Assembly: GCF_000019965.1 (NCBI RefSeq)
Contig: NC_010571.1
Span: 5,155,001-5,219,000, forward strand
DNA: 64,000 nt
Direction: 5' to 3'
Origin: Opitutus terrae PB90-1
GTDB lineage: Bacteria > Verrucomicrobiota > Verrucomicrobiia > Opitutales > Opitutaceae
The notes under the pieces were generated by a model. That model had not been told where the DNA came from and ran no database searches. It saw nothing but the letters and a program-made list of their open reading frames with translations. Position 1 is the stretch's first letter. Each line of letters begins with the position of its first letter. Shown piece after piece: positions 1-64,000 of this stretch. The translations under genes and the position numbers were made by a program.

Positions 1-366
1 GCGCGAGCGCGGCTCGCCAACCGCGATATCGTTTCGCCGATCGCCGGCATCTTCCTGAAAACCAACAAATTGGTGGGCGAGGCGATTGAGCGTTATGAGA
101 CCGTGGCACGCGTCGTCGACGTGAGAAGGCTCGAAATGCTAGTATTCTGCGACGCTCGGTATTTTTCCCTCTTCCGCGTCGACCAGCGCGTCGATGTGAG
201 AGTGCTCAAATCGTCTGAGGACCAACCCATGATCTCCGGCACCGTTTCTCACGTGGACCCCGTCATTGACCCATCCAGTGGCACTTTTCGCGTGAAAATC
301 CGCATCGAACCTTCGGCCCAGGCGGTGCCCGGGTTTTCCGCGATATTGATTGCACCCGGAGCCTGA
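1..366 (+). CDS. HlyD-family membrane fusion protein, C-terminal part (5' end outside window)
   Basis: Frame 1 is open from the first base and ends at 366, giving the last 121 residues. The text has the pattern of the C-terminal half of HlyD/RND-type periplasmic adaptors: IVSPIAGIF near the start (lipoyl-like half motif), then a beta-barrel stretch with LEMLVFCDARYFSLF, and a final DPSSGTFRVKIRI segment typical of the membrane-proximal domain. Such proteins link an inner-membrane transporter to an outer-membrane channel. The next gene begins 23 bases later and encodes an exported protein, so the adaptor may serve its secretion; that link is inference. Confidence 0.8.
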   Translation, partial: ARARLANRDIVSPIAGIFLKTNKLVGEAIERYETVARVVDVRRLEMLVFCDARYFSLFRVDQRVDVRVLKSSEDQPMISGTVSHVDPVIDPSSGTFRVKIRIEPSAQAVPGFSAILIAPGA

Positions 367-389
367 AAAGCTTTTCTCCAGAACGTACC

Positions 390-1844
390 ATGAACCCGTC
401 TCCAGCATCCAACCGCAGCCTCCGCATCGAGGCCCTGGAGACGCGCACTTTGTTGGCCGGCGCGGCTGATCCTTTCGGATTAGTCGCCGACTACAATGCG
501 GTGGTAGCAGCAGTGAGCGGCCAGGGTGATTTTTCCGCGAGTTTCAGCACCAATTTCGGCAACCATCAGCTGGTTCTGACGGGCACCGCCGATACCACCC
601 TCACCATCGATCTCGACAAGCTCCCGGACTTCGTCACGAACTTGGACATTTCCAATTTTGGATCCGTGACTTTCATCGGCCACGACGACATCGCCACGAT
701 GAGGGTCTCGAATGTGGACAAGATCGAAGCGCCGAACCTGACGATCACGGGTGCATTGCAGGCGAACAAGGTCGACTTCATGGAAGTCGGAGACACCGGA
801 GTGCTTTCGGTGCTTACCTTCACCGGTGACAAGACTGAACTCAAGGTCGGCAATTTCGGCGATGGTTCGACGATCGTGTCCAGCTTGGGAGCGTTGACGC
901 TGAGCACGCAGGACGATCTGGTTCTGTTCGTCGCAGCGGCAACCAGTGACCATCCGGATCAGTATCTTTACCTGAAGGATTACAACGCCGGCTTGATCGT
1001 CGATCCCGATGGTATTCTGCGCTCAAATATTCGCGACTGGTCCCCGGCAGTGGATCACCCGGTGACACCGGATGATCCAGCGACGCCGGATACGCCGGTC
1101 CCGCCCGATTCACCGACCGATCCAATTACGCCCGAGCCGCCCACGGAGCCCCATGAACCCGGATTCGTGATCGTCGATCTGCCGCTCGATGAGCACATGC
1201 GTACGTTCGTGATGGAGCTGCGGTCACTGCTCGCCTCTTCCTCGGGTGATATCGACGAGCTCATCGCCCAATATGTGGCTCATCGCGACCAATCGAGTCT
1301 GCCGTTGGCAATCGTAGCGGACGGAACCAGCCACTTTGGCGGTTTCACACCATCCGGTATGCGCGGAAACGTATCCACACCTCTGCCGGCGCCTTCCATC
1401 CCGGGCTTCACGATTCCCGCTGCTGACGGCCTGCATGGCCCGGTTCTACCTGACGACCTTCAGTCCCTAGGAATGACTCCCGAGCTGCCCGCTCTCGCAG
1501 TGAAGGAGTTCGACATGCACTTCGGTGCCGTCGCGCCGCTTGACCTCGGTGCGACCGCGGTGGGTCTGGCTTTGCCCACGTCGCGGGCAGCCCGGCAGGG
1601 GGAGGCCACCGCTCGCCCGATGGAGAGCGAACCCACCCTCGCGGAGAGCGTGCGCGCTCTTGGCAGCTACATCGCGGAGCGCGTCACGGCCGAGTTCACG
1701 CCTGGACAGCAGTCTTTCGTGCTCTTGGTGGATCCGCCGCCCTCTCGCGGGCTGGCCGGAGCTAAAAAGGCTCTCGTGGAGCGCGGCGCGCCGGCGGCGC
1801 CCGCCACTGTCACTCTGACCAGTCCGACTCCAGAGTTGATCTGA
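390..1844 (+). CDS. Exported protein with LEPR-XLL-like N-terminal motif and proline-rich linker
   Basis: This 484-residue protein has no enzyme motif I recognise. Residues 10-24 read SLRIEALETRTLLAG, matching the LEPR-XLL-type N-terminal signature (here LETRTLLA) known from large secreted proteins of Planctomycetes and relatives. Residues about 50-200 are rich in alternating hydrophobic and polar residues (LTITGAL, LSVLTFTGD), suggesting a small beta-helix or beta-sandwich. About 220-255 is a Pro/Asp/Thr-rich spacer built of repeated TP-D and PP-D units. The rest is low in recognisable structure. No classical signal peptide with a long hydrophobic core is visible. An HlyD-like gene lies directly upstream, which would suit type I-like export. 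Function unknown. Confidence 0.7.
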   Translation: MNPSPASNRSLRIEALETRTLLAGAADPFGLVADYNAVVAAVSGQGDFSASFSTNFGNHQLVLTGTADTTLTIDLDKLPDFVTNLDISNFGSVTFIGHDDIATMRVSNVDKIEAPNLTITGALQANKVDFMEVGDTGVLSVLTFTGDKTELKVGNFGDGSTIVSSLGALTLSTQDDLVLFVAAATSDHPDQYLYLKDYNAGLIVDPDGILRSNIRDWSPAVDHPVTPDDPATPDTPVPPDSPTDPITPEPPTEPHEPGFVIVDLPLDEHMRTFVMELRSLLASSSGDIDELIAQYVAHRDQSSLPLAIVADGTSHFGGFTPSGMRGNVSTPLPAPSIPGFTIPAADGLHGPVLPDDLQSLGMTPELPALAVKEFDMHFGAVAPLDLGATAVGLALPTSRAARQGEATARPMESEPTLAESVRALGSYIAERVTAEFTPGQQSFVLLVDPPPSRGLAGAKKALVERGAPAAPATVTLTSPTPELI

Positions 1845-2052
1845 GTCGGTTCGGAGAAACAGCGGACGGCTCGCCGTCTGAGCCGGGGTTGCAGATTGGT
1901 CGTCCAGCCGGGGCAACTCCGCATCAATTGGCCGCCTTGGAACGACGTCTTTTCTGAAGCGGGATGGCACCAACGACTGCTTCGCGCGCGGTGTGAAACA
2001 GCGCAAAAGAGTTCGCCTCGCGCCAGTGCCCGACACCAGAGTGCTTTGCGTC

Positions 2053-2580
2053 ATGACGCCATTGGAGAGTCTTCTTTTGCCTATTCCCAAGTTGCGGAAT
2101 CTCGCAGAAGCCGCGCGCGTGCGAGATGCGCTGGGGCGTGGCGCCCAGAAGGTCGTTCTGACCAACGGATGCTTCGATCTTCTTCATGCAGGCCACATCT
2201 ACTTCCTGCAGCACGCACGCCGGGAAGGAGACGCGCTTTTCGTCGCACTCAACAGCGACGCCAGTGTTCGCGCGCTCAAGGGTCCCACTCGCCCCATCCA
2301 GCCCGCGATCGAGCGCGCTTACGCCCTCGCCGCGCTCGAGTGCGTGCACACGATCGTGCTGTTCGAGCAGCCGCGGCTGGTCACCGAGATTCGTGCCCTG
2401 CGTCCGGACATCTACGTCAAAGCGGGAGATTATTCCCTCAACTCACTCGACCGTTCCGAACGTGAAGCGCTGCGCGAGGTCGGCGCGGAGATCCGGTTTT
2501 TGCCCTTCTTGCCCGATCTGAGCACCACCGCGTTGCTCCAGCGGATCGTTGCAGCCAACGCGTCGGCCCCGCCACGATGA
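2053..2580 (+). CDS. rfaE2: D-glycero-beta-D-manno-heptose 1-phosphate adenylyltransferase
   Basis: This 175-residue protein corresponds to the C-terminal half of HldE. It transfers AMP from ATP to D-glycero-beta-D-manno-heptose 1-phosphate, giving ADP-heptose for the lipopolysaccharide core. The cytidylyltransferase-fold signature NGCFDLLHAGH is at residues 38-48, followed by LNSDASVRALKGPTRP, both as in the family. An open frame continues upstream to 1993, but the ATG at 2053 gives the normal family length. The kinase half follows as a separate gene in the same frame, in the order opposite to fused HldE (kinase first), so this is not simply a broken fusion. Confidence 0.92.
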   Translation: MTPLESLLLPIPKLRNLAEAARVRDALGRGAQKVVLTNGCFDLLHAGHIYFLQHARREGDALFVALNSDASVRALKGPTRPIQPAIERAYALAALECVHTIVLFEQPRLVTEIRALRPDIYVKAGDYSLNSLDRSEREALREVGAEIRFLPFLPDLSTTALLQRIVAANASAPPR

Positions 2581-2655
2581 GCTTCAACCACCGACGCTGA
2601 TTCGTTCCCGCCGGCCTGCTCCTTTCATGGACCTCTCCCTTGCCCGTCTTCGTCA

Positions 2656-3636
2656 CTGATCACCGCGTTTGCTCAACCGCGGGTCGTCGTCGTTGGCGAT
2701 CTGATGCTCGATCAACTGATCGTTGGTGACGCGAGGAGAATCTCCCCGGAGGCCCCGATTCCCGTCGTGAGTTTCGGCAGCGAAACATTCGTGCCCGGCG
2801 GCGCGGGCAACGTGGCGCGCGCGCTCGTGAGCCTTGGCGCCTCCGCGGATTTGTTCGGCGTGATGGGAGACGATTCCGGCGCGGGTCAACTGCGCGCCAC
2901 GCTCGCTCAGTACCACTTGCCCACGAACGGACTCATCGTCGAACCCGCTCGCCCCACCACGCTCAAGACCCGGATCACGGCCCAACGCCAACAGATCGTG
3001 CGACTCGATCGAGAGACGAATCGCCCTTTGGCTCGCGCGACTCAAGAAGCGCTGATCACCGCCTGCTGCTCCGCCCTGCGCGGGGCGGCGGCCGTGATTG
3101 TGACTGATTATGCCAAAGGCTGCGTGGACCAGCGGCTCGTCGACGTCGTGCTCCAGGAAGCGCAGCAGTTCAATGTTCCCGTCTGCATCGATCCCAAACC
3201 CGGTCACCCCCTCGCGTTCCACGGATGCGCCCTGCTGACCCCGAACCGACGCGAAGCATTCGAACTCGCCGGCCTTCCCGACCCGGGCGCGACCGCTGAT
3301 CCATCGCGCGACCCGGCGTTGCTCGCCGCGATCGCGCAGATTCAGCGCACGCACCATGCCGCTTCCTTGCTGGTGACACTGAGCGAGCAGGGCCTGTTGC
3401 TGGTGGAAGGCCAGCAACCGCCGCATCACGTTCCAACCGTCGCGCGGCAGGTTTACGACGTGACGGGAGCCGGCGACACGGTAATCGCGACCTTCGTGCT
3501 CGCACGCGCGGCTGGCGCCAGTTCGGCCGAAGCTGCGGCCATCGCGAATCTCGCCGCCGGCATCGTGGTCGGCAAAACCGGCACCGCCGCCGCGACCCCC
3601 GAGGAACTGCTTCACTGGATCGAACACACGCGCTGA
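2656..3636 (+). CDS. rfaE1: D-glycero-beta-D-manno-heptose-7-phosphate kinase
   Basis: PfkB-family kinase matching the N-terminal half of HldE; it phosphorylates heptose 7-phosphate at C1. The family's N-terminal strand VVVVGDLMLD, the GGAGNVARAL sugar-binding loop and the VTGAGDT anion-hole motif near the C-terminus are all present. The first in-frame ATG (2704) falls inside the conserved GDLMLD motif and cannot be the true start. In the same frame a CTG at 2656 would give 326 residues. Alternatively an ATG at 2627 opens a frame reading MDLSLARLRH that stops at 2659 and joins the kinase only through a one-base shift. The real start is therefore uncertain; see findings. Confidence 0.88.
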   Translation: MITAFAQPRVVVVGDLMLDQLIVGDARRISPEAPIPVVSFGSETFVPGGAGNVARALVSLGASADLFGVMGDDSGAGQLRATLAQYHLPTNGLIVEPARPTTLKTRITAQRQQIVRLDRETNRPLARATQEALITACCSALRGAAAVIVTDYAKGCVDQRLVDVVLQEAQQFNVPVCIDPKPGHPLAFHGCALLTPNRREAFELAGLPDPGATADPSRDPALLAAIAQIQRTHHAASLLVTLSEQGLLLVEGQQPPHHVPTVARQVYDVTGAGDTVIATFVLARAAGASSAEAAAIANLAAGIVVGKTGTAAATPEELLHWIEHTR

Positions 3637-3781
3637 CGATCGCGACCGCGCGAGCAGCGATTCATTTTCCGACCCGTTCCCAGCTAGAACGCAGCGTCGC
3701 CGAGTTCTGGCGCGCCTAAGCTCGGGCGCCGATCTCAGCGCCATCGCGGCCAGTGCGAATTGACGCCACTCACGTTCCTTT

Positions 3782-3786
3782 AGGAG
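3782..3786 (+). promoter_or_regulatory. Shine-Dalgarno-like AGGAG upstream of the large glycosyltransferase
   Basis: AGGAG lies 4 bases before a TTG (3791) that is in frame with the large glycosyltransferase, and 11 bases before an ATG (3798) that opens a 26-codon frame ending at 3878. It could serve a TTG start, or a short leader peptide upstream of the GTG at 3890. The sequence does not decide between them. Confidence 0.4.
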
Positions 3787-3889
3787 AACGTTGCCCCATG
3801 ACTCCAAGCGTCCGCACCCGAAGACATTCCCTGCCAAAATCCGGTCTGGCGGTCGGTCTACGACTCTCGCTAGCCTGACCTCCACTCGC

Positions 3890-6800
3890 GTGAACATCCT
3901 TTTCGTCAACTACGGCGACTTCACGAGCAACAGCCTCAACCACATCGCGGCCTTCGCCAACCAGCTGACGTTGTTGGGGCATGCGTGTGTCGTCGCCGTG
4001 CCGGAGAATCCGGACAGCATCAGCGCGATTCCCCAAGTGCTATTCACGCCGGTCACCTTTGCGCGAGCGCTGGAATCGGAGCCGATCTTCCCCGACCGCC
4101 GCGGTGCCGACGTCGTTCACACGTGGACTCCCCGCGAGAATGTCCGTGAGTTCACGCTGGCCTATCTGCATCGCACGACGGCGGCAGCGCTGATCATCCA
4201 TCTCGAGGACAACGAAGAATTCCTCCTGGCGAGTTACGCGCACGAATCGCTCGAAAAGCTGCGGGAACTTCCCGATGAAGAACTCGTCCGACGGCTGTCG
4301 CCGCGGCTGTCTCACCCCGTTCGTTTTCGCAATTTTCTCCAAATCGCCCACGGTGTGACTTGCATCACGGACCGGCTGCGCGAGTTCGTTCCCACCGCCA
4401 AGCCCGCCCACCGGCTGCTACCGGGAGTCGATCCCGCGTTCTACCGGCCCCAGGAACCTGATGCCCGGCTCCGCAGCGAAATCGGGGTCGCACTCACCGA
4501 CAAACTGCTCGTTTTCACCGGCAGCACCACATTTGCGAACCTTGCCGACGTGCGGTCGTTGCTGCTCGCCGTTCGGCTGCTCAACGAGCGCGGCGTGCCA
4601 TGCAAACTTGTTCGCACCGGCATCAATCCGCCTCCGCTGGCGCAGGAGCTCGCCGCACTCGGCGGGCCGCACGTGATCGATTTGGGCTTCGTGCCCAAGC
4701 CGCAACTCGGACCGTTGCTCGCGCTCGCGGATGTGTTGGTGCAACCCGGCACCGCTGACGCGTTCAACGATTATCGCCTGCCTTCGAAGATCCCGGAGTT
4801 CATGAGCGTCGGCCGGCCGGTCGTGATTCCGCGCGCCAACCTGGCAAAAGAAATGGAGCACGGTCGGCACGCGCTGTTGCTCAATGACGGCTCGCCCGCG
4901 GAGATCGCCGACGCCTGTGCTCGGATCTTTGCCTACCCCGCGCTGGCGCAGCGTTTGGCGGAAGGGGCGCTCGAGTTCGCGCGGGATCATTTCGATCTCA
5001 CCGCCAACACGGCCGGCCTGCTCGAGTTCTACAAAAGGGTACGAGCACGCGCGACGCCGCTCTTTCAACCCGGCGATGCCGCGTTCTCGGAGGACGTGTT
5101 GCTGACCGACGGCAACCTCGCGCGGCGTATGCGCGCGAAGGAACAAACCATCGCGCAGCTCCGCGAGACGCTCGCCGCGCGCGAAGCGACCGTCGCCGAA
5201 CGCGACGCCGCCATCACTGCTCAGCAGGCGGAGATCGCCGCGCTGCGTGCCAAGTCGAACGCTGACCTCGCCGCGATGCGGCAGCACGTCGCCAACCTCG
5301 AAAACGTGATCGTCGAACTGCGGCGCACTCTCGAGGACGCAGCGGCGCAGCGCGCAAGGGCCGAGCTCCAGGAAAACTACCACCAGGCGAAGCTCCAGGA
5401 GGTCCGCGCTCAGATCGAGGTGCTCCGTGCCCAGCTGGCGGACGCGTCGGCGACCGCCGGTTTTCTCCGCACCGAACTCGAGCGCGCCAGGGCGCAGGCC
5501 GCCGGCACCGCCGAGCAGATTCGGCAGCGCGACGACAAAATTGCGCGGATGACGCGCTCGTTCTCGTGGCAGGCGACGGCACCGCTCCGCGCCCTTCGCC
5601 GCACGGTGCTCGATCCGCTCCAGCGCCGCGCACCGGGCGGCGCGGCCCCAGTGGTGCCGATCGAGAGCGGCTTCGTTTGTTCGATCGACCAGCCCACCGA
5701 CTGGGCCGATCTGCCGCCGGAAGGTAGTGTCGCCGGCTGGGTGCTCGCACCGTCTGCCTCGGCCGTTTCCGGTGTTCGCTTCCGCGCCGGCGGGCAAACC
5801 GTTTTAGGCCAGCACAACCTCGCACGACCGGATGTCGCCAGTGGACATCGCGACCATCCCCACGCGGGCCGCAGCGGCTTCATGCTGGATTACCGGCTGC
5901 CGCCGAGTTCGGACCAGCAGATTATTTTCGAGGCTTTGGTCGAAGGCGCTTGGCGCGCGTTCGCATTCCGCAACGCGCGGTGCGCCGCGGAAGTGCCAGA
6001 GGAGCTGCGACGCGACTACGCCGCGTGGGTGCGCCGGTTCGCCACCCTTACCCCCGATCAGATCGTGGAGCGGCAACAGCGGGTCGAGGCACTGCCGCTC
6101 GCGCAGCGACCGCTCATTTCGGTGATCATGCCGGTGTACAACACGCCGGAAAAGTGGTTGGTGAAAGCGATCGAATCCGTGCGTGCGCAGATTTACCCGA
6201 ATTGGGAACTGTGCATCGCCGACGACGCCTCGTCCGCCTCCCACGTTCGTCCCCTCCTCGAGGACTTCGCCCGGCGCGATGAACGCATCAAGCTGGTTTT
6301 CCGCGATCAAAACGGCCACATCTCCGCTGCGTCGAACTCCGCACTCGATCTCGCGCGCGGCGAGTTTGCCGCCCTGCTCGACCACGACGACGAACTCGCG
6401 CGCGATGCCCTCTACGAGGTCGTCCAGTGTCTGGCCGCGCATCCGGACGCCGACCTCATCTACTCGGACGAGGACAAGATCGATGAGGCAGGGCGCCGGT
6501 TCGATCCCTATTTCAAACCGGACTTCCTGCCGGATCTGTTCACGGCCCAGAACTTCACCTCTCATCTTTCGGTCTACCGGGCCTCGCTAATCCGCCAGGC
6601 GGGCGGGTTCCGCATCGGCTACGAAGGCAGCCAGGACTGGGACCTCGCGTTGCGGGCCATCGATCTTACCGAGCGCAGCCGCATTCAGCATGTGCCGAAG
6701 GTGCTCTATCACTGGCGCGCGATCCCCGGCTCGACGGCGCTCGCGCTCGGCGAAAAAAATTATCCGATGCTCGCGGCGCGCAAGGCCCTGGCGGATCACT

Positions 6801-7717
6801 TCGCCCGTCGTGGTGAGACCGTGGAACTGCTGCGCCAGGTCGGCGATTACTGGCGGGTGAAGCGGCCCGTGCCGGCGAACCCGCCGCTGGTGTCGTTGAT
6901 CATCCCGACGCGCAACCGCGCCGATCTCCTCTCGCGCTGCGTGGGATCGATCCTCGCCAAGACCAGCTACCCACGATTCGAAATCATCGTGGTCGACAAC
7001 GGCTCGGACGAACCCGGGACGCTGGCGTATCTGGATCAACTGCGCTCGGGCGGCACCACCGTGCTCCGCTACGACGAACCTTTCAATTTTTCGGCGATCA
7101 ACAATTTTGCCGCGGCGCAGGCGGAGGGGGAAATTCTCGGGTTGCTGAACAACGACCTCGAGGTGATCAATCCCGACTGGCTCGACGAGATGGTGAGTCA
7201 CGCGGTTCGCCCGGAGATCGGCTGCGTCGGCGCGATGCTCTACTATCCCGATGACACGATTCAGCACGCTGGGGTATTGCTCGGGCTAGGCGGCGTTGCC
7301 AATCACGCCTACTATCACGCACCACGCGGCACGTGCCACTATTTCAACCGCGCGCACCTGCTACAAAACTACTCCGCCGTCACCGCCGCGTGCCTGCTCA
7401 TCCGGCGGAAGGTCTTCGCGCAGGTCGGCGGGCTCAACGCAACGGATCTGGCGATCGCGTTCAACGACGTCGATTTCTGCCTGCGGGTTCGTGCCGCGGG
7501 CTATCTCAACCTCTGGACGCCGTTCGCCGAGTTCTACCATCACGAGTCGCCGAGCCGCGGCAGCGAAGACACTCCGGAGAAGCTCGCGCGTTTCCATGCC
7601 GAGGTCGCCTACATGCAGCGCACCTGGGGCCCGCTCCTCGAACGCGATCCCGCCTACAACCCGAACCTGACGCTCGACCGCCAGGACTTCTCCCTGGCGT
7701 TTCCTCCGCGCCGATAG
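3890..7717 (+). CDS. Three-domain glycosyltransferase (GT4 - coiled coil - GT2 - GT2)
   Basis: This protein of about 1275 residues builds surface polysaccharide in the cytoplasm. Residues 1-400 form a GT4-like GT-B domain (NILFVNYGDF start, VLVQPGTADAF and EFMSVGRPVVIP near the donor site). About 405-555 is a heptad-rich, Ala/Glu/Arg coiled coil. A short TAPLRALRR linker and a beta-rich segment (580-690) follow. The first GT2 domain starts near 733 (VSVIMPVYNTPEKW type text, LLDHDDELA as metal-binding acidic motif). The second starts near 998 (SLIIPTRNRADLL, LLNNDLEVI). GTG 3890 is chosen because the GT-B strand starts there; a TTG at 3791 with an AGGAG ahead of it is the alternative. Three catalytic modules suggest several successive sugar additions. 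Confidence 0.9.
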   Translation: MNILFVNYGDFTSNSLNHIAAFANQLTLLGHACVVAVPENPDSISAIPQVLFTPVTFARALESEPIFPDRRGADVVHTWTPRENVREFTLAYLHRTTAAALIIHLEDNEEFLLASYAHESLEKLRELPDEELVRRLSPRLSHPVRFRNFLQIAHGVTCITDRLREFVPTAKPAHRLLPGVDPAFYRPQEPDARLRSEIGVALTDKLLVFTGSTTFANLADVRSLLLAVRLLNERGVPCKLVRTGINPPPLAQELAALGGPHVIDLGFVPKPQLGPLLALADVLVQPGTADAFNDYRLPSKIPEFMSVGRPVVIPRANLAKEMEHGRHALLLNDGSPAEIADACARIFAYPALAQRLAEGALEFARDHFDLTANTAGLLEFYKRVRARATPLFQPGDAAFSEDVLLTDGNLARRMRAKEQTIAQLRETLAAREATVAERDAAITAQQAEIAALRAKSNADLAAMRQHVANLENVIVELRRTLEDAAAQRARAELQENYHQAKLQEVRAQIEVLRAQLADASATAGFLRTELERARAQAAGTAEQIRQRDDKIARMTRSFSWQATAPLRALRRTVLDPLQRRAPGGAAPVVPIESGFVCSIDQPTDWADLPPEGSVAGWVLAPSASAVSGVRFRAGGQTVLGQHNLARPDVASGHRDHPHAGRSGFMLDYRLPPSSDQQIIFEALVEGAWRAFAFRNARCAAEVPEELRRDYAAWVRRFATLTPDQIVERQQRVEALPLAQRPLISVIMPVYNTPEKWLVKAIESVRAQIYPNWELCIADDASSASHVRPLLEDFARRDERIKLVFRDQNGHISAASNSALDLARGEFAALLDHDDELARDALYEVVQCLAAHPDADLIYSDEDKIDEAGRRFDPYFKPDFLPDLFTAQNFTSHLSVYRASLIRQAGGFRIGYEGSQDWDLALRAIDLTERSRIQHVPKVLYHWRAIPGSTALALGEKNYPMLAARKALADHFARRGETVELLRQVGDYWRVKRPVPANPPLVSLIIPTRNRADLLSRCVGSILAKTSYPRFEIIVVDNGSDEPGTLAYLDQLRSGGTTVLRYDEPFNFSAINNFAAAQAEGEILGLLNNDLEVINPDWLDEMVSHAVRPEIGCVGAMLYYPDDTIQHAGVLLGLGGVANHAYYHAPRGTCHYFNRAHLLQNYSAVTAACLLIRRKVFAQVGGLNATDLAIAFNDVDFCLRVRAAGYLNLWTPFAEFYHHESPSRGSEDTPEKLARFHAEVAYMQRTWGPLLERDPAYNPNLTLDRQDFSLAFPPRR

Positions 7718-7738
7718 CCGCGTTGGCGCGCCCTGCCC

Positions 7739-7757
7739 CGGTAGGCCGAGCCTACCG
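7739..7757. repeat. Short palindrome of the GTAGG...CCTAC type
   Basis: CGGTAGGCCGAGCCTACCG is a near-perfect inverted repeat in the spacer between the large glycosyltransferase and the methyltransferase. There is no T-run after it, so it does not look like an intrinsic terminator. Its ends resemble the GTAGGGCG...CGCCCTAC palindromes found later in the window (50173, 52991, 59493, 62691). Confidence 0.5.
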
Positions 7758-7821
7758 CGAGTCCACCGAGCCCCGCGGGCAGATCGGCCAACCACTACCG
7801 CACTTCCCCGTCCCACCCGTC

Positions 7822-8676
7822 ATGACTCACGAGAACAAAGTCGCCCGTTGGCTGCTTCCGTTGGAATCCGCCGGCGGAATTGGCGTGGAGATCGGACCGT
7901 TCAAGACCCCAGTGCCCGGGATTAAACCGATCTATGTCGACCGCTTCAAGGAGTACGCCGGCGAGAAGTGTCTGGCCGATTACCATGGCGACGCCGCCAA
8001 TCTTCCATTTCGCGACAACTCTCTAGCCTACGTAGTCTCTTCGCACGTGCTGGAGCATACCGCTAATCCTGTGGCGGCTTTCGCCGAGTGGTATCGCGTG
8101 CTACGCCCAGGCGGTATAATCTACGTCGTTGTCCCGGATCGCCGCTACACGTGGGACCACGCGCGCGCCCTCACCTCGATTGATCACATGCTGGAAGATT
8201 ACGAGCGCAGCACGACCGCCGTCGATGCCACCCATGTCGACGACTTCGTCGACGGGGTTGATTGGTCCACCTACAGCCCCGGGACGAAAGAAGCCGATGT
8301 GTTCGCCGCCAAAGCGGCGCTCAAGGCCACCTATCACCAAGCCGTCGCGACGGGCAACGAAATCAACATTCACTTTCATGTGTTTGAGCCAGGTAACGTC
8401 CTAGGTTTGCTGGGACGCCTGCAACATCACCCGCGCCTCCGCTTCCACTGGTGCGTCGTCGACCAAGCAGAGCGTTTCCCCGCAAACAACCCGAATGGTT
8501 TCCTGGCCGTTGTCCGCGTGCAGAAATCCTGGCGCCATCGATTGCGAACCTCGCTCCAATGGGCAGCGCGACAGCGGAGCTGGAACACGGTGCTTCTACC
8601 TTCCGCACTGCCACTGAACCAGCGTCCGGAGGCAAGCGAATGTCCAACGCCGCGCGAGGGAGGATCTCCCCGATAG
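7822..8676 (+). CDS. SAM-dependent methyltransferase (class I)
   Basis: A 284-residue protein starting at the ATG at 7822; the longer open frame upstream is read-through of the preceding gene in another frame. It has a Rossmann-like order: GVEIGPF (motif I position), then NLPFRDNSLAYVVSSHVLEH and VLRPGGIIYVVVPD, the usual post-motif strand of Methyltransf_11 proteins. The family transfers a methyl group from SAM. In a glycan locus the substrate is probably a sugar or a glycan end, which is inference. The C-terminal 40 residues are basic and poorly conserved in appearance. Confidence 0.8.
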   Translation: MTHENKVARWLLPLESAGGIGVEIGPFKTPVPGIKPIYVDRFKEYAGEKCLADYHGDAANLPFRDNSLAYVVSSHVLEHTANPVAAFAEWYRVLRPGGIIYVVVPDRRYTWDHARALTSIDHMLEDYERSTTAVDATHVDDFVDGVDWSTYSPGTKEADVFAAKAALKATYHQAVATGNEINIHFHVFEPGNVLGLLGRLQHHPRLRFHWCVVDQAERFPANNPNGFLAVVRVQKSWRHRLRTSLQWAARQRSWNTVLLPSALPLNQRPEASECPTPREGGSPR

Positions 8677-8745
8677 TATCGGCAATCCTCGCCGTTCGGA
8701 AAGCTCGGCTTGCCCACGCGCCCTGGCCGCTCCCATCCTTTTCCC

Positions 8746-9720
8746 GTGCAAAGAGTATTCGTCACCGGCGCAGCCGGTTTTATCGGTTCCAGCCTCGTGG
8801 ATCGCCTGCTTGCCGATGGCGTGCGGGTCGTTGGTTGGGACGATTTTTCCACGGGGCAGCGGCGATTTCTCGAATCCGCGCTGCAGCACCCGGGCTTTCA
8901 GCTGCACGAGGGCGACAATCTCGACCTGCCGGCGCTCACCCGTGCGATGGCGGGCTGCGACACCGTACTGCATCTCGCGGCGAATGCAGACGTGCGCTTC
9001 GGGACCGAACATCCCTCCAGGGATCTCCAGCAGAACACCGTTGCCACGTTCCATGTGCTGGAAGCGATGCGAGCCAATCGCATCAAGCGAATCGCATTCT
9101 CATCGACCGGGTCGGTCTACGGTGAAGCCGTGGTGATTCCCACGCCGGAAGACGCGCCCTTCCCGATTCAAACCTCCTTGTATGGCGCGTCGAAAGTGGC
9201 CGGAGAAAGCCTGATTCAGGCCTACGCCGAGGGGTTCGGGTTTGAGGCATACATCTTCCGCTTCGTTTCCATTCTGGGCGAACGCTACACGCACGGACAC
9301 GTCTTCGATTTCTACCGCCAACTCCTCGATCACCCGGATCACCTCAATGTTTTGGGAGATGGCTTGCAGCGGAAAAGCTACCTCTACGTGCAAGACTGCA
9401 TCGACGCCATCCTGCACGTTCTTCACGCCGGCACCGCAACCCACGCCAAGCACCGTACTCAGGTCTACAACTTGGGCACGCCAGAATACGTGCGCGTCAA
9501 CGACAGCATTCGTTTCATCTGCAGCGCTCTTGGCCTGCAGCCCGAGCTTCGTTACACGGGCGGCGACCGCGGGTGGATCGGGGACAATCCGTTCATCTTC
9601 CTGGATACCGCGAAAATCCAAGCTACCGGCTGGAAACCGAAGCTGACGATCGAAGCCGGCATCGTAAAAACGCTTCGCTGGCTGCAGCAGAACGAATGGG
9701 TCTATGTCCATCGCCGCTGA
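8746..9720 (+). CDS. NAD-dependent sugar-nucleotide epimerase/dehydratase
   Basis: This 324-residue extended short-chain dehydrogenase begins with the NAD-binding TGAAGFIGSS at the very N-terminus when translated from the GTG at 8746. The catalytic Tyr and Lys lie in SLYGASKVAGE, and the helper Ser/Thr in FSSTGSVYGE. Substrate cannot be told from sequence. The neighbouring GDP-heptose genes make a nucleotide-heptose or a hexose equally possible; UDP-glucose 4-epimerase-like activity is the nearest general class. It overlaps the next gene by 17 bases. Confidence 0.85.
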   Translation: MQRVFVTGAAGFIGSSLVDRLLADGVRVVGWDDFSTGQRRFLESALQHPGFQLHEGDNLDLPALTRAMAGCDTVLHLAANADVRFGTEHPSRDLQQNTVATFHVLEAMRANRIKRIAFSSTGSVYGEAVVIPTPEDAPFPIQTSLYGASKVAGESLIQAYAEGFGFEAYIFRFVSILGERYTHGHVFDFYRQLLDHPDHLNVLGDGLQRKSYLYVQDCIDAILHVLHAGTATHAKHRTQVYNLGTPEYVRVNDSIRFICSALGLQPELRYTGGDRGWIGDNPFIFLDTAKIQATGWKPKLTIEAGIVKTLRWLQQNEWVYVHRR

Positions 9721-11248
9721 ATCGCTCCCGGCAGTTGCGCTCGCCCCGCTGCAGACGGTCTTCTGCCCGATCTGCGGCAGCGATCGCGTTCACTACGCGT
9801 TCTCGATCCGGCACGTCCGGGTCCTGCAATGCGCCGACTGCAAGTTTACGGCGCGCACCGAACCGACAACGCAGTTGCTCGATGCCACCGGCGCGGCCGC
9901 AGCCGACCGCCTCGCCGGCACCAGCGGTGAATTGCACGCCTTGGTGCATCAACTCCTCCCGGAGAAAAACCGTTCCACGCGGTTGCGGATCGCCGACTGG
10001 CGGCCGGACGGCAGTGTGACTCTCGTCGGGAAAGACACTCCGGCCCCCGAGGCCGAAGCAGCGCCGCCCGTGGTCGTTTCGATCGGGCAACTTGACGCGT
10101 TTCAGGACCCGCTGCCGTCGCTCCGCGCGCTGCGCGCCCGGGTCGGCGCAACTCAACCGGTCGTATTTTTCTATTCCGACATCCACCAAGACGGCGTTGA
10201 GGTGGGTTCGACGGAATGGGAGCGACTGGCGAGCCAGCGCAATGCTTACATCGATACGTCAACGGCGCTGACCGTGCTCTATCGCGCCGGCTATCGCTGC
10301 CTCGGCGTGCGCCGCCTCCGGCGGCGGGTTAGCTGGCAACACTTCGTAGCCCACCCGCACGATCACACCTTTGTCGGTCGCTGGCGCCGCCGGTTGCTGC
10401 TGCTGATCCCGGCCGCCGTACGCAACCGACTGCCCGCAACTGCCAAGACCGCCGAAACGGCCATTCTCGCCGCCCCCCGCGTCCGTGAGACTCCGCTCGT
10501 CTCCGTGGTGGTGCCCGTGTTCAACGAAGCTCCCACCGTCGCGAAAGTGCTCGACTCGGTTCTCCGCGTCCAGCTGGCGGGTGCGGCGGTCGAAATCGTG
10601 ATCGTGGAGAGCAACTCGACCGATGGTTCGCGGGAGATCGTCCAGCGCTACGCGCAACACCCCCGCGTCACCTGCATTTTTGAGGAGCGCCCCCAGGGCA
10701 AAGGACACGCCACCCGGCTCGGGCTGGCGAAGGCGCAGGGCGACGTGCTGCTGATCCAGGATGCGGATCTCGAGTACGACATCGAAGACTATCTATCTCT
10801 CCTTAATCCGATCATCCGCGGTCACGAGGCCTTTGTCCTTGGCTCGCGACACGGAGGTCGGCAGCACTGGAAGCTGAGGCAGTTCAACAAGCCTTTTCTC
10901 GCCGCGTTCTACAACCTGGCCCACGTACTGGTGACGGGTTACATCAACCTCCTGTTCGGTCTGAACCTGCGGGATCCGCAGACCATGTTCAAGGTGTGTC
11001 GCCGCGATTGTGTCGAGGGGTTGGTGTTTCACGGGAACTACTTCAACTTCGACTACGAACTGCTCCTCAAAGTGGTTCGCAAGGGCTACGCCCCCATCGA
11101 AGTACCGGTCAATTACCGCTCGCGCTCGCACGCCGAGGGCAAAAAAATCCGGATGTGGCGCGACGCTCCGCTTGGTCTCTGGATGATTACCAAGCTCCGC
11201 CTCACGCCGTTGCGACGGTTCCTTACGATCGGCGAACCGATCGAATGA
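9704..11248 (+). CDS. Zinc-ribbon / degenerate methyltransferase-like region fused to GT2 glycosyltransferase
   Basis: A 514-residue fusion. Residues 21-46 carry two CxxC pairs (CPIC, CADC) like the zinc ribbon that begins many sugar-locus methyltransferases. Residues 110-240 resemble the C-terminal part of such enzymes (VVVSIGQLDAFQDPLPSLRA), but no SAM-binding glycine motif is visible, so the middle of the methyltransferase fold seems lost. From about residue 265 a GT2 domain begins (VSVVVPVFNEAPTV, IVESNSTDGS, LIQDADLEYD as DxD). This half is like dolichyl-phosphate mannosyltransferase-type enzymes, with one hydrophobic segment (AHVLVTGYINLLFGL) rather than a membrane anchor. It probably transfers a sugar to a lipid carrier or glycan; the N-terminal role is unknown. 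Confidence 0.8.
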   Translation: MSIAAESLPAVALAPLQTVFCPICGSDRVHYAFSIRHVRVLQCADCKFTARTEPTTQLLDATGAAAADRLAGTSGELHALVHQLLPEKNRSTRLRIADWRPDGSVTLVGKDTPAPEAEAAPPVVVSIGQLDAFQDPLPSLRALRARVGATQPVVFFYSDIHQDGVEVGSTEWERLASQRNAYIDTSTALTVLYRAGYRCLGVRRLRRRVSWQHFVAHPHDHTFVGRWRRRLLLLIPAAVRNRLPATAKTAETAILAAPRVRETPLVSVVVPVFNEAPTVAKVLDSVLRVQLAGAAVEIVIVESNSTDGSREIVQRYAQHPRVTCIFEERPQGKGHATRLGLAKAQGDVLLIQDADLEYDIEDYLSLLNPIIRGHEAFVLGSRHGGRQHWKLRQFNKPFLAAFYNLAHVLVTGYINLLFGLNLRDPQTMFKVCRRDCVEGLVFHGNYFNFDYELLLKVVRKGYAPIEVPVNYRSRSHAEGKKIRMWRDAPLGLWMITKLRLTPLRRFLTIGEPIE

Positions 11249-11285
11249 CTCCGTTGCGCCTTTCGTTTCGTATCTAGCTGCAGCC

Positions 11286-12269
11286 ATGCTGATCACTCGG
11301 TCTCCTCTTCGCGTTTCCCTCGGCGGCGGCGGCACAGACCTGCCGTCCTACTACGAGCAACATGGCGGGTTCCTGGTCGCGGCGGCGATCGACAAATACG
11401 TCTATATTACCCAGCACCGCACGTTCAAACAGGAGATTGTCGTCAAGTACTCGCGGCTGGAGCGCGTGCAATCCGTCGACGAGATCGAGCATCCGATCGT
11501 GCGCGAGGCGATGAAATTGACCGGTGTGACTGAGCCACACATCGAGCTTGCCTCGATGGCCGACATTCCGGGGGGAACCGGCCTCGGCTCCTCGGGCAGT
11601 TTCACGACCGCCCTGCTGAAAGCGCTTCACGCTTCCCGCAAGAACATCGTTTCCCCCTCGGAACTGGCGGCCCAAGCCTGCGAAATTGAACTAGACCGGC
11701 TGGGGGAACCAATCGGCAAGCAGGACCAGTACATTGCCGCCATCGGCGGAATCACCGCCTTCACCTTTCATCGCGACGGCCTAGTCGAGTACCGTCCGCT
11801 GCGACTGGCCGAGGAGACGCTCTATAACCTGGAGGACAACCTGCTTTTGTTCTTCACCGGATACTCGCGAAGTGCGTCGACCATCCTGAAGGATCAGGAC
11901 GTCAAATCGAAGCAGCACGACGCTGCGATGCTCGACAATCTACATTTCACCAAGGATCTCGGCTACAGATCCCTCGAATGTCTCGAATCCGGCAATCTCG
12001 AGGAATTTGCCCGGCTCATGGACGTGCACTGGCAGCGGAAGAAGGCGCGGTCCTCGGGCATGAGCAACGCCCACATCAATGAATGGTATGATTTCGCGCT
12101 GCAGAACGGCGCACTCGGCGGCAAACTCATTGGCGCCGGCGGCGGAGGATTCCTGATGTTCTACGCTTCAGACAAAACCAGGCTCCGCCACGCCATGCGA
12201 TCGCAGGGCTTGCAGGAGGTTCGATTCCGATTCGACTTTGAAGGCAGCAAGGTCGTCGCCCAGGACTGA
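11286..12269 (+). CDS. hddA: D-glycero-alpha-D-manno-heptose-7-phosphate 1-kinase (GHMP kinase)
   Basis: A 327-residue GHMP kinase. The opening ITRSPLRVSLGGGGTDLPSY (residues 3-22) is characteristic of the HddA branch. The ATP-binding IPGGTGLGSSGS lies near residues 94-106 and the third motif GAGGGGFLMF near 283-292. It makes D-glycero-alpha-D-manno-heptose 1,7-bisphosphate, the alpha-anomer route to GDP-heptose used in S-layer and capsule glycans. The nucleotidyltransferase, isomerase and phosphatase of the same pathway follow directly, forming an operon with spacers of 15 to about 40 bases. Confidence 0.92.
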   Translation: MLITRSPLRVSLGGGGTDLPSYYEQHGGFLVAAAIDKYVYITQHRTFKQEIVVKYSRLERVQSVDEIEHPIVREAMKLTGVTEPHIELASMADIPGGTGLGSSGSFTTALLKALHASRKNIVSPSELAAQACEIELDRLGEPIGKQDQYIAAIGGITAFTFHRDGLVEYRPLRLAEETLYNLEDNLLLFFTGYSRSASTILKDQDVKSKQHDAAMLDNLHFTKDLGYRSLECLESGNLEEFARLMDVHWQRKKARSSGMSNAHINEWYDFALQNGALGGKLIGAGGGGFLMFYASDKTRLRHAMRSQGLQEVRFRFDFEGSKVVAQD

Positions 12270-12284
12270 GCGGGCGAAGCACCG

Positions 12285-13022
12285 ATGGGCATGAACGCCG
12301 TTCCTACCACGCTGCCGGTCGCGATTCTTGCGGGCGGTCTGGCCACGCGACTCCGTCCGCTCACCGAAAGGGTTCCCAAGCTACTGCTCGAAGTCGCCGG
12401 CGAACCGTTCTTCAGCCACCAAATCCGGCTGCTGCGTGCCGCCGGACTCAGGCGCCTTATCCTGTGTCTCGGACACTTGGGAGAGCTGATTGTGGAGCGC
12501 TATGGCGACGGCCGGAATTGGGACGTCGAGATCGAGTATGTCTTCGACGGGCCCAAGCTCCTGGGCACGGGCGGTGCGTTGATTCAGGCGCTACCCAAGC
12601 TCGGCCATGTCTTTTACGTCCTCTACGGCGACTCGTACCTGCCCATCGATTACCAGGCCGTGGGCCGCGCATTCCTCGCTTCGTCACAGCTTGGATTGAT
12701 GACCGTCTTCGAGAATCGCGAGCGCTACGACTCCAGCAATGTCTGGTTCGAAAACGGCAAAATCAGGAGCTATGACAAACACGAGAAGCTCCCACAGATG
12801 CAGCATATCGACTATGGGCTCGGCATGTTTCGAACCGCGGCTTTCGCCTCGTTCCCGGCCCAGGAAGCGGTCGATCTGGCCGCCGTGCAGAAATCGCTCG
12901 TTACCCGAGGCGAACTGATGGGCTACGAGGTTTTTCAACGATTCTATGAGATCGGCTCCCCCGCTGGACTCGCCGAACTCGATCAGCTCCTGAAAGTGTC
13001 CGCAGCTCCTGGATCTGCTTAA
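12285..13022 (+). CDS. hddC: D-glycero-alpha-D-manno-heptose 1-phosphate guanylyltransferase
   Basis: A 245-residue sugar-nucleotidyltransferase. The NTP-binding signature AGGLATRLRPLTERVPK is at residues 16-32, and DSYLPIDY carries the metal-binding Asp after VFYVLYG. The position between hddA and a gmhA-like gene points to the HddC role, joining GMP to heptose 1-phosphate. By sequence alone it could also be another hexose-1-phosphate nucleotidyltransferase; specificity is inferred from context. Confidence 0.85.
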   Translation: MGMNAVPTTLPVAILAGGLATRLRPLTERVPKLLLEVAGEPFFSHQIRLLRAAGLRRLILCLGHLGELIVERYGDGRNWDVEIEYVFDGPKLLGTGGALIQALPKLGHVFYVLYGDSYLPIDYQAVGRAFLASSQLGLMTVFENRERYDSSNVWFENGKIRSYDKHEKLPQMQHIDYGLGMFRTAAFASFPAQEAVDLAAVQKSLVTRGELMGYEVFQRFYEIGSPAGLAELDQLLKVSAAPGSA

Positions 13023-13061
13023 CGGGACTGCGCAGTGACGCCTCTCATCTCTTCCCCCCTC

Positions 13062-13661
13062 ATGTCTTACTCGATTCAACATTTGAAAGAGACCGCCGAG
13101 ATCCTTGGCCGGCTGAACCCCGTCGACTGCGAACAGTGCGTGCAAACCTTGGCCGAGGTCCGCAGCCAAGGGGGCCGGCTTTTCATCCTGGGCGTGGGCG
13201 GAAGTGCCGCCAACGCCAGCCATGCGGTAAACGATTTCCGCAAGATCGCCGGCTTTGAAGCCTACAGTCCCACGGACAACGTCTCGGAGCTTACTGCCCG
13301 CACCAACGACGAGGGCTGGGCCAGCGTCTTCGCCGAATGGCTGCGAGGCTCAAGACTCAACCGCAAAGACGGTTTGCTCGTTTTTTCCGTCGGCGGAGGA
13401 AGCATCGAACAAAACGTCTCGCCCAACCTCGTCGCAGCGCTGCAGCTTGCCAAGGAAGTCGGAGCTCGCGTGGTCGGCGTCGTCGGCAAGGACGGCGGTT
13501 ACACGGCCAAAGTCGCCGACGCGTGCGTGGTGGTGCCCACCGTGAATCCGAGCAACGTGACTCCGCATTCCGAGGCCTTCCAAGCTGTGCTCTGGCACCT
13601 GTTCGTCTCCCATCCGGATTTGAAACGGAACCAGACCAAGTGGGAAAGCGTGCAGAAGTAG
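13062..13661 (+). CDS. gmhA: Sedoheptulose-7-phosphate isomerase-like SIS-domain protein
   Basis: A SIS-domain sugar isomerase of about 199 residues from the ATG at 13062 (an upstream ATG at 13035 would add nine). LGVGGSAANASHAVNDF near residues 42-58 is the phosphosugar-binding loop, and SVGGGSIEQNVSPN is the second. GmhA converts sedoheptulose 7-phosphate to D-glycero-D-manno-heptose 7-phosphate, the entry step for both ADP- and GDP-heptose. C-terminal text NPSNVTPHSEAFQAVLWH fits the family's active-site Glu/His region. Setting within hddA-hddC-gmhB supports the role. Confidence 0.85.
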   Translation: MSYSIQHLKETAEILGRLNPVDCEQCVQTLAEVRSQGGRLFILGVGGSAANASHAVNDFRKIAGFEAYSPTDNVSELTARTNDEGWASVFAEWLRGSRLNRKDGLLVFSVGGGSIEQNVSPNLVAALQLAKEVGARVVGVVGKDGGYTAKVADACVVVPTVNPSNVTPHSEAFQAVLWHLFVSHPDLKRNQTKWESVQK

Positions 13662-13686
13662 CCGTGGAACGCACGAGCTCGTAATC

Positions 13687-14232
13687 ATGTCGTCCGCGCC
13701 GGCTGTTTTTCTCGATCGTGACGGCACCCTGAACGTGCAGCTCGTCCGCAACGGGACACCCTATCCTCCCGCCGCGCTGGCCGATTTTAGGTTATTCCCG
13801 CAAGCAGCCGCCGCCTGTCGCGCCCTCAAGACTGCCGGGTACACGTTGGTAGTCGTGACAAACCAGCCGGACGTTGGTCGTGGAACCCAATCGCAAGCAA
13901 CCGTGGAAGCCATGCACCAGCGGCTGCGGGAGTTGATCCCGGAAATCGACCGCATTGAAGTTTGCTATGACCCAGGCCGTGGCGAGGCCTCTCGCCGACG
14001 GAAACCGGAACCAGGAATGGTGCTCGATGCCGCAGCGGTGCTAAACCTCGATCTACGCCGCTCCTGGATGGTCGGCGATCGCTGGCGCGACATGGACTGC
14101 GGCCAGCGCGCCGGTCTGCGAACGATCCTGATCGATTTCGCCTACGGGGAACCGCTGCGGGCACGGCCCGACTATATCGCGGCGAACATCCGACACGCTT
14201 CGGAGATTATTCTTGCTCATCCTTTGCCCTAG
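13687..14232 (+). CDS. gmhB: D-glycero-D-manno-heptose 1,7-bisphosphate 7-phosphatase
   Basis: A 181-residue HAD-IIIA phosphatase with FLDRDGTLN at residues 8-16 (nucleophile Asp10 and acid Asp12), VVTNQPDVGRG (motif II) and MVGDRWRDMDCGQRAG (motif IV). It removes the C7 phosphate from heptose 1,7-bisphosphate. The usual zinc-binding loop (CxHx..CxC) is reduced here to CYDPGRGEASRRRKPEPGM, with only one cysteine, so metal binding may differ from E. coli GmhB. Only one phosphatase gene was seen, so it may serve both heptose anomers. Confidence 0.88.
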   Translation: MSSAPAVFLDRDGTLNVQLVRNGTPYPPAALADFRLFPQAAAACRALKTAGYTLVVVTNQPDVGRGTQSQATVEAMHQRLRELIPEIDRIEVCYDPGRGEASRRRKPEPGMVLDAAAVLNLDLRRSWMVGDRWRDMDCGQRAGLRTILIDFAYGEPLRARPDYIAANIRHASEIILAHPLP

Positions 14233-14247
14233 CACCTCTTTTCCAAA

Positions 14248-14970
14248 ATGCGTAGGTCTCTCAACGAACTGAAGATCAAGATTTATGCGGATGGTGCGGA
14301 CAAAGTCGGCATCTTGGATCTTTACGCCAAGCCATACATCCAAGGTCTGACCACGAACCCCACGTTGATGCGCAAGGCCGGGGTGAAAGACTATGAGGCG
14401 TTCGCGCGGGATGTCCTGAAGACGGTCACGACCAAGCCTCTTTCCCTTGAGGTGTTGTCCGACGATTTTGCCGAGATGCGTCGCCAAGCCGAAAAGCTCG
14501 CGGGCTGGGGTCGGAATGTCTTCGTAAAGATCCCGATTACGAACTCCCGGGGCGAATCATCCGTGCCGCTGATCCGCGACCTCGCTGCTGCCGGGGTGCA
14601 ACTCAACGTCACGGCGCTGCTCACGCTGGAACAGGTCCGCGCCGTAGTGGGGGCCCTCAACCCGGAAATCGCATCCGTCGTCTCCATCTTCGCCGGACGC
14701 GTGGCCGATGCGGGAGAAGATCCAGTGCCCGTGATGCGCGAAGCGCTGACAATTTTGCGGAGCCAACCCAAATCGGAACTACTCTGGGCCTCCGTGCGCG
14801 AAGTCTACAACTTGATTCAGGCCGAGTCGTGTGGGTGTCACATCATCACCGTCACCCACGATATCCTCGCCAAAGCTGACAAGATGCTGGGGATGGATCT
14901 TGCCGCCCTGTCCTTGGATACCGTGCGAATGTTCTCGCGCGATGCCGCTGAGGCCGGGTACGCATTGTAG
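14248..14970 (+). CDS. Transaldolase family protein
   Basis: A 240-residue protein of the compact transaldolase/fructose-6-phosphate aldolase family. TTNPTLMRKAG near residue 35 and the Schiff-base lysine in NVFVKIPIT (Lys94) are clear, as is SVVSIFAGRVADAG. Transaldolases make or consume sedoheptulose 7-phosphate, the substrate of the gmhA-like isomerase two genes upstream, so this copy probably supplies heptose synthesis; that is inference from position. It ends the heptose operon, with a 186-base spacer before the next gene. Confidence 0.88.
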   Translation: MRRSLNELKIKIYADGADKVGILDLYAKPYIQGLTTNPTLMRKAGVKDYEAFARDVLKTVTTKPLSLEVLSDDFAEMRRQAEKLAGWGRNVFVKIPITNSRGESSVPLIRDLAAAGVQLNVTALLTLEQVRAVVGALNPEIASVVSIFAGRVADAGEDPVPVMREALTILRSQPKSELLWASVREVYNLIQAESCGCHIITVTHDILAKADKMLGMDLAALSLDTVRMFSRDAAEAGYAL

Positions 14971-15156
14971 TCCGTCGTCCGTGCCTGACCGAGCCCGTCC
15001 AGCTGCAGTGCTGGCGCCTTTGCGCAGGACGTAGCGCCGAGCCGGACAATTTCCAGGCATGAGCTTTCTGGTCAGAATCTCTACACGTCGCCCGGCCGAG
15101 CACGGCAGTCTCCATCCTGGGCCCTGCAACCCGCTGCCATTCCGAGCGAATCAGCG

Positions 15157-18100
15157 ATGCGCCAGGGGAAAATCGCCTCGGCATCGTCGCCCATGATGCC
15201 GCGTTGGCGCTCGCAAGGACTCCTCGCCGCGGTCCTCTCCGCGTGCTTGACCGCATTGTGGTGTGGTGGAATCGCGCCGGCGCCAGCAGTCCTGCATTTT
15301 TTCGAAGTAGAGATGCTCGCTCCGGAGGGAGCTGCAGCACAGGTCTACTACGATCGTGGCGCCGGATTGCGCGAATCGGAATCGGCCAGCGTCACCGTTG
15401 CTCCAACGCGAACATTCGTAAGCGTCCGCTTCCCGCTGCCCGTGGGCAAGTTTCGCACCCTGCGGTTCGATCCCTCGCAGCACCCCGCGACCCTGCAATT
15501 TCGCAGGGCGCGCATTGCCGGTTACGACGGCCGCACCGTGCGAGCTTTCGGCCTCGCCGATTGGCAGCCCAATGACCACGTCGCCCGCTTCGAAGTGCGG
15601 GACAGCGCCCTTGTGTTGGAAACGACGCCGGACGGGAACGACGCCTCGCTGACGACCTCGTTCTCGCCGGTTCTGCGACTCGGCTTTGGTTTCTGGTCCA
15701 CGCTCGCGGCACATGCGCCCCGCTGGGTCCGTTTCTTTCTGATCAGCTTCGGCAGCCTCGTCATCGTCACGCTTGCATGGCAGCACCGCCGTTCCGCGAT
15801 CCGTCTCGGTTCCGGCAGTCCCTCCGGGGCACTTGCCCTCTGTGCGCTTATCGGCACCGCGCTTTCGTCTTATCCCGTGGTGTTTTTCGGCCGCAGCTTC
15901 GTCGCGCCCACGAACGGCGCCTGTCTTCTCTACAACCACATTCCCTTCGTCCCGGGTTGTTCGGATCTGCGACCGGAAAACTCCCACGCCGCGGATATCG
16001 GAGCCATGATGTGGCAGCATCTTCCGTACACCGTCGTGGAAAGCCGGGCGCTGCGCGAGGGCTCATTGCCGCTCTGGAACCGATTCAGTTCCGCCGGCAC
16101 CACGCTGTTGGGACAGGGCCAGTCGATGATTGGCGACCCGCTGCATTTCCTGGTCGTTGCTGCCGGTGGCGCGAGTTGGGCGTTCGACCTCAAGTTCCTG
16201 ATCGCGAAGTTCCTGTTCGCGTATGGCATCGGCTGGTGCGTGTGGGCCCTCACGCGCGATCTCGCCGCGTCCGCCGTCGCTGTCCTCGCCGGTGTCTTCG
16301 TCGCTTTTTTCAACTTCCGCTTGAACCACCCGGCGATCTTCACGATCGGTTACTCTCCGTGGATTCTCGCCGGTTGGCTGGAAATTGTCCATGCGCCAGA
16401 CAACCGTCACCTCCGCCGCCCCATGCTTCTTTGGCTCGCCGCGAACTGGATGGTGCTGACCAGTGGCACGGTGAAGGAGGCGTACCTCCTGTTCTTGGCG
16501 CTCAACCTTACCGGCGCGTTGCTGTTTCTCTTCACGCCCGCGCCTCCCGCGGGGAAATTACGGCGCGGGATGCTCATCGCGTTTGCTTGTTTCGGCTTCG
16601 GGCTTTTGTCCGCCGCCTGTTGGTGCACCTTCCTCGATTCGCTGGCGACGGCCGTCACGAGCTATGACGTACCACAGGTCAAACAACTCCCGCGCGCGTG
16701 GCTCGCCGGATTGTTCGATGACGTTTTCTTCCGCGGTCACGAAAGCGACTACCATGTCGTATTGCCGGCCGCCAATTTGCTGGTCCTTCTGGGATGTCTC
16801 TGTGCCATTGCGCAGCTGCATCGGTTGCTTCGACAGCCCGGCCCGTTGGCCGTCTTGCTGGGGCTCCTCCTGGCGGTGGCGTTCGCCTTCGATTGGGTGC
16901 CTGCCGCTCAGATCCTGCGGGTGCCGTTTCTCCGAAACCTCCACTATGTTCACCTGCATTTTCTCTGCATAGCCATGGTTCACGCCTGCGTGCTGGCCGG
17001 ATGGGGCTTTGCCGCCGCCCACAATTCACTCGCCGCACCAAGCCGGACGCCAGCCGCGCTCCTGGCCTTCAAGGTATCCATCCTCTGCCTGGTTCTTTTC
17101 GGCGTGTTTTTCGCCGGCCCGTCCCGCCAGTTTTGGCCGGGCAGTTGGGCGGCCCTCTGGAAGCTGTCGCCGGGCAACGTACTCGCGTTCACCGTTCTCC
17201 TTTTCCCCCTCGCCGCCGCGGCCTTGACGTTCGCAGCAAGGCGAAGCCTCCGCAGCGGTCGACTCGGGCCCGCGTGGATTGTCGCAACGCTCGTCGCATT
17301 GGTGTTTCTTCTGGGCCGCCATGGTCAGCATCTGCCCGTGGCCGAGCTCGACCACTACCTCTCGGCGCCCGGTCCCCGCGCCGACCTCTTCGCCCCGTCG
17401 CCGGCAGTGGCCTACCTGCAGCACGCGTTGGAACGTGAGCCGGCCCGCGTCGTGGGGGCCGACAACAACCTTTTTTCGGGCTTCGCGAGTGTTTACGGCT
17501 TCGAGGGTATCAACGGCCCCAATGCGCTTGAGAATCGGTACTATCGTGAGTTCCTCGAGGCCGCTGGCCTGGGCTCTCCGGGAGTCTGGCAGATCTACCT
17601 GCCCGCGCTTCAACTCGCAGCGTGGCAGCCGCTGCTGGATTTTTTCAATACCCGTTATGTGGCGACTTCTCCGGATCACCTCTCCGGCCCGTCTGGCTAT
17701 CGGCCGGCGGCTCGGCTCGACCTGAACGTCTATGAGAGCAGGCATCCATGGCCGCGTGCTTTCTTCACCAACCGAATCGAGCAGTACCACTCAGCAGCCG
17801 ATCTCGTTGCGTTGCTCCGCAGCCATCCAGCGGGTGAGCCGTTTGCCGCGCTCCAGGTCGGCGTCGCGCCGGCGGCCGCCATGGCGCGCGGTACGGCTCC
17901 CATCACGGTGCCGGCGCGAGCATACCACCTGAAGACCAATACCACGAGCTTCTCCGTCTCGGCGCCAGGCCCCGGACTGATCGTGCTGCACGAGGCGTGG
18001 CTGCCCAACGATTTTCGGGTGACGGTGAACGACCGGCCGGTACCGTATCTGCGCGTCAATCACCTCTTCAAGGCGGTCGCGGTTGAGGAGGCGGGCGATT

Positions 18101-18270
18101 ACCGGGTCAGTTTTTCCTACTGGCCACGGAATCTGACTCGATCACTCCTGCTCAGCGGCACCGGTTTGCTCCTGTTGATTGGCTTGTTCCTTTTTCTCGG
18201 TCGCGTCCTCCCGACGCTCAGCCACGCTCTGCCCGACCGATCGACCGGCCTTCTTTCTTCCAGCTCATGA
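15157..18270 (+). CDS. Large YfhO-like polytopic membrane protein
   Basis: A 1037-residue protein. The first hydrophobic segment (about 20-38) is followed by a soluble beta-rich stretch (45-175), then about a dozen membrane spans (about 185-740), then a long C-terminal extracytoplasmic region (750-1010) and a final span (about 1005-1025). GSLPLWNRFSSAGTTLLGQGQS (first loop after the spans begin) is the hallmark loop of YfhO/GT-C-like proteins, which are thought to transfer sugars from lipid carriers outside the cytoplasmic membrane. The C-terminal part VARA-type beta domain reads VSFSYWPRNLTRSLLLSGTG at its end. It overlaps the next gene by four bases (ATGA). Exact substrate unknown. Confidence 0.75.
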   Translation: MRQGKIASASSPMMPRWRSQGLLAAVLSACLTALWCGGIAPAPAVLHFFEVEMLAPEGAAAQVYYDRGAGLRESESASVTVAPTRTFVSVRFPLPVGKFRTLRFDPSQHPATLQFRRARIAGYDGRTVRAFGLADWQPNDHVARFEVRDSALVLETTPDGNDASLTTSFSPVLRLGFGFWSTLAAHAPRWVRFFLISFGSLVIVTLAWQHRRSAIRLGSGSPSGALALCALIGTALSSYPVVFFGRSFVAPTNGACLLYNHIPFVPGCSDLRPENSHAADIGAMMWQHLPYTVVESRALREGSLPLWNRFSSAGTTLLGQGQSMIGDPLHFLVVAAGGASWAFDLKFLIAKFLFAYGIGWCVWALTRDLAASAVAVLAGVFVAFFNFRLNHPAIFTIGYSPWILAGWLEIVHAPDNRHLRRPMLLWLAANWMVLTSGTVKEAYLLFLALNLTGALLFLFTPAPPAGKLRRGMLIAFACFGFGLLSAACWCTFLDSLATAVTSYDVPQVKQLPRAWLAGLFDDVFFRGHESDYHVVLPAANLLVLLGCLCAIAQLHRLLRQPGPLAVLLGLLLAVAFAFDWVPAAQILRVPFLRNLHYVHLHFLCIAMVHACVLAGWGFAAAHNSLAAPSRTPAALLAFKVSILCLVLFGVFFAGPSRQFWPGSWAALWKLSPGNVLAFTVLLFPLAAAALTFAARRSLRSGRLGPAWIVATLVALVFLLGRHGQHLPVAELDHYLSAPGPRADLFAPSPAVAYLQHALEREPARVVGADNNLFSGFASVYGFEGINGPNALENRYYREFLEAAGLGSPGVWQIYLPALQLAAWQPLLDFFNTRYVATSPDHLSGPSGYRPAARLDLNVYESRHPWPRAFFTNRIEQYHSAADLVALLRSHPAGEPFAALQVGVAPAAAMARGTAPITVPARAYHLKTNTTSFSVSAPGPGLIVLHEAWLPNDFRVTVNDRPVPYLRVNHLFKAVAVEEAGDYRVSFSYWPRNLTRSLLLSGTGLLLLIGLFLFLGRVLPTLSHALPDRSTGLLSSSS

Positions 18271-19148
18271 GTTCCTCCGCCCCACCGCCACGCCTCGACG
18301 AGGGTTTCTACCGCGCCAAGTCCTGGGGCAGCGTTCCGATCCAGACCGCCCGCGATCTTCCTTCGCTCAAGCTGCGGTACCTGCTGGAACTGCTCCAGTC
18401 CCGCTCCTCCCCGCGCGCCCAGCTCCTTGAGGTCGGCAGCGGCAGCGGACGAATCCTGTCGAGCATTCACGGGCGCGATCCGGAACTCCAGCTCACGGGC
18501 ATCGACCTGAGCGCCGAACAGACTGAACTCGCCCGCCGCACTCATCCTTCCATCACCTTCGTCTGCGGAAACGGCGAGATGCTGCCCTTTGGAGATGCGA
18601 CATTCGATTACGTCATTTTCTTCGATTATCTGGAGCACATTGAGCGCCCCGCCGTTTCCCTGGCCGAGATGAGTCGCGTCCTGAAGCCGGGCGGCTATTT
18701 GCACCTCGTCTGTCCCGCCGAGAAGCAGAGCATTTTTGGGCTCTCGTCGCGCCTGTTCGGCCGCCATTTCAAGGAAACGACCGCCGGTCACATCCAGCAG
18801 TTTTTGCGGGCCGACCTCGAGGCGTTGGTGCGCGCGGCGGGACTATCGGTCATCGATCGCCGCTATAGCTACCATCTTTTGGGGAGCCTCATGGACTACA
18901 CGCTGTTCACGTTGATGCTCCATCCCCGGATCTATCAGATGTATTGGCGCGGCAATCCCTACTACGCGACCAGTGTCGCGCCGCGGAAACGCGGTGTGTT
19001 CCAGCGGTTGCTCGAGTGGGGCAATGCCGTTGCCTATTTCGAATCGTCGCTGCTGGAACGAATCGCCTTCTCCGCGTGTGCGGTGCACCTCACGGCCCGC
19101 AAGGTGGCGGCCGCCGCGGCAACGAATTCGTCTGCCCCGAGCCGGTGA
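18267..19148 (+). CDS. SAM-dependent methyltransferase (Methyltransf_11 type)
   Basis: A 293-residue class I methyltransferase. LLEVGSGSGRIL (motif I, around residues 52-63), TGIDLSAEQTE, GEMLPFGDATFDYVIFFDYLEHI and VLKPGGYLHLVCP are in the usual order. The C-terminal third is hydrophobic and aromatic (HPRIYQMYWRGNPYY) and may sit on the membrane. It is translationally coupled at both ends: ATGA with the gene upstream, GTGA with the one downstream. It probably methylates a glycan or lipid-linked sugar; substrate not shown by the sequence. Confidence 0.82.
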   Translation: MSSSAPPPRLDEGFYRAKSWGSVPIQTARDLPSLKLRYLLELLQSRSSPRAQLLEVGSGSGRILSSIHGRDPELQLTGIDLSAEQTELARRTHPSITFVCGNGEMLPFGDATFDYVIFFDYLEHIERPAVSLAEMSRVLKPGGYLHLVCPAEKQSIFGLSSRLFGRHFKETTAGHIQQFLRADLEALVRAAGLSVIDRRYSYHLLGSLMDYTLFTLMLHPRIYQMYWRGNPYYATSVAPRKRGVFQRLLEWGNAVAYFESSLLERIAFSACAVHLTARKVAAAAATNSSAPSR

Positions 19149-21061
19149 GTAGACGTGGGCTGAGCAAGCTGGTCCTTTACGCCGGACTGTTCACCACGAT
19201 CGTCGGTGCTCGTTGGATGCTTGTTGGGCACTTTGGCACCGATCTACCAGAGGCTGATCAGTGGGACGCCGAGGGCCTTCACCTACTGGTGCCTTGGTTC
19301 CGGCACCAATCTCTCCTCCCGGAGCTCTTCACGCCACACAACGAACACTATGTTGTATTCACGAAGCTGTTGAATCTCGCCCTGGCCTTGCTCAACGGCG
19401 CATGGGATCAGCGGCTGGAGTGCATGGTCAATGCACTCCTTCCGGCGTCCATCGCCGTCGGATTGCTTGCTTGGGCGAGGCGTCAGTTCGTGGCTGTCCC
19501 CGTCAGCGGCCTCGCCTGGGCCATCGCGCTGTTTTGGGGCCTGCCGCTCGGCTGGGAGAATGCGATCAGCGGCTTTCATTCGCAGCAGTTCTTTCTGATT
19601 GCGACTGCACTCGTCACGATTCTGACGCTGCCATTCACCGTCGCATGGAGCCGCGCGTGGTGGCTTGGCGTTTTCGCGGCCGCGATGGCGTTACTGAGCA
19701 TGGGATCCGGCTTTCTCGCCGCCGCAGCTGTTCTGACGGTTGTGACCCTCCGCCTGGCATCCCGCGAAACCGCTCTTGCCGGCGCATGGCCCACACTGCT
19801 GCTGGCGGGGGGACTTTGTCTTGTCGGTTGGGTAATCCGGCCGGAGGTCCCCTATCACGCCATGCTCAAGGCGCAGAACGTTGGGGACTTCATGACCGCG
19901 GCCGGACACAACCTGCGCTGGCCCCTTGGGCCGGCTCCTTGGTTCGCACTCCTCGTGTGGTTTCCGCTTGGATGGCTCGCGGTTTCCCTGCTCCCATCGC
20001 GCCGTCGAATCCACCATCGCGCGACCGCGTGGTCGTTGCTTGGGCTCGGGGGCTGGACGGTGTTGCAGATCATTGCGGTCGCGTATGCGCGTGGCGCCGG
20101 CGGACCGGTGCCCGCCTCCCGCTACGTGGACAATCTGATTGTCGGGGTCATCGCGAACGCGTTCGCGTTGCTCTGGCTCTACGCTCAGAGCGACCCGCGC
20201 TCGTTCCTCCGCCGGATCGTGGCCGTTATGGGCGGCGCGTGGATCGTGCTTCTTGCGTGCGGCCTGCTTGTGATCACTCGCGAGGCCCTTTCCGCCCAAC
20301 TGCCCGCGGTCGCCAACTCACGCACGGAAGCACTCCTCCGGACACGCGGCTTTCTTCTCACCGGCGAGCGTCGGCTTTTCGACTCGGCTGACCTGCCGTA
20401 CCCCGATGCCGATGCCCTCGTCACACGACTCCGGCAGCCAGAACTCGCCCGGCTGCTGCCTGCTAGTGTGCGGCCGGCCCTGGCGTTGTTACCTTCGCCT
20501 GCCAACGGCCTTGATCCAGGCGTGCTGGCGAGCGAGCACCGGCTCGATCCCGAATTCAATGGAAGGTCGATACGATCGCTGTTGACGGAGCCAGTGTACC
20601 GCAGCGTCTGGCGAACGACCACGGTCGGACCAGATTCATCCGCCCTCACTTGGCGCAGCCTGCCAATGGACGCGGGGCCAATCTCTGGCCGGTTACTTTT
20701 CAGCGTCTCAGGCCGAGGGGACGCAAACAACATTACGATCGAGTTGCTCGCCTCCGAAACGGGTACGTTGATTTCTCGTGTGCCGCTGCCAGACCTACAG
20801 GGTGATTGCTGGCAAATCGCCGCGGTCCACACGCCCTCCTCTCCGTTCCTTCTGCAGATTCGTCAGTCCCCGCACGCCGAGGATTTCGTTTTCTCCTCGC
20901 CCGTAGTGATGTCTTCACTGTCGTTTGCAGCCTGGCGCCTCGCTGAATACGCCTCCTCCGTCCTAGCGCTCGGTCTGGTGCTGATGGCTTTCGGCAGTCT
21001 CCTCATGACCCGGGATCGAGCGCCATCCGCGCGGCTCCGCGCAATCCCGCCGATCTCTTAG
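19145..21061 (+). CDS. Polytopic membrane protein, GT-C-like, unknown function
   Basis: A 638-residue protein from the GTG at 19145, which overlaps the preceding stop codon. About ten hydrophobic segments lie in residues 8-450, with an early extracytoplasmic loop DLPEADQWDAEGLHLLVPWF and acidic residues typical of GT-C glycosyltransferases. Residues about 455-600 form a soluble region, and one last span is near 610-630. No named family could be assigned. Gene coupling with the methyltransferase upstream and the YfhO-like gene before it suggests one transcriptional unit that handles lipid-linked sugars. Confidence 0.65.
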   Translation: MSRRGLSKLVLYAGLFTTIVGARWMLVGHFGTDLPEADQWDAEGLHLLVPWFRHQSLLPELFTPHNEHYVVFTKLLNLALALLNGAWDQRLECMVNALLPASIAVGLLAWARRQFVAVPVSGLAWAIALFWGLPLGWENAISGFHSQQFFLIATALVTILTLPFTVAWSRAWWLGVFAAAMALLSMGSGFLAAAAVLTVVTLRLASRETALAGAWPTLLLAGGLCLVGWVIRPEVPYHAMLKAQNVGDFMTAAGHNLRWPLGPAPWFALLVWFPLGWLAVSLLPSRRRIHHRATAWSLLGLGGWTVLQIIAVAYARGAGGPVPASRYVDNLIVGVIANAFALLWLYAQSDPRSFLRRIVAVMGGAWIVLLACGLLVITREALSAQLPAVANSRTEALLRTRGFLLTGERRLFDSADLPYPDADALVTRLRQPELARLLPASVRPALALLPSPANGLDPGVLASEHRLDPEFNGRSIRSLLTEPVYRSVWRTTTVGPDSSALTWRSLPMDAGPISGRLLFSVSGRGDANNITIELLASETGTLISRVPLPDLQGDCWQIAAVHTPSSPFLLQIRQSPHAEDFVFSSPVVMSSLSFAAWRLAEYASSVLALGLVLMAFGSLLMTRDRAPSARLRAIPPIS

Positions 21062-21096
21062 CACCGTGACTTCGCGTCAAAGCGCAGGCACGCGGA

Positions 21097-22515
21097 TCAG
21101 GCGCGACTAAATTTGATTTTTAGCAGCCCGAACGCGGTCATTTTCAATAGCAGCCAGCCATGGCGAAACCGGGAGATGTTTGTTTGCCCGTAGGTGCGAT
21201 CCTTGTAGCGCACGGGTATGTCGCGAATTCTCAACTTCAGCAGCGCGGCACCAAACAGCAGGTTGAAATCGCCAAACGGATCGAAGTCGCCCAGCCCCTC
21301 GATCCGCCGGAAAATCCGCTCGTAGTCCGATCGCAGCACCATCTTCGTCCCGCACAAACTGTCCTTGATGGGTTGCCCAAGCACATACGAAAGCGAGAGC
21401 GCGAAAAACTTGTTCCCGACGAGATTCAGGAACCGCATCGCCTGCTGCTCCATCGGGTACACCAGCCGACTGCCATTCGCGAATTCCGCCGCTCCACTCG
21501 AGATCGCGGCAAAAAACTTCGGCAGATCCTCCGGCGGTGCCGTGAGGTCCGCGTCCTGGATCACCAACACGTCGCCCGTCGCCGCCGCGAATCCGGTACG
21601 AACCGCATCCCATTTCCCGCGGCCGGGCTGCTGCAGCGCTCGGACGCGCAACGGTCCCTGATACGCAGCGATTTCGCGCTGGATGGTCCCCCAAGTGTCG
21701 TCCCGGCTGTGCCCCTCAACAAAAATCACCTCCGTCGCCGCGCCCATCACCGGTATCCGCTCAAGCGCCGCGCGAATATTTCCCGCTTCATTTCGCGCCG
21801 GCACGATCACCGAACAGCTCAGTTGCGGAGCCACCGCCATCCCGCGCGGTCGCGCCACCAGATAGACGCTCGACCCGAGATGCCGCAGCGCCGGCAGCCG
21901 CACGAGGAACCGGTTGAAAAACCCGCTCAGCACCGGCACGCGGAACGGTAACAGCAGCTCGGTGCTCGCGTGGACCACCTCCCATCCGGTTAACTCTAGC
22001 AGGTTGATCAGGTCTTTCGTGGACAGCCAATTGCTGGGCGGCTGCCTCGTCACGGCCCCGACCCACTGCCCTGCCGTCAACGCCGGCGTCCAAACATTGT
22101 TGACCGACGTCAGGCACAGTCGCGTCCGCGCAAGGGCAGCCCGCCGGAGATTCTCGAAACACGCCTGCACGTCGGGCAGGTAGCCGACAAGGTAATCCAT
22201 CACGATGTAGTCGAACGTCCCGTCCGGCTGAAACGTCGTCGCCTCGCCTTGCCGGTACTCGCATTCGCCGTAGGGGTCGAGCTCCCTCGCCCGCTCCAGC
22301 ATCTTCCCGCTGATGTCGATCCCCAGTCCGCGCGAGGGTTTCAGCTTGCGAAGCAGATCGCCGCGGCCACAACCAGCCTCCAGCACACAGCTGCCCGGCG
22401 GAATCAATCGAGCCAACTGCTCCGCGATCTGCCGGTGAAATCCCGCCTGCACGCGGCGAGCCTTGCCATCGTGTTGACTCACCCGGTCGAAGTGGCCGGC
22501 CAGATCGGTGCTCAT
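21097..22515 (-). CDS. Methyltransferase-GT2 glycosyltransferase fusion
   Basis: A 472-residue bifunctional protein from the ATG at 22515. Residues 40-200 are a SAM-dependent methyltransferase ([15 protein letters not shown] near 44-58, [27 protein letters not shown]). From about 230 a GT2 domain follows ([37 protein letters not shown] with DAD as metal site, then [10 protein letters not shown]). The gene reads against its neighbours and faces the next plus-strand epimerase across a 136-base divergent spacer. The paired activities suggest addition of a sugar and methylation in the same modification. Its C-terminus ([19 protein letters not shown]) is amphipathic and may touch the membrane. Confidence 0.85.
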
Positions 22516-22651
22516 GCGCGGGGCCCCGACTGTCCTCCGGCTGCACGGAGCGGACAAGCTTTTTGCCTGTCCGGTCTCGCTGCACCTGGCGCGAAATCCT
22601 CTGGTCTACACGTCGGCGAACGACTTGGATCCATCCTCCGTAGCCATTTCC

Positions 22652-23716
22652 ATGTCCAAAACCCTGCTCGTCACCGGTTCATCCGGGCTCATCGGCTCCG
22701 AAGTGTGCGTCTACTTCGCCCGTGAGCTCGGCTACAAGGTCCACGGCGTCGACAACAACCAGCGCGCCGTCTTCTTCGGCCCGCAGGGCGACACGCGCTG
22801 GAACCAACAACGACTCGCCCGCGATCTGCCCGGCTTCGTCCACCACGAGCTCGATATCCGCGACCGTGCCGGCGTGCTCGCGCTCGTCAAATCGGTTGCG
22901 CCCGACGTCATCGTCCACACCGCCGCGCAGCCGAGCCACGACCGCGCGGCCGCAATTCCTTTCGACGATTTCGACACCAACGCCGTCGGCACGCTCAACC
23001 TGCTCGAAGCCACCCGCCAGGCCGCGCCCGAATCTCCGTTCGTCCACATGAGCACGAACAAGGTCTACGGCGACGCGCCCAACCGCATCGCGCTCACGGA
23101 ACTCGCCACCCGCTGGGACTACGCCGATCCCGCCTACGCGCACGGCATCCCCGAGACCTTCACGATCGACCAGTCGAAGCACTCGCTCTTTGGCGCTTCG
23201 AAGGTCGCCGCCGACGTGATGGTCCAGGAGTATGGCCGCTACTTCAACCTGCCGACCTGTTGTCTCCGCGGCGGCTGCCTCACCGGTCCGAACCACTCCG
23301 GCGTCGAGTTGCACGGTTTTCTCTCGTATCTCGTAAAATGCAACCTCGAGGGTCGCGAATACAAAGTTTTCGGATACAAGGGCAAGCAGGTGCGCGACAA
23401 CATCCACTCGCTCGACGTCGCGCGCTTCATGGCCGCGTTCGTCTCCGCCCCCCGCGCCGGCGAGGTCTACAACCTGGGCGGCGGCAAGGCCAACAGCACC
23501 TCCGTCCTCGAGGCGTTTAAAATTACTGAGAAATTCACCGATCGCGCTCAGGTTTTCACCTACGTCGAGCAAAACCGGATCGGTGACCACATCTGTTACT
23601 ATTCGGATCTCCGCAAGATGCGCGCGCACTACCCGCAGTGGAATATCACCCAGTCGCTCGAGGACACGATCCGGCAGATTGTCGAGGCTTGGTTGCGGCG
23701 GCCGAAGAATGCGTAG
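22652..23716 (+). CDS. CDP-paratose 2-epimerase-like NAD-dependent epimerase
   Basis: A 354-residue extended SDR with [10 protein letters not shown] at residues 8-17 and the family-like stretch [18 protein letters not shown]. It resembles CDP-paratose 2-epimerase (tyvelose synthesis) and its homologues. The usual catalytic Tyr of YxxxK is Phe here ([10 protein letters not shown]), with the Lys kept; other members of this subfamily may share this. The longer open frame to 22508 is rejected because the Rossmann strand starts at the ATG at 22652. Substrate unproven; a CDP-3,6-dideoxyhexose or a related nucleotide sugar is the best guess. Confidence 0.8.
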
Positions 23717-23724
23717 CGTTCTTC

Positions 23725-24327
23725 GTGGTTCGTTCCGTTCTTCGCCGTTTTCTTTTTCTCTTCGTTTCGCTCGCCGCCGCCGGCCCCTTCGCGACGGCGA
23801 TGTCGGTTCGCGCGCCGTCGTTTGCCGCGCTCGTCGCCGAGTCATCGACCATCGTCCGCGCCCGCGTGGTCTCGGTCGATAGCCGGAAAGTGCCCACGCC
23901 CGCGGGTGACGCGATCAAGACCTTCGTCACGCTCGAAGTCGCACGTCCGCTCAAGGGCGCCGCCGATCGCACGGTGACACTCTCCTTCCTTGGCGGACAG
24001 GTCGGCGACGAGCGTTGGGAGATTCCCGGCATGCCGCAGTTCACGCCGGGCAGCGAAGAGTATCTCTTCATCACCACCGGCTCGCGCATTTGCCCGCTGG
24101 TCGGCGCAGCACACGGCCGCTACCGCATCCTCCCCGCACCCGCGACCGGCCAGCCCTACGTCGCCCGCGACAACTACGCGCCGCTGGCGCAGGTCGCCGA
24201 CGTTTCCCGTCCGCTCGATGCCGCCGCTCCCGCGCCGGATCCCAGCCACGCGCTCTCGCCCGCGCGGTTCGAACAACTGATTGCGGGGGAGCTCAGCCGC
24301 ACCACCCGCCCTGACCCGCAGCGATGA
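23725..24327 (+). CDS. Exported protein of unknown function
   Basis: About 200 residues from a GTG at 23725, which places a signal peptide (VLRRFLFLFVSLAAAGPFATA) at the N-terminus. The mature part has an alternating pattern (FAALVAESSTIVRARVVSVD, KTFVTLEVARPLKGA, VTLSFLGGQ), suggesting a small beta-barrel or OB-like domain. No catalytic motif seen. It overlaps the metalloprotease gene by four bases (ATGA), so the two are probably translated together; a role as chaperone, inhibitor or partner of the protease is possible but only inferred. Confidence 0.6.
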   Translation: MVRSVLRRFLFLFVSLAAAGPFATAMSVRAPSFAALVAESSTIVRARVVSVDSRKVPTPAGDAIKTFVTLEVARPLKGAADRTVTLSFLGGQVGDERWEIPGMPQFTPGSEEYLFITTGSRICPLVGAAHGRYRILPAPATGQPYVARDNYAPLAQVADVSRPLDAAAPAPDPSHALSPARFEQLIAGELSRTTRPDPQR

Positions 24328-26129
24328 ACCGGCCTTTCTCTTTCCGCACTCCGCTCAATGTAACGTATTGGGTCACATTCGGCGGAGGCTGCCTCCGCCG
24401 CGCGATCCTCGCCCTCGCCATCGCATCCACGGTGCAGGCCTACATGATCTCCGGAACGTCATGGCCCAGCGGCGACATTCCCCTTCAACTCCAGCTCGGC
24501 GCACCCGCGGCTCCGTTGCTCGACGGTTCGACCCACTGGGATGACGTGGCGATTTCCGCCCTGAACCGCTGGAACGAAATCCTCGGCCGCGCGCGCTTCT
24601 CCGGTGTGAAGAACTCCAACGCCGGGCGCGATTACCCGAACGTCTTCAACAACGTCTTCTTCAGCTCAACCGTCTACGGCGACGACTGGGGCGATCGCGT
24701 TCTCGCGATCACCCTTCGTCGTTCCCGCGGCTCCAATACGGCCGAAGCCGACGTGCTCGTAAACTCGAAGGAAAGCTGGAACTCCTATCGCGGCAGCCTG
24801 CGCTCCAGTGTCCGCGATCTCGAACGGGTGCTGGCGCATGAGTTCGGCCACGTACTCGGGCTCGGCCATCCGGACGAGGCGAAGCCCGCCCAATCTGTCG
24901 CGGCCGTGATGAACAGCCACGTGAGCAACGTCTACACGCTGCAGCCCGACGACGTCGCCGGCGCAAATGCTCTTTACGCCTCGGGCATCGGCGCCCCCGT
25001 CGCCACCGGTTCGCTGACCGACCAGACCATCACCGCCGGCTCGCCGCTCACACTCACGTTCGCCGCGTCCGGCACCAACGTGACCTACGATTGGACGTTC
25101 GCGCCCTCCACCAACGCCACGCAGCGCGAGCTGCTCGACGGCGACGGCGAGCGCTGGAGCGCCGCGTCGTTTTCCCTTTTCTCCGCGCAGCCCTCCGATA
25201 GCGGCACCTATTCCGTGCTCGCCCGGAACGCCGCGGGCGCCTCCACCGTCTCGACCGCACGCGTGACCGTCACGCCGGTGAGCATGGCCAACGCCATGCT
25301 CGCCAACCTCTCGGCACGCGGACGCGCCGGCACCGGCAGCGAGACGTTCATCGTCGGCTTCGTGGTGACCGGCAAGACCCCCAAACCCGTCCTCGTGCGC
25401 GCGATCGGCCCCACGCTCTCCGGTCAGGGCATTCAGCATCCGCTGGCCGATCCACGGCTCACGTTGTTTCGCACGGTCGATGGCGCGTCCAGCACCGTGG
25501 ACGCGAACGATAACTGGTCCGCCGACGCCGCGACCGCCGCAAATTTGCGCGCCGCCGCGCAACGGCTCGGCGCCTTCGCGTTGCCGGATGGCAGCACCGA
25601 CGCCGCCTTGCTCGTCACGCTCGAGCCCGGCGTCTACTCCGCGCATGTCGACAGCCAGGGAGGCGCCGCCGGGATCACGCTCGTGGAGGTGTACGATGCC
25701 GATCAGCAGCTGAGTGATTCTCTGACGCACAAACTGGTCAACGTCTCCACCCGCAGTTTCGCCGGCGCCGGCGAGGAGCAGTTGATTGCCGGCTTCGTGG
25801 TCGGCGGCACGTCGCCGAAACAAGTTTTGCTTCGCGCCGTCGGCCCCGGCCTGAAGTCGCGCGGCGTCACCGACGTCAACACGGATCCGAACCTGACGCT
25901 CTTCCGCGGGACGAACGCGATCGCGGACAACGACGACTGGGCTTATTCGAACCAGACGGATCTGTTGCCCGCCGTTTTCACCCGCGTCGGCACCTCGCAA
26001 CTCGATCCCGACAGCTACGACAGCGCGCTGCTCATCACGCTGCCGCCCGGCGTCTACACCGCGAGCGCCGCCGGCCGTTCGGGCGAAACCGGCGTCGTGT
26101 TGCTCGAGGTCTTCGAAGTCGCCGAATAG
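24324..26129 (+). CDS. Exported matrixin-like zinc metalloprotease with Ig-like and repeated C-terminal domains
   Basis: A 601-residue secreted protein. After an N-terminal hydrophobic segment (about 22-38), residues 50-220 form a matrixin-type (M10-like) catalytic domain with the zinc motif HEFGHVLGLGH at 172-182 and a later Met in AVMNSHV as candidate Met-turn. About 230-320 looks like an Ig-like domain (GSPLTLTFAASGTNVTYDW, SDSGTYSVLARNAAG). Two copies of a module of roughly 130 residues follow (GFVVTGKTPKPVLVRAIGPT; GFVVGGTSPKQVLLRAVGPG), a type common in Verrucomicrobiota exported proteins. No C-terminal sorting signal was recognised. It probably cleaves protein outside the cell or at the surface. 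Confidence 0.82.
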   Translation: MNRPFSFRTPLNVTYWVTFGGGCLRRAILALAIASTVQAYMISGTSWPSGDIPLQLQLGAPAAPLLDGSTHWDDVAISALNRWNEILGRARFSGVKNSNAGRDYPNVFNNVFFSSTVYGDDWGDRVLAITLRRSRGSNTAEADVLVNSKESWNSYRGSLRSSVRDLERVLAHEFGHVLGLGHPDEAKPAQSVAAVMNSHVSNVYTLQPDDVAGANALYASGIGAPVATGSLTDQTITAGSPLTLTFAASGTNVTYDWTFAPSTNATQRELLDGDGERWSAASFSLFSAQPSDSGTYSVLARNAAGASTVSTARVTVTPVSMANAMLANLSARGRAGTGSETFIVGFVVTGKTPKPVLVRAIGPTLSGQGIQHPLADPRLTLFRTVDGASSTVDANDNWSADAATAANLRAAAQRLGAFALPDGSTDAALLVTLEPGVYSAHVDSQGGAAGITLVEVYDADQQLSDSLTHKLVNVSTRSFAGAGEEQLIAGFVVGGTSPKQVLLRAVGPGLKSRGVTDVNTDPNLTLFRGTNAIADNDDWAYSNQTDLLPAVFTRVGTSQLDPDSYDSALLITLPPGVYTASAAGRSGETGVVLLEVFEVAE

Positions 26130-26231
26130 GCGTCGACCGCGGCAGATCGTCCGTGCGCCGCCGCCGCATTTTTGTTTATTCCGGCCGGCAAGCCGGTCAC
26201 GTTTCGGCCGGCCGACATACCTTCCGACCCC

Positions 26232-26855
26232 GTGCGCCTCGCTCTTCGCTCTTCCGCTCTCCTGCTCGTCGCCAGCTTCACGCTGGCACTCGCCGGCCGT
26301 GCCGAACAGCTGCCCGAGCAGTCGCCTTTTCTGCCGCCCGGCGGAACTCCGGCCAAGTCGACGGCCGCCGCGGACGGGTTCGAACTCGTCGGCATGACAA
26401 GCTTCGGCCGCGAAACGCTCATCAGCATCTTGCGCCAGGCCGATCAGCGCAGCCTCTGGATCCCGCTCGGCCGCACGATGAGTGAGATCACCGCGGTTAG
26501 CTACGATCCAGCCAAGGACGAAGCCGTCATCCGCGTCGGCGGCCGCACGCTCACGCTGCCGATGCGCAAAGGCTCCGTCGTAACCGGACTCGACACGCCG
26601 CTGCCTGCGCCCATGACCCTTCCCGCGTCCGCCGTCTCTGCACCTGCACCCGGTGCGCCGAGCCGACCGCTCACACCGACCGAGGAGAAGGAAATGGAAG
26701 CGCGAATGCTCGTGAGCGATCTGCTCGAGATCGGCCAGCAACAACGCAAAGCCTACGCAGAAGCGCAGCGCCAAGCCGCCGCCAAAGCCGCCGCCGCGAA
26801 AGCGAAGCCCTCACCCCCACCGCCCAGCTCCGCTGCGACCGCCGCGAAAAAGTAG
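26232..26855 (+). CDS. Exported Ala/Pro-rich protein, unknown
   Basis: About 207 residues from the GTG at 26232, starting with a signal peptide (LALRSSALLLVASFTLALAG). A central segment (FELVGMTSFGRETLISILRQ ... AVIRVGGRTLTLPM) has the look of the short HR domain of type II secretion or pilus accessory proteins, but this is a weak resemblance. The C-terminus is an Ala/Lys/Pro-rich tail (KAAAAKAKPSPPPP). Not recognised as a family; its place next to the metalloprotease suggests the same exported module. Confidence 0.5.
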   Translation: MRLALRSSALLLVASFTLALAGRAEQLPEQSPFLPPGGTPAKSTAAADGFELVGMTSFGRETLISILRQADQRSLWIPLGRTMSEITAVSYDPAKDEAVIRVGGRTLTLPMRKGSVVTGLDTPLPAPMTLPASAVSAPAPGAPSRPLTPTEEKEMEARMLVSDLLEIGQQQRKAYAEAQRQAAAKAAAAKAKPSPPPPSSAATAAKK

Positions 26856-26921
26856 CGTCCGCGCGGAGGATGCGAAATTTCGCCTTCCGCCGCCGGAGCG
26901 GCCGTGGTTGGCTCGCACCGC

Positions 26922-27989
26922 ATGAAACTCCTGATCACCGGCGTGTGCGGCTTTGTCGGCAGCACGCTGGCGCGCGCGCTCAGCGAAGCGGGCGGCTATG
27001 AAATCGTCGGTCTCGACAATTTCATCCGGCCCGGCAGCGAGACCAATCGCGACGCGCTGAAGCGGCTAGGCGTGAAGTTGCACCACGCCGATCTTCGCGC
27101 TGCCAGCGATCTCGAAGCGCTCCCGGCCGTCGACTGGGTCGTCGACGCCGCCGCCAATCCGAGTGTGCTCGCCGGCGTGGATCGCCGCACCAGCTCCCGC
27201 CAACTCGTGGAGCACAATCTCGTCGGCACGGTGAACATGCTCGAGTTCTGCAAGCAGCACCGCGCCGGCTTCGTGCTGCTGAGCACGAGCCGCGTGTATT
27301 CGATTCCTCCGCTGGCCAGCCTTGCGACCGATGTGATCGACGGCGCATTCCACCCCGCGACCGGCGATCGGCCCACGGGTCTCACCGGCGCCGGCGTGAA
27401 CGAAACATTTTCGACCGCCGCGCCGGTGTCGCTCTACGGCGCCACCAAGCTCGCCTCCGAAGCGCTCGCGCTCGAATACGGCGAGACGTTCGACCTCCGA
27501 GTCTTCATCAACCGCTGCGGCGTGCTCGCGGGCGCCGGCCAGTTTGGCCGCGCCGATCAGGGGATCTTCGCCTTCTGGCTCAACAGCCATCTCCGCCGCC
27601 GTCCACTGAGCTACATCGGATTCGGCGGCCACGGCTATCAGGTACGCGATTGTCTGCACCCGCGCGATCTCGCGCCGCTGCTCGCAAAACAGTTCATCGC
27701 GCCCAAGCTCTCCGCAGCCGACCGGCTCGTGAATGTCTCCGGCGGCGTCGCGTCCGCGAGGTCGCTGCGTCAGCTCACCGCCTGGTGTGATGCGCAATTC
27801 GGGCCGCATCCGGTCGCCGCTGATCACACGCCGCGGCCATTCGACATTCCGTGGATCGTGCTCGATCACGCCAAAGCCACGCGGCTGTGGCACTGGCAAC
27901 CGCAGACGCCGGTCGCAGCCATCCTCGAGGAGATTGCCGCGCACGCCCGCGCCCACACCGACTGGCTGGACATCTCGGCCCCGCTCTGA
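26922..27989 (+). CDS. CDP-paratose 2-epimerase-like NAD-dependent epimerase (second copy)
   Basis: A 355-residue extended SDR from the ATG at 26922 (another in-frame ATG at 26904 would add six residues). It has TGVCGFVGSTLARA at residues 6-19, VLLSTSRVYSIPP, and the catalytic SLYGATKLASE with Tyr and Lys both present, unlike the paralogue at 22652. NRCGVLAGAGQFGRADQG resembles the tyvelose epimerase family. With the GT2 gene 15 bases downstream it probably makes or modifies a dideoxyhexose for the local glycan. Confidence 0.8.
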   Translation: MKLLITGVCGFVGSTLARALSEAGGYEIVGLDNFIRPGSETNRDALKRLGVKLHHADLRAASDLEALPAVDWVVDAAANPSVLAGVDRRTSSRQLVEHNLVGTVNMLEFCKQHRAGFVLLSTSRVYSIPPLASLATDVIDGAFHPATGDRPTGLTGAGVNETFSTAAPVSLYGATKLASEALALEYGETFDLRVFINRCGVLAGAGQFGRADQGIFAFWLNSHLRRRPLSYIGFGGHGYQVRDCLHPRDLAPLLAKQFIAPKLSAADRLVNVSGGVASARSLRQLTAWCDAQFGPHPVAADHTPRPFDIPWIVLDHAKATRLWHWQPQTPVAAILEEIAAHARAHTDWLDISAPL

Positions 27990-28004
27990 TTGCAGTCGCG
28001 CTCC

Positions 28005-28766
28005 ATGCCCTCCACCGCGGCTCCGCTCAAGCTGTTCTCCGTCATCATTCCCGCGCGCGACGAGGAGCAATCGCTACCCGAAACACTCGACGCGATCTAC
28101 CAGGCGTTGATCGCGGCCGGGATTCCGCACGAGCTCGTGGTGATCGACGACGGCAGCAAGGATCGCACGTGGGCCGTGCTGCAGGAGCTGCGGACGAAAT
28201 ATCCGACGCTGGCGCCGACCCAGAATCCCGGCCCGCACGGCTTCGGCCGCGCCGTCGTGTGGGGTTTCGACCATAGCCGCGGCGACGCGGTGGTGGTGAT
28301 GATGGCCGACGCCTCGGATTCGCCGGCCCACGCCGTGAAATACTGGCAGCTGCTCAACGAAGGCCGCGATTGCGCGTTCGGCAGCCGGTTCATGAAAGGC
28401 GCCGAGGTGATCGACTATCCCCGCGTCAAGCTGCTCGTGAACCGGATCGCGAATTTCCTCGTGCGGATCGGCTTCGCCATTCCGCTCAACGACACCACCA
28501 ACGCCTTCAAAGCCTACCGTCGCACGGTCATCGACGGTTGCCGGCCGTTCCTCGCCCCGCATTTCAACCTCACCGTCGAGATTCCGCTCAAGGCGATCGT
28601 GCGCGGCTACAGCTACGCGATCACTCCGATTTCGTGGCGAAACCGCAAATACGGTCAGCCCAAACTCAAGATCAAGGAGATGGGCAGTCGCTACTTCTTC
28701 ATCTGCGCCTACGTGTGGCTTGAAAAATACTTTAGTCGCGGCGACTACCATCGTCGCCAGCATTGA
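28005..28766 (+). CDS. GT2 glycosyltransferase, polyprenyl/dolichyl-phosphate type
   Basis: A 253-residue single-domain GT2: FSVIIPARDEEQSLPETL, VVIDDGSKDRT, MMADASDSPAHAVKYW (acidic metal motif) and TNAFKAYRRTVID are typical of dolichyl-phosphate mannosyltransferase-like enzymes that load a sugar on a polyprenyl phosphate. There is no long C-terminal membrane region. ATG at 28005 is chosen over the TTG at 27990 next to the previous stop. The sugar is unknown. Confidence 0.85.
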   Translation: MPSTAAPLKLFSVIIPARDEEQSLPETLDAIYQALIAAGIPHELVVIDDGSKDRTWAVLQELRTKYPTLAPTQNPGPHGFGRAVVWGFDHSRGDAVVVMMADASDSPAHAVKYWQLLNEGRDCAFGSRFMKGAEVIDYPRVKLLVNRIANFLVRIGFAIPLNDTTNAFKAYRRTVIDGCRPFLAPHFNLTVEIPLKAIVRGYSYAITPISWRNRKYGQPKLKIKEMGSRYFFICAYVWLEKYFSRGDYHRRQH

Positions 28767-28927
28767 TCGCGCGGCCGGGCTCGCCGGGTCGGCCTGTGTC
28801 ACCTCGCCACCTGACCCGGGAAAAGCCTTGTTCGTCCGCAGCTCGCTGGTTTTCACTACCGGTTCTCCATGATTGATCTGCTGGTCCCCTTTCTTCGACT
28901 TTGCCGCCTGCCGGCCGTCCTGCGCGC

Positions 28928-29473
28928 ATGAACGTCCTCGCCTGCGAACTCGACGGCCCGCTGATCATCGAACCGAAGGTCTTCGGCGATCAGCGGGGAT
29001 TCTTCCTCGAATCGTGGAGTCGCCCCCGGTATCGCGCCGCGGGCATCGCGCTCGACTTCGTGCAGGACAACTTTTCGTTCTCCCGCCGCGGCACGCTGCG
29101 CGGCATGCACGCGCAGAACCCGCATCCGCAGGGCAAGCTCGTCTCCGTCTGGCAGGGTGAGGTCTGGGACGTGGTCGTGGACCTTCGGCGAAACTCGCCG
29201 ACGTTCGGCCGCTGGTTCGGGCTCACGCTGTCCGCCGAGAACAAGCGCCAGTTTTGGGTTCCGCCGGGTTTCGCCCACGGCTTCGTGGTCACGAGCGAGA
29301 CGGCGTTGTTTCACTACAAGGTCACCGACGCCTACGCTCCGCAGGACGAGATTGCTTTCCGCTTCGACGATCCTGCCGTCGGCATCCGCTGGCCGGTGAG
29401 CGATCCGATTCTTTCCACCCGCGACACCCAGGCGCCGCTGCTGCGCGATGTGCCATCGGCTCGTCTCTTCTAG
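28928..29473 (+). CDS. rfbC: dTDP-4-dehydrorhamnose 3,5-epimerase
   Basis: A 181-residue cupin epimerase: FGDQRGFFLESW near residue 19, NFSFSRRGTLRGMHAQNP (catalytic His63 region) and FWVPPGFAHGFVV are the family's fingerprints. It isomerises dTDP-4-keto-6-deoxyglucose at C3 and C5. First gene of the dTDP-rhamnose set here. The start ATG at 28928 overlaps the stop of a 20-codon frame (28869-28931) by ATGA. A noncoding spacer with simple repeats separates it from rfbD. Confidence 0.95.
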   Translation: MNVLACELDGPLIIEPKVFGDQRGFFLESWSRPRYRAAGIALDFVQDNFSFSRRGTLRGMHAQNPHPQGKLVSVWQGEVWDVVVDLRRNSPTFGRWFGLTLSAENKRQFWVPPGFAHGFVVTSETALFHYKVTDAYAPQDEIAFRFDDPAVGIRWPVSDPILSTRDTQAPLLRDVPSARLF

Positions 29474-29490
29474 ACCAACGCCATGCAGCC

Positions 29491-29590
29491 GAGAGTCCAG
29501 AGCCCAGCGTCCAGAGCCAGAACGCAGGCGTCATTCCAGGCTCACAGGCATTTCGCTGCCACGCGGCGACACTCAGGCTCTCAGCTCTAG
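29491..29590. repeat. Low-complexity CCAGAG / CTCAG repeats in rfbC-rfbD spacer
   Basis: The 127-base spacer contains GAGTCCAGAGCCCAGCGTCC followed by another CCAGAGCCAG, and later CACTCAGGCTCTCAGCTCTAG (29570-29590). The units are degenerate copies of short heptamer-like words. Similar CT-rich text fills the rfbD-rfbB spacer. No coding or terminator signal is seen in it. Confidence 0.5.
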
Positions 29591-29600
29591 ACTTTGCCCC

Positions 29601-30479
29601 ATGCCCCTTCCGAAAATTCTCCTCTTCGGCAAAGTCGGCCAAGTCGGCTGGGAACTGCGCCGCACACTCGCGCCGATGTCGCAACTCGTCGCGGTCGACT
29701 ATCCCGACGTGGATTTCACCGCGCCCGACTCGATCCGCCGCGCCATCGCTGAGGCCGCTCCGAACATCGTCATCAACGCCGCCGCCTATACAGCGGTCGA
29801 CAAATGCGAATCCGAATTTGCCCTGGCCAAACAGATCAATGCCGACGCACCGGGCGTCATGGCCGAAGAAGCGCAGCGCCGCGGCGCGCTGCTCGTCCAC
29901 TACTCGACGGACTACGTTTTCGACGGCACGAAAACCAGTCCCTACGTCGAAGCCGACGCGCCGAATCCGCTCAGCGCCTACGGCCGCTCGAAGCTCGCCG
30001 GCGACGAAGCCATCCGCCGCACTGGCTGCAATCACCTTATCTTCCGTCTCTGCTGGGTCTATGGCGCACGCGGCGCGAACTTCATGCTCACGATGCAGCG
30101 GCTCGCGCGCGAGCGGGAGAAGCTCCGCGTCGTCGCCGACCAGTTCGGCTGCCCCACCTGGTCGCGCATGATCGCCGAAACCACGGCGCACGCCCTGCGT
30201 TCGGTGCGCAGCGCCGCGGACGCCCGCGCGCTCAGCGGTGCATATCACCTCGCCGCGTCCGGTCACACCAGCTGGCACGGTTTCGCCAGCGCGATCATCG
30301 ACCTGATGCCGCTCGACGCTCGCAAATGCCGCGCCGTTGAAGCCATCACCTCCGCCGAATATCCCACGCCGACGAAACGGCCCGCCTACTCCGTGTTGTC
30401 CTGCGCGAAGCTCGAACAGGCTTTCGGCCTGCGACTGCCTGACTGGCACGAGAGCCTGCGCCAGGTCGTCGAGTCCTGA
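29601..30479 (+). CDS. rfbD: dTDP-4-dehydrorhamnose reductase
   Basis: A 292-residue SDR with [13 protein letters not shown] at residues 9-21, [24 protein letters not shown] and the catalytic [11 protein letters not shown]. It reduces the 4-keto group with NADPH to give dTDP-L-rhamnose. ATG 29601 gives the normal length; the open frame upstream runs through repeat-like spacer. The NADP-binding site reads GKVGQVG rather than the usual GxxGQLG, a minor variation. Confidence 0.94.
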
Positions 30480-30501
30480 TCGCCCTCGACGCTCAACCTT
30501 G

Positions 30502-30559
30502 GACTCTCAGCTCTCGGTCTCCGGCTCTCAACTCACATCCCTCAACTCTCAACTCCGGA
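30502..30559. repeat. CT-rich heptamer-like repeats (CTCTCAACT units) in rfbD-rfbB spacer
   Basis: The 88-base spacer is nearly all degenerate CTCTCAG/CTCTCAACT words: GACTCTCAGCTCTCGG, GGCTCTCAACTCAC, CCCTCAACTCTCAACTCC. It ends 8 bases before the GTG start of rfbB. It is strand-asymmetric and does not fold as a hairpin. A slipped-strand expansion product is the simplest reading. Confidence 0.6.
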
Positions 30560-30567
30560 CTTCCTCC

Positions 30568-31635
30568 GTGAATCTCCTCGTCACCGGCGGCTGCGGTTTC
30601 ATTGGCAGCAATTTCGTGCGTCAACGGCTGTTTGAGCCCGGCTCGCCGCTGCAGCGGCTCGTCAACCTCGACGCGCTCACCTACGCCGGCAATCCCGCGA
30701 ACCTCGCCGATCTCGCTGCCGACCCTCGTTACGTTTTCGCGCAGGGCGACATCGGCGACGCCACGCTCGTTGCGCGGCTGCTCGACGAGCACGCCATCGA
30801 CGCCGTAGTGAACTTCGCCGCCGAGTCGCACGTCGACCGTTCGATCGATTCACCCGAACCTTTCGTGCAGACGAACGTTGTCGGTACGCTCCGGCTGCTC
30901 AATGCCGCGCGGCTCTACTGGACGCAGCTGCCCGCCGCGCGGAAAGGCGCCTTCCGGTTTCTCCACGTTTCGACCGACGAGGTCTATGGCACGCTGGCGC
31001 CGAGCGATCCGGCCTTCACGGAGGAAACGCCGTACGCGCCCAACTCGCCCTACGCCGCCTCGAAGGCCGCGAGCGATCATCTCGTCCGCGCCTACCAGCA
31101 CACCTATGGGCTGCCGACGCTGACCACCAACTGCTCGAACAACTACGGCCCGTATCACTTCCCGGAAAAGCTGATCCCGTTGGTGATTCTCAATGCGCTC
31201 GAGGGCAAACCGCTGCCCGTGTACGGCGACGGCCTGCAGGTGCGCGACTGGCTTTACGTCGAGGATCATGCCGCGGCGATCTGGCTCGTGCTGCAGCGCG
31301 GTCGCGTGGGCGAGACCTACAACATCGGCGGCCTGAACGAGCAGCCGAACATCGAGATCGTCCGCGCGATCTGCCGGCTGTTGGACCGCAAATCACCGCG
31401 CACCGATGGGAAATCCTACGCCTCGCAGATCACGCACGTGACGGATCGTCCGGGCCACGACCGGCGCTATGCCATCGACTGCACGAAGCTCCAGTGCGAG
31501 CTGGGCTGGGCGCCGCGCGAGAGCTTCGCGACCGGCATCGAGAAGACCGTCGACTGGTATCTCGCCCGCCGCGACTGGGCCGCGGACATCACCGCAAAAA
31601 AGTACTCCCGGCAGCGGCTGGGCGTCGGCGCTTAA
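30568..31635 (+). CDS. rfbB: dTDP-glucose 4,6-dehydratase
   Basis: A 355-residue extended SDR starting at GTG 30568. [16 protein letters not shown] (residues 2-17), [31 protein letters not shown] (Tyr and Lys) and the RfbB-specific [15 protein letters not shown] are all present. It converts dTDP-glucose to dTDP-4-keto-6-deoxyglucose, the first committed step of dTDP-rhamnose and of several amino-deoxy sugars. The product could also feed the aminotransferase at 35921-37051. Confidence 0.95.
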
Positions 31636-31680
31636 TGCGCCGCGTTGAAGCCTAAAGTTGAAGTTGAAGCTCGAGAGATC

Positions 31681-32036
31681 ATGGACGTCGCCGACGAATC
31701 TTCCGAAAAGCTCGAAGTCTGGCGGCGATCTCACGCCCTGAGCATCGAGCTCTATCGTTTGCTCGCGGACTGCCGCGACTGGGGATTCAAGGATCAGATC
31801 ACACGCGCCGCCAACAGCATCTCCGACAACATCGCGGAAGGCGCCGAGCGCCTCGGCAAGGCGGAGTTCAAGCAGTTTCTAGGCTATGCCAAAGGATCCG
31901 CGGGGAGACGCGCTCCCAAGTCCTGCGCGCCGTGCCCCTCGGCTACCTGCCAGCCGATGCCGGACACCGGCTGCGGAAAGAACTCTGCGAAATCTCGCGA
32001 ATGATCCACGGGCTGATCAAATCGCTCGATCGCTAA
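31681..32036 (+). pseudogene. Four-helix-bundle (23S rRNA-IVP-type) gene with a frameshift
   Basis: From ATG 31681 the frame reads a typical four-helix-bundle protein (KLEVWRRSHALSIELYRLL, ITRAANSISDNIAEGAERLG, EFKQFLGYAKGSAG). It then changes frame at a run of four G (31902-31905). Adding one G restores GETRSQVLRAVPLGYL, LRKELCEISRMIHGLIKSLD and a stop at 32034-32036, completing the family fold of about 118 residues. As sequenced, the product would end at 32004 with an unrelated Pro/Cys-rich tail. Members of this family often sit between unrelated genes; role unknown. A sequencing error in the G-run is possible. Confidence 0.8.
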
Positions 32037-32048
32037 CCCAAACTCACG

Positions 32049-32975
32049 ATGCCTTCGCTCCCACTTCAACTTTCCACGTCAACGGATGGTGCCGCGGCAC
32101 CATCACGCCGCGGCATCATCCTCGCCGGCGGTTCCGGCACGCGGCTCTACCCTCTGACCGTCGCTGTCTCGAAACAGCTGATGCCGGTCTACGACAAGCC
32201 GATGATCTACTATCCGCTGTCGGTGCTCATGCTCGCCGGCATTCGCGAAATTCTGATCATCTCGACGCCGCTCGATCTGCCGCTTTTCCGGCGGCTCCTC
32301 GGCACGGGTGAGAACATCGGGGTGCGTTTCACCTACGCCGAACAGCCCCGGCCCGAGGGTCTCGCGCAGGCGTTCCACATCGCCGGCGACGTTGGCTTCC
32401 TCAACGACGAACCCGCGGCGCTGGTGCTCGGCGACAACCTTTTCTACGGCCACAATCTCGCTGCCTCGTTGCGCGAAGTCGCCGCCCGCACGGACGGCGC
32501 CACCATCTTCGGCTATCACGTCGCCAATCCCGCCGCCTACGGTGTCGTCGAGTTCGCGCCCGATGGCCGCGTGCTGTCACTCGAGGAGAAGCCTCGCCAA
32601 CCCAAGTCCAACTACGCCGTACCCGGGCTCTACTTCTACGATCGCGAGGTCGTCCGGCTCGCGCGCACGCTCAAGCCGTCCGCCCGCGGCGAGATCGAGA
32701 TCACGGATCTCAACCGCCGCTATCTCGAGGCCGGCAGGCTCAAGGTGGAATTGCTCGGCCGCGGCACCGCCTGGCTCGATACGGGCACGCACGACTCGTT
32801 GATGGACGCCGCGCAGTTCGTCCAAGTGCTCGAAAATCGCACAGGGCTGAAAATCGCCTGCGTCGAGGAAATCGCGTTCGAAGCCGGCTGGATCGATCGC
32901 GCGTGCCTCGAGGCCAACGTGCAGCGGCTCGGCAAATCGTCCTACGGCGAGTATCTCCGCCGGCGGCTGAGCTGA
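32049..32975 (+). CDS. rfbA: Glucose-1-phosphate thymidylyltransferase
   Basis: A 308-residue nucleotidyltransferase with [16 protein letters not shown] near residue 22, [32 protein letters not shown] and [12 protein letters not shown], all diagnostic for RfbA. It makes dTDP-glucose from dTTP and glucose 1-phosphate, completing the rhamnose pathway with rfbB, rfbC and rfbD. The first 20 residues are an extension beyond the usual start (alternative starts exist, but ATG 32049 lies 12 bases after the four-helix-bundle stop). Confidence 0.95.
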
Positions 32976-33012
32976 CGTCCAACTACGAAGCCGCCTTTGG
33001 CCGCCGCCTGCG

Positions 33013-33115
33013 TGGGAGCGTAGGCGTCTTGCCCGCCCGTTTGGGCGTGGCATGGGCGTCCCGCCCATGGATGTCTCGACGCGCGCTGTGCACGGGCGGG
33101 ACGCCCGTGCCATGC
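33013..33115. repeat. Palindromic repeat cluster (GGCATGGGCGTCCCGCCCATG type)
   Basis: Three related hairpin units lie between rfbA and the next glycosyltransferase: a partial one with TAGGCGTCTTGCCCGCC (33021-33037), TGGCATGGGCGTCCCGCCCA at 33048-33067 and the inverted CACGGGCGGGACGCCCGTGC at 33091-33110. The last two can pair with each other as well as with themselves. Copies of the same core recur at 37155, 40163 (inside a gene), 48859 and 56607. No T-run follows, so they are REP-like elements rather than intrinsic terminators. Confidence 0.75.
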
Positions 33116-33187
33116 CGACTGTCGAGTCGCCCAACCCACTCTCGTCCCGCTCACTTTCGGCGTGCGCCGCGCCCCCGCTCCGCCACG

Positions 33188-34171
33188 ATGAACCGCGACA
33201 TGCAGGTGTCGTTCGTCGTCCCGCTCTACAATTGTCTGGATCTCACCCAGGCGATGATTGCGAGCCTGCAAGCGACCGTGCCGCGCGATCTCGCGCACGA
33301 GATCATCCTCGTCGACGACGGTAGCACCGACGGCACGCGCGCGTGGCTTGCCACCCTCGGTCCCCCCTTTCGCGTCGTGCTCAACGCCCGCAACGTCGGC
33401 TACGCCGCCGCCAACAATCGCGGCGCCGCCGTCGCAACGGGCCGATTTCTCGTGCTGCTCAACAACGACCTCGTGCTCACGCCGGGTTGGCTGCCGCCGA
33501 TGCTCGCCGTGCACCGCCGGCTGGGCGCGCACGCCGGCTTCGTGGGCAACGTCCAGCTCGAGCCGCGCTCCCGCGCCATCGATCACGCCGGCATGGTCGT
33601 CAATCTGCAGGCGAAACCCGAGCATCTCCGTTCGCTGCCGCCGCGTGCACTGCGCTGGGCGCGACGCATGCGCTTGTGCCCGGCCGTCACCGGCGCGTGC
33701 GCGTTGATCGAGCGCGTGGTCTGGGAACAACTCGGCGGTTTCGACGACGGTTTTCACAACGGCGGCGAAGACGTCGATCTCTGCCTGCGGCTGCGGGCGC
33801 GCGGCCGGCGCAACGCCGTGGCGCTGCGCAGCATCGTGCTGCATCACATCAGTGCCTCACCGGGGCGAAAGCAGCGTGATGAACAGAACAGCCGCCGGCT
33901 CGCGCAGCGCTGGCGCGCCGAACTCGAGTCGCTCGCCTACCGCCGTTGGTGTTGGAACTACCTCGACCGACAGTGGACCTCGCCGCATCCGGCGCTCGAC
34001 CACGCCGACGCCCGCGCAGCGCTCGCGTTTGTCCTCGGGCTACGCCGCACGCCACCCGCGATCGCCGTCGACGGCATGCGTGCCGCCATGGACCGCGAGA
34101 TCGCCCGGTGGGACAAAATCTTCGGAGCAGGCGGTCCGCCGTCCGCAGCTTCCGCCGAACCGCCGAGGTGA
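33188..34171 (+). CDS. GT2 glycosyltransferase (rhamnosyltransferase-like)
   Basis: A 327-residue GT2 enzyme from ATG 33188; the upstream open frame crosses palindromic repeats and is not coding. VSFVVPLYNCLDLTQAMI, ILVDDGSTDGTRAW, LLNNDLVLTPGWL (metal site NND) and GGEDVDLCLRLRARG (acceptor-side EDVD motif) are typical of rhamnosyl- and other O-antigen transferases. Location just after the dTDP-rhamnose genes makes rhamnose a plausible donor, but this is inference. Confidence 0.85.
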   Translation: MNRDMQVSFVVPLYNCLDLTQAMIASLQATVPRDLAHEIILVDDGSTDGTRAWLATLGPPFRVVLNARNVGYAAANNRGAAVATGRFLVLLNNDLVLTPGWLPPMLAVHRRLGAHAGFVGNVQLEPRSRAIDHAGMVVNLQAKPEHLRSLPPRALRWARRMRLCPAVTGACALIERVVWEQLGGFDDGFHNGGEDVDLCLRLRARGRRNAVALRSIVLHHISASPGRKQRDEQNSRRLAQRWRAELESLAYRRWCWNYLDRQWTSPHPALDHADARAALAFVLGLRRTPPAIAVDGMRAAMDREIARWDKIFGAGGPPSAASAEPPR

Positions 34172-34235
34172 GGCTGCCCCGGCCGCCCGGCGGCGCCGAC
34201 AGCTTTAGTCAGATCAGCAACGCTCGATGGGCGTC

Positions 34236-34823
34236 CTATTTCTTCGGCCGGCTGGCTGGCGGAACGATCCCGTTCAGCCGAGCGTAGATCACCATCTGCC
34301 CGTAGTGGTCAAAGCTGTGCCACAGCACCACGTTGGCCATGAACAAACGGCTGTGTTTGCCCCAGCCAGGATCCACCTCGTCCATGGCGTTTGCGACGGT
34401 CAACGAAGCCATGGCGCGACGCGCGTAGTCCATCGAGCCCCGGAGATAGCCGAGAATCTGCTCCTTCGTTTTGAGTTCCTGCGGTCCATTGTTGCCATCG
34501 CCCATCGCGGCCGGCGGTTTCTCCCCGAGCACGGTGCCCGCAGCGCCATAGATGTTCGTGGCCACATGCATGACCTGCTGGCCGAACGTTCGCACATCCT
34601 TGAACTCTCCGCTCGTGGGTGCGAAATCATACAGCGCTGGCGGCATGGCTTCGGCCAACGGCACCAGATCGTGCTCCAGGATGTTCAACTCCTGCTCCAT
34701 CGACTTCGCCAGTGGCGACGAGGACATTTCGGCGCCGGACAGCGGCGCGGCGACCAGCAGTAACGCCGTCCACCACAGGCGGCGAGCGGACAGTGAACAC
34801 GGTCGGAAGGCGGAGATTTCCAT
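34236..34823 (-). CDS. Exported DinB-family protein
   Basis: A 195-residue protein from ATG 34823 with an N-terminal hydrophobic stretch (LWWTALLLVAAPLSGAE, about residues 16-32) that looks like a signal peptide. The rest is a DinB/YfiT-type four-helix bundle: EQELNILEHDLVPLAEAMP, VRTFGQQVMHVATNIYG and NVVLWHSFDHYGQMVIYARL supply the three histidines typical of metal binding in the family. DinB proteins are often thiol-transferase-like metal enzymes; the substrate is unknown. An export signal on a DinB protein is unusual. Confidence 0.75.
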   Translation of the reverse strand: MEISAFRPCSLSARRLWWTALLLVAAPLSGAEMSSSPLAKSMEQELNILEHDLVPLAEAMPPALYDFAPTSGEFKDVRTFGQQVMHVATNIYGAAGTVLGEKPPAAMGDGNNGPQELKTKEQILGYLRGSMDYARRAMASLTVANAMDEVDPGWGKHSRLFMANVVLWHSFDHYGQMVIYARLNGIVPPASRPKK

Positions 34824-34985
34824 TTTTCGGGGGTGGGTTGATTGCGTTGACCGAACCGCGCGGCAGAAACGCCACGCCGCACCCGTTGCGGGCGCGTTCA
34901 CTCTCTATTGTCGTCCGCAGCCCGAATGTGACAGGCCGGTCCGTCTTTTCCGGCGGCGAAGAACTCCGCTTCCCGCCTATCGCTC

Positions 34986-35924
34986 TTATCCGCTCCGCAG
35001 CACCTCGCGCACGACCGACTGCGGCCGCTGGTTTACGGTCAAATACATCCGACCGATGTATTCGCCCACCAGTCCGAGCAGCACGAGTTGGGTGCCGGAG
35101 AACATGAGCAGCGCCGCCATGAGTGAACCCCAGCCGAACGCCGGTCCGCGATTGGTGAACCACAGCCAGCCGACCCAGCCGAGTCCGACCACACCCAGCG
35201 CCGCCGCCGCCAGCCCGATCACCGTCGCGACGCGCAACGGCAGCACCGAAAAATTGATCCACGCGCTCAACCACAGCCGCACGAGCCGCCGGAACGTGTA
35301 GCCGCTCGTGCCCGCTTGGCGCGCTTCGTGCCGCACCGGCAGCGACGCAATCCGCTGCGTCACCTGCAGGATCAGTCCGTCGATGTAGGGCGTGGGGCCG
35401 GTATTGCGCGCGACGTCCCGCGCCACGGCCGCCGTGACGCACCGGAAACTCGACAGGTAAAATCCGGTGGGCTTCTCCAGCGCCCAATCGGTCATCCGGT
35501 TCGTGAACCAGCTCCCGAAGTTCCGCCACAACGAATGCTGCTTCACCGTGTAGTGGCCGAACACCACGTCCGCTCCGGTCGCCATCGCGTGCTGCCACAA
35601 CCGCACGGCTTCCGTCGGCGGATGCTGGCCGTCGTCGTCGAGATTGACGAGATGCGCGCCGCGCGCATGCCGCCAGCCGGTGAGCACCGCGTTGTGCTCG
35701 CCGAAATTGCGCGCGTGTTCGATGTAGACGATCGGCACCTTTGCGGACCGCACCAGTTCGCGGCAAACCGTCGCGGTGGCATCGGTGCTGCCGTCGTTCA
35801 CCAGCACGATCTCGTGCCCGCCCGCGATCGTCAGTCCTTCGATCTCCCGGACCAGCGGAGCGATCGTCTCGGCACTGGTGTAGAGCGGAATGACAAAGCT
35901 GAGCGCGGGTGCGTTCGCGGTCAT
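34986..35924 (-). CDS. Undecaprenyl-phosphate glycosyltransferase-like GT2 with two C-terminal membrane spans
   Basis: A 312-residue protein of the ArnC/GtrB type: LSFVIPLYTSAETIAPLV, LVNDGSTDATA, VNLDDDGQHPP (metal site) and, near residues 225-295, two membrane segments (VATVIGLAAAALGVVGLGWV and SLMAALLMFSGTQLVLLGLV) ahead of the GEYIGRMYLTV signature. It would load a sugar onto undecaprenyl phosphate at the inner leaflet. It overlaps the upstream aminotransferase gene by four bases, so both are probably one operon: an amino sugar made by the first may be used by the second. Confidence 0.87.
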   Translation of the reverse strand: MTANAPALSFVIPLYTSAETIAPLVREIEGLTIAGGHEIVLVNDGSTDATATVCRELVRSAKVPIVYIEHARNFGEHNAVLTGWRHARGAHLVNLDDDGQHPPTEAVRLWQHAMATGADVVFGHYTVKQHSLWRNFGSWFTNRMTDWALEKPTGFYLSSFRCVTAAVARDVARNTGPTPYIDGLILQVTQRIASLPVRHEARQAGTSGYTFRRLVRLWLSAWINFSVLPLRVATVIGLAAAALGVVGLGWVGWLWFTNRGPAFGWGSLMAALLMFSGTQLVLLGLVGEYIGRMYLTVNQRPQSVVREVLRSG

Positions 35925-37051
35925 GAGCACAACCAACCAAGGATTTCGTCGGACACCCTGTCAACGTCCGCCAAGCTGAGCGCCGGATGCACCGGCAGGC
36001 ATAGCACCTCGGCGCAGGCCTGCTCCGTCTCCGGCAAATGCAGCTCCGGCTGCGCATACGCGGGCTGGCGGTGCAGCGGCGTCGGATACAGCACGCCCGC
36101 CGCGATCCCGCGCTCCGCCAAATGCGTGCGCAGCGCCTCGCGCTCGGGCGTCCGCACGACGAACTGATGCCACACCGGCCGCACGTCGGCTGCGACGGCC
36201 GGCAGCGTAACTCGCCGCGCCCCGGCCGCAGCCGCCTGTCCCAGCCGTTCCAAGTAGCGCGCCGCGAGTTTCCGCCTCGTCTCATTTTCCGCCGCCAGCG
36301 CGCCGAGTTTCACGCGCAGGATCGCGGCTTGCAATTCGTCCAGTCGGCTGTTGCGGCCCGGCTCCTCGCTCACGTAACGCTGCCGCCAGCCATACTGCCG
36401 CAGCCGCTGCACGCGCTCGGCCAGCTCGGCGTCGCGCGTATAAACCGCGCCGCCGTCGCCGATGGCCCCAAGATTTTTGGTCGGATAAAAACTGTACGCC
36501 GCTGCGTCGCCCCACGCGCCGGCGGGCCGCCCCGCCACCAGCGCACCGTGCGATTGCGCGCAGTCTTCGATCACCTTCGCGCCGTGCCGCTGCGCGAGTT
36601 CCACGATCGCCGGCATCGGCGCGGGATGGCCGTAAAGATGCACCGGCACGATCGCCTTGATCGTGCCGCCCGCTTCGACGAGCGCCCGCTCCAGCGTCGC
36701 GGCGGACATCACCATCGTGGCCGCATCGATCTCCACGAACGTGAGCCGTGCGCCGATCTGCTCGATCGCGGCAGCCGTCGCGCTAACGGTGTTCGCCACC
36801 GTCGCCACCGCGTCGCCTCGCTGTACACCGATCGCGCGCAACGCCAGCTCGATCGCCTCGGTGCCATTCGCCACGCCAATCACGTGCCCGCCGCCCTGCG
36901 CCGTGGCAAACTCGCGCTCGAACGCCTCCACCTCCGGCCCGAGAATATAGTGTCCGCTCGCCAGCACGCGGTCGATCGCCGCACGAATTTCCGCGGCGTG
37001 CGCCAGATAGCTGGCCTTGGGGTCGGCGGTAAGCAGCGGATGATCGGCCAT
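35921..37051 (-). CDS. DegT/DnrJ/EryC1-family sugar aminotransferase
   Basis: A 376-residue PLP-dependent enzyme. GVANGTEAIELALRAIG, VIEDCAQSHGA (Asp/Gln of the PLP site) and YSFYPTKNLGAIGDGGA with the Schiff-base Lys define the family. Sequence near QYGWRQRYVSEEPGRNSRLDEL resembles 3-amino-3,6-dideoxyhexose aminotransferases such as FdtB/QdtB. dTDP-4-keto-6-deoxyglucose from rfbB could be the precursor, but a 3,4-ketoisomerase gene needed for that route was not seen. A long open frame upstream (to 38176) in the same phase is antisense to a plus-strand gene and is not part of this protein. Confidence 0.88.
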   Translation of the reverse strand: MADHPLLTADPKASYLAHAAEIRAAIDRVLASGHYILGPEVEAFEREFATAQGGGHVIGVANGTEAIELALRAIGVQRGDAVATVANTVSATAAAIEQIGARLTFVEIDAATMVMSAATLERALVEAGGTIKAIVPVHLYGHPAPMPAIVELAQRHGAKVIEDCAQSHGALVAGRPAGAWGDAAAYSFYPTKNLGAIGDGGAVYTRDAELAERVQRLRQYGWRQRYVSEEPGRNSRLDELQAAILRVKLGALAAENETRRKLAARYLERLGQAAAAGARRVTLPAVAADVRPVWHQFVVRTPEREALRTHLAERGIAAGVLYPTPLHRQPAYAQPELHLPETEQACAEVLCLPVHPALSLADVDRVSDEILGWLCS

Positions 37052-37154
37052 GCGCGGATGCGGTGTTGACGAACAGTCAGTCCATTCTCCCGGCACAGCT
37101 CCCGGCGACAACGGCAAAAACAATCCCCGGCAGTTCAGGCAGGTCATGGTTTTC

Positions 37155-37203
37155 TGACATGGGCGAGACGCCCATGCCACGTGGGACGGGCGTCTCGCCC
37201 GTG
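37155..37203. repeat. Palindromic repeat pair in the divergent spacer
   Basis: GACATGGGCGAGACGCCCAT (37156-37175) is followed by GTGGGACGGGCGTCTCGCCC (37181-37200), two hairpins of the same family as at 33048. Its flank TTTTCTGACATGGGCG, read on the other strand, is nearly identical to CGCCCATGTCAGAAAG at 56625-56640, so the repeat unit extends beyond the stem to TCAGAAA. It lies between the divergent aminotransferase and membrane-protein genes. Confidence 0.75.
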
Positions 37204-37324
37204 AATGGCAGGAACGCGCCGCGCCTTCATTTGCCCCTCCGCCCACAATGATCTTGCCCCGAGCGCGCCGTGCGCATTCACCGATGCACTCCCCTCCGCG
37301 CCGGGCCTTTCGGCGCACCCGTTG

Positions 37325-39484
37325 ATGTTTCTTCGCCGGTTTGCTCCGCTGTTCTGCCTCGCTGCCCTCGCGCTCGCGATCTGGTGCGGTTTCACCCATC
37401 GCTGGACGCTCGAGGCCTGGCGCACGCCGCTGCAACTGCACGGTGATCCGCTCGAGATCTACACTCGCGTCCAGGCAGCCGCGGAGGATCTGAGTCAGCC
37501 GTTGCGTGGCTATTCCGTGCTGCCCCGACTGGCCGCGCCGCTCGAGGCCGACTGGAGTCGATATCCGGTGTCGGACCGCGTGGTGTTCACGCTTCTCGGC
37601 GGACTCGCTCGAGTCGCAGGGGTGTTCGCCGCGGTGAACATCGCCATCGCGCTGACGCACGTGCTCAACGCTCTCGGCTTCTACCTGGTGGCGCGCTTCC
37701 TGCGCTGGCGGCACGAGTGGGCCATGGCGCTCGGGCTGCTGTTCGCGTTCTCCAGCTACAATTTTCGCTGGGGCGTCACCGTCTCGTTTTCGCTGAGTTT
37801 CGTAGTGCCACTGCTGTTGTTGTTCTGTGCCTGGGTGGCGCGCTCGGCTCCGGCGATTCGCCCGCGAGGCTGGCTGTGGTTCGGGATCGCACTCGGCGCG
37901 TGGTTCGGCGGCGCCAACCCCTACCTCGGCTTCTTCGCCGCCCAACTCGCCGCGGGCGCCGTCGTGTTGCAGCTCCTGCGCCGCCGCGACTTCGCGCGCT
38001 GGCGCGTCGGACTGATTTTTGTGCTGGTGACCGGCCTGTCGTTCCTGTTGCACAACGCGGCTTACTTCCTCTCGCCCGCTGGCGCGGCGCAACGGCTCAC
38101 GCTCGTCCGCAACTATGCCGGCGCCGAGATCTACGCGCTGAAGCTCACGGATCTGCTGATCCCGCCGATGGAGCATCCGCTCGCATGGTTCAACGAGCTG
38201 GGTCGCGCCTACTACGCGCAGTCAGCGCTCCGCACGGAGTTTTTCATCAACTATCTCGGCATCTTCGGCATCCTCGGTCTCGTGCTGCTCGTGGTCGCGG
38301 GCATCAAAGGCATGGTCGCTCGCCGCTCGGCGCGTCTGCCCGACGCGTTCCTCGGACTGTGCTGGACGCTGCTCTTCTCCGCCGTCGGCGGGATCAACTC
38401 GCTGCTCGCCTTCGCCGGGCTGGATGTGTTTCGCGCCAGCAACCGCAACAGCGTCTTCATTCTCGTCTGGGTGCTGCTGTTTCTCGGTGCATGGATTCAG
38501 CGGCGCTGGCGGCCACGCTCCCTCGCGTGGCGCTGGGCGCTGCCGGCGCTGATCGTGGGCGTCGGCGTGTTCGACTCGCTGCCCAAGCTGCGCGTGCACC
38601 GCATGCTCCAGCACAACGCCACCGAGCTGGCCCACAACGCGGCTCTCGCGCACGCCCTCGAGCAGCGATTGGGCCGCGGCGCGATGGTGTTCCAGCTGCC
38701 GGCGACCGTCTTCCCGGAAGCCGGGACCGTGGTGCGCATGACGGACTACGAGCACTTCCTGCCGTATCTGCTTTCCGACTCGCTGCGCTTCTCCTACGGC
38801 GCGCTGCGGGGCACGGCGGCCTCGCGGAGCATTCGTGCACTGAGCCGGCTGCCCACTCCCCGGCTCAAGCAGGAACTCGAGGCTGCCGGCTTCAGCGCAC
38901 TCTGGATCAACGTGCGCGGCGTGCCCGATCAGGCGGGGCCCCTGCTGACGGAATTGCGCGCCTTGGGCCTGGAGGAGTTTCCGCAGAAGGAAAATCCCGA
39001 CGTGCGCATCTTCCTCCTGCAGCCGCAGCAGCCGCCGCGGCCGCTCGACCTCACGAATCCTGCGTTCTACGAGCGCTGGGATGTCATCACCGCGCTCACG
39101 CGCCCCGAAATCGTGGTGTTGGACGGCTGGTATGATCTGGAACAGGACGGCAACCGCTCCTGGCGCTGGGCGCGCGATGTCGCAACCACGAGCCTGCGGA
39201 TGCCGACGGGCGGACGAGTCGAACTCCGCTTCCGCGCGTACAGTCTCGAGCCGGGTCAACTGGTCGTCACCTGCCGCGGTCGAGAGGTGTATCGGCACAT
39301 CGTCAGCGGAGCCACGCGCGACCTGCGGACAATCGAGCTCCGGCTGCCTGCCGGCCGCCATCCACTGGACTGGCGCTTCACGGGTCGAGTGACTTATCCG
39401 CCCGCCCCTGATGGCCGCGAACTGGGGTTCGCCATCGAAGACCTCAGCGTGGTGCCCGTCGACCAGCCGCCTCCGAGATCGTAG
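37325..39484 (+). CDS. Polytopic membrane protein, YfhO/GT-C-like
   Basis: A 719-residue protein from ATG 37325. A first span (LFCLAALALAIWCGF, about 8-22) is followed by an extracytoplasmic loop with HGDPLEIYTRVQAAAED. There are then about ten spans to residue 420, and a C-terminal beta-rich half without spans (430-719) ending in a carbohydrate-binding-like segment (LRMPTGGRVELRFRAYSLEP). The layout matches lipid-linked-sugar glycosyltransferases of the YfhO/GT-C type but no definite family is claimed. It reads away from the aminotransferase gene across a 273-base spacer holding palindromic repeats. Confidence 0.65.
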   Translation: MFLRRFAPLFCLAALALAIWCGFTHRWTLEAWRTPLQLHGDPLEIYTRVQAAAEDLSQPLRGYSVLPRLAAPLEADWSRYPVSDRVVFTLLGGLARVAGVFAAVNIAIALTHVLNALGFYLVARFLRWRHEWAMALGLLFAFSSYNFRWGVTVSFSLSFVVPLLLLFCAWVARSAPAIRPRGWLWFGIALGAWFGGANPYLGFFAAQLAAGAVVLQLLRRRDFARWRVGLIFVLVTGLSFLLHNAAYFLSPAGAAQRLTLVRNYAGAEIYALKLTDLLIPPMEHPLAWFNELGRAYYAQSALRTEFFINYLGIFGILGLVLLVVAGIKGMVARRSARLPDAFLGLCWTLLFSAVGGINSLLAFAGLDVFRASNRNSVFILVWVLLFLGAWIQRRWRPRSLAWRWALPALIVGVGVFDSLPKLRVHRMLQHNATELAHNAALAHALEQRLGRGAMVFQLPATVFPEAGTVVRMTDYEHFLPYLLSDSLRFSYGALRGTAASRSIRALSRLPTPRLKQELEAAGFSALWINVRGVPDQAGPLLTELRALGLEEFPQKENPDVRIFLLQPQQPPRPLDLTNPAFYERWDVITALTRPEIVVLDGWYDLEQDGNRSWRWARDVATTSLRMPTGGRVELRFRAYSLEPGQLVVTCRGREVYRHIVSGATRDLRTIELRLPAGRHPLDWRFTGRVTYPPAPDGRELGFAIEDLSVVPVDQPPPRS

Positions 39485-39495
39485 TTCAGCCCGCC

Positions 39496-40326
39496 TCAAT
39501 CGGCTTTCGTTGCGACCGCCAGGATCGAGGTTCCCACCGGGAAGCTGCGCAACGTGCGCAACCCTCCGCGCTCGACGGCCATCAGTCCGTTGAAGATTGC
39601 CTCGACCGGCTGTGGGTAGAGCCGCACGTCGCTTCCGCTTCGCGGTGCCGGCAGCATCTTGCGCCGCACAATCACCAGCGGCAGCGGCAGCAGGTTCCAG
39701 TGCGTGAGCCGGTTCACCTGCAGCCCCGCCGCCTCCAGTCGCGCGCGCAGTTCCTTCCGCACATACCGTCGCCGACCATGCACCGCCACGTCGTGATAGG
39801 ACCACAGCCAGCGGTGCGCCGGCACGTTGATGACTATCCGGCCGCCGGGTCGCAGCACGCGGGCGTACTCGCGCAGGGCCAGCGCGTCGTCGTCGAGGTG
39901 ATAAAGCACGTCGGCCGAAACGACGGCGTCGAAACTCGCATCGCCAAACGGCAGCGCCGTGACCGACGCCTCCACGATTTCGCTCCGGGCCACGCGGCCG
40001 CGCGCCAGTTCGCACGCCAGGGGCTCGACGTCGACGCCCGTCCAGCGCCACTCAGGATGCACCGGTTCCAGCCGCCGGATCAGCCCGCCCGTGCCGCACC
40101 CCGCATCGAGAATCTGCCACATCGCACGGTCAGCCTGACCGGGCGGATTTTCAGCCCTCGGAGGTGGCGCGGGCGTCTTGCCCGTGGACGGCGTTCCCCG
40201 CCGCCACCGCCGGCCACCCTCGCCCAGCCCCGCCGTCAGCTCCCGCTCGAGATGCTGGTGCAGCGCGCGGTAATACCACATCGCATCTTCCACCGCAGCC
40301 ATCCGGCGATATTCCTCGATCTCCAC
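39496..40326 (-). CDS. SAM-dependent methyltransferase with palindrome-encoded insert
   Basis: About 276 residues from a GTG at 40326 (40338 is an alternative GTG). The first part MAAVEDAMWYYRALHQHLE and the later LDAGCGTGGLIRRL, LPFGDASFDAVVSADVLYHL and VLRPGGRIVINVP form a class I methyltransferase of the type often found with YfhO-like genes. Between them lies an Arg/Gly/Pro-rich stretch (RRWRRGTPSTGKTPAPPPRA) that does not belong to the fold. It is encoded by a copy of the palindromic repeat (40163-40190) and its flank. It converges on the preceding membrane-protein gene with an 11-base gap. Confidence 0.78.
   Translation of the reverse strand: MEIEEYRRMAAVEDAMWYYRALHQHLERELTAGLGEGGRRWRRGTPSTGKTPAPPPRAENPPGQADRAMWQILDAGCGTGGLIRRLEPVHPEWRWTGVDVEPLACELARGRVARSEIVEASVTALPFGDASFDAVVSADVLYHLDDDALALREYARVLRPGGRIVINVPAHRWLWSYHDVAVHGRRRYVRKELRARLEAAGLQVNRLTHWNLLPLPLVIVRRKMLPAPRSGSDVRLYPQPVEAIFNGLMAVERGGLRTLRSFPVGTSILAVATKAD
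40163..40190. repeat. Palindromic repeat copy inside the methyltransferase gene
   Basis: GGTGGCGCGGGCGTCTTGCC (40163-40182) with CCGTGGACG after it matches the core of the REP-like family at 33021-33115 (GGGCGTCTTGCCCG). It is read through in frame by the minus-strand methyltransferase and accounts for an Arg/Gly/Pro-rich linker absent from the normal fold. This is the only copy of the family I see inside a gene in this window. Confidence 0.6.
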
Positions 40327-40471
40327 GCCTTCATCCACGGCTTTCCGCTTTCGCGCGTCAACCTGTGAGGCGGCGTCAGTTTCGCCAACGAGCCGTCGCG
40401 CGCCGTTCCCGCCCGCTCCCAGATAAACTTTGCCAAGGTAAACGCCGCGGCTTTCGCTCAGCCGATCCTTC

Positions 40472-42109
40472 ATGGCTTCGGCCCGCTCCACTTCCTCTTC
40501 GCGCGGCACCTGGCGCGCGCCCAGCTTCTCCGGTCTGTTTTTCGACAACTTCGCGACCGACTCGGCGTGGATTCGCGAAACGGCCGTGCTCGATCTCCCC
40601 CCGAGCGAGGGCGTCGAACGCCTGCTCCTGCGCGGGGAATACCGGCCGCATCCCGACGTGCGCGGCATCGAAGTCGGACCGCCCTCGCTCATCTGCCTGC
40701 TGGATGGCACGCGCGTAGCCACGCTCGCCGACCTCAGGCCCGGTCCGTTTTCGATCGAGATTCCCGTTGGCCCGGACGCGGCGCGGCGCGGATTGCGGAT
40801 CACGCTTCGGCTCGGCGGCACGGGGTTCACCAACCTCCTCGCCTGGCTGGGTCGGATCGTCGGGCTCGCGTCGCTGCAGCGATTTCGTGTGCAGAACAAA
40901 AACCGTCAGATCCGGATCGAGACCCTCACGACGCAGACCGGTGAAACGGTGTACGATTTCGCGGTGCGGCTGGCGCCCTTCTCGCTCGCGTTCGCCCGTC
41001 GGCACACGCGCTACGAGTTCAACCTCGTTGGCTTCCTGACTGCCGAACTCGGCGTCGGCGAATCCGCGCGCTGCATGGTGCGCGCCGCTGATGCCGCCGG
41101 CATCACCACCGCCCTCGTGCCGCTCAAGCTGCACTGCAAGAACCGGCGCGGCGACCTCACTTACGCCTCGCGGCTGCGGGACGAAAATCCCTATCGCGTC
41201 AACGTCATCCACATCGATCCGCCCGCGTCGCGCGACCTCGATCATCACCACGGCCCGGGTTTTCGCGCCGGAAAATACAACGTCGCCTACTGGGCGTGGG
41301 AGCTGCCGGAGTTCCCGGACACGTGGGTGCCGGACTTCGCGTATTACGACGAGGTGTGGTGCCCGAGCGATTTCACGCGCGAGGCGATCGCGATGAAATC
41401 GCCGCGGCCGGTGATCACGATGCCGCACGCGATTTCCTTTCCGCGACCGACCGCCGACGGTCGCGCGCGGTTCGGGCTCCCGCGCGACAAGTTCCTGTTC
41501 CTTTTCCTCTACGACCTGAACTCCTACTCCGCGCGAAAAAACCCGCAGGCGGTGCTCGCGGCGTTCCGCGCCTCCGGACTGGCAGGCGCCGGAGCGGCGC
41601 TCGTGATCAAGGTGCAGAACGAGCGCGACAACCCGGAGGATTTCGCGGCCTTGCAAGCCGCCGTGCGTGACCTGCCCGACACGGTGCTCATCACCGGCAC
41701 GCTGCCGCGCGAGGAGATCTACCTGCTCGAGAGCGCGTGCGATTGTTTCGTCTCGCTGCATCGCTCGGAAGGCTTCGGCCTCGCGGTGGCTGAGTCCATG
41801 TATCTCGGCAAACCAGTGATCTCGACCGATTGGTCCGGCACAGCGGAGTTCGTCAACGCTGACAGCGGCTGCCCCATTCGCTACACGCTGACGAAGATTA
41901 CAACAAACAGCGGGCCCTACGGCAAAGGTCAGCTGTGGGCCGAGCCTGATGTGAATTACGCCGCCGAATGGATGCGCCGGTTGTTCGCCGACCGCGCGCT
42001 CGCCGCCCGGCTCGGCGCCGCGGCCCGCGCCACCATCGAGACGCGCCTCTCGCCCGCAACCATCGGCGAGCGCTACCGCCGCCGGTTGGAATCGATCGCG
42101 ACGTTCTGA
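40472..42109 (+). CDS. GT4 glycosyltransferase with N-terminal beta-rich domain
   Basis: A 545-residue protein. Residues about 15-120 are beta-rich (LLLRGEYRPHPDVRGIEVG) and not part of the GT-B fold. From about 180 (GFLTAELGVGESARCMVRAA) the GT4-type enzyme begins, a class often seen in polysaccharide loci. VTGTLPREEIYLLESA, SLHRSEGFGLAVAESMYLGK (the E-x7-E donor-site region) and VISTDWSGTAEFV complete the C-terminal Rossmann domain. The start is not certain; ATG 40472 is the first in frame. It is divergent from the methyltransferase gene across about 145 bases. Confidence 0.85.
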   Translation: MASARSTSSSRGTWRAPSFSGLFFDNFATDSAWIRETAVLDLPPSEGVERLLLRGEYRPHPDVRGIEVGPPSLICLLDGTRVATLADLRPGPFSIEIPVGPDAARRGLRITLRLGGTGFTNLLAWLGRIVGLASLQRFRVQNKNRQIRIETLTTQTGETVYDFAVRLAPFSLAFARRHTRYEFNLVGFLTAELGVGESARCMVRAADAAGITTALVPLKLHCKNRRGDLTYASRLRDENPYRVNVIHIDPPASRDLDHHHGPGFRAGKYNVAYWAWELPEFPDTWVPDFAYYDEVWCPSDFTREAIAMKSPRPVITMPHAISFPRPTADGRARFGLPRDKFLFLFLYDLNSYSARKNPQAVLAAFRASGLAGAGAALVIKVQNERDNPEDFAALQAAVRDLPDTVLITGTLPREEIYLLESACDCFVSLHRSEGFGLAVAESMYLGKPVISTDWSGTAEFVNADSGCPIRYTLTKITTNSGPYGKGQLWAEPDVNYAAEWMRRLFADRALAARLGAAARATIETRLSPATIGERYRRRLESIATF

Positions 42110-42226
42110 GCCGATGCTTGCACGCCGCATTACTCGCACGTGGGGGCATCCGCCCCTTAGCTTCCGGTGCCAGCGAGCAGGATCCGCCGAGGCAGGTGTT
42201 CTCTGCCAGCGTAATGCGCTGACCTC

Positions 42227-44422
42227 ATGAATCTCCTGTTGCTGATCGGGCTTCCGCTTTTCCTGCTACTCTCGGGCTATTTGCTGGCGGTGTGGCTCAA
42301 GGAGACGAGCGCCGCCGAGCGCCTCGCGGTCGCCGTCCTTGGCGGACTCGCGCTTCTGCTCTGGAATATCGCCGCCGTGAATTTCTTCCGGCCACTCGCC
42401 GGAGCGTGGGCGTGGCTCTGCCTCTGGCCCGTCGCCGTGACGTTGCTCTGGCCCGCGGCGCGCACCACCGCCTGGCGCGACGTGGCGACGGTGGCAGGCC
42501 ATCGCCGCGGCGCCGTCGCACTCGCGCTCGCCAGCGGTTTCCTGATCTTCCTGCTCTGGCCCCTACTCAGCCGACCCGAACTCGTCTACTACGATGGCAC
42601 GAGCAATCACGACGCGTTCTTCTGGATCGTCGCCGCCGAGCATTTGATGCGGCACACCTACATGGAACTGCCGCCCTCCGTACGCGTTCATCCGCTCATG
42701 GATGCGGTGCCGGCGATCATCGGCTGGCAACCCGCGTGGGGCCGGATGGGCGGCGAGGGTTTTCTCGCGCTGCTCTCCTCGCTCAGCGGAAGCGAGCCCG
42801 TGCGGATCTATCTGGCGGCGACGGCCGCGCTCTTCGTGCCGTGGATCGCCGCCGTGTTCCTGACCGTCCGCACCTTCCTCTCGAACCGGCTCGGATCCGT
42901 CGGCACCTTCGCACTCGTCGCGCTGCAGCCCGTTTTCGTGTTCTTTCACGGCAACGCCAATCTGCCGAATCTGCTCGGCGCGCTGTGCGCCGGCGGAGTC
43001 GTCGCGGCGGTCGAGCGTGCGTTGCGCGGTGGCCCCGGCCGCGGCGCGTGGCTGGCGCTCCTCGCATTTTCGCTGCACGGACTGCTCTGCTCGTATCCGG
43101 AAATGCTGCCCTTCGTCGCGCTGCCGGCCGGACTGCTCTGGCTGCGCGCGTGGTTCTCCGACACGCTCGCGAACGTCTGGCGACCGGCCGCCGCCACCGC
43201 CGGCGCGGTGATCGTCGGACTGGCGCTGAACCCGACGTCTTCCGCGCGGGCATGGTACGGTTTCGTGACCTCCTTCGAAACCGCGCGAGCCAATCTGAGC
43301 TGGGCGAATCTCTTCGACCGGATCACCCCGCTGCAATACGTTCCCGCGCTGGCCACGCTCTCTGTCGGGGCCACCAAAATTCTCGGCGTGCTGGTCGGCG
43401 CCGTGCTGACGATCCTGCTGCTCGCGGCGCTGGCACTGACGCTGCGTCGCGCACGCGACCGGTTCGGCGCCTGGTTCATCCTCTCGGGAGCCGGCGCGCT
43501 GCTGGCCTACACGATCATCACCGGTTTCAATTATGGCTGGCAAAAGACCGTGCAGTTCGGCGGGCCGCTATGGGCGGCGTTTTTTCCCGTGGCGATTCTC
43601 GATACGCTGGCCGCCGCCGCTCCAACCTCCACGCGCCGACGCCGGATCGTCCGCAGCACGCTGCTCGCGATCCTCGCGCTGTTTGGCTACGCCACGTTCT
43701 ACAACTGCGTTATTGAGCATCAATGGTCGCAGCGGAAAATGATCACCGAAGATTGGTTCCGGCTGCGGGGCTACGCGCACCAGCACCTCGCCGGTTCCCC
43801 GCTGCTCATCGACGGCGCCACCTTCCCGATGATGTTCTTCCATAGCATGTGGGCGACCTACTTTCTCCCGGATAGCTCGCTCTATTTCGCCGCCCGCGGC
43901 TACGGAAACGGCGGATATCTTCGGGACGCCGTGCGCAACGAGTCGCGCGATCCGTTGCCTGCGCTGTCGGGCGTCCTGGTGAGTCGCGCGTGGGCCGAAT
44001 CGTTCGACGCCAATTCGCCGCGCCTTTTCTCCGGCGATACGGTCGCGCTGCTCGCGCGCTCGAATCGCCTCGTCAAATCGACCGGGCTGTTCCCGGACGA
44101 CGGTCCGCCAGAACAAGCCTACACGCACGTCGCGATCGAGCTGCTGCCTCACACCGCCAGCCAGCTTGTGTTCGCCATCGCCTCCAGAAATCGGAAAGCA
44201 GACGCCACCACGTGGGAGGTGCGCCGCGAGACCGCCGGTGCACCCGACTACGTCCAGCGGCTCGGCGGGCCGCCGCCGTGGCGGTTGGTCGTGCCGCTCG
44301 TAGCAGACCAAGTCAATCGCGTCAGCTTCATCGCCTCGCCGGTCCCGGATCTGTCCTATCCGCCTTTTGCCGTGCGCGAGGTGCGGATTGAAAACCAAGC
44401 GCCGGAACGCTCTGCTCCCTGA
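42227..44422 (+). CDS. Large polytopic membrane protein, possibly GT-C glycosyltransferase
   Basis: A 731-residue protein with about eleven spans in residues 1-490 and a soluble tail (500-731). An early periplasmic loop VYYDGTSNHDAFFWIVAAEH holds acidic residues in the position expected for GT-C enzymes. The tail ends in a beta-rich segment (WRLVVPLVADQVNRVSFIAS). Family not certain. It is followed two bases later by a methyltransferase gene, suggesting one operon running through to 48830. Confidence 0.65.
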   Translation: MNLLLLIGLPLFLLLSGYLLAVWLKETSAAERLAVAVLGGLALLLWNIAAVNFFRPLAGAWAWLCLWPVAVTLLWPAARTTAWRDVATVAGHRRGAVALALASGFLIFLLWPLLSRPELVYYDGTSNHDAFFWIVAAEHLMRHTYMELPPSVRVHPLMDAVPAIIGWQPAWGRMGGEGFLALLSSLSGSEPVRIYLAATAALFVPWIAAVFLTVRTFLSNRLGSVGTFALVALQPVFVFFHGNANLPNLLGALCAGGVVAAVERALRGGPGRGAWLALLAFSLHGLLCSYPEMLPFVALPAGLLWLRAWFSDTLANVWRPAAATAGAVIVGLALNPTSSARAWYGFVTSFETARANLSWANLFDRITPLQYVPALATLSVGATKILGVLVGAVLTILLLAALALTLRRARDRFGAWFILSGAGALLAYTIITGFNYGWQKTVQFGGPLWAAFFPVAILDTLAAAAPTSTRRRRIVRSTLLAILALFGYATFYNCVIEHQWSQRKMITEDWFRLRGYAHQHLAGSPLLIDGATFPMMFFHSMWATYFLPDSSLYFAARGYGNGGYLRDAVRNESRDPLPALSGVLVSRAWAESFDANSPRLFSGDTVALLARSNRLVKSTGLFPDDGPPEQAYTHVAIELLPHTASQLVFAIASRNRKADATTWEVRRETAGAPDYVQRLGGPPPWRLVVPLVADQVNRVSFIASPVPDLSYPPFAVREVRIENQAPERSAP

Positions 44423-44423
44423 C

Positions 44424-45176
44424 GTGCCCGCCGTCCGCCCTCTCTCCCTTGCACTGCTGCTCGATCGTGGTGACACGCTGGTGGCGTCGCGGGACGCAGA
44501 CGCCCAGCGTTACTGGCGCGAGAACCGGCGCCGGATCGCCACGGCCGTGGCGCGCGCGTCCGAACTCGTGCCGCGCGCGGCCCCGGCGGCCAGTCCGGCG
44601 CGCGTGCTCGACATCGGTCCGGCGCTGGAGGTCGAACTACTCGCGGAGTTTTTGCCGGGCATCGCGCTGGAAACGATGGGTTGGGCCGATCACCGCTATC
44701 AGACCCCCGCGCTGCGCGCCCATCATCCGTTCGACCTGAACGACGCGGCCGATCCCGCCCGCTGGCCGCGCGTGGAGCGCTGCGATCTGATTCTGCTGCT
44801 GGAGGTGATCGAGCACGTGCACATTTCGCCGCTGCATGTCTTCCGGATGCTGCGTTCGTTTCTCCGGCCCGGTGGATATCTGCTGGTATCGACGCCCAAC
44901 GCCGCCTGGCTGCGCAACCGCTGGCTACTCCTCACGGGCCACAATCCCTTCGAGCTAATACGCGAGGATCCGCGGAACCCCGGGCATTTTCGCGAGCTCA
45001 CCCGCAGCGAACTGCGACGGCTGCTCGAGCGCGCGGGGCTCCGGGTCGTCGCGCTCGAACTCGACACGCTTTACGCCTTCTCGTCCGCCTCCGGTCGTCG
45101 ATTCAGCCGGCTGGCGCGACTGCTGCCGCCGGCGTTCCGGCACGACATGCTGTGCACGGTTCAGCGCGTTGAGTAA
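44424..45176 (+). CDS. SAM-dependent methyltransferase
   Basis: About 250 residues from GTG 44424, two bases after the previous stop. VLDIGPALEVELLAEFLPGI (motif I region), CDLILLLEVIEHVHISPL and FLRPGGYLLVSTPNAAWL follow the Methyltransf_23-like order, and the usual glycine-rich loop is degraded (DIGPALEVEL instead of DxGxGxG), so binding of SAM is likely but not certain. The substrate is probably a glycan or lipid-linked sugar. Confidence 0.72.
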   Translation: MPAVRPLSLALLLDRGDTLVASRDADAQRYWRENRRRIATAVARASELVPRAAPAASPARVLDIGPALEVELLAEFLPGIALETMGWADHRYQTPALRAHHPFDLNDAADPARWPRVERCDLILLLEVIEHVHISPLHVFRMLRSFLRPGGYLLVSTPNAAWLRNRWLLLTGHNPFELIREDPRNPGHFRELTRSELRRLLERAGLRVVALELDTLYAFSSASGRRFSRLARLLPPAFRHDMLCTVQRVE

Positions 45177-45205
45177 CGGCCGCGCGCCCCGAACGCTTTC
45201 GCGCG

Positions 45206-46387
45206 ATGCTGCTGCTCGATCTCACGCACACCAGTCACACCCGCGCCCGCACGGGCATCCAGCGGGTGGCGCGTGCGCTCTGGCGGCAGCTCGGTGCGAA
45301 CGCCATGCCGGTCACCCGTGATCCGTTCCTCGGCGGCTGGCGGCCGCTCGAACCTTGGGAACTGGCCAATCTCGCCAGCACGCAGGGGAGCGAACGCCGC
45401 CATGCCCGATGGCCATGGTCGGCGAAATGGCGCAGTCGGTTCCGTCGCATCCTGCGGCGCAACGCCCCACACCTGCTGACGGGGAACTTCACAGGCTCGA
45501 TCGAGCCAGAGCTGTTCAGCCCGGTCGTGGGCCGCGAGCTCCCGCGGGTGTTCGCCCGCGTGCGCGGGCCGCGCGTCGCGCTGTTCCATGACGCGATTTC
45601 TCTCCGGCTGCCGGAGCTGACGCCGCCGGCAATGGTGGCCCGGCTTCCCGGCTACTTGCACGAGCTGCTGCAGTTCGACGGAATCGCCGCGATTTCGGAG
45701 GACTCCCGCGACTCCTTGCTCGGCTATTGGCGCTGGCTCGGAGTTCCGGATACGCCGCCGGTCATCGCGCTGCCGCTGGGTGTCGATCCCTCACCCGCGG
45801 GCGTCGACCGTGCGCCGCCCTCGTCGGCCGCACCGCCGGTGATCCTCTCCGTCGGTACGCTCGAGGGGCGGAAGAACCACCTCGCGCTGTTCGCCGCCTG
45901 CGAGATGCTCTGGGTCGCGGGTGTGGCGTTTACGTTGCGGGTTATCGGCCACGCTGATGCGCCCACGGGCGGCGCCGCGCTCGAGCGGATTCGCGCCCTG
46001 CAAGCGAGCGGCCGGCCTGTACGCTACGACGGTCCCGCCGACGACCCGACCATTGCCGCGGCTTACGATGAATGCGCGTTCACGGTTTATCCCTCGCTGG
46101 CTGAGGGTTTCGGGCTGCCGGTGATCGAAAGCCTCGCCCGCGGCCGGCCGTGCATCTGCCTCGGCCGGGGCGCCCTCGGCGAGATCTCGCGTGCCGGCGG
46201 CTGTGTCCCACTCGACAACGTCGAACCGCCGACGCTCGCCCAGGCGATCCGGCGGTTGCTGGAATCGCCGAGCGAACTCCAAGCGTTGAGCGCCACCGCC
46301 AGCGCACGGCGGTTCAATGACTGGGCAACGTATACCGCTGAGCTCACGGACTGGATCGCCACGCTGCGCCGCCGCAATTCCGTCTAG
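45206..46387 (+). CDS. GT4 glycosyltransferase (copy 1 of a tandem pair)
   Basis: A 393-residue GT-B enzyme. It starts with LLLDLTHTSHTRARTGIQRV, a mark of a GT4 subgroup that lacks an obvious long N-terminal strand. ILSVGTLEGRKNHLALFAAC begins the C-terminal half, and YPSLAEGFGLPVIESLARG is the nucleotide-sugar binding region. The next gene (five bases later) is a clear paralogue, and a third relative lies at 50535-51551, so the group arose by duplication. The donor and acceptor are unknown. Confidence 0.9.
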   Translation: MLLLDLTHTSHTRARTGIQRVARALWRQLGANAMPVTRDPFLGGWRPLEPWELANLASTQGSERRHARWPWSAKWRSRFRRILRRNAPHLLTGNFTGSIEPELFSPVVGRELPRVFARVRGPRVALFHDAISLRLPELTPPAMVARLPGYLHELLQFDGIAAISEDSRDSLLGYWRWLGVPDTPPVIALPLGVDPSPAGVDRAPPSSAAPPVILSVGTLEGRKNHLALFAACEMLWVAGVAFTLRVIGHADAPTGGAALERIRALQASGRPVRYDGPADDPTIAAAYDECAFTVYPSLAEGFGLPVIESLARGRPCICLGRGALGEISRAGGCVPLDNVEPPTLAQAIRRLLESPSELQALSATASARRFNDWATYTAELTDWIATLRRRNSV

Positions 46388-46392
46388 CCGCC

Positions 46393-47559
46393 ATGTTCCT
46401 GCTCGATCTCTCGCACACCAGCCATTCGACCGCGCGGACGGGGATTCAGCGCGTGGCGCGCTCGCTGCACGCGGCACTCGGAGACCAAGCGCAGGCCGTG
46501 TGCTTCGATCCATGGCTCGACGCCTGGCGTGGACTCGAGCGCTGGGAGTTCGCCCGCCTCGACTCCCGGGCCGCGCCCGCCACCCGGCGCTCCGCGCGGT
46601 GGCCCTGGATCGCGCAGTGGCGCGGCCGCTATCGGCGCCGCTTCGGTCGCGGCGCGGCGGCCCTCCCGCCCAGCGAGGGCCTGATCGTGCCGGAGGTGTT
46701 TTCCGCGAACGTGGCCGCGGCGCTGCCGACGCTGTTCGCGCAAACGAGCGGCCCGCGCGTGGCGATGTTTCACGACGCGCTGCCGCTGCGGTTCCCCGAG
46801 TTCACAGCGCCGGGCACGGTCAGCCGGTTTCCATATTACCTGCGCGAACTGCTGGATTTCGACGGGATCGTGGCGGTGTCGGAGGATTCCCGCGCCGCAC
46901 TGCTCGGGTATTGGCGTTGGCTGCAAGTGCCCCAGCCTCCACCCGTCCTCGCGCTGCCACACGGCGTCGAGCCGCCAGCCGCCCGCGTATCCGTCACCCG
47001 GACGCCACGAACGCGTCCGGGGGTGCTCAGCGTGGGCACAATCGAAGGCCGGAAGAACCACCTGGCGCTCCTCGCGGCGTGCGAGCAACTCTGGCGGGCG
47101 GGCGCAGACTTCGAGTTGCAGCTCATCGGTTTCGTGGCGCGTCAGAGCGGCACGGAGGTGCAGCAGCGAATTCGGACCCTGCAGAGCGCCGGCCGCCCGC
47201 TGCGATTCACCGGGCCCGTCAGCGACGAACTGCTTGAAGCGGCCTACGCCGACTGTGATTTCACCGTCTACCCATCGATCGCGGAAGGCTTCGGACTGCC
47301 GGTCGTCGAAAGTCTCGTCCGCGGCCGGCCCTGCGTTTGTTCGGCACACGGAGCGGTCGGCGAGCTCACTCGTGACGGTGGGTGCGTCGGGCTCGACGTG
47401 CTCGACGCCAGCGGCTTGGCGGCGGCGATCGGCCGGTTGCTGGCCGCGCCGGCCGAACTCGAAGCGCTGAGCGCGGCGGCGCGCCAACGCACGTTCAAGA
47501 CCTGGGCCGACTACACCCGCGAGTTGCTGGCATGGATGCGAACCCTGCCTCGCCGTTGA
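46393..47559 (+). CDS. GT4 glycosyltransferase (copy 2 of a tandem pair)
   Basis: A 388-residue paralogue of the preceding gene, sharing the same layout: LDLSHTSHSTARTGIQRVAR at the N-terminus, AMFHDALPLRFPEF, VLSVGTIEGRKNHLALLAAC and YPSIAEGFGLPVVESLVRG. The difference from copy 1 is spread across the whole length, so the duplication is not recent. The reading frame of the next gene begins 28 bases before this one ends, so translation of the two is coupled. Confidence 0.9.
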   Translation: MFLLDLSHTSHSTARTGIQRVARSLHAALGDQAQAVCFDPWLDAWRGLERWEFARLDSRAAPATRRSARWPWIAQWRGRYRRRFGRGAAALPPSEGLIVPEVFSANVAAALPTLFAQTSGPRVAMFHDALPLRFPEFTAPGTVSRFPYYLRELLDFDGIVAVSEDSRAALLGYWRWLQVPQPPPVLALPHGVEPPAARVSVTRTPRTRPGVLSVGTIEGRKNHLALLAACEQLWRAGADFELQLIGFVARQSGTEVQQRIRTLQSAGRPLRFTGPVSDELLEAAYADCDFTVYPSIAEGFGLPVVESLVRGRPCVCSAHGAVGELTRDGGCVGLDVLDASGLAAAIGRLLAAPAELEALSAAARQRTFKTWADYTRELLAWMRTLPRR

Positions 47560-48830
47560 GCCGGCGGCCCCTCGGCCTCCTCGCGTTGTGCCTCGCCGTC
47601 GCGCTCGGCGGTTGTGTCTGGGCGGCATGGGACATGTTCGGCCCGCAGCGGCGTCCGATGCTGCAGGGCTGGGACGACAGCCACTACTATGCGTGGCTGC
47701 CTTCCGTCCTTATCGATCGCGATCTCGATTTCGCCAATCAGCTCATCGGCCACGGCACGTTGCCAGCGAGCGCCGAAGCCGAGGTGCTGGCGCAACCGCG
47801 CACGGCTACCGGGCTTCTGCCCAACAAATATCCGCCCGGCTGGGCCTTCGGCAGCCTGCCCTTTTTTCTCGTCGCGCACGCGCTCGCACCGCCCGATGCG
47901 AGCGGCTACGAGCCGGTCTACCTCATGGCGGTGTGGCTTGGTCAACTACTCTACGCCGCCGGCGGCCTGTGGTTGGCCGTACAGATCCTCGCGCGGTTCT
48001 TTCCGCTCCGCGTCGCCACTGTCGCCACGTGCGCCAGCTGGCTCGCCAGTCCGCTGCTCTACTATCAAAGTGCGCGGCTGTCGTTGAGCCACAGCCAGGT
48101 GTTCGCGCTGGCGATGCTCACGCTCTGGCTCGCGCTGCGCCTCTGGGATGGAGATCAGCGCGCACGCCTCTGGCTGCTGCTCGGCTTCGCGTCCGCCCTG
48201 CTCGTCGTCACGCGCAACGTCGCTGTGGTCTATCTCGCGTGGCCGGCGTGGGTGCTCGTGCGCCGGCTGCGCACAGCATCCGCGGCCGGCTGGCTGCTCG
48301 CAGGCGCAGCCGCGCCGGTGCTCGTGCAGGTGCTGGCCTGGAAACTTCTCTACGGGTCGTGGCTGGTGTATTCCTACGGCGGCGAAAAGTTCGATTTCGC
48401 GCAGCTGCATCTGGTCGACGTGCTGGCCTCGCCGAGACACGGCTGGTTTTACTGGCACCCCCTCTTGGTAGGCGGCGTGGTTGCCTTTGCGGGTTGGGCG
48501 TGGCGCCGCAGCGAAGGCCGGGGGTGGCTACTCTCCCTGGCCTTGATCGTGGTGCTCAATGCCGCCTGGCCGACGTGGTGGCTGGGCTCGTCGTTCGGAC
48601 ATCGCGGATTCGAGGTGGCGACGCTGTTCGCCGCGGTGGGCCTTGCTACGATCCTGCAAGCGTGCCGCGACCGCCTCGGACTGCAGCGCGCGGTCGCAAG
48701 CATCATCGCGATCGCCATCATATGGAACCTCGCGCTGTTGGCTCTCTTTCTGACCCACCGCATCCCGCGCGAAGGACCGGTGACCTACGTCGAAATGGCG
48801 CGTGCGCTCGCCAGCTGGCCGGCGCCGTAG
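47532..48830 (+). CDS. Polytopic membrane protein (GT39-like, possible dolichyl-P-sugar glycosyltransferase)
   Basis: About 432 residues from ATG 47532, nearly all hydrophobic: a first span (LLALCLAVALGGCVWAAW), a loop with GWDDSHYYAWLPSV (acidic DD as in GT-C enzymes) and about nine further spans to residue 420. LPNKYPPGWAFGSLPFFLVA is a typical early loop of these proteins. Function is inferred from this layout and from the surrounding glycosyltransferases. Confidence 0.65.
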   Translation: MDANPASPLSRRPLGLLALCLAVALGGCVWAAWDMFGPQRRPMLQGWDDSHYYAWLPSVLIDRDLDFANQLIGHGTLPASAEAEVLAQPRTATGLLPNKYPPGWAFGSLPFFLVAHALAPPDASGYEPVYLMAVWLGQLLYAAGGLWLAVQILARFFPLRVATVATCASWLASPLLYYQSARLSLSHSQVFALAMLTLWLALRLWDGDQRARLWLLLGFASALLVVTRNVAVVYLAWPAWVLVRRLRTASAAGWLLAGAAAPVLVQVLAWKLLYGSWLVYSYGGEKFDFAQLHLVDVLASPRHGWFYWHPLLVGGVVAFAGWAWRRSEGRGWLLSLALIVVLNAAWPTWWLGSSFGHRGFEVATLFAAVGLATILQACRDRLGLQRAVASIIAIAIIWNLALLALFLTHRIPREGPVTYVEMARALASWPAP

Positions 48831-48858
48831 CAGGAGTCCCCCTCGCATAGGTACGGAT

Positions 48859-48882
48859 CACGGGCGAGACGCTCCTGCCACC
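48859..48882. repeat. Degenerate copy of the GGGCGAGACGC palindrome
   Basis: CACGGGCGAGACGCTCCTGC (48859-48878) resembles the inverted arm of the family at 37156 and 56707 but has lost the pairing half. It lies in the 130-base spacer before the serine-palmitoyltransferase-like gene. Confidence 0.4.
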
Positions 48883-48960
48883 TCGCCGGAACATTGCGGG
48901 CCGGCCGACCGGGCTTTCGGTTTGCCATGCGGGGGGTCGCACCTAGCGTGCCGTCGATCC

Positions 48961-50157
48961 ATGGCGTTATCATTTTTCCTGAAAGAAAAGAAAGGCATTC
49001 TGGCGCGCTGCCGCGACGATTACGCGACCAAGATGCGGCTGAAGTACGCGCCCTACTACCACGCGATGGAGTATCAGCAGGGCAGCACGATCAAACTCGA
49101 CGGTCGCGAGATGATCATGCTCTCCAGCAACGACTATCTCGGGCTGTCGTTCCATCCCAAGGTCATTGAAGCCGGCAAAGCGGCGCTGACCAAATGGGGC
49201 ACGAGCACGACTGGAGCCCGACCGGCGAACGGCTCCCGCGCCTATCACGTTCAGCTCGAGGAGAAGCTCGCGGCGTTTCTCGGCCGTGAGGCGTGCCACA
49301 TCCACGCCGCAGGCTATCTCTCGTGCCTGTCGAGCGTCGCGTCGTTTGCGCAGAAGGGCGACGTCGTCTACGCTGACAAAAACATTCACTCCTGCCTCTG
49401 GGACGGCATCCGGCTCTCGATGGCCACCGTCGAGCGGTTCTCCCACAACAGTCCGGACGATCTGCGCAATGTCATCGCCGCGACCCAAAGCGACGCGCCG
49501 AAGATGCTCGTGGTCGAGGGCGTTTATTCGATGGAGGGACACATCGCGCGACTGCCGGAGCTGTTGAACATCGCCGATGAGAACAGCCTCTTCAGCGTCG
49601 TCGACGATGCCCATGGCTTCGGCGTCCTCGGCCGGCAGGGCCGCGGCACGGTCGATCACCACGGCGTCAACGACCGGGTTGACGTGATCTGTGGCAGCAT
49701 GTCGAAATCGCTCGCGAGCACCGGCGGGTTCGTCGCCGCGTCGCGCGAGGTGATCGAATATCTCCGCTCGCATTCGAAGCAGACTATCTTCAGCGCGGCG
49801 ATCAGCCCGGCCCAGGCCGGCTGTGCCGAGGCTTCGCTTGACCTCATGCAGTCGGAGCCGCAGCACTTGGAGCGCCTCTGGGCCAACACCCGCAAGTATC
49901 GCTCTATCCTGAAAGGGCTCGGACTGGACCTCTGGGGCAGCGAAACGCCCGCGGTCCCGATCGTGCTCGGCTCGAAGGAACGCGTTTATCCGTTTTGGCG
50001 CGCGCTCATGGAAAAGGGTGTGTTCACGGTCATGTCGATCGCGCCCGCCGTCCCCGCCGGCAAGGACCTGATTCGCACCGCCGTGTCGGCGATGCACACC
50101 GACGAGCAGTTGGAAAAGATCGGCGAGGCGATGGCCTACGCCATGCGCAAGCTGTGA
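48961..50157 (+). CDS. Alpha-oxoamine synthase (serine palmitoyltransferase-like)
   Basis: A 398-residue PLP enzyme that decarboxylatively joins an amino acid to an acyl thioester. MLSSNDYLGLSFHPKVIEAG, TTGARPANGSRAYHVQLEEK, HSCLWDGIRLSM and VVDDAHGFGVLG (His218 region) fix the family. The PLP lysine is in GSMSKSLASTGGF (Lys249), where SKS plus TGGF looks more like serine palmitoyltransferases than 8-amino-7-oxononanoate synthase (usually LSKALGS). 2-amino-3-ketobutyrate ligase cannot be excluded. Nearby ketosynthase, ACP-dehydratase, reductase and thioesterase genes favour a lipid role. ATG 48961 is preferred over the longer frame. Confidence 0.85.
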   Translation: MALSFFLKEKKGILARCRDDYATKMRLKYAPYYHAMEYQQGSTIKLDGREMIMLSSNDYLGLSFHPKVIEAGKAALTKWGTSTTGARPANGSRAYHVQLEEKLAAFLGREACHIHAAGYLSCLSSVASFAQKGDVVYADKNIHSCLWDGIRLSMATVERFSHNSPDDLRNVIAATQSDAPKMLVVEGVYSMEGHIARLPELLNIADENSLFSVVDDAHGFGVLGRQGRGTVDHHGVNDRVDVICGSMSKSLASTGGFVAASREVIEYLRSHSKQTIFSAAISPAQAGCAEASLDLMQSEPQHLERLWANTRKYRSILKGLGLDLWGSETPAVPIVLGSKERVYPFWRALMEKGVFTVMSIAPAVPAGKDLIRTAVSAMHTDEQLEKIGEAMAYAMRKL

Positions 50158-50172
50158 GCTGTTCGAGGCTCC

Positions 50173-50246
50173 TGTAGCCGAGGTTTCTGACCTCGGTGGG
50201 TTTTCTCACAGCGGCAAAACACCGGGCTCAACGAGCCCGGCTACAC
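50173..50246. repeat. Palindrome pair of the GTAGCCGAGG...CCCGGCTAC type
   Basis: TGTAGCCGAGGTTTCTGACC (50173-50192) then CTCGGTGGG, and CACCGGGCTCAACGAGCCCG (50220-50239) then GCTACA. The outer ends GTAGCC and GGCTAC complement each other, giving a two-hairpin element. It is related to the copies at 52991, 59493 and 62691, where the inner stem differs but the frame is the same. Confidence 0.6.
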
Positions 50247-50283
50247 CGCTTCTCGAAAGCGAGCGCAACCCAGCCGCCACCGG

Positions 50284-50469
50284 TCACGGTTTGATCGAAT
50301 CCAAGATCTCGCGGAAATCCTTGCCGGCTTTGCTTTCGGGCGCCGGCACGATCGCCTGGCGGTTCAACTCCAAACACTGGTCCTGCAGTTTCTTCTGTTC
50401 CAGCGAACGCACCGAATCTTGAGGCACAGGGGGTGCCGCGGGCGGTTGGATTGGTCGAATGTTTTCCAT
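50284..50469 (-). CDS. Small conserved-looking protein, unknown
   Basis: Sixty-one residues from ATG 50469, preceded by GGAGGA (50479-50474) at ideal spacing, one of the few strong ribosome sites here. The product is hydrophilic: a Pro-rich N-terminus (RPIQPPAAPPVPQD) and a helical C-terminus (SKAGKDFREILDSIKP). A longer in-frame start at 50535 would overlap the stop of the glycosyltransferase gene upstream (TAATG) and give 83 residues, but the strong ribosome site favours 50469. It is probably in the same unit as the glycosyltransferases at 50535-52759. Function not recognised. Confidence 0.55.
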   Translation of the reverse strand: MENIRPIQPPAAPPVPQDSVRSLEQKKLQDQCLELNRQAIVPAPESKAGKDFREILDSIKP

Positions 50470-50473
50470 CGTC

Positions 50474-50479
50474 TCCTCC
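50474..50479 (-). promoter_or_regulatory. Strong Shine-Dalgarno GGAGGA
   Basis: GGAGGA on the minus strand, four bases before the ATG at 50469. It decides the start of the 61-residue protein and contrasts with most genes in this window, which lack a clear ribosome binding site. Confidence 0.7.
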
Positions 50480-50534
50480 GTGAGAACGTCGTTGCCGCGA
50501 TGTTCTTGGGACGAAACGCCGCGACCGCGAGCCA

Positions 50535-51551
50535 TTATTTCAATCCGCCGCGCAATCGCTCGGCGGCGGCGCGCCAGGTCGGCAGCGGCCGCTGCCGTGC
50601 CTCGGTCGCGAGTTGCAGGCACCGCGCGTCGTCCGTGAGGATCATCCGCAGCGCGTCCACCCACGCGATCGGATCGCCCGTGGGCACCAGCCAGCAGCCG
50701 CCGCCGTCGGCGTTCTCCCGCAGCACCGGCAGATCGCTGCACACGCACGGCACGCCCTGCCAGAGCGATTCCAGCAACGGCAATCCGCAACCTTCCGCCA
50801 TCGTCGGAAAAACGGTGGCGCGCACCGTGGCGAACAGTTGCGACAGCGCTGCGTCCGACGCCGCCGCATGATGGTGCACGGCGCGCCCGGCCTGGCGCAG
50901 CGCCTTGACGCGCGCGACGATCGGCGCGCCGAAATGAGGATTCACGCGGCCGACCACATGGAGGTCGAAATCGAGCCCCTCGTGCCACAACGCCTCGGCG
51001 GCGTTGAGCAGGAGCAGCTGGTTTTTGCGCGGTTCCAGGATGCCCACGCAGAGCAGCGCCCGTGCTCGCGGAGCGGGCCACGGCGCCACCACGCGCGGCG
51101 TGCCGGCGAGATCCGCGCCCAAGGGCAGCACTTCCACCGGTGGCTTTCGCTCGAGCCCCAGCCAGCGCCAGTAATCACACAACTCGTCGCGGCTCCCCTG
51201 CGAGATCGCCCACACGCGGTCGAACCGCGCCAGCAATTTCAGGTAATGCGGATGCCGCGCCACGCTCTGCGGCCAGGTGATGTGCGGATGTTTCAGCGGG
51301 ATCGCATCCGCAAAAATCGCGGCCGTCCGACACCGCCGCGCCTCCAAAAACTCCGTGAACCCCGGCCGCTCGCTTTCGGAAAACAGCTCGCTGGTGACGA
51401 ACCAGTCATCCGCCGTGGCCCGCGCACTGCACTCCTGCCAGGAACCGGCCGAGGCCGCCTCGCCGAGTTCGTCTCGCAGCCGCGCGCTCAGCCGCGCCAA
51501 TCCTGAACGGTGACGCACGGCTGCGGTTTTTGTGACGTCGAAGTAGATCAT
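50535..51551 (-). CDS. GT4 glycosyltransferase (third relative of the tandem pair)
   Basis: A 338-residue GT-B enzyme starting MIYFDVTKTAAVRHRSGLAR, with ALLCVGILEPRKNQLLLLNA and FPTMAEGCGLPLLESLWQG as donor-binding landmarks. It is related to the enzymes at 45206-47559 but shorter and on the other strand. The upstream glycosyltransferase overlaps its start by four bases (ATGA). Acceptor unknown; in this setting it may act on the proposed lipid. Confidence 0.88.
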   Translation of the reverse strand: MIYFDVTKTAAVRHRSGLARLSARLRDELGEAASAGSWQECSARATADDWFVTSELFSESERPGFTEFLEARRCRTAAIFADAIPLKHPHITWPQSVARHPHYLKLLARFDRVWAISQGSRDELCDYWRWLGLERKPPVEVLPLGADLAGTPRVVAPWPAPRARALLCVGILEPRKNQLLLLNAAEALWHEGLDFDLHVVGRVNPHFGAPIVARVKALRQAGRAVHHHAAASDAALSQLFATVRATVFPTMAEGCGLPLLESLWQGVPCVCSDLPVLRENADGGGCWLVPTGDPIAWVDALRMILTDDARCLQLATEARQRPLPTWRAAAERLRGGLK

Positions 51552-52759
51552 GTTCCCAGCACGGCGCGGAACTGAGCGAGCAGCCGACCGGCGTTGTCGT
51601 GCGCGTTGAAATTCTCCTCCACCCAGCGTCGGGCTGCGTGGCGCAGCCGCTCCGCCAGCGCATCATCGGTGCGGAGCTGTCGCAGCGCCGCCACCCAATC
51701 CTCGGTGGCCTCGGCCGCAGCGACGAGGCCCGTGACGCCGTTGGTGATGGCTTCCGTCGTGGCCGCCGCGGGCGAAGTCACCACCAGCGTGCCGATCGCC
51801 ATCGCTTCGGGGATGACGTTGGGCAGTCCGTCGCGGTCGCCACTGGGCGCGATCACGCCCGTGTGCAGGAGTACGTCGGCCCACGCGAGTTGCGTCCAGA
51901 CCTCGTGCTGCGGCAGGTGACCGGTGAACGTCACCTGGGCCGCGATGCCGAGGCGTCCGGCCTGTTGCTCCAACTCAGCGCGCAGCGGTCCTTCGCCGAC
52001 GACGTGCGCCTCGAACGCGATCCCGGCCGAGTGCAGCGCCGCGTAGATCTGCAGTTGGTGCGCGAGCCCCTTTTTCTCCACCAGCCGCGCCACGCACACG
52101 AGGTGCAGCGGATCACGATGCGCACGCAGCGATTTCAGCTCGGGGAATCGATCCAGTCCGCGCCGGATGCAATGGATCCGCTCGGGCGGCACGCCGCGCG
52201 CGACGAGCGCCTGCCGCGCCATCTCGGTGGAGGTGTGAATCAACGCCGCCTCCGCGAGCTTTTCGCGCAACCACCAGTCGCCCCCATGCTCGTAAATATC
52301 GTAGGCGTGCGCCGCCGCGGTGAACCGGTGTCCATCGAGCCGCCACAGCAGCCACGCCGCCGTCGCGGGCGCACCGCCCCACGTCGCATGGACCAGCGCC
52401 GGTGGGCGGGACCGAAACTCGCGGGCGAAGAGACAGGCGAAGCCCGCCCCGAGCATGTTCTCCCAAAAGTTCAGCCACGACGGCGCGCGGCGCGTGCATA
52501 GCCCGCGCAGCAGCTGCCGCAGCACTTCGGGCCGCCGCCACGACTCATACGGAATCCACCAGAGCAACGTGAACAGCCGCCATTTGTTGAACCGCGTGAC
52601 CGGCAGCCCGCGAAACGAATCGCCCCCACCCCACAGCGAATACAGCTGCAACGTCACGCCATGCTCGCGCATGGCGATGATCTCGCGCTGGAGGAACGTC
52701 TCCGTCGATTTGGGAAACGTGGTGAAGAGATAGGCGATGACGGGCGCGGAAGCGGACAA
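51548..52759 (-). CDS. GT4 glycosyltransferase
   Basis: A 403-residue GT-B enzyme of the exopolysaccharide type: IAYLFTTFPKSTETFLQREI at the N-terminus, CVARLVEKKGLAHQLQIYAA at the start of the donor domain and GLPNVIPEAMAIGTLVVTSP in the UDP-sugar site. It is the first gene of a minus-strand run that continues through 50535 and 50284. A 341-base spacer with palindromic repeats separates it from the MGDG-synthase-like gene. Confidence 0.9.
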   Translation of the reverse strand: MSASAPVIAYLFTTFPKSTETFLQREIIAMREHGVTLQLYSLWGGGDSFRGLPVTRFNKWRLFTLLWWIPYESWRRPEVLRQLLRGLCTRRAPSWLNFWENMLGAGFACLFAREFRSRPPALVHATWGGAPATAAWLLWRLDGHRFTAAAHAYDIYEHGGDWWLREKLAEAALIHTSTEMARQALVARGVPPERIHCIRRGLDRFPELKSLRAHRDPLHLVCVARLVEKKGLAHQLQIYAALHSAGIAFEAHVVGEGPLRAELEQQAGRLGIAAQVTFTGHLPQHEVWTQLAWADVLLHTGVIAPSGDRDGLPNVIPEAMAIGTLVVTSPAAATTEAITNGVTGLVAAAEATEDWVAALRQLRTDDALAERLRHAARRWVEENFNAHDNAGRLLAQFRAVLGT

Positions 52760-52990
52760 GATGCCGGCGAATTAAGGGCCTCGTCCGCGCGCGGCCAAGC
52801 GGATTGTCGCGCGAGCTATGGTGGGGCGGATCTCCGACTGACGTCCGAGCACGGACTCACAGGTCGATCTACGGGCCGCTCAAAGGCCAACGCCAAACTC
52901 TAGGCCAAGGCGGAGAGTTGGCGGCCACGTCGACAGCGGCGGCCTGCAGCGCGCTATCGCTCGAGGCTGTTGTGCGTTTTGGTCCGGCCT
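52760..52990. other. Noncoding spacer without recognised features
   Basis: This stretch between the GT4 gene start (52759) and the palindromes at 52991 shows no convincing reading frame on either strand, no RNA gene and no clear promoter. The minus-strand operon of 50284-52759 must have its promoter here if it is not read from further upstream. Confidence 0.5.
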
Positions 52991-53067
52991 TGGTAGGGCG
53001 CTCACTCCGTGAGCGCCGCGACCATCCAGCGACTTCCCCGGCGGGCAGCGGAATGCCCGCCCCACCT
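52991..53067. repeat. Palindrome pair of the GTAGGGCG...GCCC type
   Basis: TGGTAGGGCGCTCACTCCGT (52991-53010) with GAGCGCCGCG closing the stem, and GGCGGGCAGCGGAATGCCCG (53041-53060) then CCCCACC. Both are perfect or near-perfect hairpins without a T-run. The inner stem sequence differs from the other copies (50173, 59493, 62691), with the pairing kept. It fills the end of the spacer, just downstream of the MGDG-synthase-like gene. Confidence 0.65.
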
Positions 53068-53100
53068 CAGAACCGCTGATGGAAGGTGCCTGACAACCCG

Positions 53101-54330
53101 CTAAGCGGTCTTTCCGCCGTTTCCATTCCCGTTCGGCGGCGGGAATGCGCGGCGCTTCAATCTCACCTGCGCCACCTCGTTGGCCAGGCCGACAAGTTCG
53201 TCGATCACGACCGTGGGATCCTCCTCGTAGCGCAGCCGCAGGAAGTTGTCGCGCGCCACCAGGTAGGCTCCGGGCTTGTCGGTCCATTCATCGATGATCG
53301 CGGCGAAGTCCTCGCCGCTCTCCACCTTGCGGCAACCGGCGCCGTTGCGGAAAAATTTCCAGGTCAGCTGCTCCTGCGGCATGATCCCGCCGAACGCATT
53401 GAACACAATCGGGCAGCGGAAATGCAGCGCCTTCGCGCACGTGGTGGTGCCGCCGCGCGTGACAATCACATCGCTGACCTGCATCAACAGGTGCACGACA
53501 TCCGAGTAGCCTTCGATGTAGCAGGAAAACTCCGGGTGCTCCGTGCGCCACTGCACGAGGTCATTGTAGACTTGCTTGTTGCGCCCGCAGATCAGGATCG
53601 CCTGCACGCGATCGGCGTGCCGCAGCAAGCCGGCGAGCAGTTCGAAGTGGTTGTTGGCGCCGTTGCTGCCGGTCGCCAGGAACACCGTGAACCGGTCGGC
53701 ATCGAGTCCGAGCTTCCGCGTCAGGAACGAGTGCCGCTCGCCCGGGCTCAGCACTTCGAGGTAGGCCCGAGGATGCATCATCGATCCCCGCACGCGGGCG
53801 CGTTCCTCCGGGAGGCCGCACTTCACCGCGTAATCGCGGGCGGTGCCGGTCCGCGAAAGATAGAGATCGACGGTCGGTTCGATCCAGTTGCGCGAGTAGC
53901 CCCACCCGCCGGAGAACTCGCCGCAATACGTGGCACAGCGGACGTTCGAGGCGCCGAGGATCTGCCGCGCGAGCTGGAAATAGCCGCGGTTGAGGCAGTC
54001 GTGCACGCTGAAGACCAGATGCGGCCGGTAGCGGTGCAACACCTCGACGTAGTAGCGATGGCCAAACACCACGTTGCGTCGGTTGATGACGCTCAGCAGT
54101 TCCACGATCGCGTAGAACAGCTTGTGCACCCACGGCGCACTCCGCTGGATCCGGTTGTAGAGCCGCACGCCGGTGCGGTTCACGAATGAGGATTTCTCGA
54201 GCATCTGCTCGATCCGCACCTCGACATCGTGCCGGTAGAGCTGAAAGCACCACTCGGCGAACGCCTCGGCGCGGGCATCGTGGCCACCGCCGGTGCTGGA
54301 GGTCAGCACCAATATGCGCAGCTTGCCCAC
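53101..54330 (-). CDS. MGDG-synthase/MurG-like glycosyltransferase (GT28)
   Basis: A 409-residue GT-B enzyme from GTG 54330 (the SDR gene stops at 54332). ILVLTSSTGGGHDARAEAF (residues 6-24) is the MGDG-synthase/MurG glycine-rich loop. VHLLMQVSDVIVTRGGTTTC and FNAFGGIMPQEQLTWKFF lie in the donor domain. Such enzymes add a sugar to diacylglycerol or another lipid acceptor at the membrane. Grouping with the ketosynthase, dehydratase and reductase genes makes a lipid acceptor likely here; the specific lipid is unknown. Confidence 0.85.
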   Translation of the reverse strand: MGKLRILVLTSSTGGGHDARAEAFAEWCFQLYRHDVEVRIEQMLEKSSFVNRTGVRLYNRIQRSAPWVHKLFYAIVELLSVINRRNVVFGHRYYVEVLHRYRPHLVFSVHDCLNRGYFQLARQILGASNVRCATYCGEFSGGWGYSRNWIEPTVDLYLSRTGTARDYAVKCGLPEERARVRGSMMHPRAYLEVLSPGERHSFLTRKLGLDADRFTVFLATGSNGANNHFELLAGLLRHADRVQAILICGRNKQVYNDLVQWRTEHPEFSCYIEGYSDVVHLLMQVSDVIVTRGGTTTCAKALHFRCPIVFNAFGGIMPQEQLTWKFFRNGAGCRKVESGEDFAAIIDEWTDKPGAYLVARDNFLRLRYEEDPTVVIDELVGLANEVAQVRLKRRAFPPPNGNGNGGKTA

Positions 54331-54331
54331 G

Positions 54332-55204
54332 TCAGATGCCGAAATAGCGGCACGCCAGCGCACGGCGCAATCCTGCCGGCAGCCAGGCCGCACCCAGCGG
54401 CGCCAGCCTGGCCTGGAAAAATGACCCTAGCCGCACGGTCCCACTGCGCCGCCGGAGCAGCGCGCGCCGCAAGCCCGCGGCCGCGGCGGCCGGTGGCGGC
54501 GCGGCGCGCAGATTCGCATCGAGCGCCGTCCAACTGCGATCGAGCATGGGCTCGCGCGGCGCCGAGGAGGCGGAGGCGGTTTGCATGGATTGGTTGAAGT
54601 CGGTCCGGAAGTCGCCGGGACGGAGGTCGATGACCGTGATCCCGCTGCCCTTGGTTTCAATCACTAAACTCTCGCTGAACGCGGCGAGCCCCGCCTTCGC
54701 GACATTGTAGCCGCTCATGAACGGCAGGGGAAACTCCACCGCGAGCGAGGCGACGTTGACCAGACAGCCGCGGTTCGCCTGCCGCATCGCGGCCAAGGCC
54801 ACGTGCGCCAGTTGCATGCTCGCTCCGAGCATCGCCCGCACCTGCGCTTCCCACACGGCGAACTCCGTGGTTTCGAACCGGCCGAACACGCCGTAACCCG
54901 CGTTGTTGATCACCAGATCGAATGCGCCGCCCGCCGATTGCTGGGCGCGCTGAAAGGCACCCACGGCCGCGGTGGTGTCCGCCAGATCGAGCACGACCGG
55001 CGTGAACTGCGCCGGGTGCGTCGACGCCATCTCGGCCAGCCGACCGGTGTCCCGCGCCGTGCCCCAGACGCGCACGCCCTCCGCCAGCAGCATCTCGGTA
55101 AACGCGCGGCCGAGGCCCGCGCTCGCGCCCGTGACAAAGGCGGTGCGGTAAAGATCGGCGAGACGTTGGCTGGGCACGGGGAGCAGGCACGCAAGCCGGT
55201 TCAC
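54332..55204 (-). CDS. Short-chain dehydrogenase/reductase
   Basis: A 290-residue classical SDR from GTG 55204: TGASAGLG at 25-32, NNAG at 100-103 and the catalytic Ser153, Tyr166 and Lys170 (YNVAK). It probably reduces a keto group with NADPH. In a cluster with a serine-palmitoyltransferase-like enzyme it could be a 3-ketosphinganine reductase; with the ketosynthase it could be a ketoreductase of chain elongation. The C-terminal 60 residues are Ala/Arg/Leu-rich and hydrophobic and may bind membrane. Confidence 0.85.
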   Translation of the reverse strand: MNRLACLLPVPSQRLADLYRTAFVTGASAGLGRAFTEMLLAEGVRVWGTARDTGRLAEMASTHPAQFTPVVLDLADTTAAVGAFQRAQQSAGGAFDLVINNAGYGVFGRFETTEFAVWEAQVRAMLGASMQLAHVALAAMRQANRGCLVNVASLAVEFPLPFMSGYNVAKAGLAAFSESLVIETKGSGITVIDLRPGDFRTDFNQSMQTASASSAPREPMLDRSWTALDANLRAAPPPAAAAAGLRRALLRRRSGTVRLGSFFQARLAPLGAAWLPAGLRRALACRYFGI

Positions 55205-55229
55205 CGCGAGGCGGCGGCCGGCCGGCGCG

Positions 55230-56492
55230 TCACGAAGCGATCACATTTTTCAACACGATGGCCACATTGGCGCCGCCGAATCCGCTGCTGTTCTTGACCA
55301 CAATCCGTGGCCGGGTGGATTCGGTCTTCAGCGGGATGCGCAGGTCCTTGCACGCAGGATCGAGTTGCTGGATGTGGGCCGAACCGGGAATGAAACCTTC
55401 GCGCATCGCGAGCGCGCAAAAAGCCGTCTCCATCACACCCGCGAGCGACAGACCATGTCCAGTCAGCGCCTTCGTGCTGCTCACCGCCGGCCGGGCCTCC
55501 TGGAACACGGTACGCAGGGCCCGCGCCTCGGAGACGTCGCCAATCAGCGTGGAGGTGGCGTGGGCGTTGACGTAGTCGACCTGCTCGGGCGCCACCTGGC
55601 TCGCGCGCAGGGCCCGCATCATCGCGGCCGCGGAGCCGTCGCCTTCGGGATGCGAGATCGCCACGTTGTAACCATCGGACGCCTGCCCCCAGCCGAGCAC
55701 TTCCGCGTAGGGCGTAACCCCACGCCGCTGCACTTCCTCCTCCGTCTCCAGCACCATGACCGTGGAGCCGCCGGTCCCGACGAAGCCATCGCGACCGACA
55801 TCGAACGGCCGCGAGGCGAGGTTCGGATCGGACTGCAGCGACAGCGTGCGCATGCCGGCGAACGGCAGGATGGCGTCCGTGTTGCCGTCCTCGCCGCCGA
55901 CGACGAACATGCGTTTCTGCCGGCCGAGCGTCAGATCGTCGAACGCGTAACCGATCGCATGCGCCGACGAGGCGCAGGCGGACGAGAAGCCGCATGAAGA
56001 GCCCGCGATCTTGAAGGCCGCGACGAGGTTGAAATTAAGTGTACCCGCAATCGACGCGACGATCCCGAACGGCGAGCAGCGCATCACGCCGAGCTTTACC
56101 AGCCGCTCATGATGGTAATTGGTCAGGAACGGCGAACCGCCCGAGGCCGCGTAGAGTCCCGTCTCTGGATTCGCGATGTCCGACTCGGCCAATTTCGCAT
56201 CCTCGATCGCCTGGAGCATGGCACAGTGGGCGAACAACCCGTTGGGCGCCATCGTGCGCAGCAGCTCGCGCTTGATTTTGTAGCGCGTCGGAAACGTCCA
56301 ATCCTCCGGGTCGGTCGAATCGGCACCAAACTCCTTGATCGTGCCGACGACCTTGCACGGGATCTCCGGTTTCTGGAACGGTGGGTAAAGTTCGAAACCG
56401 TGCCGTAGTTCACGCAGGCTGCGCGCAACGGAGGGAGCATCGTTGCCGATGCTGGTCACGAAACCCAGCCCAGTGATGAAGACGCGAGGCAT
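55230..56492 (-). CDS. Beta-ketoacyl-ACP synthase (FabF/FabB type)
   Basis: A 420-residue ketosynthase with the full catalytic set: Cys173 in SACASSAH, His311 in NAHATST, Lys341 in STKALTGHG and His346. Thus it should be an active condensing enzyme rather than a chain-length factor. It elongates acyl-ACP chains in the cytoplasm. The N-terminal 60 residues diverge from housekeeping FabF, and the gene is not next to fabD/fabG/acpP, so a dedicated pathway is likely. Start ATG 56492; the reductase gene follows after 25 bases. Confidence 0.9.
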   Translation of the reverse strand: MPRVFITGLGFVTSIGNDAPSVARSLRELRHGFELYPPFQKPEIPCKVVGTIKEFGADSTDPEDWTFPTRYKIKRELLRTMAPNGLFAHCAMLQAIEDAKLAESDIANPETGLYAASGGSPFLTNYHHERLVKLGVMRCSPFGIVASIAGTLNFNLVAAFKIAGSSCGFSSACASSAHAIGYAFDDLTLGRQKRMFVVGGEDGNTDAILPFAGMRTLSLQSDPNLASRPFDVGRDGFVGTGGSTVMVLETEEEVQRRGVTPYAEVLGWGQASDGYNVAISHPEGDGSAAAMMRALRASQVAPEQVDYVNAHATSTLIGDVSEARALRTVFQEARPAVSSTKALTGHGLSLAGVMETAFCALAMREGFIPGSAHIQQLDPACKDLRIPLKTESTRPRIVVKNSSGFGGANVAIVLKNVIAS

Positions 56493-56606
56493 AGACGAGA
56501 AGCAGGCAGGACTTGGCGCCGGGAGCAAGGTTCCGCAGCGCGCGGTGCCGTTGGACTGAAGGCACTTCCATTCTCGCGGTCAACGCGAGAGCACGCGTAC
56601 AGGCGC

Positions 56607-56731
56607 CACGTGGCATGGGCGTCCCGCCCATGTCAGAAAGTGAGAGTCCTTCGGGGATGGCTGTCGAACGAGCGCGCATGCCGCACGCGGCTCGGTTTTC
56701 CGCAAATCCACGGGCGAGACGCCCGTGCACC
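56607..56731. repeat. Palindromic repeats between ketosynthase and ACP-dehydratase genes
   Basis: TGGCATGGGCGTCCCGCCCA (56611-56630) is followed by TGTCAGAAAG, the same outer flank as at 37155 read on the other strand. A second hairpin CCACGGGCGAGACGCCCGTG (56708-56727) lies about 80 bases on. Both are REP-like and not followed by a T-run. Confidence 0.75.
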
Positions 56732-56745
56732 GGAAGCACCGCAGC

Positions 56746-57732
56746 TCAGGCGCCCAACGCCGCTTGTAGCGGCGGGGTGTCACCGCTCTCCGCACTCCGC
56801 GGTTTTTCGCTCGGCGTCGCAGCGACCGCGGGTTCGGGCTCCGGTTTCACTAGCGCATCCGCAAATCCAAACGTAAGCGTAATCTCCTCCGCGATCGCCG
56901 CTTTCTCCTGTCCAACGCGAATCGCACCTTCGAACGTCGCCAGCGGCATCTTCATCCGCTTGGGCTTGATCGACAGCGTGAGGATGTCGCCCGGCTTGCA
57001 CATGCGATGTGCGCGCACGCCTTCACAACCCGTGAAGAAAATCGTGTTGGGACTGACGACCTTCCCCGGCTCGAGATTCAGCCCTTCCAGCAGGAACAGC
57101 ACCGCGAGTTGCCCAAGAGCTTCGAGCATGATCGAAGCCGGCATCACCGGGTTATCCTTGAAATGACCTTGGAGGAAAAACTCCTGCCCCGTGATCTTGT
57201 ACTTGCCGTTCGCGCCGGTGGAGCTGACGGAGGCTTCGTTCAGGAACAGGAACGGAGGCTGGATCGGCATCACCGCGCCGATGTGCTCGATCGGCAAAAA
57301 CTTGGTCGGTTTCGGCAACGGCAGATCGCGAATCTTGCAATCGATGAAAGTCTTCACGTCACCAACCGTCCGCAGGTTCCGCAGCTCGTCGTTGTTGATC
57401 GAAAGCTGGAGCACATCCTCCACAAGGATGACGATCTCCATCATCGTCAGTGAATCGATGCCGAGATCCTCGATCAGCCGCAGATCGTCGTCTGCATCCT
57501 TGAGCTTGGTGCGCAGGTCCGGCTCGACGAAACGCTCGATCACGCCGATGACCACGGCGGGCACGTGTTCCGGATTGCCCGTCTTGCGGAATTGCACCGC
57601 CGCCTCGAAGGTCGAAGGCGAGCATCGTTTCAAAGCCTCGCGCAAAGCGCTTTCATCCTCGGGGGAAAACGGTTTCGCCAAAACTGGGAACGGCTTGTTG
57701 CTCGCCTGACCTTGAGGGAGTGCTTCGGGCAT
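56746..57732 (-). CDS. Acyl carrier protein fused to 3-hydroxyacyl-ACP dehydratase (FabZ-like)
   Basis: A 328-residue fusion. Residues 55-132 form an ACP domain: GIDSLTMMEIV holds Ser94 as phosphopantetheine site. From about 145 a hotdog dehydratase domain of the FabA/FabZ type begins; GHFKDNPVMPASIM (His190) and MLEALGQLA (Glu204) give the catalytic pair. The Pro of the usual MPG is followed by Ala rather than Gly (MPAS), a small departure. The first 50 residues are a helical segment of unknown use, and the last 35 are Pro/Ala-rich. A fused carrier and dehydratase would keep the growing chain on one polypeptide. Next to the ketosynthase gene on the same strand. Confidence 0.88.
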   Translation of the reverse strand: MPEALPQGQASNKPFPVLAKPFSPEDESALREALKRCSPSTFEAAVQFRKTGNPEHVPAVVIGVIERFVEPDLRTKLKDADDDLRLIEDLGIDSLTMMEIVILVEDVLQLSINNDELRNLRTVGDVKTFIDCKIRDLPLPKPTKFLPIEHIGAVMPIQPPFLFLNEASVSSTGANGKYKITGQEFFLQGHFKDNPVMPASIMLEALGQLAVLFLLEGLNLEPGKVVSPNTIFFTGCEGVRAHRMCKPGDILTLSIKPKRMKMPLATFEGAIRVGQEKAAIAEEITLTFGFADALVKPEPEPAVAATPSEKPRSAESGDTPPLQAALGA

Positions 57733-57937
57733 CGGATTAAGGGAACGAAGATTTGGTCCGGGACGCTGGAATGTAAACCCCTAATTGGCACCAGCGCGGG
57801 AGCGACTCGGGACGGCAGGAACGTTAAACGACATAAGATGGTCTGGTTCTGAGCGCCTGGGTGATTGCCAGTTGACCGGCGTAAACCTATGGCGTTCCCT
57901 TCTTCAACTTGCTGCCTGTTGCTGCCTCTTCCTGCGC

Positions 57938-59092
57938 ATGAGTGATTCGGCCACCACCGCCGCCCCTTCCGTTTTCCTGATCACGCACGAGTTCTACCCT
58001 ACCCGCGGCGGCATCGCCACGTTCGCAGAAGAAATCGCCAAGGCCACCGCGGCGTTGGGTTACGACCTCGAAGTTTGGGCCCAGGCTGCCGGCAAGGAAG
58101 CCGCCGAAAAGCGCTGGCCGTTCCGGTTGCGCCGGCTGCCGATCAAGGGCTCCCACGACTGGGGCTGCCAGCTCCTGCTGGGCTGCCAGCTGATTCGCGA
58201 ACGCCGCCGGCTGCGGTACGCGGTGGTCTACTTGCCGGAACCCGGTCCGATGCTCACGATGATGCTGCTCCAGTTTTTTCGGACCTTCCGGCCGGAGCGA
58301 CTCGTCCTGACCTTCCACGGTTCGGAGATCCTCAAGTTCGCCCACAGCCCGTGGCGCCGCGGGCTCGCCCGCCGGTTGATTCGCCACGCCAACCGGGTCA
58401 CGACGCTGACCAACTACACGCAGGAGCTCCTGCTCACACATTTTCCCGAAGCGGCCAACAAGATCATGCTCACGCCCGGGGCGCTGCGCACCGATTTCGC
58501 GGTGGTGCCCACCTCGCACCAGCGACAGGGCGAAAAACTCGTGGTGCTCACCGTCGGCCGGCTGCATCCGCGCAAAGGTCAGCTGCACACGCTCAAGGCG
58601 CTGCAAATGCTGTCGCCGCACCTCCGCTCGCGGCTCGAATACTGGATCGTCGCCGGCCAGTCGCGCAGCCGCTACGAAACGCTGGTGCGCGATACGGCGC
58701 GCCGCTGCTCGGACCTCGCGGTCCGGTTCCTCGGCAACCTGCCGGACGACGAGCTCGCGGGCGTTTACGACCGGGCTGACATCTTCGCGATGACCAGCAT
58801 CAACTACGGGCTTAGCGTGGAAGGTTTCGGCCTGGTTTATCTCGAGGCCGCGGCTCACGGACTGCCGGTCGTGGCGCACGACGTGGGTGGTGTCTCCGAA
58901 GCCGTCGTGCACGGCGTCACCGGCCTGCTCGTGCCGCCGCATCGTCCGGCCCAACTCGCCGCAGCGTTCGAGCAGCTCATTTATGATCCGGCGCTGCGCC
59001 AGCAACTCGGCGCAGCAGGTCGCGAATGGGCGACGCGCAACTGCTGGGAGCAATCCGCGGAAGCGCTGTTCCGGCCGCTCGTTTCCTCATGA
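57938..59092 (+). CDS. GT4 glycosyltransferase
   Basis: A 384-residue enzyme from ATG 57938 (the longer open frame upstream crosses the divergent spacer). FLITHEFYPTRGGIATFAEE is a typical GT4 N-terminal segment; LTVGRLHPRKGQLHTLKALQ and TSINYGLSVEGFGLVYLEAA (E-x7-E region) follow. Its end overlaps the thioesterase start (ATGA), tying it to acyl metabolism. It is divergent from the ACP-dehydratase gene across 205 bases, a likely control point for the lipid cluster. Confidence 0.9.
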   Translation: MSDSATTAAPSVFLITHEFYPTRGGIATFAEEIAKATAALGYDLEVWAQAAGKEAAEKRWPFRLRRLPIKGSHDWGCQLLLGCQLIRERRRLRYAVVYLPEPGPMLTMMLLQFFRTFRPERLVLTFHGSEILKFAHSPWRRGLARRLIRHANRVTTLTNYTQELLLTHFPEAANKIMLTPGALRTDFAVVPTSHQRQGEKLVVLTVGRLHPRKGQLHTLKALQMLSPHLRSRLEYWIVAGQSRSRYETLVRDTARRCSDLAVRFLGNLPDDELAGVYDRADIFAMTSINYGLSVEGFGLVYLEAAAHGLPVVAHDVGGVSEAVVHGVTGLLVPPHRPAQLAAAFEQLIYDPALRQQLGAAGREWATRNCWEQSAEALFRPLVSS

Positions 59093-59490
59093 TTCAAACC
59101 CGCGCCACCGTCACGGTCCGCTACGCCGAGACCGACATGATGGGCATTGTCTACCACGCGAACTATCTGCCTTGGTTCGAGGTCGCCCGCACGCAGTTGC
59201 TCCGCGAGCAGGGTTTCCCGTACCGGCAGCTTGAGGCCGATGGCTATCGCATCCCGGTGCTGGAAGTCGCGGCGAAGTTTCGTCGGCCGGCCCTTTACGA
59301 TGATACGTTGACCATCGTGGCCACGATCCGCGAAAAGCCGACCCTGCGGGTCCGGATCGACTACGAAGTGTTTCGTGACGAGGAATTGCTCGCGACGGGC
59401 AACAGTGCGCACGCTTTCTGCGATCTCAACGGCCGCCCCACCCGGCCCCCCGCGGCGTTCGTCGCCCGGATGAACGAGATCTTCGGATAG
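59089..59490 (+). CDS. 4-hydroxybenzoyl-CoA thioesterase-family acyl thioesterase (YbgC-like)
   Basis: A 133-residue hotdog thioesterase. RYAETDMMGIVYHANYLPWF near residues 11-30 contains the catalytic Asp16 of the 4HBT/YbgC group. It hydrolyses acyl-CoA or acyl-ACP thioesters. Overlap with the glycosyltransferase gene (ATGA at 59089-59092) puts it in the same unit as the nearby fatty acyl genes. It could release a chain from the ACP or edit it. Confidence 0.9.
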   Translation: MIQTRATVTVRYAETDMMGIVYHANYLPWFEVARTQLLREQGFPYRQLEADGYRIPVLEVAAKFRRPALYDDTLTIVATIREKPTLRVRIDYEVFRDEELLATGNSAHAFCDLNGRPTRPPAAFVARMNEIFG

Positions 59491-59492
59491 TC

Positions 59493-59575
59493 GGTAGGGC
59501 GCGTTATCCTTAACGCGTCGTGCTGAACTGAACGCGCCACCGCTCCGCGGCGGGTTAGGGATAACCCGCCCTACC
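59493..59575. repeat. Palindrome pair GGTAGGGCG...CGCCCTACC
   Basis: GGTAGGGCGCGTTATCCTTA with ACGCG after it (59493-59517), and CGGGTTAGGGATAACCCGCC then CTACC (59551-59575). The outer GGTAGGGCG and CCGCCCTACC complement each other, while each inner part is its own stem (GCGTTA/TAACGC; GGGTTA/TAACCC). The right arm overlaps the 3' end of queG and encodes its last residues. No T-run. Confidence 0.7.
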
Positions 59576-60781
59576 GTCCGAAGCTTTCGCGGACGCGTCG
59601 TGCTCTTCCGCGGCGTACTCGGCCAGCACCATCGGATCGTTCTCCACGGCGCGCTGGTCGCGCAACAGCTCCGCCGCCCGCGCGACCCCGGCCAGCCGAA
59701 ACACCGCCCAAACCGCGTGCGCGCGCACCAGCGGCGACGCGTGCGCCGCCAGCCGCACCAGCGCCGGCAGGAGTGAACCATCGCCGGAGTTTCCCGCCAC
59801 CACGCACGCGTTCCGCAGCAATCCGGTGAATTTCACCCGCTTGATCGGCGTGCGGCGAAACACCTCCGCGAAGCGCTCGGGGGTGAGCGCCAGCAACTCG
59901 GCCAGCGTGAGATCCGCCAATTCCTGCCGCGCCACCAGCAACACTGCGCGGCCCGCCTGGGCGAACCGGTTCCACGGACACACTTCGAGGCACACGTCGC
60001 AGCCGTAAATCCGGTCGCCGATGCCGCGCCGCAGCTCGCGCGGAATCACCCCCTTGTTCTCGATTGTCTGATACGAGATGCAGCGCCGCGCATCGACCAC
60101 GCCCGGTCGGGCGAACGCGTTCGTGGGACACGCGTCGAGACATCGCGTGCATTTCCCGCAGAGCAACCCGACCTCGTCGCCGACGGACGCGCCGGTCCGT
60201 CCCTGCTCCGGCCGACTCTCCCCGGCAGCGACGGTCTTTTGCAGCGGCAAATCCGGCGTGAACTCGACGCGCGTAAAAATCGCCGCGAGCAGCAGCCAGT
60301 TGCCGTGCTCCCGCGAAATCAGCATCGCGTTTTTGCCCACGAAACCGATTCCCGCGCGCGCGGCCCAGCTCCGCTCGAGCACCGGTCCGGTGTCGGTGTA
60401 GTAACGATAGTCGGTGTTCGCCACCCCGTAGAGTTCCTCGAGGGCTCGCCCCGCCGCGACGAGTCCCGGTTTCAGCGTATCGTGATAGTCTTCGTGCAGC
60501 GCATAACGCGCCCAGCGGGGCCGGCCAGCGCGAACGATGTCTCCCCGCGCATAGTTGACGCCCAGCAAAACGATCGAGCGCGCGCCCGGCAGCACGAGCT
60601 GCGGATCCGCGCGCTTCTCCACGGTGCGCTCCATCCAGGCCATCTCCGCCTGCATGCCCGCGGCGATCCAGGCGCGAAGCGGCTCGGCGCGCACTGGCTC
60701 GGTCGCCGACGCGAAACGCACCTCGTCGAAGCCCAGCGCCAGCAGCCGCCGGCGCAGTTCCTCCTGCCGCGGATCCGTCAT
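59555..60781 (-). CDS. queG: Epoxyqueuosine reductase
   Basis: A 408-residue cobalamin- and iron-sulfur-dependent enzyme that makes queuosine from epoxyqueuosine in tRNA. Two ferredoxin-like clusters are clear: CGKCTRCLDACPT near 205-217 and CDVCLEVCPWN near 260-270. The family's GVNYARGD, GFVGKNAMLI and RCISYQTIENKG are present, with HEAT-like repeats after 300. About 25 residues before the first cluster (KTVAAGESRPEQGRTG) are an insert. The last residues (DGRAGYP) are read from the palindromic repeat at 59551-59575. Its start overlaps the stop of aroK (ATGA). Confidence 0.95.
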   Translation of the reverse strand: MTDPRQEELRRRLLALGFDEVRFASATEPVRAEPLRAWIAAGMQAEMAWMERTVEKRADPQLVLPGARSIVLLGVNYARGDIVRAGRPRWARYALHEDYHDTLKPGLVAAGRALEELYGVANTDYRYYTDTGPVLERSWAARAGIGFVGKNAMLISREHGNWLLLAAIFTRVEFTPDLPLQKTVAAGESRPEQGRTGASVGDEVGLLCGKCTRCLDACPTNAFARPGVVDARRCISYQTIENKGVIPRELRRGIGDRIYGCDVCLEVCPWNRFAQAGRAVLLVARQELADLTLAELLALTPERFAEVFRRTPIKRVKFTGLLRNACVVAGNSGDGSLLPALVRLAAHASPLVRAHAVWAVFRLAGVARAAELLRDQRAVENDPMVLAEYAAEEHDASAKASDGRAGYP

Positions 60782-61323
60782 GAATGCCGGCGCACGAATT
60801 CCGCGGCTTCGCGCCGCCACGTGCGGATGACATGCCCGGTGATCTCGCTGAGACTGCGACTGTCGGTCAGCAGCATCGTGCCCGCGCGCCGGTAAATCGG
60901 CTCGCGCTGCGCGTAGAGCGCCCGCACGCGAGCGTCCGGATCTTCGACGTTGAGCAACGGCCGGTGCCGATGGCGTGCCGTCCGCGCGAGGATGGTTTCG
61001 ATCGACGCGTGCAGGCAGATCACCACGCCGCGGCTCTGCAGCAACTCCAGCATTCCCGCCGGCACGATCAGCCCGCCGCCACAGGACACCACGGCACGCT
61101 CCGCCGGGTGCCCGTTTTCGATGAACGCGCGCTCAAGCGCGCGAAATGCCGGCTCGCCGTCCTGCGTGAAGATTTCCGTGATCGGCCGGCCCTGCTGCCG
61201 CTCGATCTCCTGATCGCTGTCGATCAGCGTGAAACCGATCCGCTGCGCCACCGCCCGACCGATCGTGGTTTTGCCGGTGCCCATGAAGCCCACGAGGTAG
61301 AGGTTGACGTCCGCAGCGGTCAT
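60778..61323 (-). CDS. aroK: Shikimate kinase
   Basis: A 181-residue kinase with the P-loop GFMGTGKT at residues 12-19, the DSDQEIE shikimate-binding segment and CGGGLIVP. It phosphorylates shikimate with ATP in aromatic amino acid synthesis. ATG 61323 gives normal length; a longer in-frame start would add an Arg-rich extension without support. It is coupled to queG and is ordinary housekeeping. Confidence 0.95.
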   Translation of the reverse strand: MTAADVNLYLVGFMGTGKTTIGRAVAQRIGFTLIDSDQEIERQQGRPITEIFTQDGEPAFRALERAFIENGHPAERAVVSCGGGLIVPAGMLELLQSRGVVICLHASIETILARTARHRHRPLLNVEDPDARVRALYAQREPIYRRAGTMLLTDSRSLSEITGHVIRTWRREAAEFVRRHS

Positions 61324-61484
61324 GCTCGCCGACAGGCAACGCTGGCCGCTCCTCCTTGCCAATCGCGAAAAACGCCCCGGCGTTCGCGCACCACCCCGAC
61401 ACTTCCGTCGGTTTCTGGCCACCACACCCCAGCGGTGCGTTTTCTGATTAGCCCCGCGCGCGTTTTCTTGTTCCACTCACGACC

Positions 61485-62537
61485 ATGTGCGCTGCGACTC
61501 CCGCCCCGAACTTCACTTTCGGCAGTGACAACACCGCCGGCATTTGCCCCGAAGCCTGGGCCGGATTAACGGAGGCGAACGCCGGTTGCGTCGCCAGCTA
61601 CGGCGACGATCCGTTCACCACCAAAGCCAAGGCACGGATCCGAGAGCTGTTCCAAACCGATTGCGAGGTATTCTTCGTCTTCAACGGCACCGCCGCCAAC
61701 TCGCTCGCGCTCGCCGCCTGCTGCCGCAGCCCGTTCACCCGCGTGATCTGCCACGACTACTCGCACATCGACACCGACGAGTGCGGCGCGCCGGAGCTCT
61801 TTACCGGCGGGGCGAAACTGACGGCGCTGTCCGGTCCAAACGGCAAGCTGCAGCCCGCGGCAGTGGAAGGTGCGCTGCACCTGGGTCACGGGGTGCACTT
61901 TCCGAAACCCGCCGCGCTCTCGCTCACGCAATCGACCGAATGGGGCACGCTCTATACCGCGGACGAGCTCCGCGCGCTGACCTCGCTCGCGCACGCCAAC
62001 GGACTCGCCGTGCACATGGACGGCGCGCGTTTCGCGAATGCGGTCGAGGCGTCGCACCTCTCGCCCGCCGATCTTACCTGGCGTGCCGGGGTCGACGTGC
62101 TGTCGTTCGGCGGCACCAAAAACGGCATGCAAACCGCCGAGGCCGTCGTGTTTTTCAATCACGATCTGGCGCGAGATTTCGAATACCGCGTCAAACAGGG
62201 CGGCCAGCTCGCCTCGAAAATGCGTTATGCCGGCGGCCAGTGGCTCGCGATGCTGCGCGATGGCGCCTGGCTCCGGCATGCGGCGCACGCGAATGCGATG
62301 GCCCGCCGGCTCGCCGACGCGATCCGCCAGATTCCGTCGCTGCAGTTCATCGTCGAGCCGCAGGTGAACGCGCTCTTCGTCGAAATGCCGCCCGCGGTCT
62401 ACGCCGCGCTCACGGCGCGCGGCTGGCAGTTTTATCGTTTCATCGGCGAGAACGGCTATCGGCTGATGTGCTCGTGGGCGACAACCGAGGCCGAGGTCGA
62501 CGCGTTCGTCGCTGATCTGCGCGCGACGGCGCGATAG
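61485..62537 (+). CDS. Low-specificity L-threonine aldolase
   Basis: A 350-residue PLP enzyme of the beta-eliminating lyase family. FGSDNTAGICPEA at the N-terminus, GTAANSLAL, VHMDGARFANA and the PLP lysine in FGGTKNG (Lys212) match threonine aldolases, which cleave L-threonine to glycine and acetaldehyde. It faces aroK across a 161-base spacer. Alternative names within this family (allo-threonine or phenylserine aldolase) cannot be separated by sequence. Confidence 0.9.
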   Translation: MCAATPAPNFTFGSDNTAGICPEAWAGLTEANAGCVASYGDDPFTTKAKARIRELFQTDCEVFFVFNGTAANSLALAACCRSPFTRVICHDYSHIDTDECGAPELFTGGAKLTALSGPNGKLQPAAVEGALHLGHGVHFPKPAALSLTQSTEWGTLYTADELRALTSLAHANGLAVHMDGARFANAVEASHLSPADLTWRAGVDVLSFGGTKNGMQTAEAVVFFNHDLARDFEYRVKQGGQLASKMRYAGGQWLAMLRDGAWLRHAAHANAMARRLADAIRQIPSLQFIVEPQVNALFVEMPPAVYAALTARGWQFYRFIGENGYRLMCSWATTEAEVDAFVADLRATAR

Positions 62538-62690
62538 CGCGGCTTGGCAAAACTGCAGCCGGTGCAGATTGGAGGCAGCTCGATAAGCGGCCGCCCGTCC
62601 GGCGGCCGCGTATTGCGGGTACATCTTTTTCTGGACCGCCGTAAGCCACGCTGCCGGTTGCGCCGAATCCCTCAGCGGAGCGGTAGCTCC

Positions 62691-62764
62691 GGTAGGGCGC
62701 GGACTCCGTCCGCGCCGCGTATCGGACAAGTCCTTCGCGGCGGCCACGGAGTGGCCGCCCTACC
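62691..62764. repeat. Palindrome pair GGTAGGGCG...CGCCCTACC
   Basis: GGTAGGGCGCGGACTCCGTC (62691-62710) with CGCGCCGCG after it, and GCGGCCACGGAGTGGCCGCC (62740-62759) then CTACC. The same outer frame as at 59493, but the inner stems are GCGGAC/GTCCGC and GGCCAC/GTGGCC. It lies between the threonine aldolase gene and the terminator of the FKBP gene. Confidence 0.7.
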
Positions 62765-62783
62765 CATCTCAACACGTTCGCAC

Positions 62784-62810
62784 AAAAAAAGCCCCGGCGA
62801 ACCGGGGCTT
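62784..62810 (-). terminator. Rho-independent terminator of the FKBP gene
   Basis: On the minus strand the order is AAGCCCCGG, loop TTCG, CCGGGGCTT, then a run of T (AAAAAAA at 62784-62790 on the plus strand). A nine-base stem and T-run make a strong intrinsic terminator, 24 bases after the stop at 62834. It is the only clear one in the window. Confidence 0.93.
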
Positions 62811-62833
62811 TGAAAGTGGAACGTTTGCCCGGC

Positions 62834-63604
62834 TTACTTCGCCGGCGCCGGGGCGGGCGCTTCGGTCGCCGCGGCCGCGGCGGCTGGCTTGATCTCCAGC
62901 AACTCGACGTCGAACACGAGCGTGGACGCCGGCGGGATTTGCGGACGGCCCTCGTCGCCGTAGCCCAGCTGCGGCGGGATGTAGAGCTTGATCTTGCCAC
63001 CCTTCGAAATCTTCTGGAGCCCTTCGGTCCAGCCCGGAATCACCTGATCGAGCTGGAATTCGACCGGCTCGCCCCGCTGCACGGAGCTGTCGAAGGTCGT
63101 TCCGTTGACCAGCTTGCCCGTGTAGTGAACTTTCACCGTGTCCGTCGGCTTCGGCGTGGGACCTTCCCCCTGCTGCTCGATCTCGTAGACCAGCCCACTC
63201 GGCAGCACGACAACGCCCGGCTTCTTCTTCACCTCGGCGAAGAACGTCGCGGTCTCAGCCTCGCCCTGCTGCTTCAGCTTGGACATGTAGGCCGTCTGTT
63301 TCCGCTGCATGAACTCGTCCATCGCCGGCCCGATCTTCTCGAGCTCGTAGGGCGTGTCCTTGCCCTCGGCCGCGGCGACGATGCCTTTCACCAGGGCGTC
63401 GATCTGTTGCTTGTCGAAGCCGAGCTCGGCAATCCCGACGCGCTTGGCCATGAACCAGCCGAACTCCTCGACGAGTTGCGGTTCAGTGTATTGAGGAGCG
63501 GGGGTCGCCGGCTGGGGCGCAGGCGCGGCTTGCGTGTCTTGCGCACGCACCGCACCGCCCAGGCCGAGCAGCAGAGAAACCGCGAGGATGAGTTTGAATT
63601 TCAT
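62834..63604 (-). CDS. Exported FKBP-type peptidyl-prolyl cis-trans isomerase
   Basis: A 256-residue protein. KLILAVSLLLGLGGAVRAQ is a signal peptide at residues 4-22. About 50-130 is the helical dimerisation domain of FkpA/Mip-type proteins. The FKBP fold follows with VKVHYTGKLVNGTTFDSS, PVEFQLDQVIPGWTEGL and LYIPPQLGYGDEG. It assists folding of exported proteins. The C-terminus is Ala/Pro-rich. It ends in a clear terminator and reads away from a new gene at 63748. Confidence 0.93.
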   Translation of the reverse strand: MKFKLILAVSLLLGLGGAVRAQDTQAAPAPQPATPAPQYTEPQLVEEFGWFMAKRVGIAELGFDKQQIDALVKGIVAAAEGKDTPYELEKIGPAMDEFMQRKQTAYMSKLKQQGEAETATFFAEVKKKPGVVVLPSGLVYEIEQQGEGPTPKPTDTVKVHYTGKLVNGTTFDSSVQRGEPVEFQLDQVIPGWTEGLQKISKGGKIKLYIPPQLGYGDEGRPQIPPASTLVFDVELLEIKPAAAAAATEAPAPAPAK

Positions 63605-63747
63605 GGGGACGAGTGAAGCGATATGGGAACGAATTGGGCGGGTTTTGTGCCCGGAAGTTTTTCCATCTGCCAGCCGGCCTTGCGGAATGCAACTCATTAC
63701 TCCCCGCTTGTGTCGCGGGGGCGAATCCCCTCAATCGGCCTTCCTTC

Positions 63748-64000
63748 ATGAACCTCGACGAATTCTGGACCAGCCAGGACGGACAGATCCTCACCGTACG
63801 CAACCAGGACGACCGGACCGTGGGGCTGACCCTCGCCTTCTGGCCGCGGCGCCCCGCCGAGCTCGAGTTTTTCAAGTCGCACGGCCCATCGCTGCAGTTC
63901 ACCGAACGCAGCTCGCTGGCGCGCATCGGCATCGAGATGCTCACGCGCGGCACCCCGCGGCTCGAAGGCAACCGGCTCGAACTCGACGCCGAGGCTTTCC
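63748..64000 (+). CDS. Unknown protein, 5' part (continues beyond window)
   Basis: The frame from ATG 63748 is open to the last base of the window, giving 84 codons (NLDEFWTSQDGQILTVRNQD ... LEFFKSHGPSLQFTERSS). The text is balanced in composition and looks coding, but I do not recognise a family. The 143-base divergent spacer to the FKBP gene would hold its promoter. Confidence 0.6.
   Translation, partial: MNLDEFWTSQDGQILTVRNQDDRTVGLTLAFWPRRPAELEFFKSHGPSLQFTERSSLARIGIEMLTRGTPRLEGNRLELDAEAF

Follow-up and report, generated by a model that had tools for sequence, protein, structure and literature searches.

The canonical bacterial ceramide pathway of E. coli B and Caulobacter consists of serine palmitoyltransferase (SPT), AcpR, AasR, an epimerase/CerR and the ceramide synthase bCerS/YghO. 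Some SPTs prefer a special acyl-ACP (PMC9386255). In Pseudomonas fluorescens MYb115, sphinganines are made by PfSgaABC, which combines the polyketide synthase (PKS) SgaA with the SPT SgaB and the SDR SgaC (PMC12134224, Nat Commun 2025; our comparisons refer to the parts of that report that describe this system). For sphingolipids in Verrucomicrobiota, our literature search found a single relevant report, of Spt-like genes in 22 MAGs (PMC11334938). Judged by title, our search on Opitutus and sphingolipid found nothing on Opitutus lipids, and Opitutia papers searched for lipid terms gave nothing useful.

Within a window of 64,000 nucleotides of Opitutus terrae PB90-1 (the whole stretch of DNA analysed), positions 48961-59490 carry the following genes:

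48961..50157, + strand: SPT-clade alpha-oxoamine synthase, a PLP enzyme (Pfam/NCBIfam, structures, trees, AU tests, motifs)
50535..51551, - strand: GT4-family glycosyltransferase GT4a (Pfam; nearby in 39 of 51 loci with enough flank)
51548..52759, - strand: GT4-family glycosyltransferase GT4b (Pfam; nearby in 39 of 51 loci with enough flank)
53101..54321, - strand: GT28/MGDG-synthase-like lipid glycosyltransferase (Glyco_tran_28_C; nearby in 50 of 51 loci with enough flank)
54332..55204, - strand: SDR, candidate 3-ketosphinganine reductase or ketoacyl-ACP reductase (nearby in 34 of 51 loci)
55230..56492, - strand: beta-ketoacyl synthase (KS) with both KS domains (domains; conserved Cys-His-His and Lys)
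56746..57732, - strand: fused acyl carrier protein-FabZ-type dehydratase (ACP-DH) (domains, motifs, conservation)
57932..59092, + strand: GT4-family glycosyltransferase GT4c (Pfam; nearby in 72 of 72 loci with enough flank)
59089..59490, + strand: hotdog thioesterase (TE) of the YbgC/FadM type (TIGR00051 over cut-off; nearby in 72 of 72 loci)

Compared by description, the locus resembles PfSgaABC in that a KS-based chain builder is associated with an SPT-type oxoamine synthase that it would feed and an SDR is the proposed ketone reducer; the parts of the report compared here do not name a ceramide synthase of the bacterium's own either (PMC12134224). SgaA, however, is an iterative type I PKS, whereas the window has no such single protein next to its SPT-clade enzyme and encodes a separate, FAS-II-like KS, SDR and ACP-DH, with the ACP fused to a FabZ-type dehydratase and with glycosyltransferases linked (PMC12134224, same parts). 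The preliminary description had held that a linked chain-building module was unknown, a view that the PKS-fed SPT of PfSgaAB, as described in 2025, corrects (PMC12134224). No PKS is annotated in the stretch covered of the Burkholderia and Eleftheria plasmid loci with possible SgaB relatives.

Like the canonical ceramide pathway, the locus pairs an SPT-clade enzyme and a dedicated acyl carrier protein; that pathway loads its chain, whereas the window would build one in place. The O. terrae genome has no match to bCerS at E<=0.001 with either E. coli YghO or a Rubrobacter acyltransferase as query, in agreement with the earlier remark that no ceramide synthase was recognised. The best match to the CerR/epimerase in this genome is weak (58.7 bits, 35% over ~200 aa), and no acyl-ACP synthetase (AasR) occurs among the ten cluster proteins. 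With no bCerS match to these two queries, we set the canonical pathway aside and regard a classical ceramide as unlikely. bCerS was likewise not found in 27 of the 30 genomes of the class that carry the SPT orthologue.

Every enzyme that the preliminary description named for this region is present, with its frame at or very near the position given there and its catalytic motifs intact (frame list, motifs, and a Pfam and NCBIfam scan of the ten cluster proteins). Gaps of only 10 and 25 bp separate GT28, SDR and KS, the GT4a and GT4b frames overlap, and the gene order is found again in many genomes, which suggests that the cluster is more than chance. It is not a single operon, as the strand of the oxoamine synthase, GT4c and TE is opposite to that of the other genes. 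The 61-aa frame at 50287-50469 matched no family in Pfam or NCBIfam and is absent from the locus rows listed for relatives; repeat searches gave nothing notable.

We then consider the identity of the oxoamine synthase. The protein has an Aminotran_1_2 domain (Pfam), and its best NCBIfam model is the CFB-type SPT. None of the NCBIfam models that it matched is reached at its cut-off (370.8 bits vs 640 for SerpalmtaseCFB, 338.2 vs 500 for BetaP, 262.4 vs 670 for AlphaP). As the models are equivalogs named for other lineages, we claim SPT activity as likely only. In a tree of 64 rows the enzyme groups with SPTs (eleven duplicate rows were left out; rows L182 and L186 are named bCerS-linked, yet their bCerS is on another contig). 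A tree of 27 rows, picked after the larger tree was seen and including 8 of the 30 orthologues, also places it in the SPT clade with a support of 100/97; fused proteins and some long rows were left out, and E. coli BioF remains as one long branch (2.06). AU tests reject grouping with KBL (p = 0.0019) and with BioF (p = 0.0060). The trees and AU tests thus speak against a BioF or KBL identity, and the trees against an ALAS identity, so that the earlier SPT-like assignment stands. The two next-nearest oxoamine synthases of the O. terrae genome group with KBL.

The nearest solved structure is the SPT 8guh/3a2b from Sphingobacterium, which we take to be S. multivorum (309.5 bits vs 263.8 for the next molecule). 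The motifs of oxoamine synthases (Lys in SKS, His in NIHS, DDAH, Arg in LIRT) are at least 90% conserved among the relatives aligned. The residues that we assume to act as PLP lysine, stacking His, Asp/His pair and carboxylate-binding Asn and Arg are kept in the 30 orthologues and in 8guh. While the window enzyme has these catalytic residues in common with the Sphingobacterium SPT, it differs from it by conserved residues of its own and by the linked KS and ACP-DH. AlphaFold models are poor (mean pLDDT 51 for ACP-DH and 47 for the SPT-clade enzyme). Based on sequence, we predict that the protein condenses an acyl-ACP with an amino acid, probably serine.

In the putative chain-building enzymes, at least 90% of the relatives aligned conserve each of the following motifs. 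The KS, described earlier as active-site-complete, indeed has its full Cys-His-His and Lys set (Cys in ACASS, His in HAT, Lys and His in TKALTGHG). The fused ACP-dehydratase is likewise confirmed: a PP-binding domain (79-129) and a FabA/FabZ-like domain (161-279) share a single frame, with the ACP serine in DSL and the dehydratase His in GHF and Glu in EALGQ, as in the FabZ type. In the SDR the motifs are TGASxGxG and YxxxK; against the KdsR model it reaches 103.8 bits (8th in rank, cut-off 400). Of 337 genomes searched across the phylum, 38 have an ACP-DH match at E<=1e-25, and each of these belongs to the class of the window; beyond the phylum, one scan of genome contigs covered the best 80 of 162 relatives. 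A plasmid search with ACP-DH gave 41 records, none covering 80% of the query, and the 20 listed are FabZ-like partial matches.

Next, we compared the distribution of these genes. With SPT orthologues defined by >420 bits (the next group begins at 318.9) and ACP-DH by >180 bits (32 of 141 genomes of the class) plus a split gene (G117) and a partial one (G061), SPT is found in 30 and ACP-DH in 34 of the 141 genomes, and all 30 are within those 34. In the four families with mixed genomes (f1, f9, f11, f13) the two are present or absent together. At the level of the order, counted at E<=1e-100, KS is present in 81 of 87 SPT genomes; a diverged KS would be missed at this threshold, and the KS search also matches paralogues, with two or three matches in several genomes. 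The 6 SPT genomes without KS are not all poor assemblies. Fisher tests, uncorrected for kinship, give p ~1e-26 for SPT and ACP-DH in the class and ~1e-25 for SPT and KS in the order, which argues against chance neighbours.

Physical linkage is looser than co-occurrence. SPT and KS lie within 15 kb in 21 of 87 genomes (2.0-8.1 kb), some of them in families beyond the window's, and close linkage is seen in 29 of the 51 loci with enough flank. In 10 genomes they share a contig at a distance of >15 kb, and in 50 they lie on separate contigs; many assemblies among these 60 are fragmented. The conserved linkage to KS for which the preliminary description called therefore holds for presence in the genome and only partly for proximity. 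KS also occurs often without SPT, which 34 of 115 KS genomes in the order lack.

These exceptions raise the alternative that KS, ACP-DH and GT28 form a separate acyl, glycolipid or LPS-related pathway and that SPT is a frequent neighbour using housekeeping acyl thioesters. In addition to the KS genomes without SPT and the loose linkage, two genomes (G108, G490) have ACP-DH, KS, GT28 and GT4b together with no SPT match at E<=1e-100. In four loci of family f114 the gene beside KS matches the fusion by its DH half alone, and in the one whose frames were listed (G427) a 162-aa DH and KS are followed by a KDO transferase, which suggests that the chain-building module can serve something else. Against this stands the one-way dependence of SPT on ACP-DH and KS, as well as a fusion in relatives: four Opitutaceae loci (L227, L228, L230, L231) encode KS-ACP-DH-AOS in one frame of 1319-1366 aa (domains scanned in one of the four). 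We regard the separate pathway as unlikely.

The fused gene adjoins bCerS and an SDR. Such loci share with the window the set of KS, ACP, DH and oxoamine synthase plus SDR, and differ in being a type I fusion, with the oxoamine synthase outside the window's clade, bCerS present, and inositol-phosphate synthase and PAP2-type genes nearby. The SDR of a cluster with bCerS, AOS and Lipid_DES has the window's SDR as its best match in the O. terrae genome (163.7 vs 55.5 bits). Both the fusion beside bCerS and this SDR match favour a sphingoid pathway. Nonetheless, the SDR is absent from 17 of 51 loci.

The glycosyltransferases leave room for another explanation, a mosaic of surface-polysaccharide genes with an embedded SPT module, whose glycosyltransferases do not act on the SPT product. 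Further glycosyltransferase-like frames lie upstream (40472-47559), and GT4a/GTb/GTc-like genes flank SPT in relatives. Opposed to it, the GT28/MGDG-like enzyme belongs to a type that glycosylates lipids and is found near KS in nearly all loci with enough flank, as listed above, and we hold a mosaic to be quite unlikely. For this enzyme the earlier MGDG-synthase-like label is kept in its GT28 part, as Glyco_tran_28_C is over cut-off, but the MGDG part is weak (MGDG_synth 22.7 bits, just below its 25); the diglucosyl-diacylglycerol synthase model PRK13609 gives 78 bits (cut-off 500). Among 41 loci whose proteins were clustered, GT4b is present in 19, which makes it the commonest of the window's glycosyltransferases there. 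Among 32 loci mapped, TE is seen solely in L149-L157, all of the window's family.

The amino acid used by the same module could also be other than serine, for example alanine, glycine or cysteate, which would lead to a 1-deoxysphingoid or capnine-like aminolipid. Spt may use alanine (PMC11334938). Consistent with a changed substrate, 20 positions (for example Cys112, Trp147, His194 and Ser246 in the alignment) are fixed in 29 or 30 of the 30 clade members and present in <15% of the other oxoamine synthases aligned, some of them close in sequence to PLP-site residues, and the stem of the clade measures 0.75 changes per column in the 64-row tree. The nearest solved relative is nevertheless an SPT, and the match to the cysteate acyltransferase 28eh is much weaker (196.6 bits), so we rate such a substrate as very unlikely.

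An aryl-polyene, flexirubin or alkylresorcinol-like pigment cluster, which in outline also combines KS, ACP, DH, SDR and thioesterase, is scarcely credible: the ten proteins scanned include a single KS and lack a chain-length factor, an aryl-activating ligase and an ammonia lyase, the first two of which are features of aryl polyene clusters, and to our knowledge an SPT-clade enzyme belongs to no pigment cluster of these kinds.

We therefore favour, as reasonably probable, a chain-building module coupled to the SPT-clade enzyme that yields a sphingoid lipid, not N-acylated by bCerS and probably glycosylated. The steps might run as follows. On the ACP half of ACP-DH, KS would add two carbons to an acyl chain, which a ketoacyl reductase (the cluster SDR or a housekeeping FabG) and the fused FabZ-type dehydratase would process. 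The oxoamine synthase would then condense the chain decarboxylatively with an amino acid, L-serine being the likeliest, and so free it from ACP as a 3-keto sphingoid base, whose ketone the SDR probably reduces. A sugar is probably added by at least one cluster glycosyltransferase, GT28/MGDG-like and GT4b being the first candidates. As the genome has no bCerS match, the product would be a non-N-acylated sphingoid glycolipid, or one N-acylated by an enzyme unrelated to bCerS. Of the glycosphingolipid-like product first suggested, the association of SPT, KS and ACP-DH thus speaks for the sphingoid part, while a classical ceramide is disfavoured and the amino acid and sugar acceptor are inferred.

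If true, this carries the concept of a PKS-fed SPT, described in 2025 for type I megasynthases, over to discrete FAS-II-like enzymes, and it points to a way in which sphingoid lipids could be made by genomes that have an SPT but no known ceramide synthase. In the soil bacterium Opitutus terrae and many of its relatives, sphingolipid-like sugar lipids may arise by a route unlike the usual bacterial one, and gene surveys that require bCerS may miss such producers.

More speculatively, and with less confidence than in the pathway itself, the FabZ-type dehydratase might make the sphingoid double bond, with Delta4 bases, those of the sphingosine type, arising from chain building and no oxygen-dependent sphingolipid desaturase. 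This idea is improbable as it stands. After the action of KS, reductase and dehydratase, the fused ACP would carry a trans-2-enoyl chain, which the oxoamine synthase would release with serine as a 3-keto-4-ene base; no enoyl reductase is found among the ten cluster proteins. A desaturase-free route would suit O. terrae, presumably an anaerobe, and would offer an oxygen-independent origin of Delta4 bases that can be tested directly. In the one bCerS locus of family f14 that was scanned (L225), neither the KS nor the ACP-DH of the window is matched. A dehydratase accompanies both KS-carrying SPT systems that we met, and L225 has a Lipid_DES desaturase instead, a pattern that fits Delta4 formation during chain building.

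We describe the cluster at 48961-59490 as a variant of the known type in which a ketosynthase (KS) feeds a serine palmitoyltransferase (SPT), with a predicted lipid product. It lies in a one-contig genome of 5,957,605 bp, the window being bases 5155001-5219000. The gene content given in the preliminary description was right, as reading frames and Pfam and NCBIfam searches agree on the following:

48961-50157, +, SPT-like oxoamine synthase
50535-51551, -, GT4 enzyme (GT4a)
51548-52759, -, GT4 enzyme (GT4b)
53101-54321, -, GT28/MGDG-like enzyme
54332-55204, -, SDR
55230-56492, -, KS
56746-57732, -, fused acyl carrier protein-dehydratase (ACP-DH)
57932-59092, +, GT4 enzyme (GT4c)
59089-59490, +, YbgC/FadM thioesterase

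An alignment of relatives shows intact and conserved catalytic motifs in KS, ACP, dehydratase, SDR and oxoamine synthase, the dehydratase carrying the His and Glu of the FabZ type. The MGDG label of the GT28-type enzyme is weak: the MGDG Pfam model falls just below cut-off and the nearest NCBIfam model is diglucosyl-diacylglycerol synthase (78 bits). A 61-aa frame (50287-50469) matches no Pfam or NCBIfam family and is absent from the printed rows of the relatives' loci compared. Upstream, at 40472-47559, are more GT4-like glycosyltransferase and methyltransferase frames, of which two, 45206 and 46393, share a homology group with GT4a; relatives of these upstream frames flank SPT in related genomes.

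By profile, the oxoamine synthase is intermediate between SPT and BioF/Kbl: SPT-CFB scores 370.8, SPT-beta 338.2, TIGR01825 (a BioF/Kbl-related model) 328.9 and BioF 321.8 bits, all below cut-off. The nearest solved structure is the Sphingobacterium SPT (309.5 bits), compared to 263.8 bits for a BioF/KBL enzyme. The assignment to the SPT clade is based on trees. The 30 orthologues found in the class group together (100/100) among SPTs in a 64-row tree. In a second tree, of 27 rows and with fewer long branches, a branch (100/97) puts orthologues and SPTs on one side. Topology tests on the smaller tree reject grouping with BioF (p 0.0060) and with KBL (p 0.0019). The closest row is a Rubrobacter SPT (91/90, not decisive), whose gene is grouped with those for a GNAT-type acyltransferase and an epimerase. 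The next two oxoamine synthases of the window's genome, with 220 and 196 bits, fall with KBL. On a Roseomonas mucosa plasmid (locus L223), ACP is directly upstream of an SPT-clade enzyme, with diacylglycerol kinase and CDP-alcohol transferase genes close by.

Across genomes, SPT orthologues were defined in the class as scoring above 420 bits, the next group beginning at 319 bits. Among 141 class genomes, 30 have the orthologue and 34 ACP-DH, with both in 30. Families f1, f9, f11 and f13 include genomes with and without them, and the two presences agree in each. ACP-DH is present without SPT in G108, G117, G034 and G045. In the order (223 genomes), SPT occurs in 87, KS in 115 and both in 81, so SPT almost always comes with KS while KS often occurs without SPT. 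The genes are within 15 kb (2.0-8.1 kb) in 21 of the 87 SPT genomes, farther apart on one contig in 10 and on different contigs in 50, many of these being fragmented assemblies; 6 have no KS. The proposal of a glycosphingolipid-like cluster is partly supported: the SPT clade and the shared occurrence strengthen it, while KS without SPT and the only partial conservation of close linkage weaken it.

KS-only genomes G108 and G490 retain ACP-DH, KS, GT28 and GT4b. In four further KS-only loci, of family f114, the match to the ACP-DH fusion beside KS is limited to its DH half; the one with frames listed has KS and DH, then a KDO transferase. The best 80 of 162 relatives' loci are recorded as Opitutaceae, Opitutus, Cephaloticoccus, Opitutae/Opitutia or plain Verrucomicrobia. 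Of these 80, 51 extend 9.5 kb or more to the KS side, with KS and GT28 in 50, GT4a and GT4b in 39, SDR in 34 and SPT in 29; GT4c and the thioesterase are in all 72 holding at least 3 kb on their side. Compact ACP-DH/KS/GT4b/SPT arrangements also occur in other families (loci L277, L279-L283). Phylum-wide (337 genomes), ACP-DH is found in 38 (E<=1e-25), every one of the same class. The ACP half alone (53-58% identity) matches at G137:C7:93555, G015:C17:119999, G085:C1:1351875 and G350:C1:2950340, in genomes that carry ACP-DH elsewhere; no KS adjoins it at the three loci fetched.

The pathway probably runs from KS through reductase and dehydratase to SPT, SDR and glycosyltransferases. KS would extend the chain on ACP, a reductase and the dehydratase would process it there, SPT would release it with an amino acid, the SDR would reduce the released product and the glycosyltransferases would decorate the lipid. 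A bolder, less probable reading is that the dehydratase makes the Delta4 bond of the base. PfSgaABC offers a published parallel to such a KS-fed SPT, combining a type I PKS, an SPT with demonstrated serine preference and a proposed SDR step (PMC12134224); precedents are given for acyl-ACP preference of SPT in Caulobacter (PMC9386255) and for an SDR-type ketosphinganine reductase in Bacteroides (PMC9278070), and Spt-like genes were noted in Verrucomicrobiota MAGs (PMC11334938). Titles and abstract openings of open-licence literature yielded the Sga system and no KS-linked SPT of discrete enzymes.

The SDR may instead act on ketoacyl-ACP. A role as ketosphinganine reductase is favoured by comparison with L225, the one f14 locus scanned (genome G009), because its SDR matches the KdsR model over the whole length (162.5 bits, second best, below the cut-off of 400) and has the window SDR as best match in our genome (163.7 bits vs 55.5 for the next). 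Within 16 kb, L225 brings together a bacterial ceramide synthase (bCerS), an oxoamine synthase, a desaturase (Lipid_DES/FA_desaturase), a hydroxylase (FA_hydroxylase) and the KdsR-like SDR; a CDP-alcohol transferase domain also belongs to the cluster (L225:4465-13956). It looks like a bacterial set for desaturated, hydroxylated ceramide phospholipids. Related loci L226 and L229 have an SDR with 36-37% identity to the window SDR near an oxoamine synthase.

Using E. coli B or Rubrobacter bCerS as query, no match (E<=0.001) was found in the window's genome, and a CerR relative matches weakly; the ten cluster proteins include no acyl-ACP synthetase. Elsewhere in the genome there are ten Ketoacyl-synt_C matches, of which six fall in large frames within 43 kb, and two further FabA-like domains, so the window KS and DH add to other chain builders. 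The six (G000:C1:2460775-2503297) lie in 1929-2894-aa frames of a large modular PKS-type cluster. At L260 (G000:C1:4290000-4309900), a second KS and a FabA-like domain, about 8 kb apart, are weakly similar to the window pair.

In four Opitutaceae (G042, G064, G075 and G132), a single frame of 1319-1366 aa adjoins a bCerS homologue and an SDR (L227:7336-11292, L228:3637-7734, L230:3645-7616 and L231:8945-12991). That of G064 (L228), the sole one domain-scanned, contains KS, ACP, dehydratase and oxoamine synthase in order; the others are homologous to it over more than half their length, with equally spaced KS and SPT matches. Among the 30 orthologue genomes, bCerS matches only in G042, G064 and G132, adjoining this fusion. 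Because its oxoamine synthase falls outside the window enzyme's clade in the 64-row tree, this set of enzymes seems to have come together repeatedly. Nearby are inositol-phosphate synthase and PAP2-type genes (domain-scanned in G064). Three of the four genomes also have a CDP-alcohol transferase there (domain-scanned in G132). The loci may encode a type I pathway to inositol-phosphate ceramides. Exporter-like genes, named by eye, are also found there. HlyD-, FtsX/MacB-, ABC- and TolC-like exporter genes, likewise named by eye from sequence, recur near SPT in distant families (loci L166, L178, L193, L196, L276, L280 and L282) and resemble DevBCA-TolC glycolipid export.
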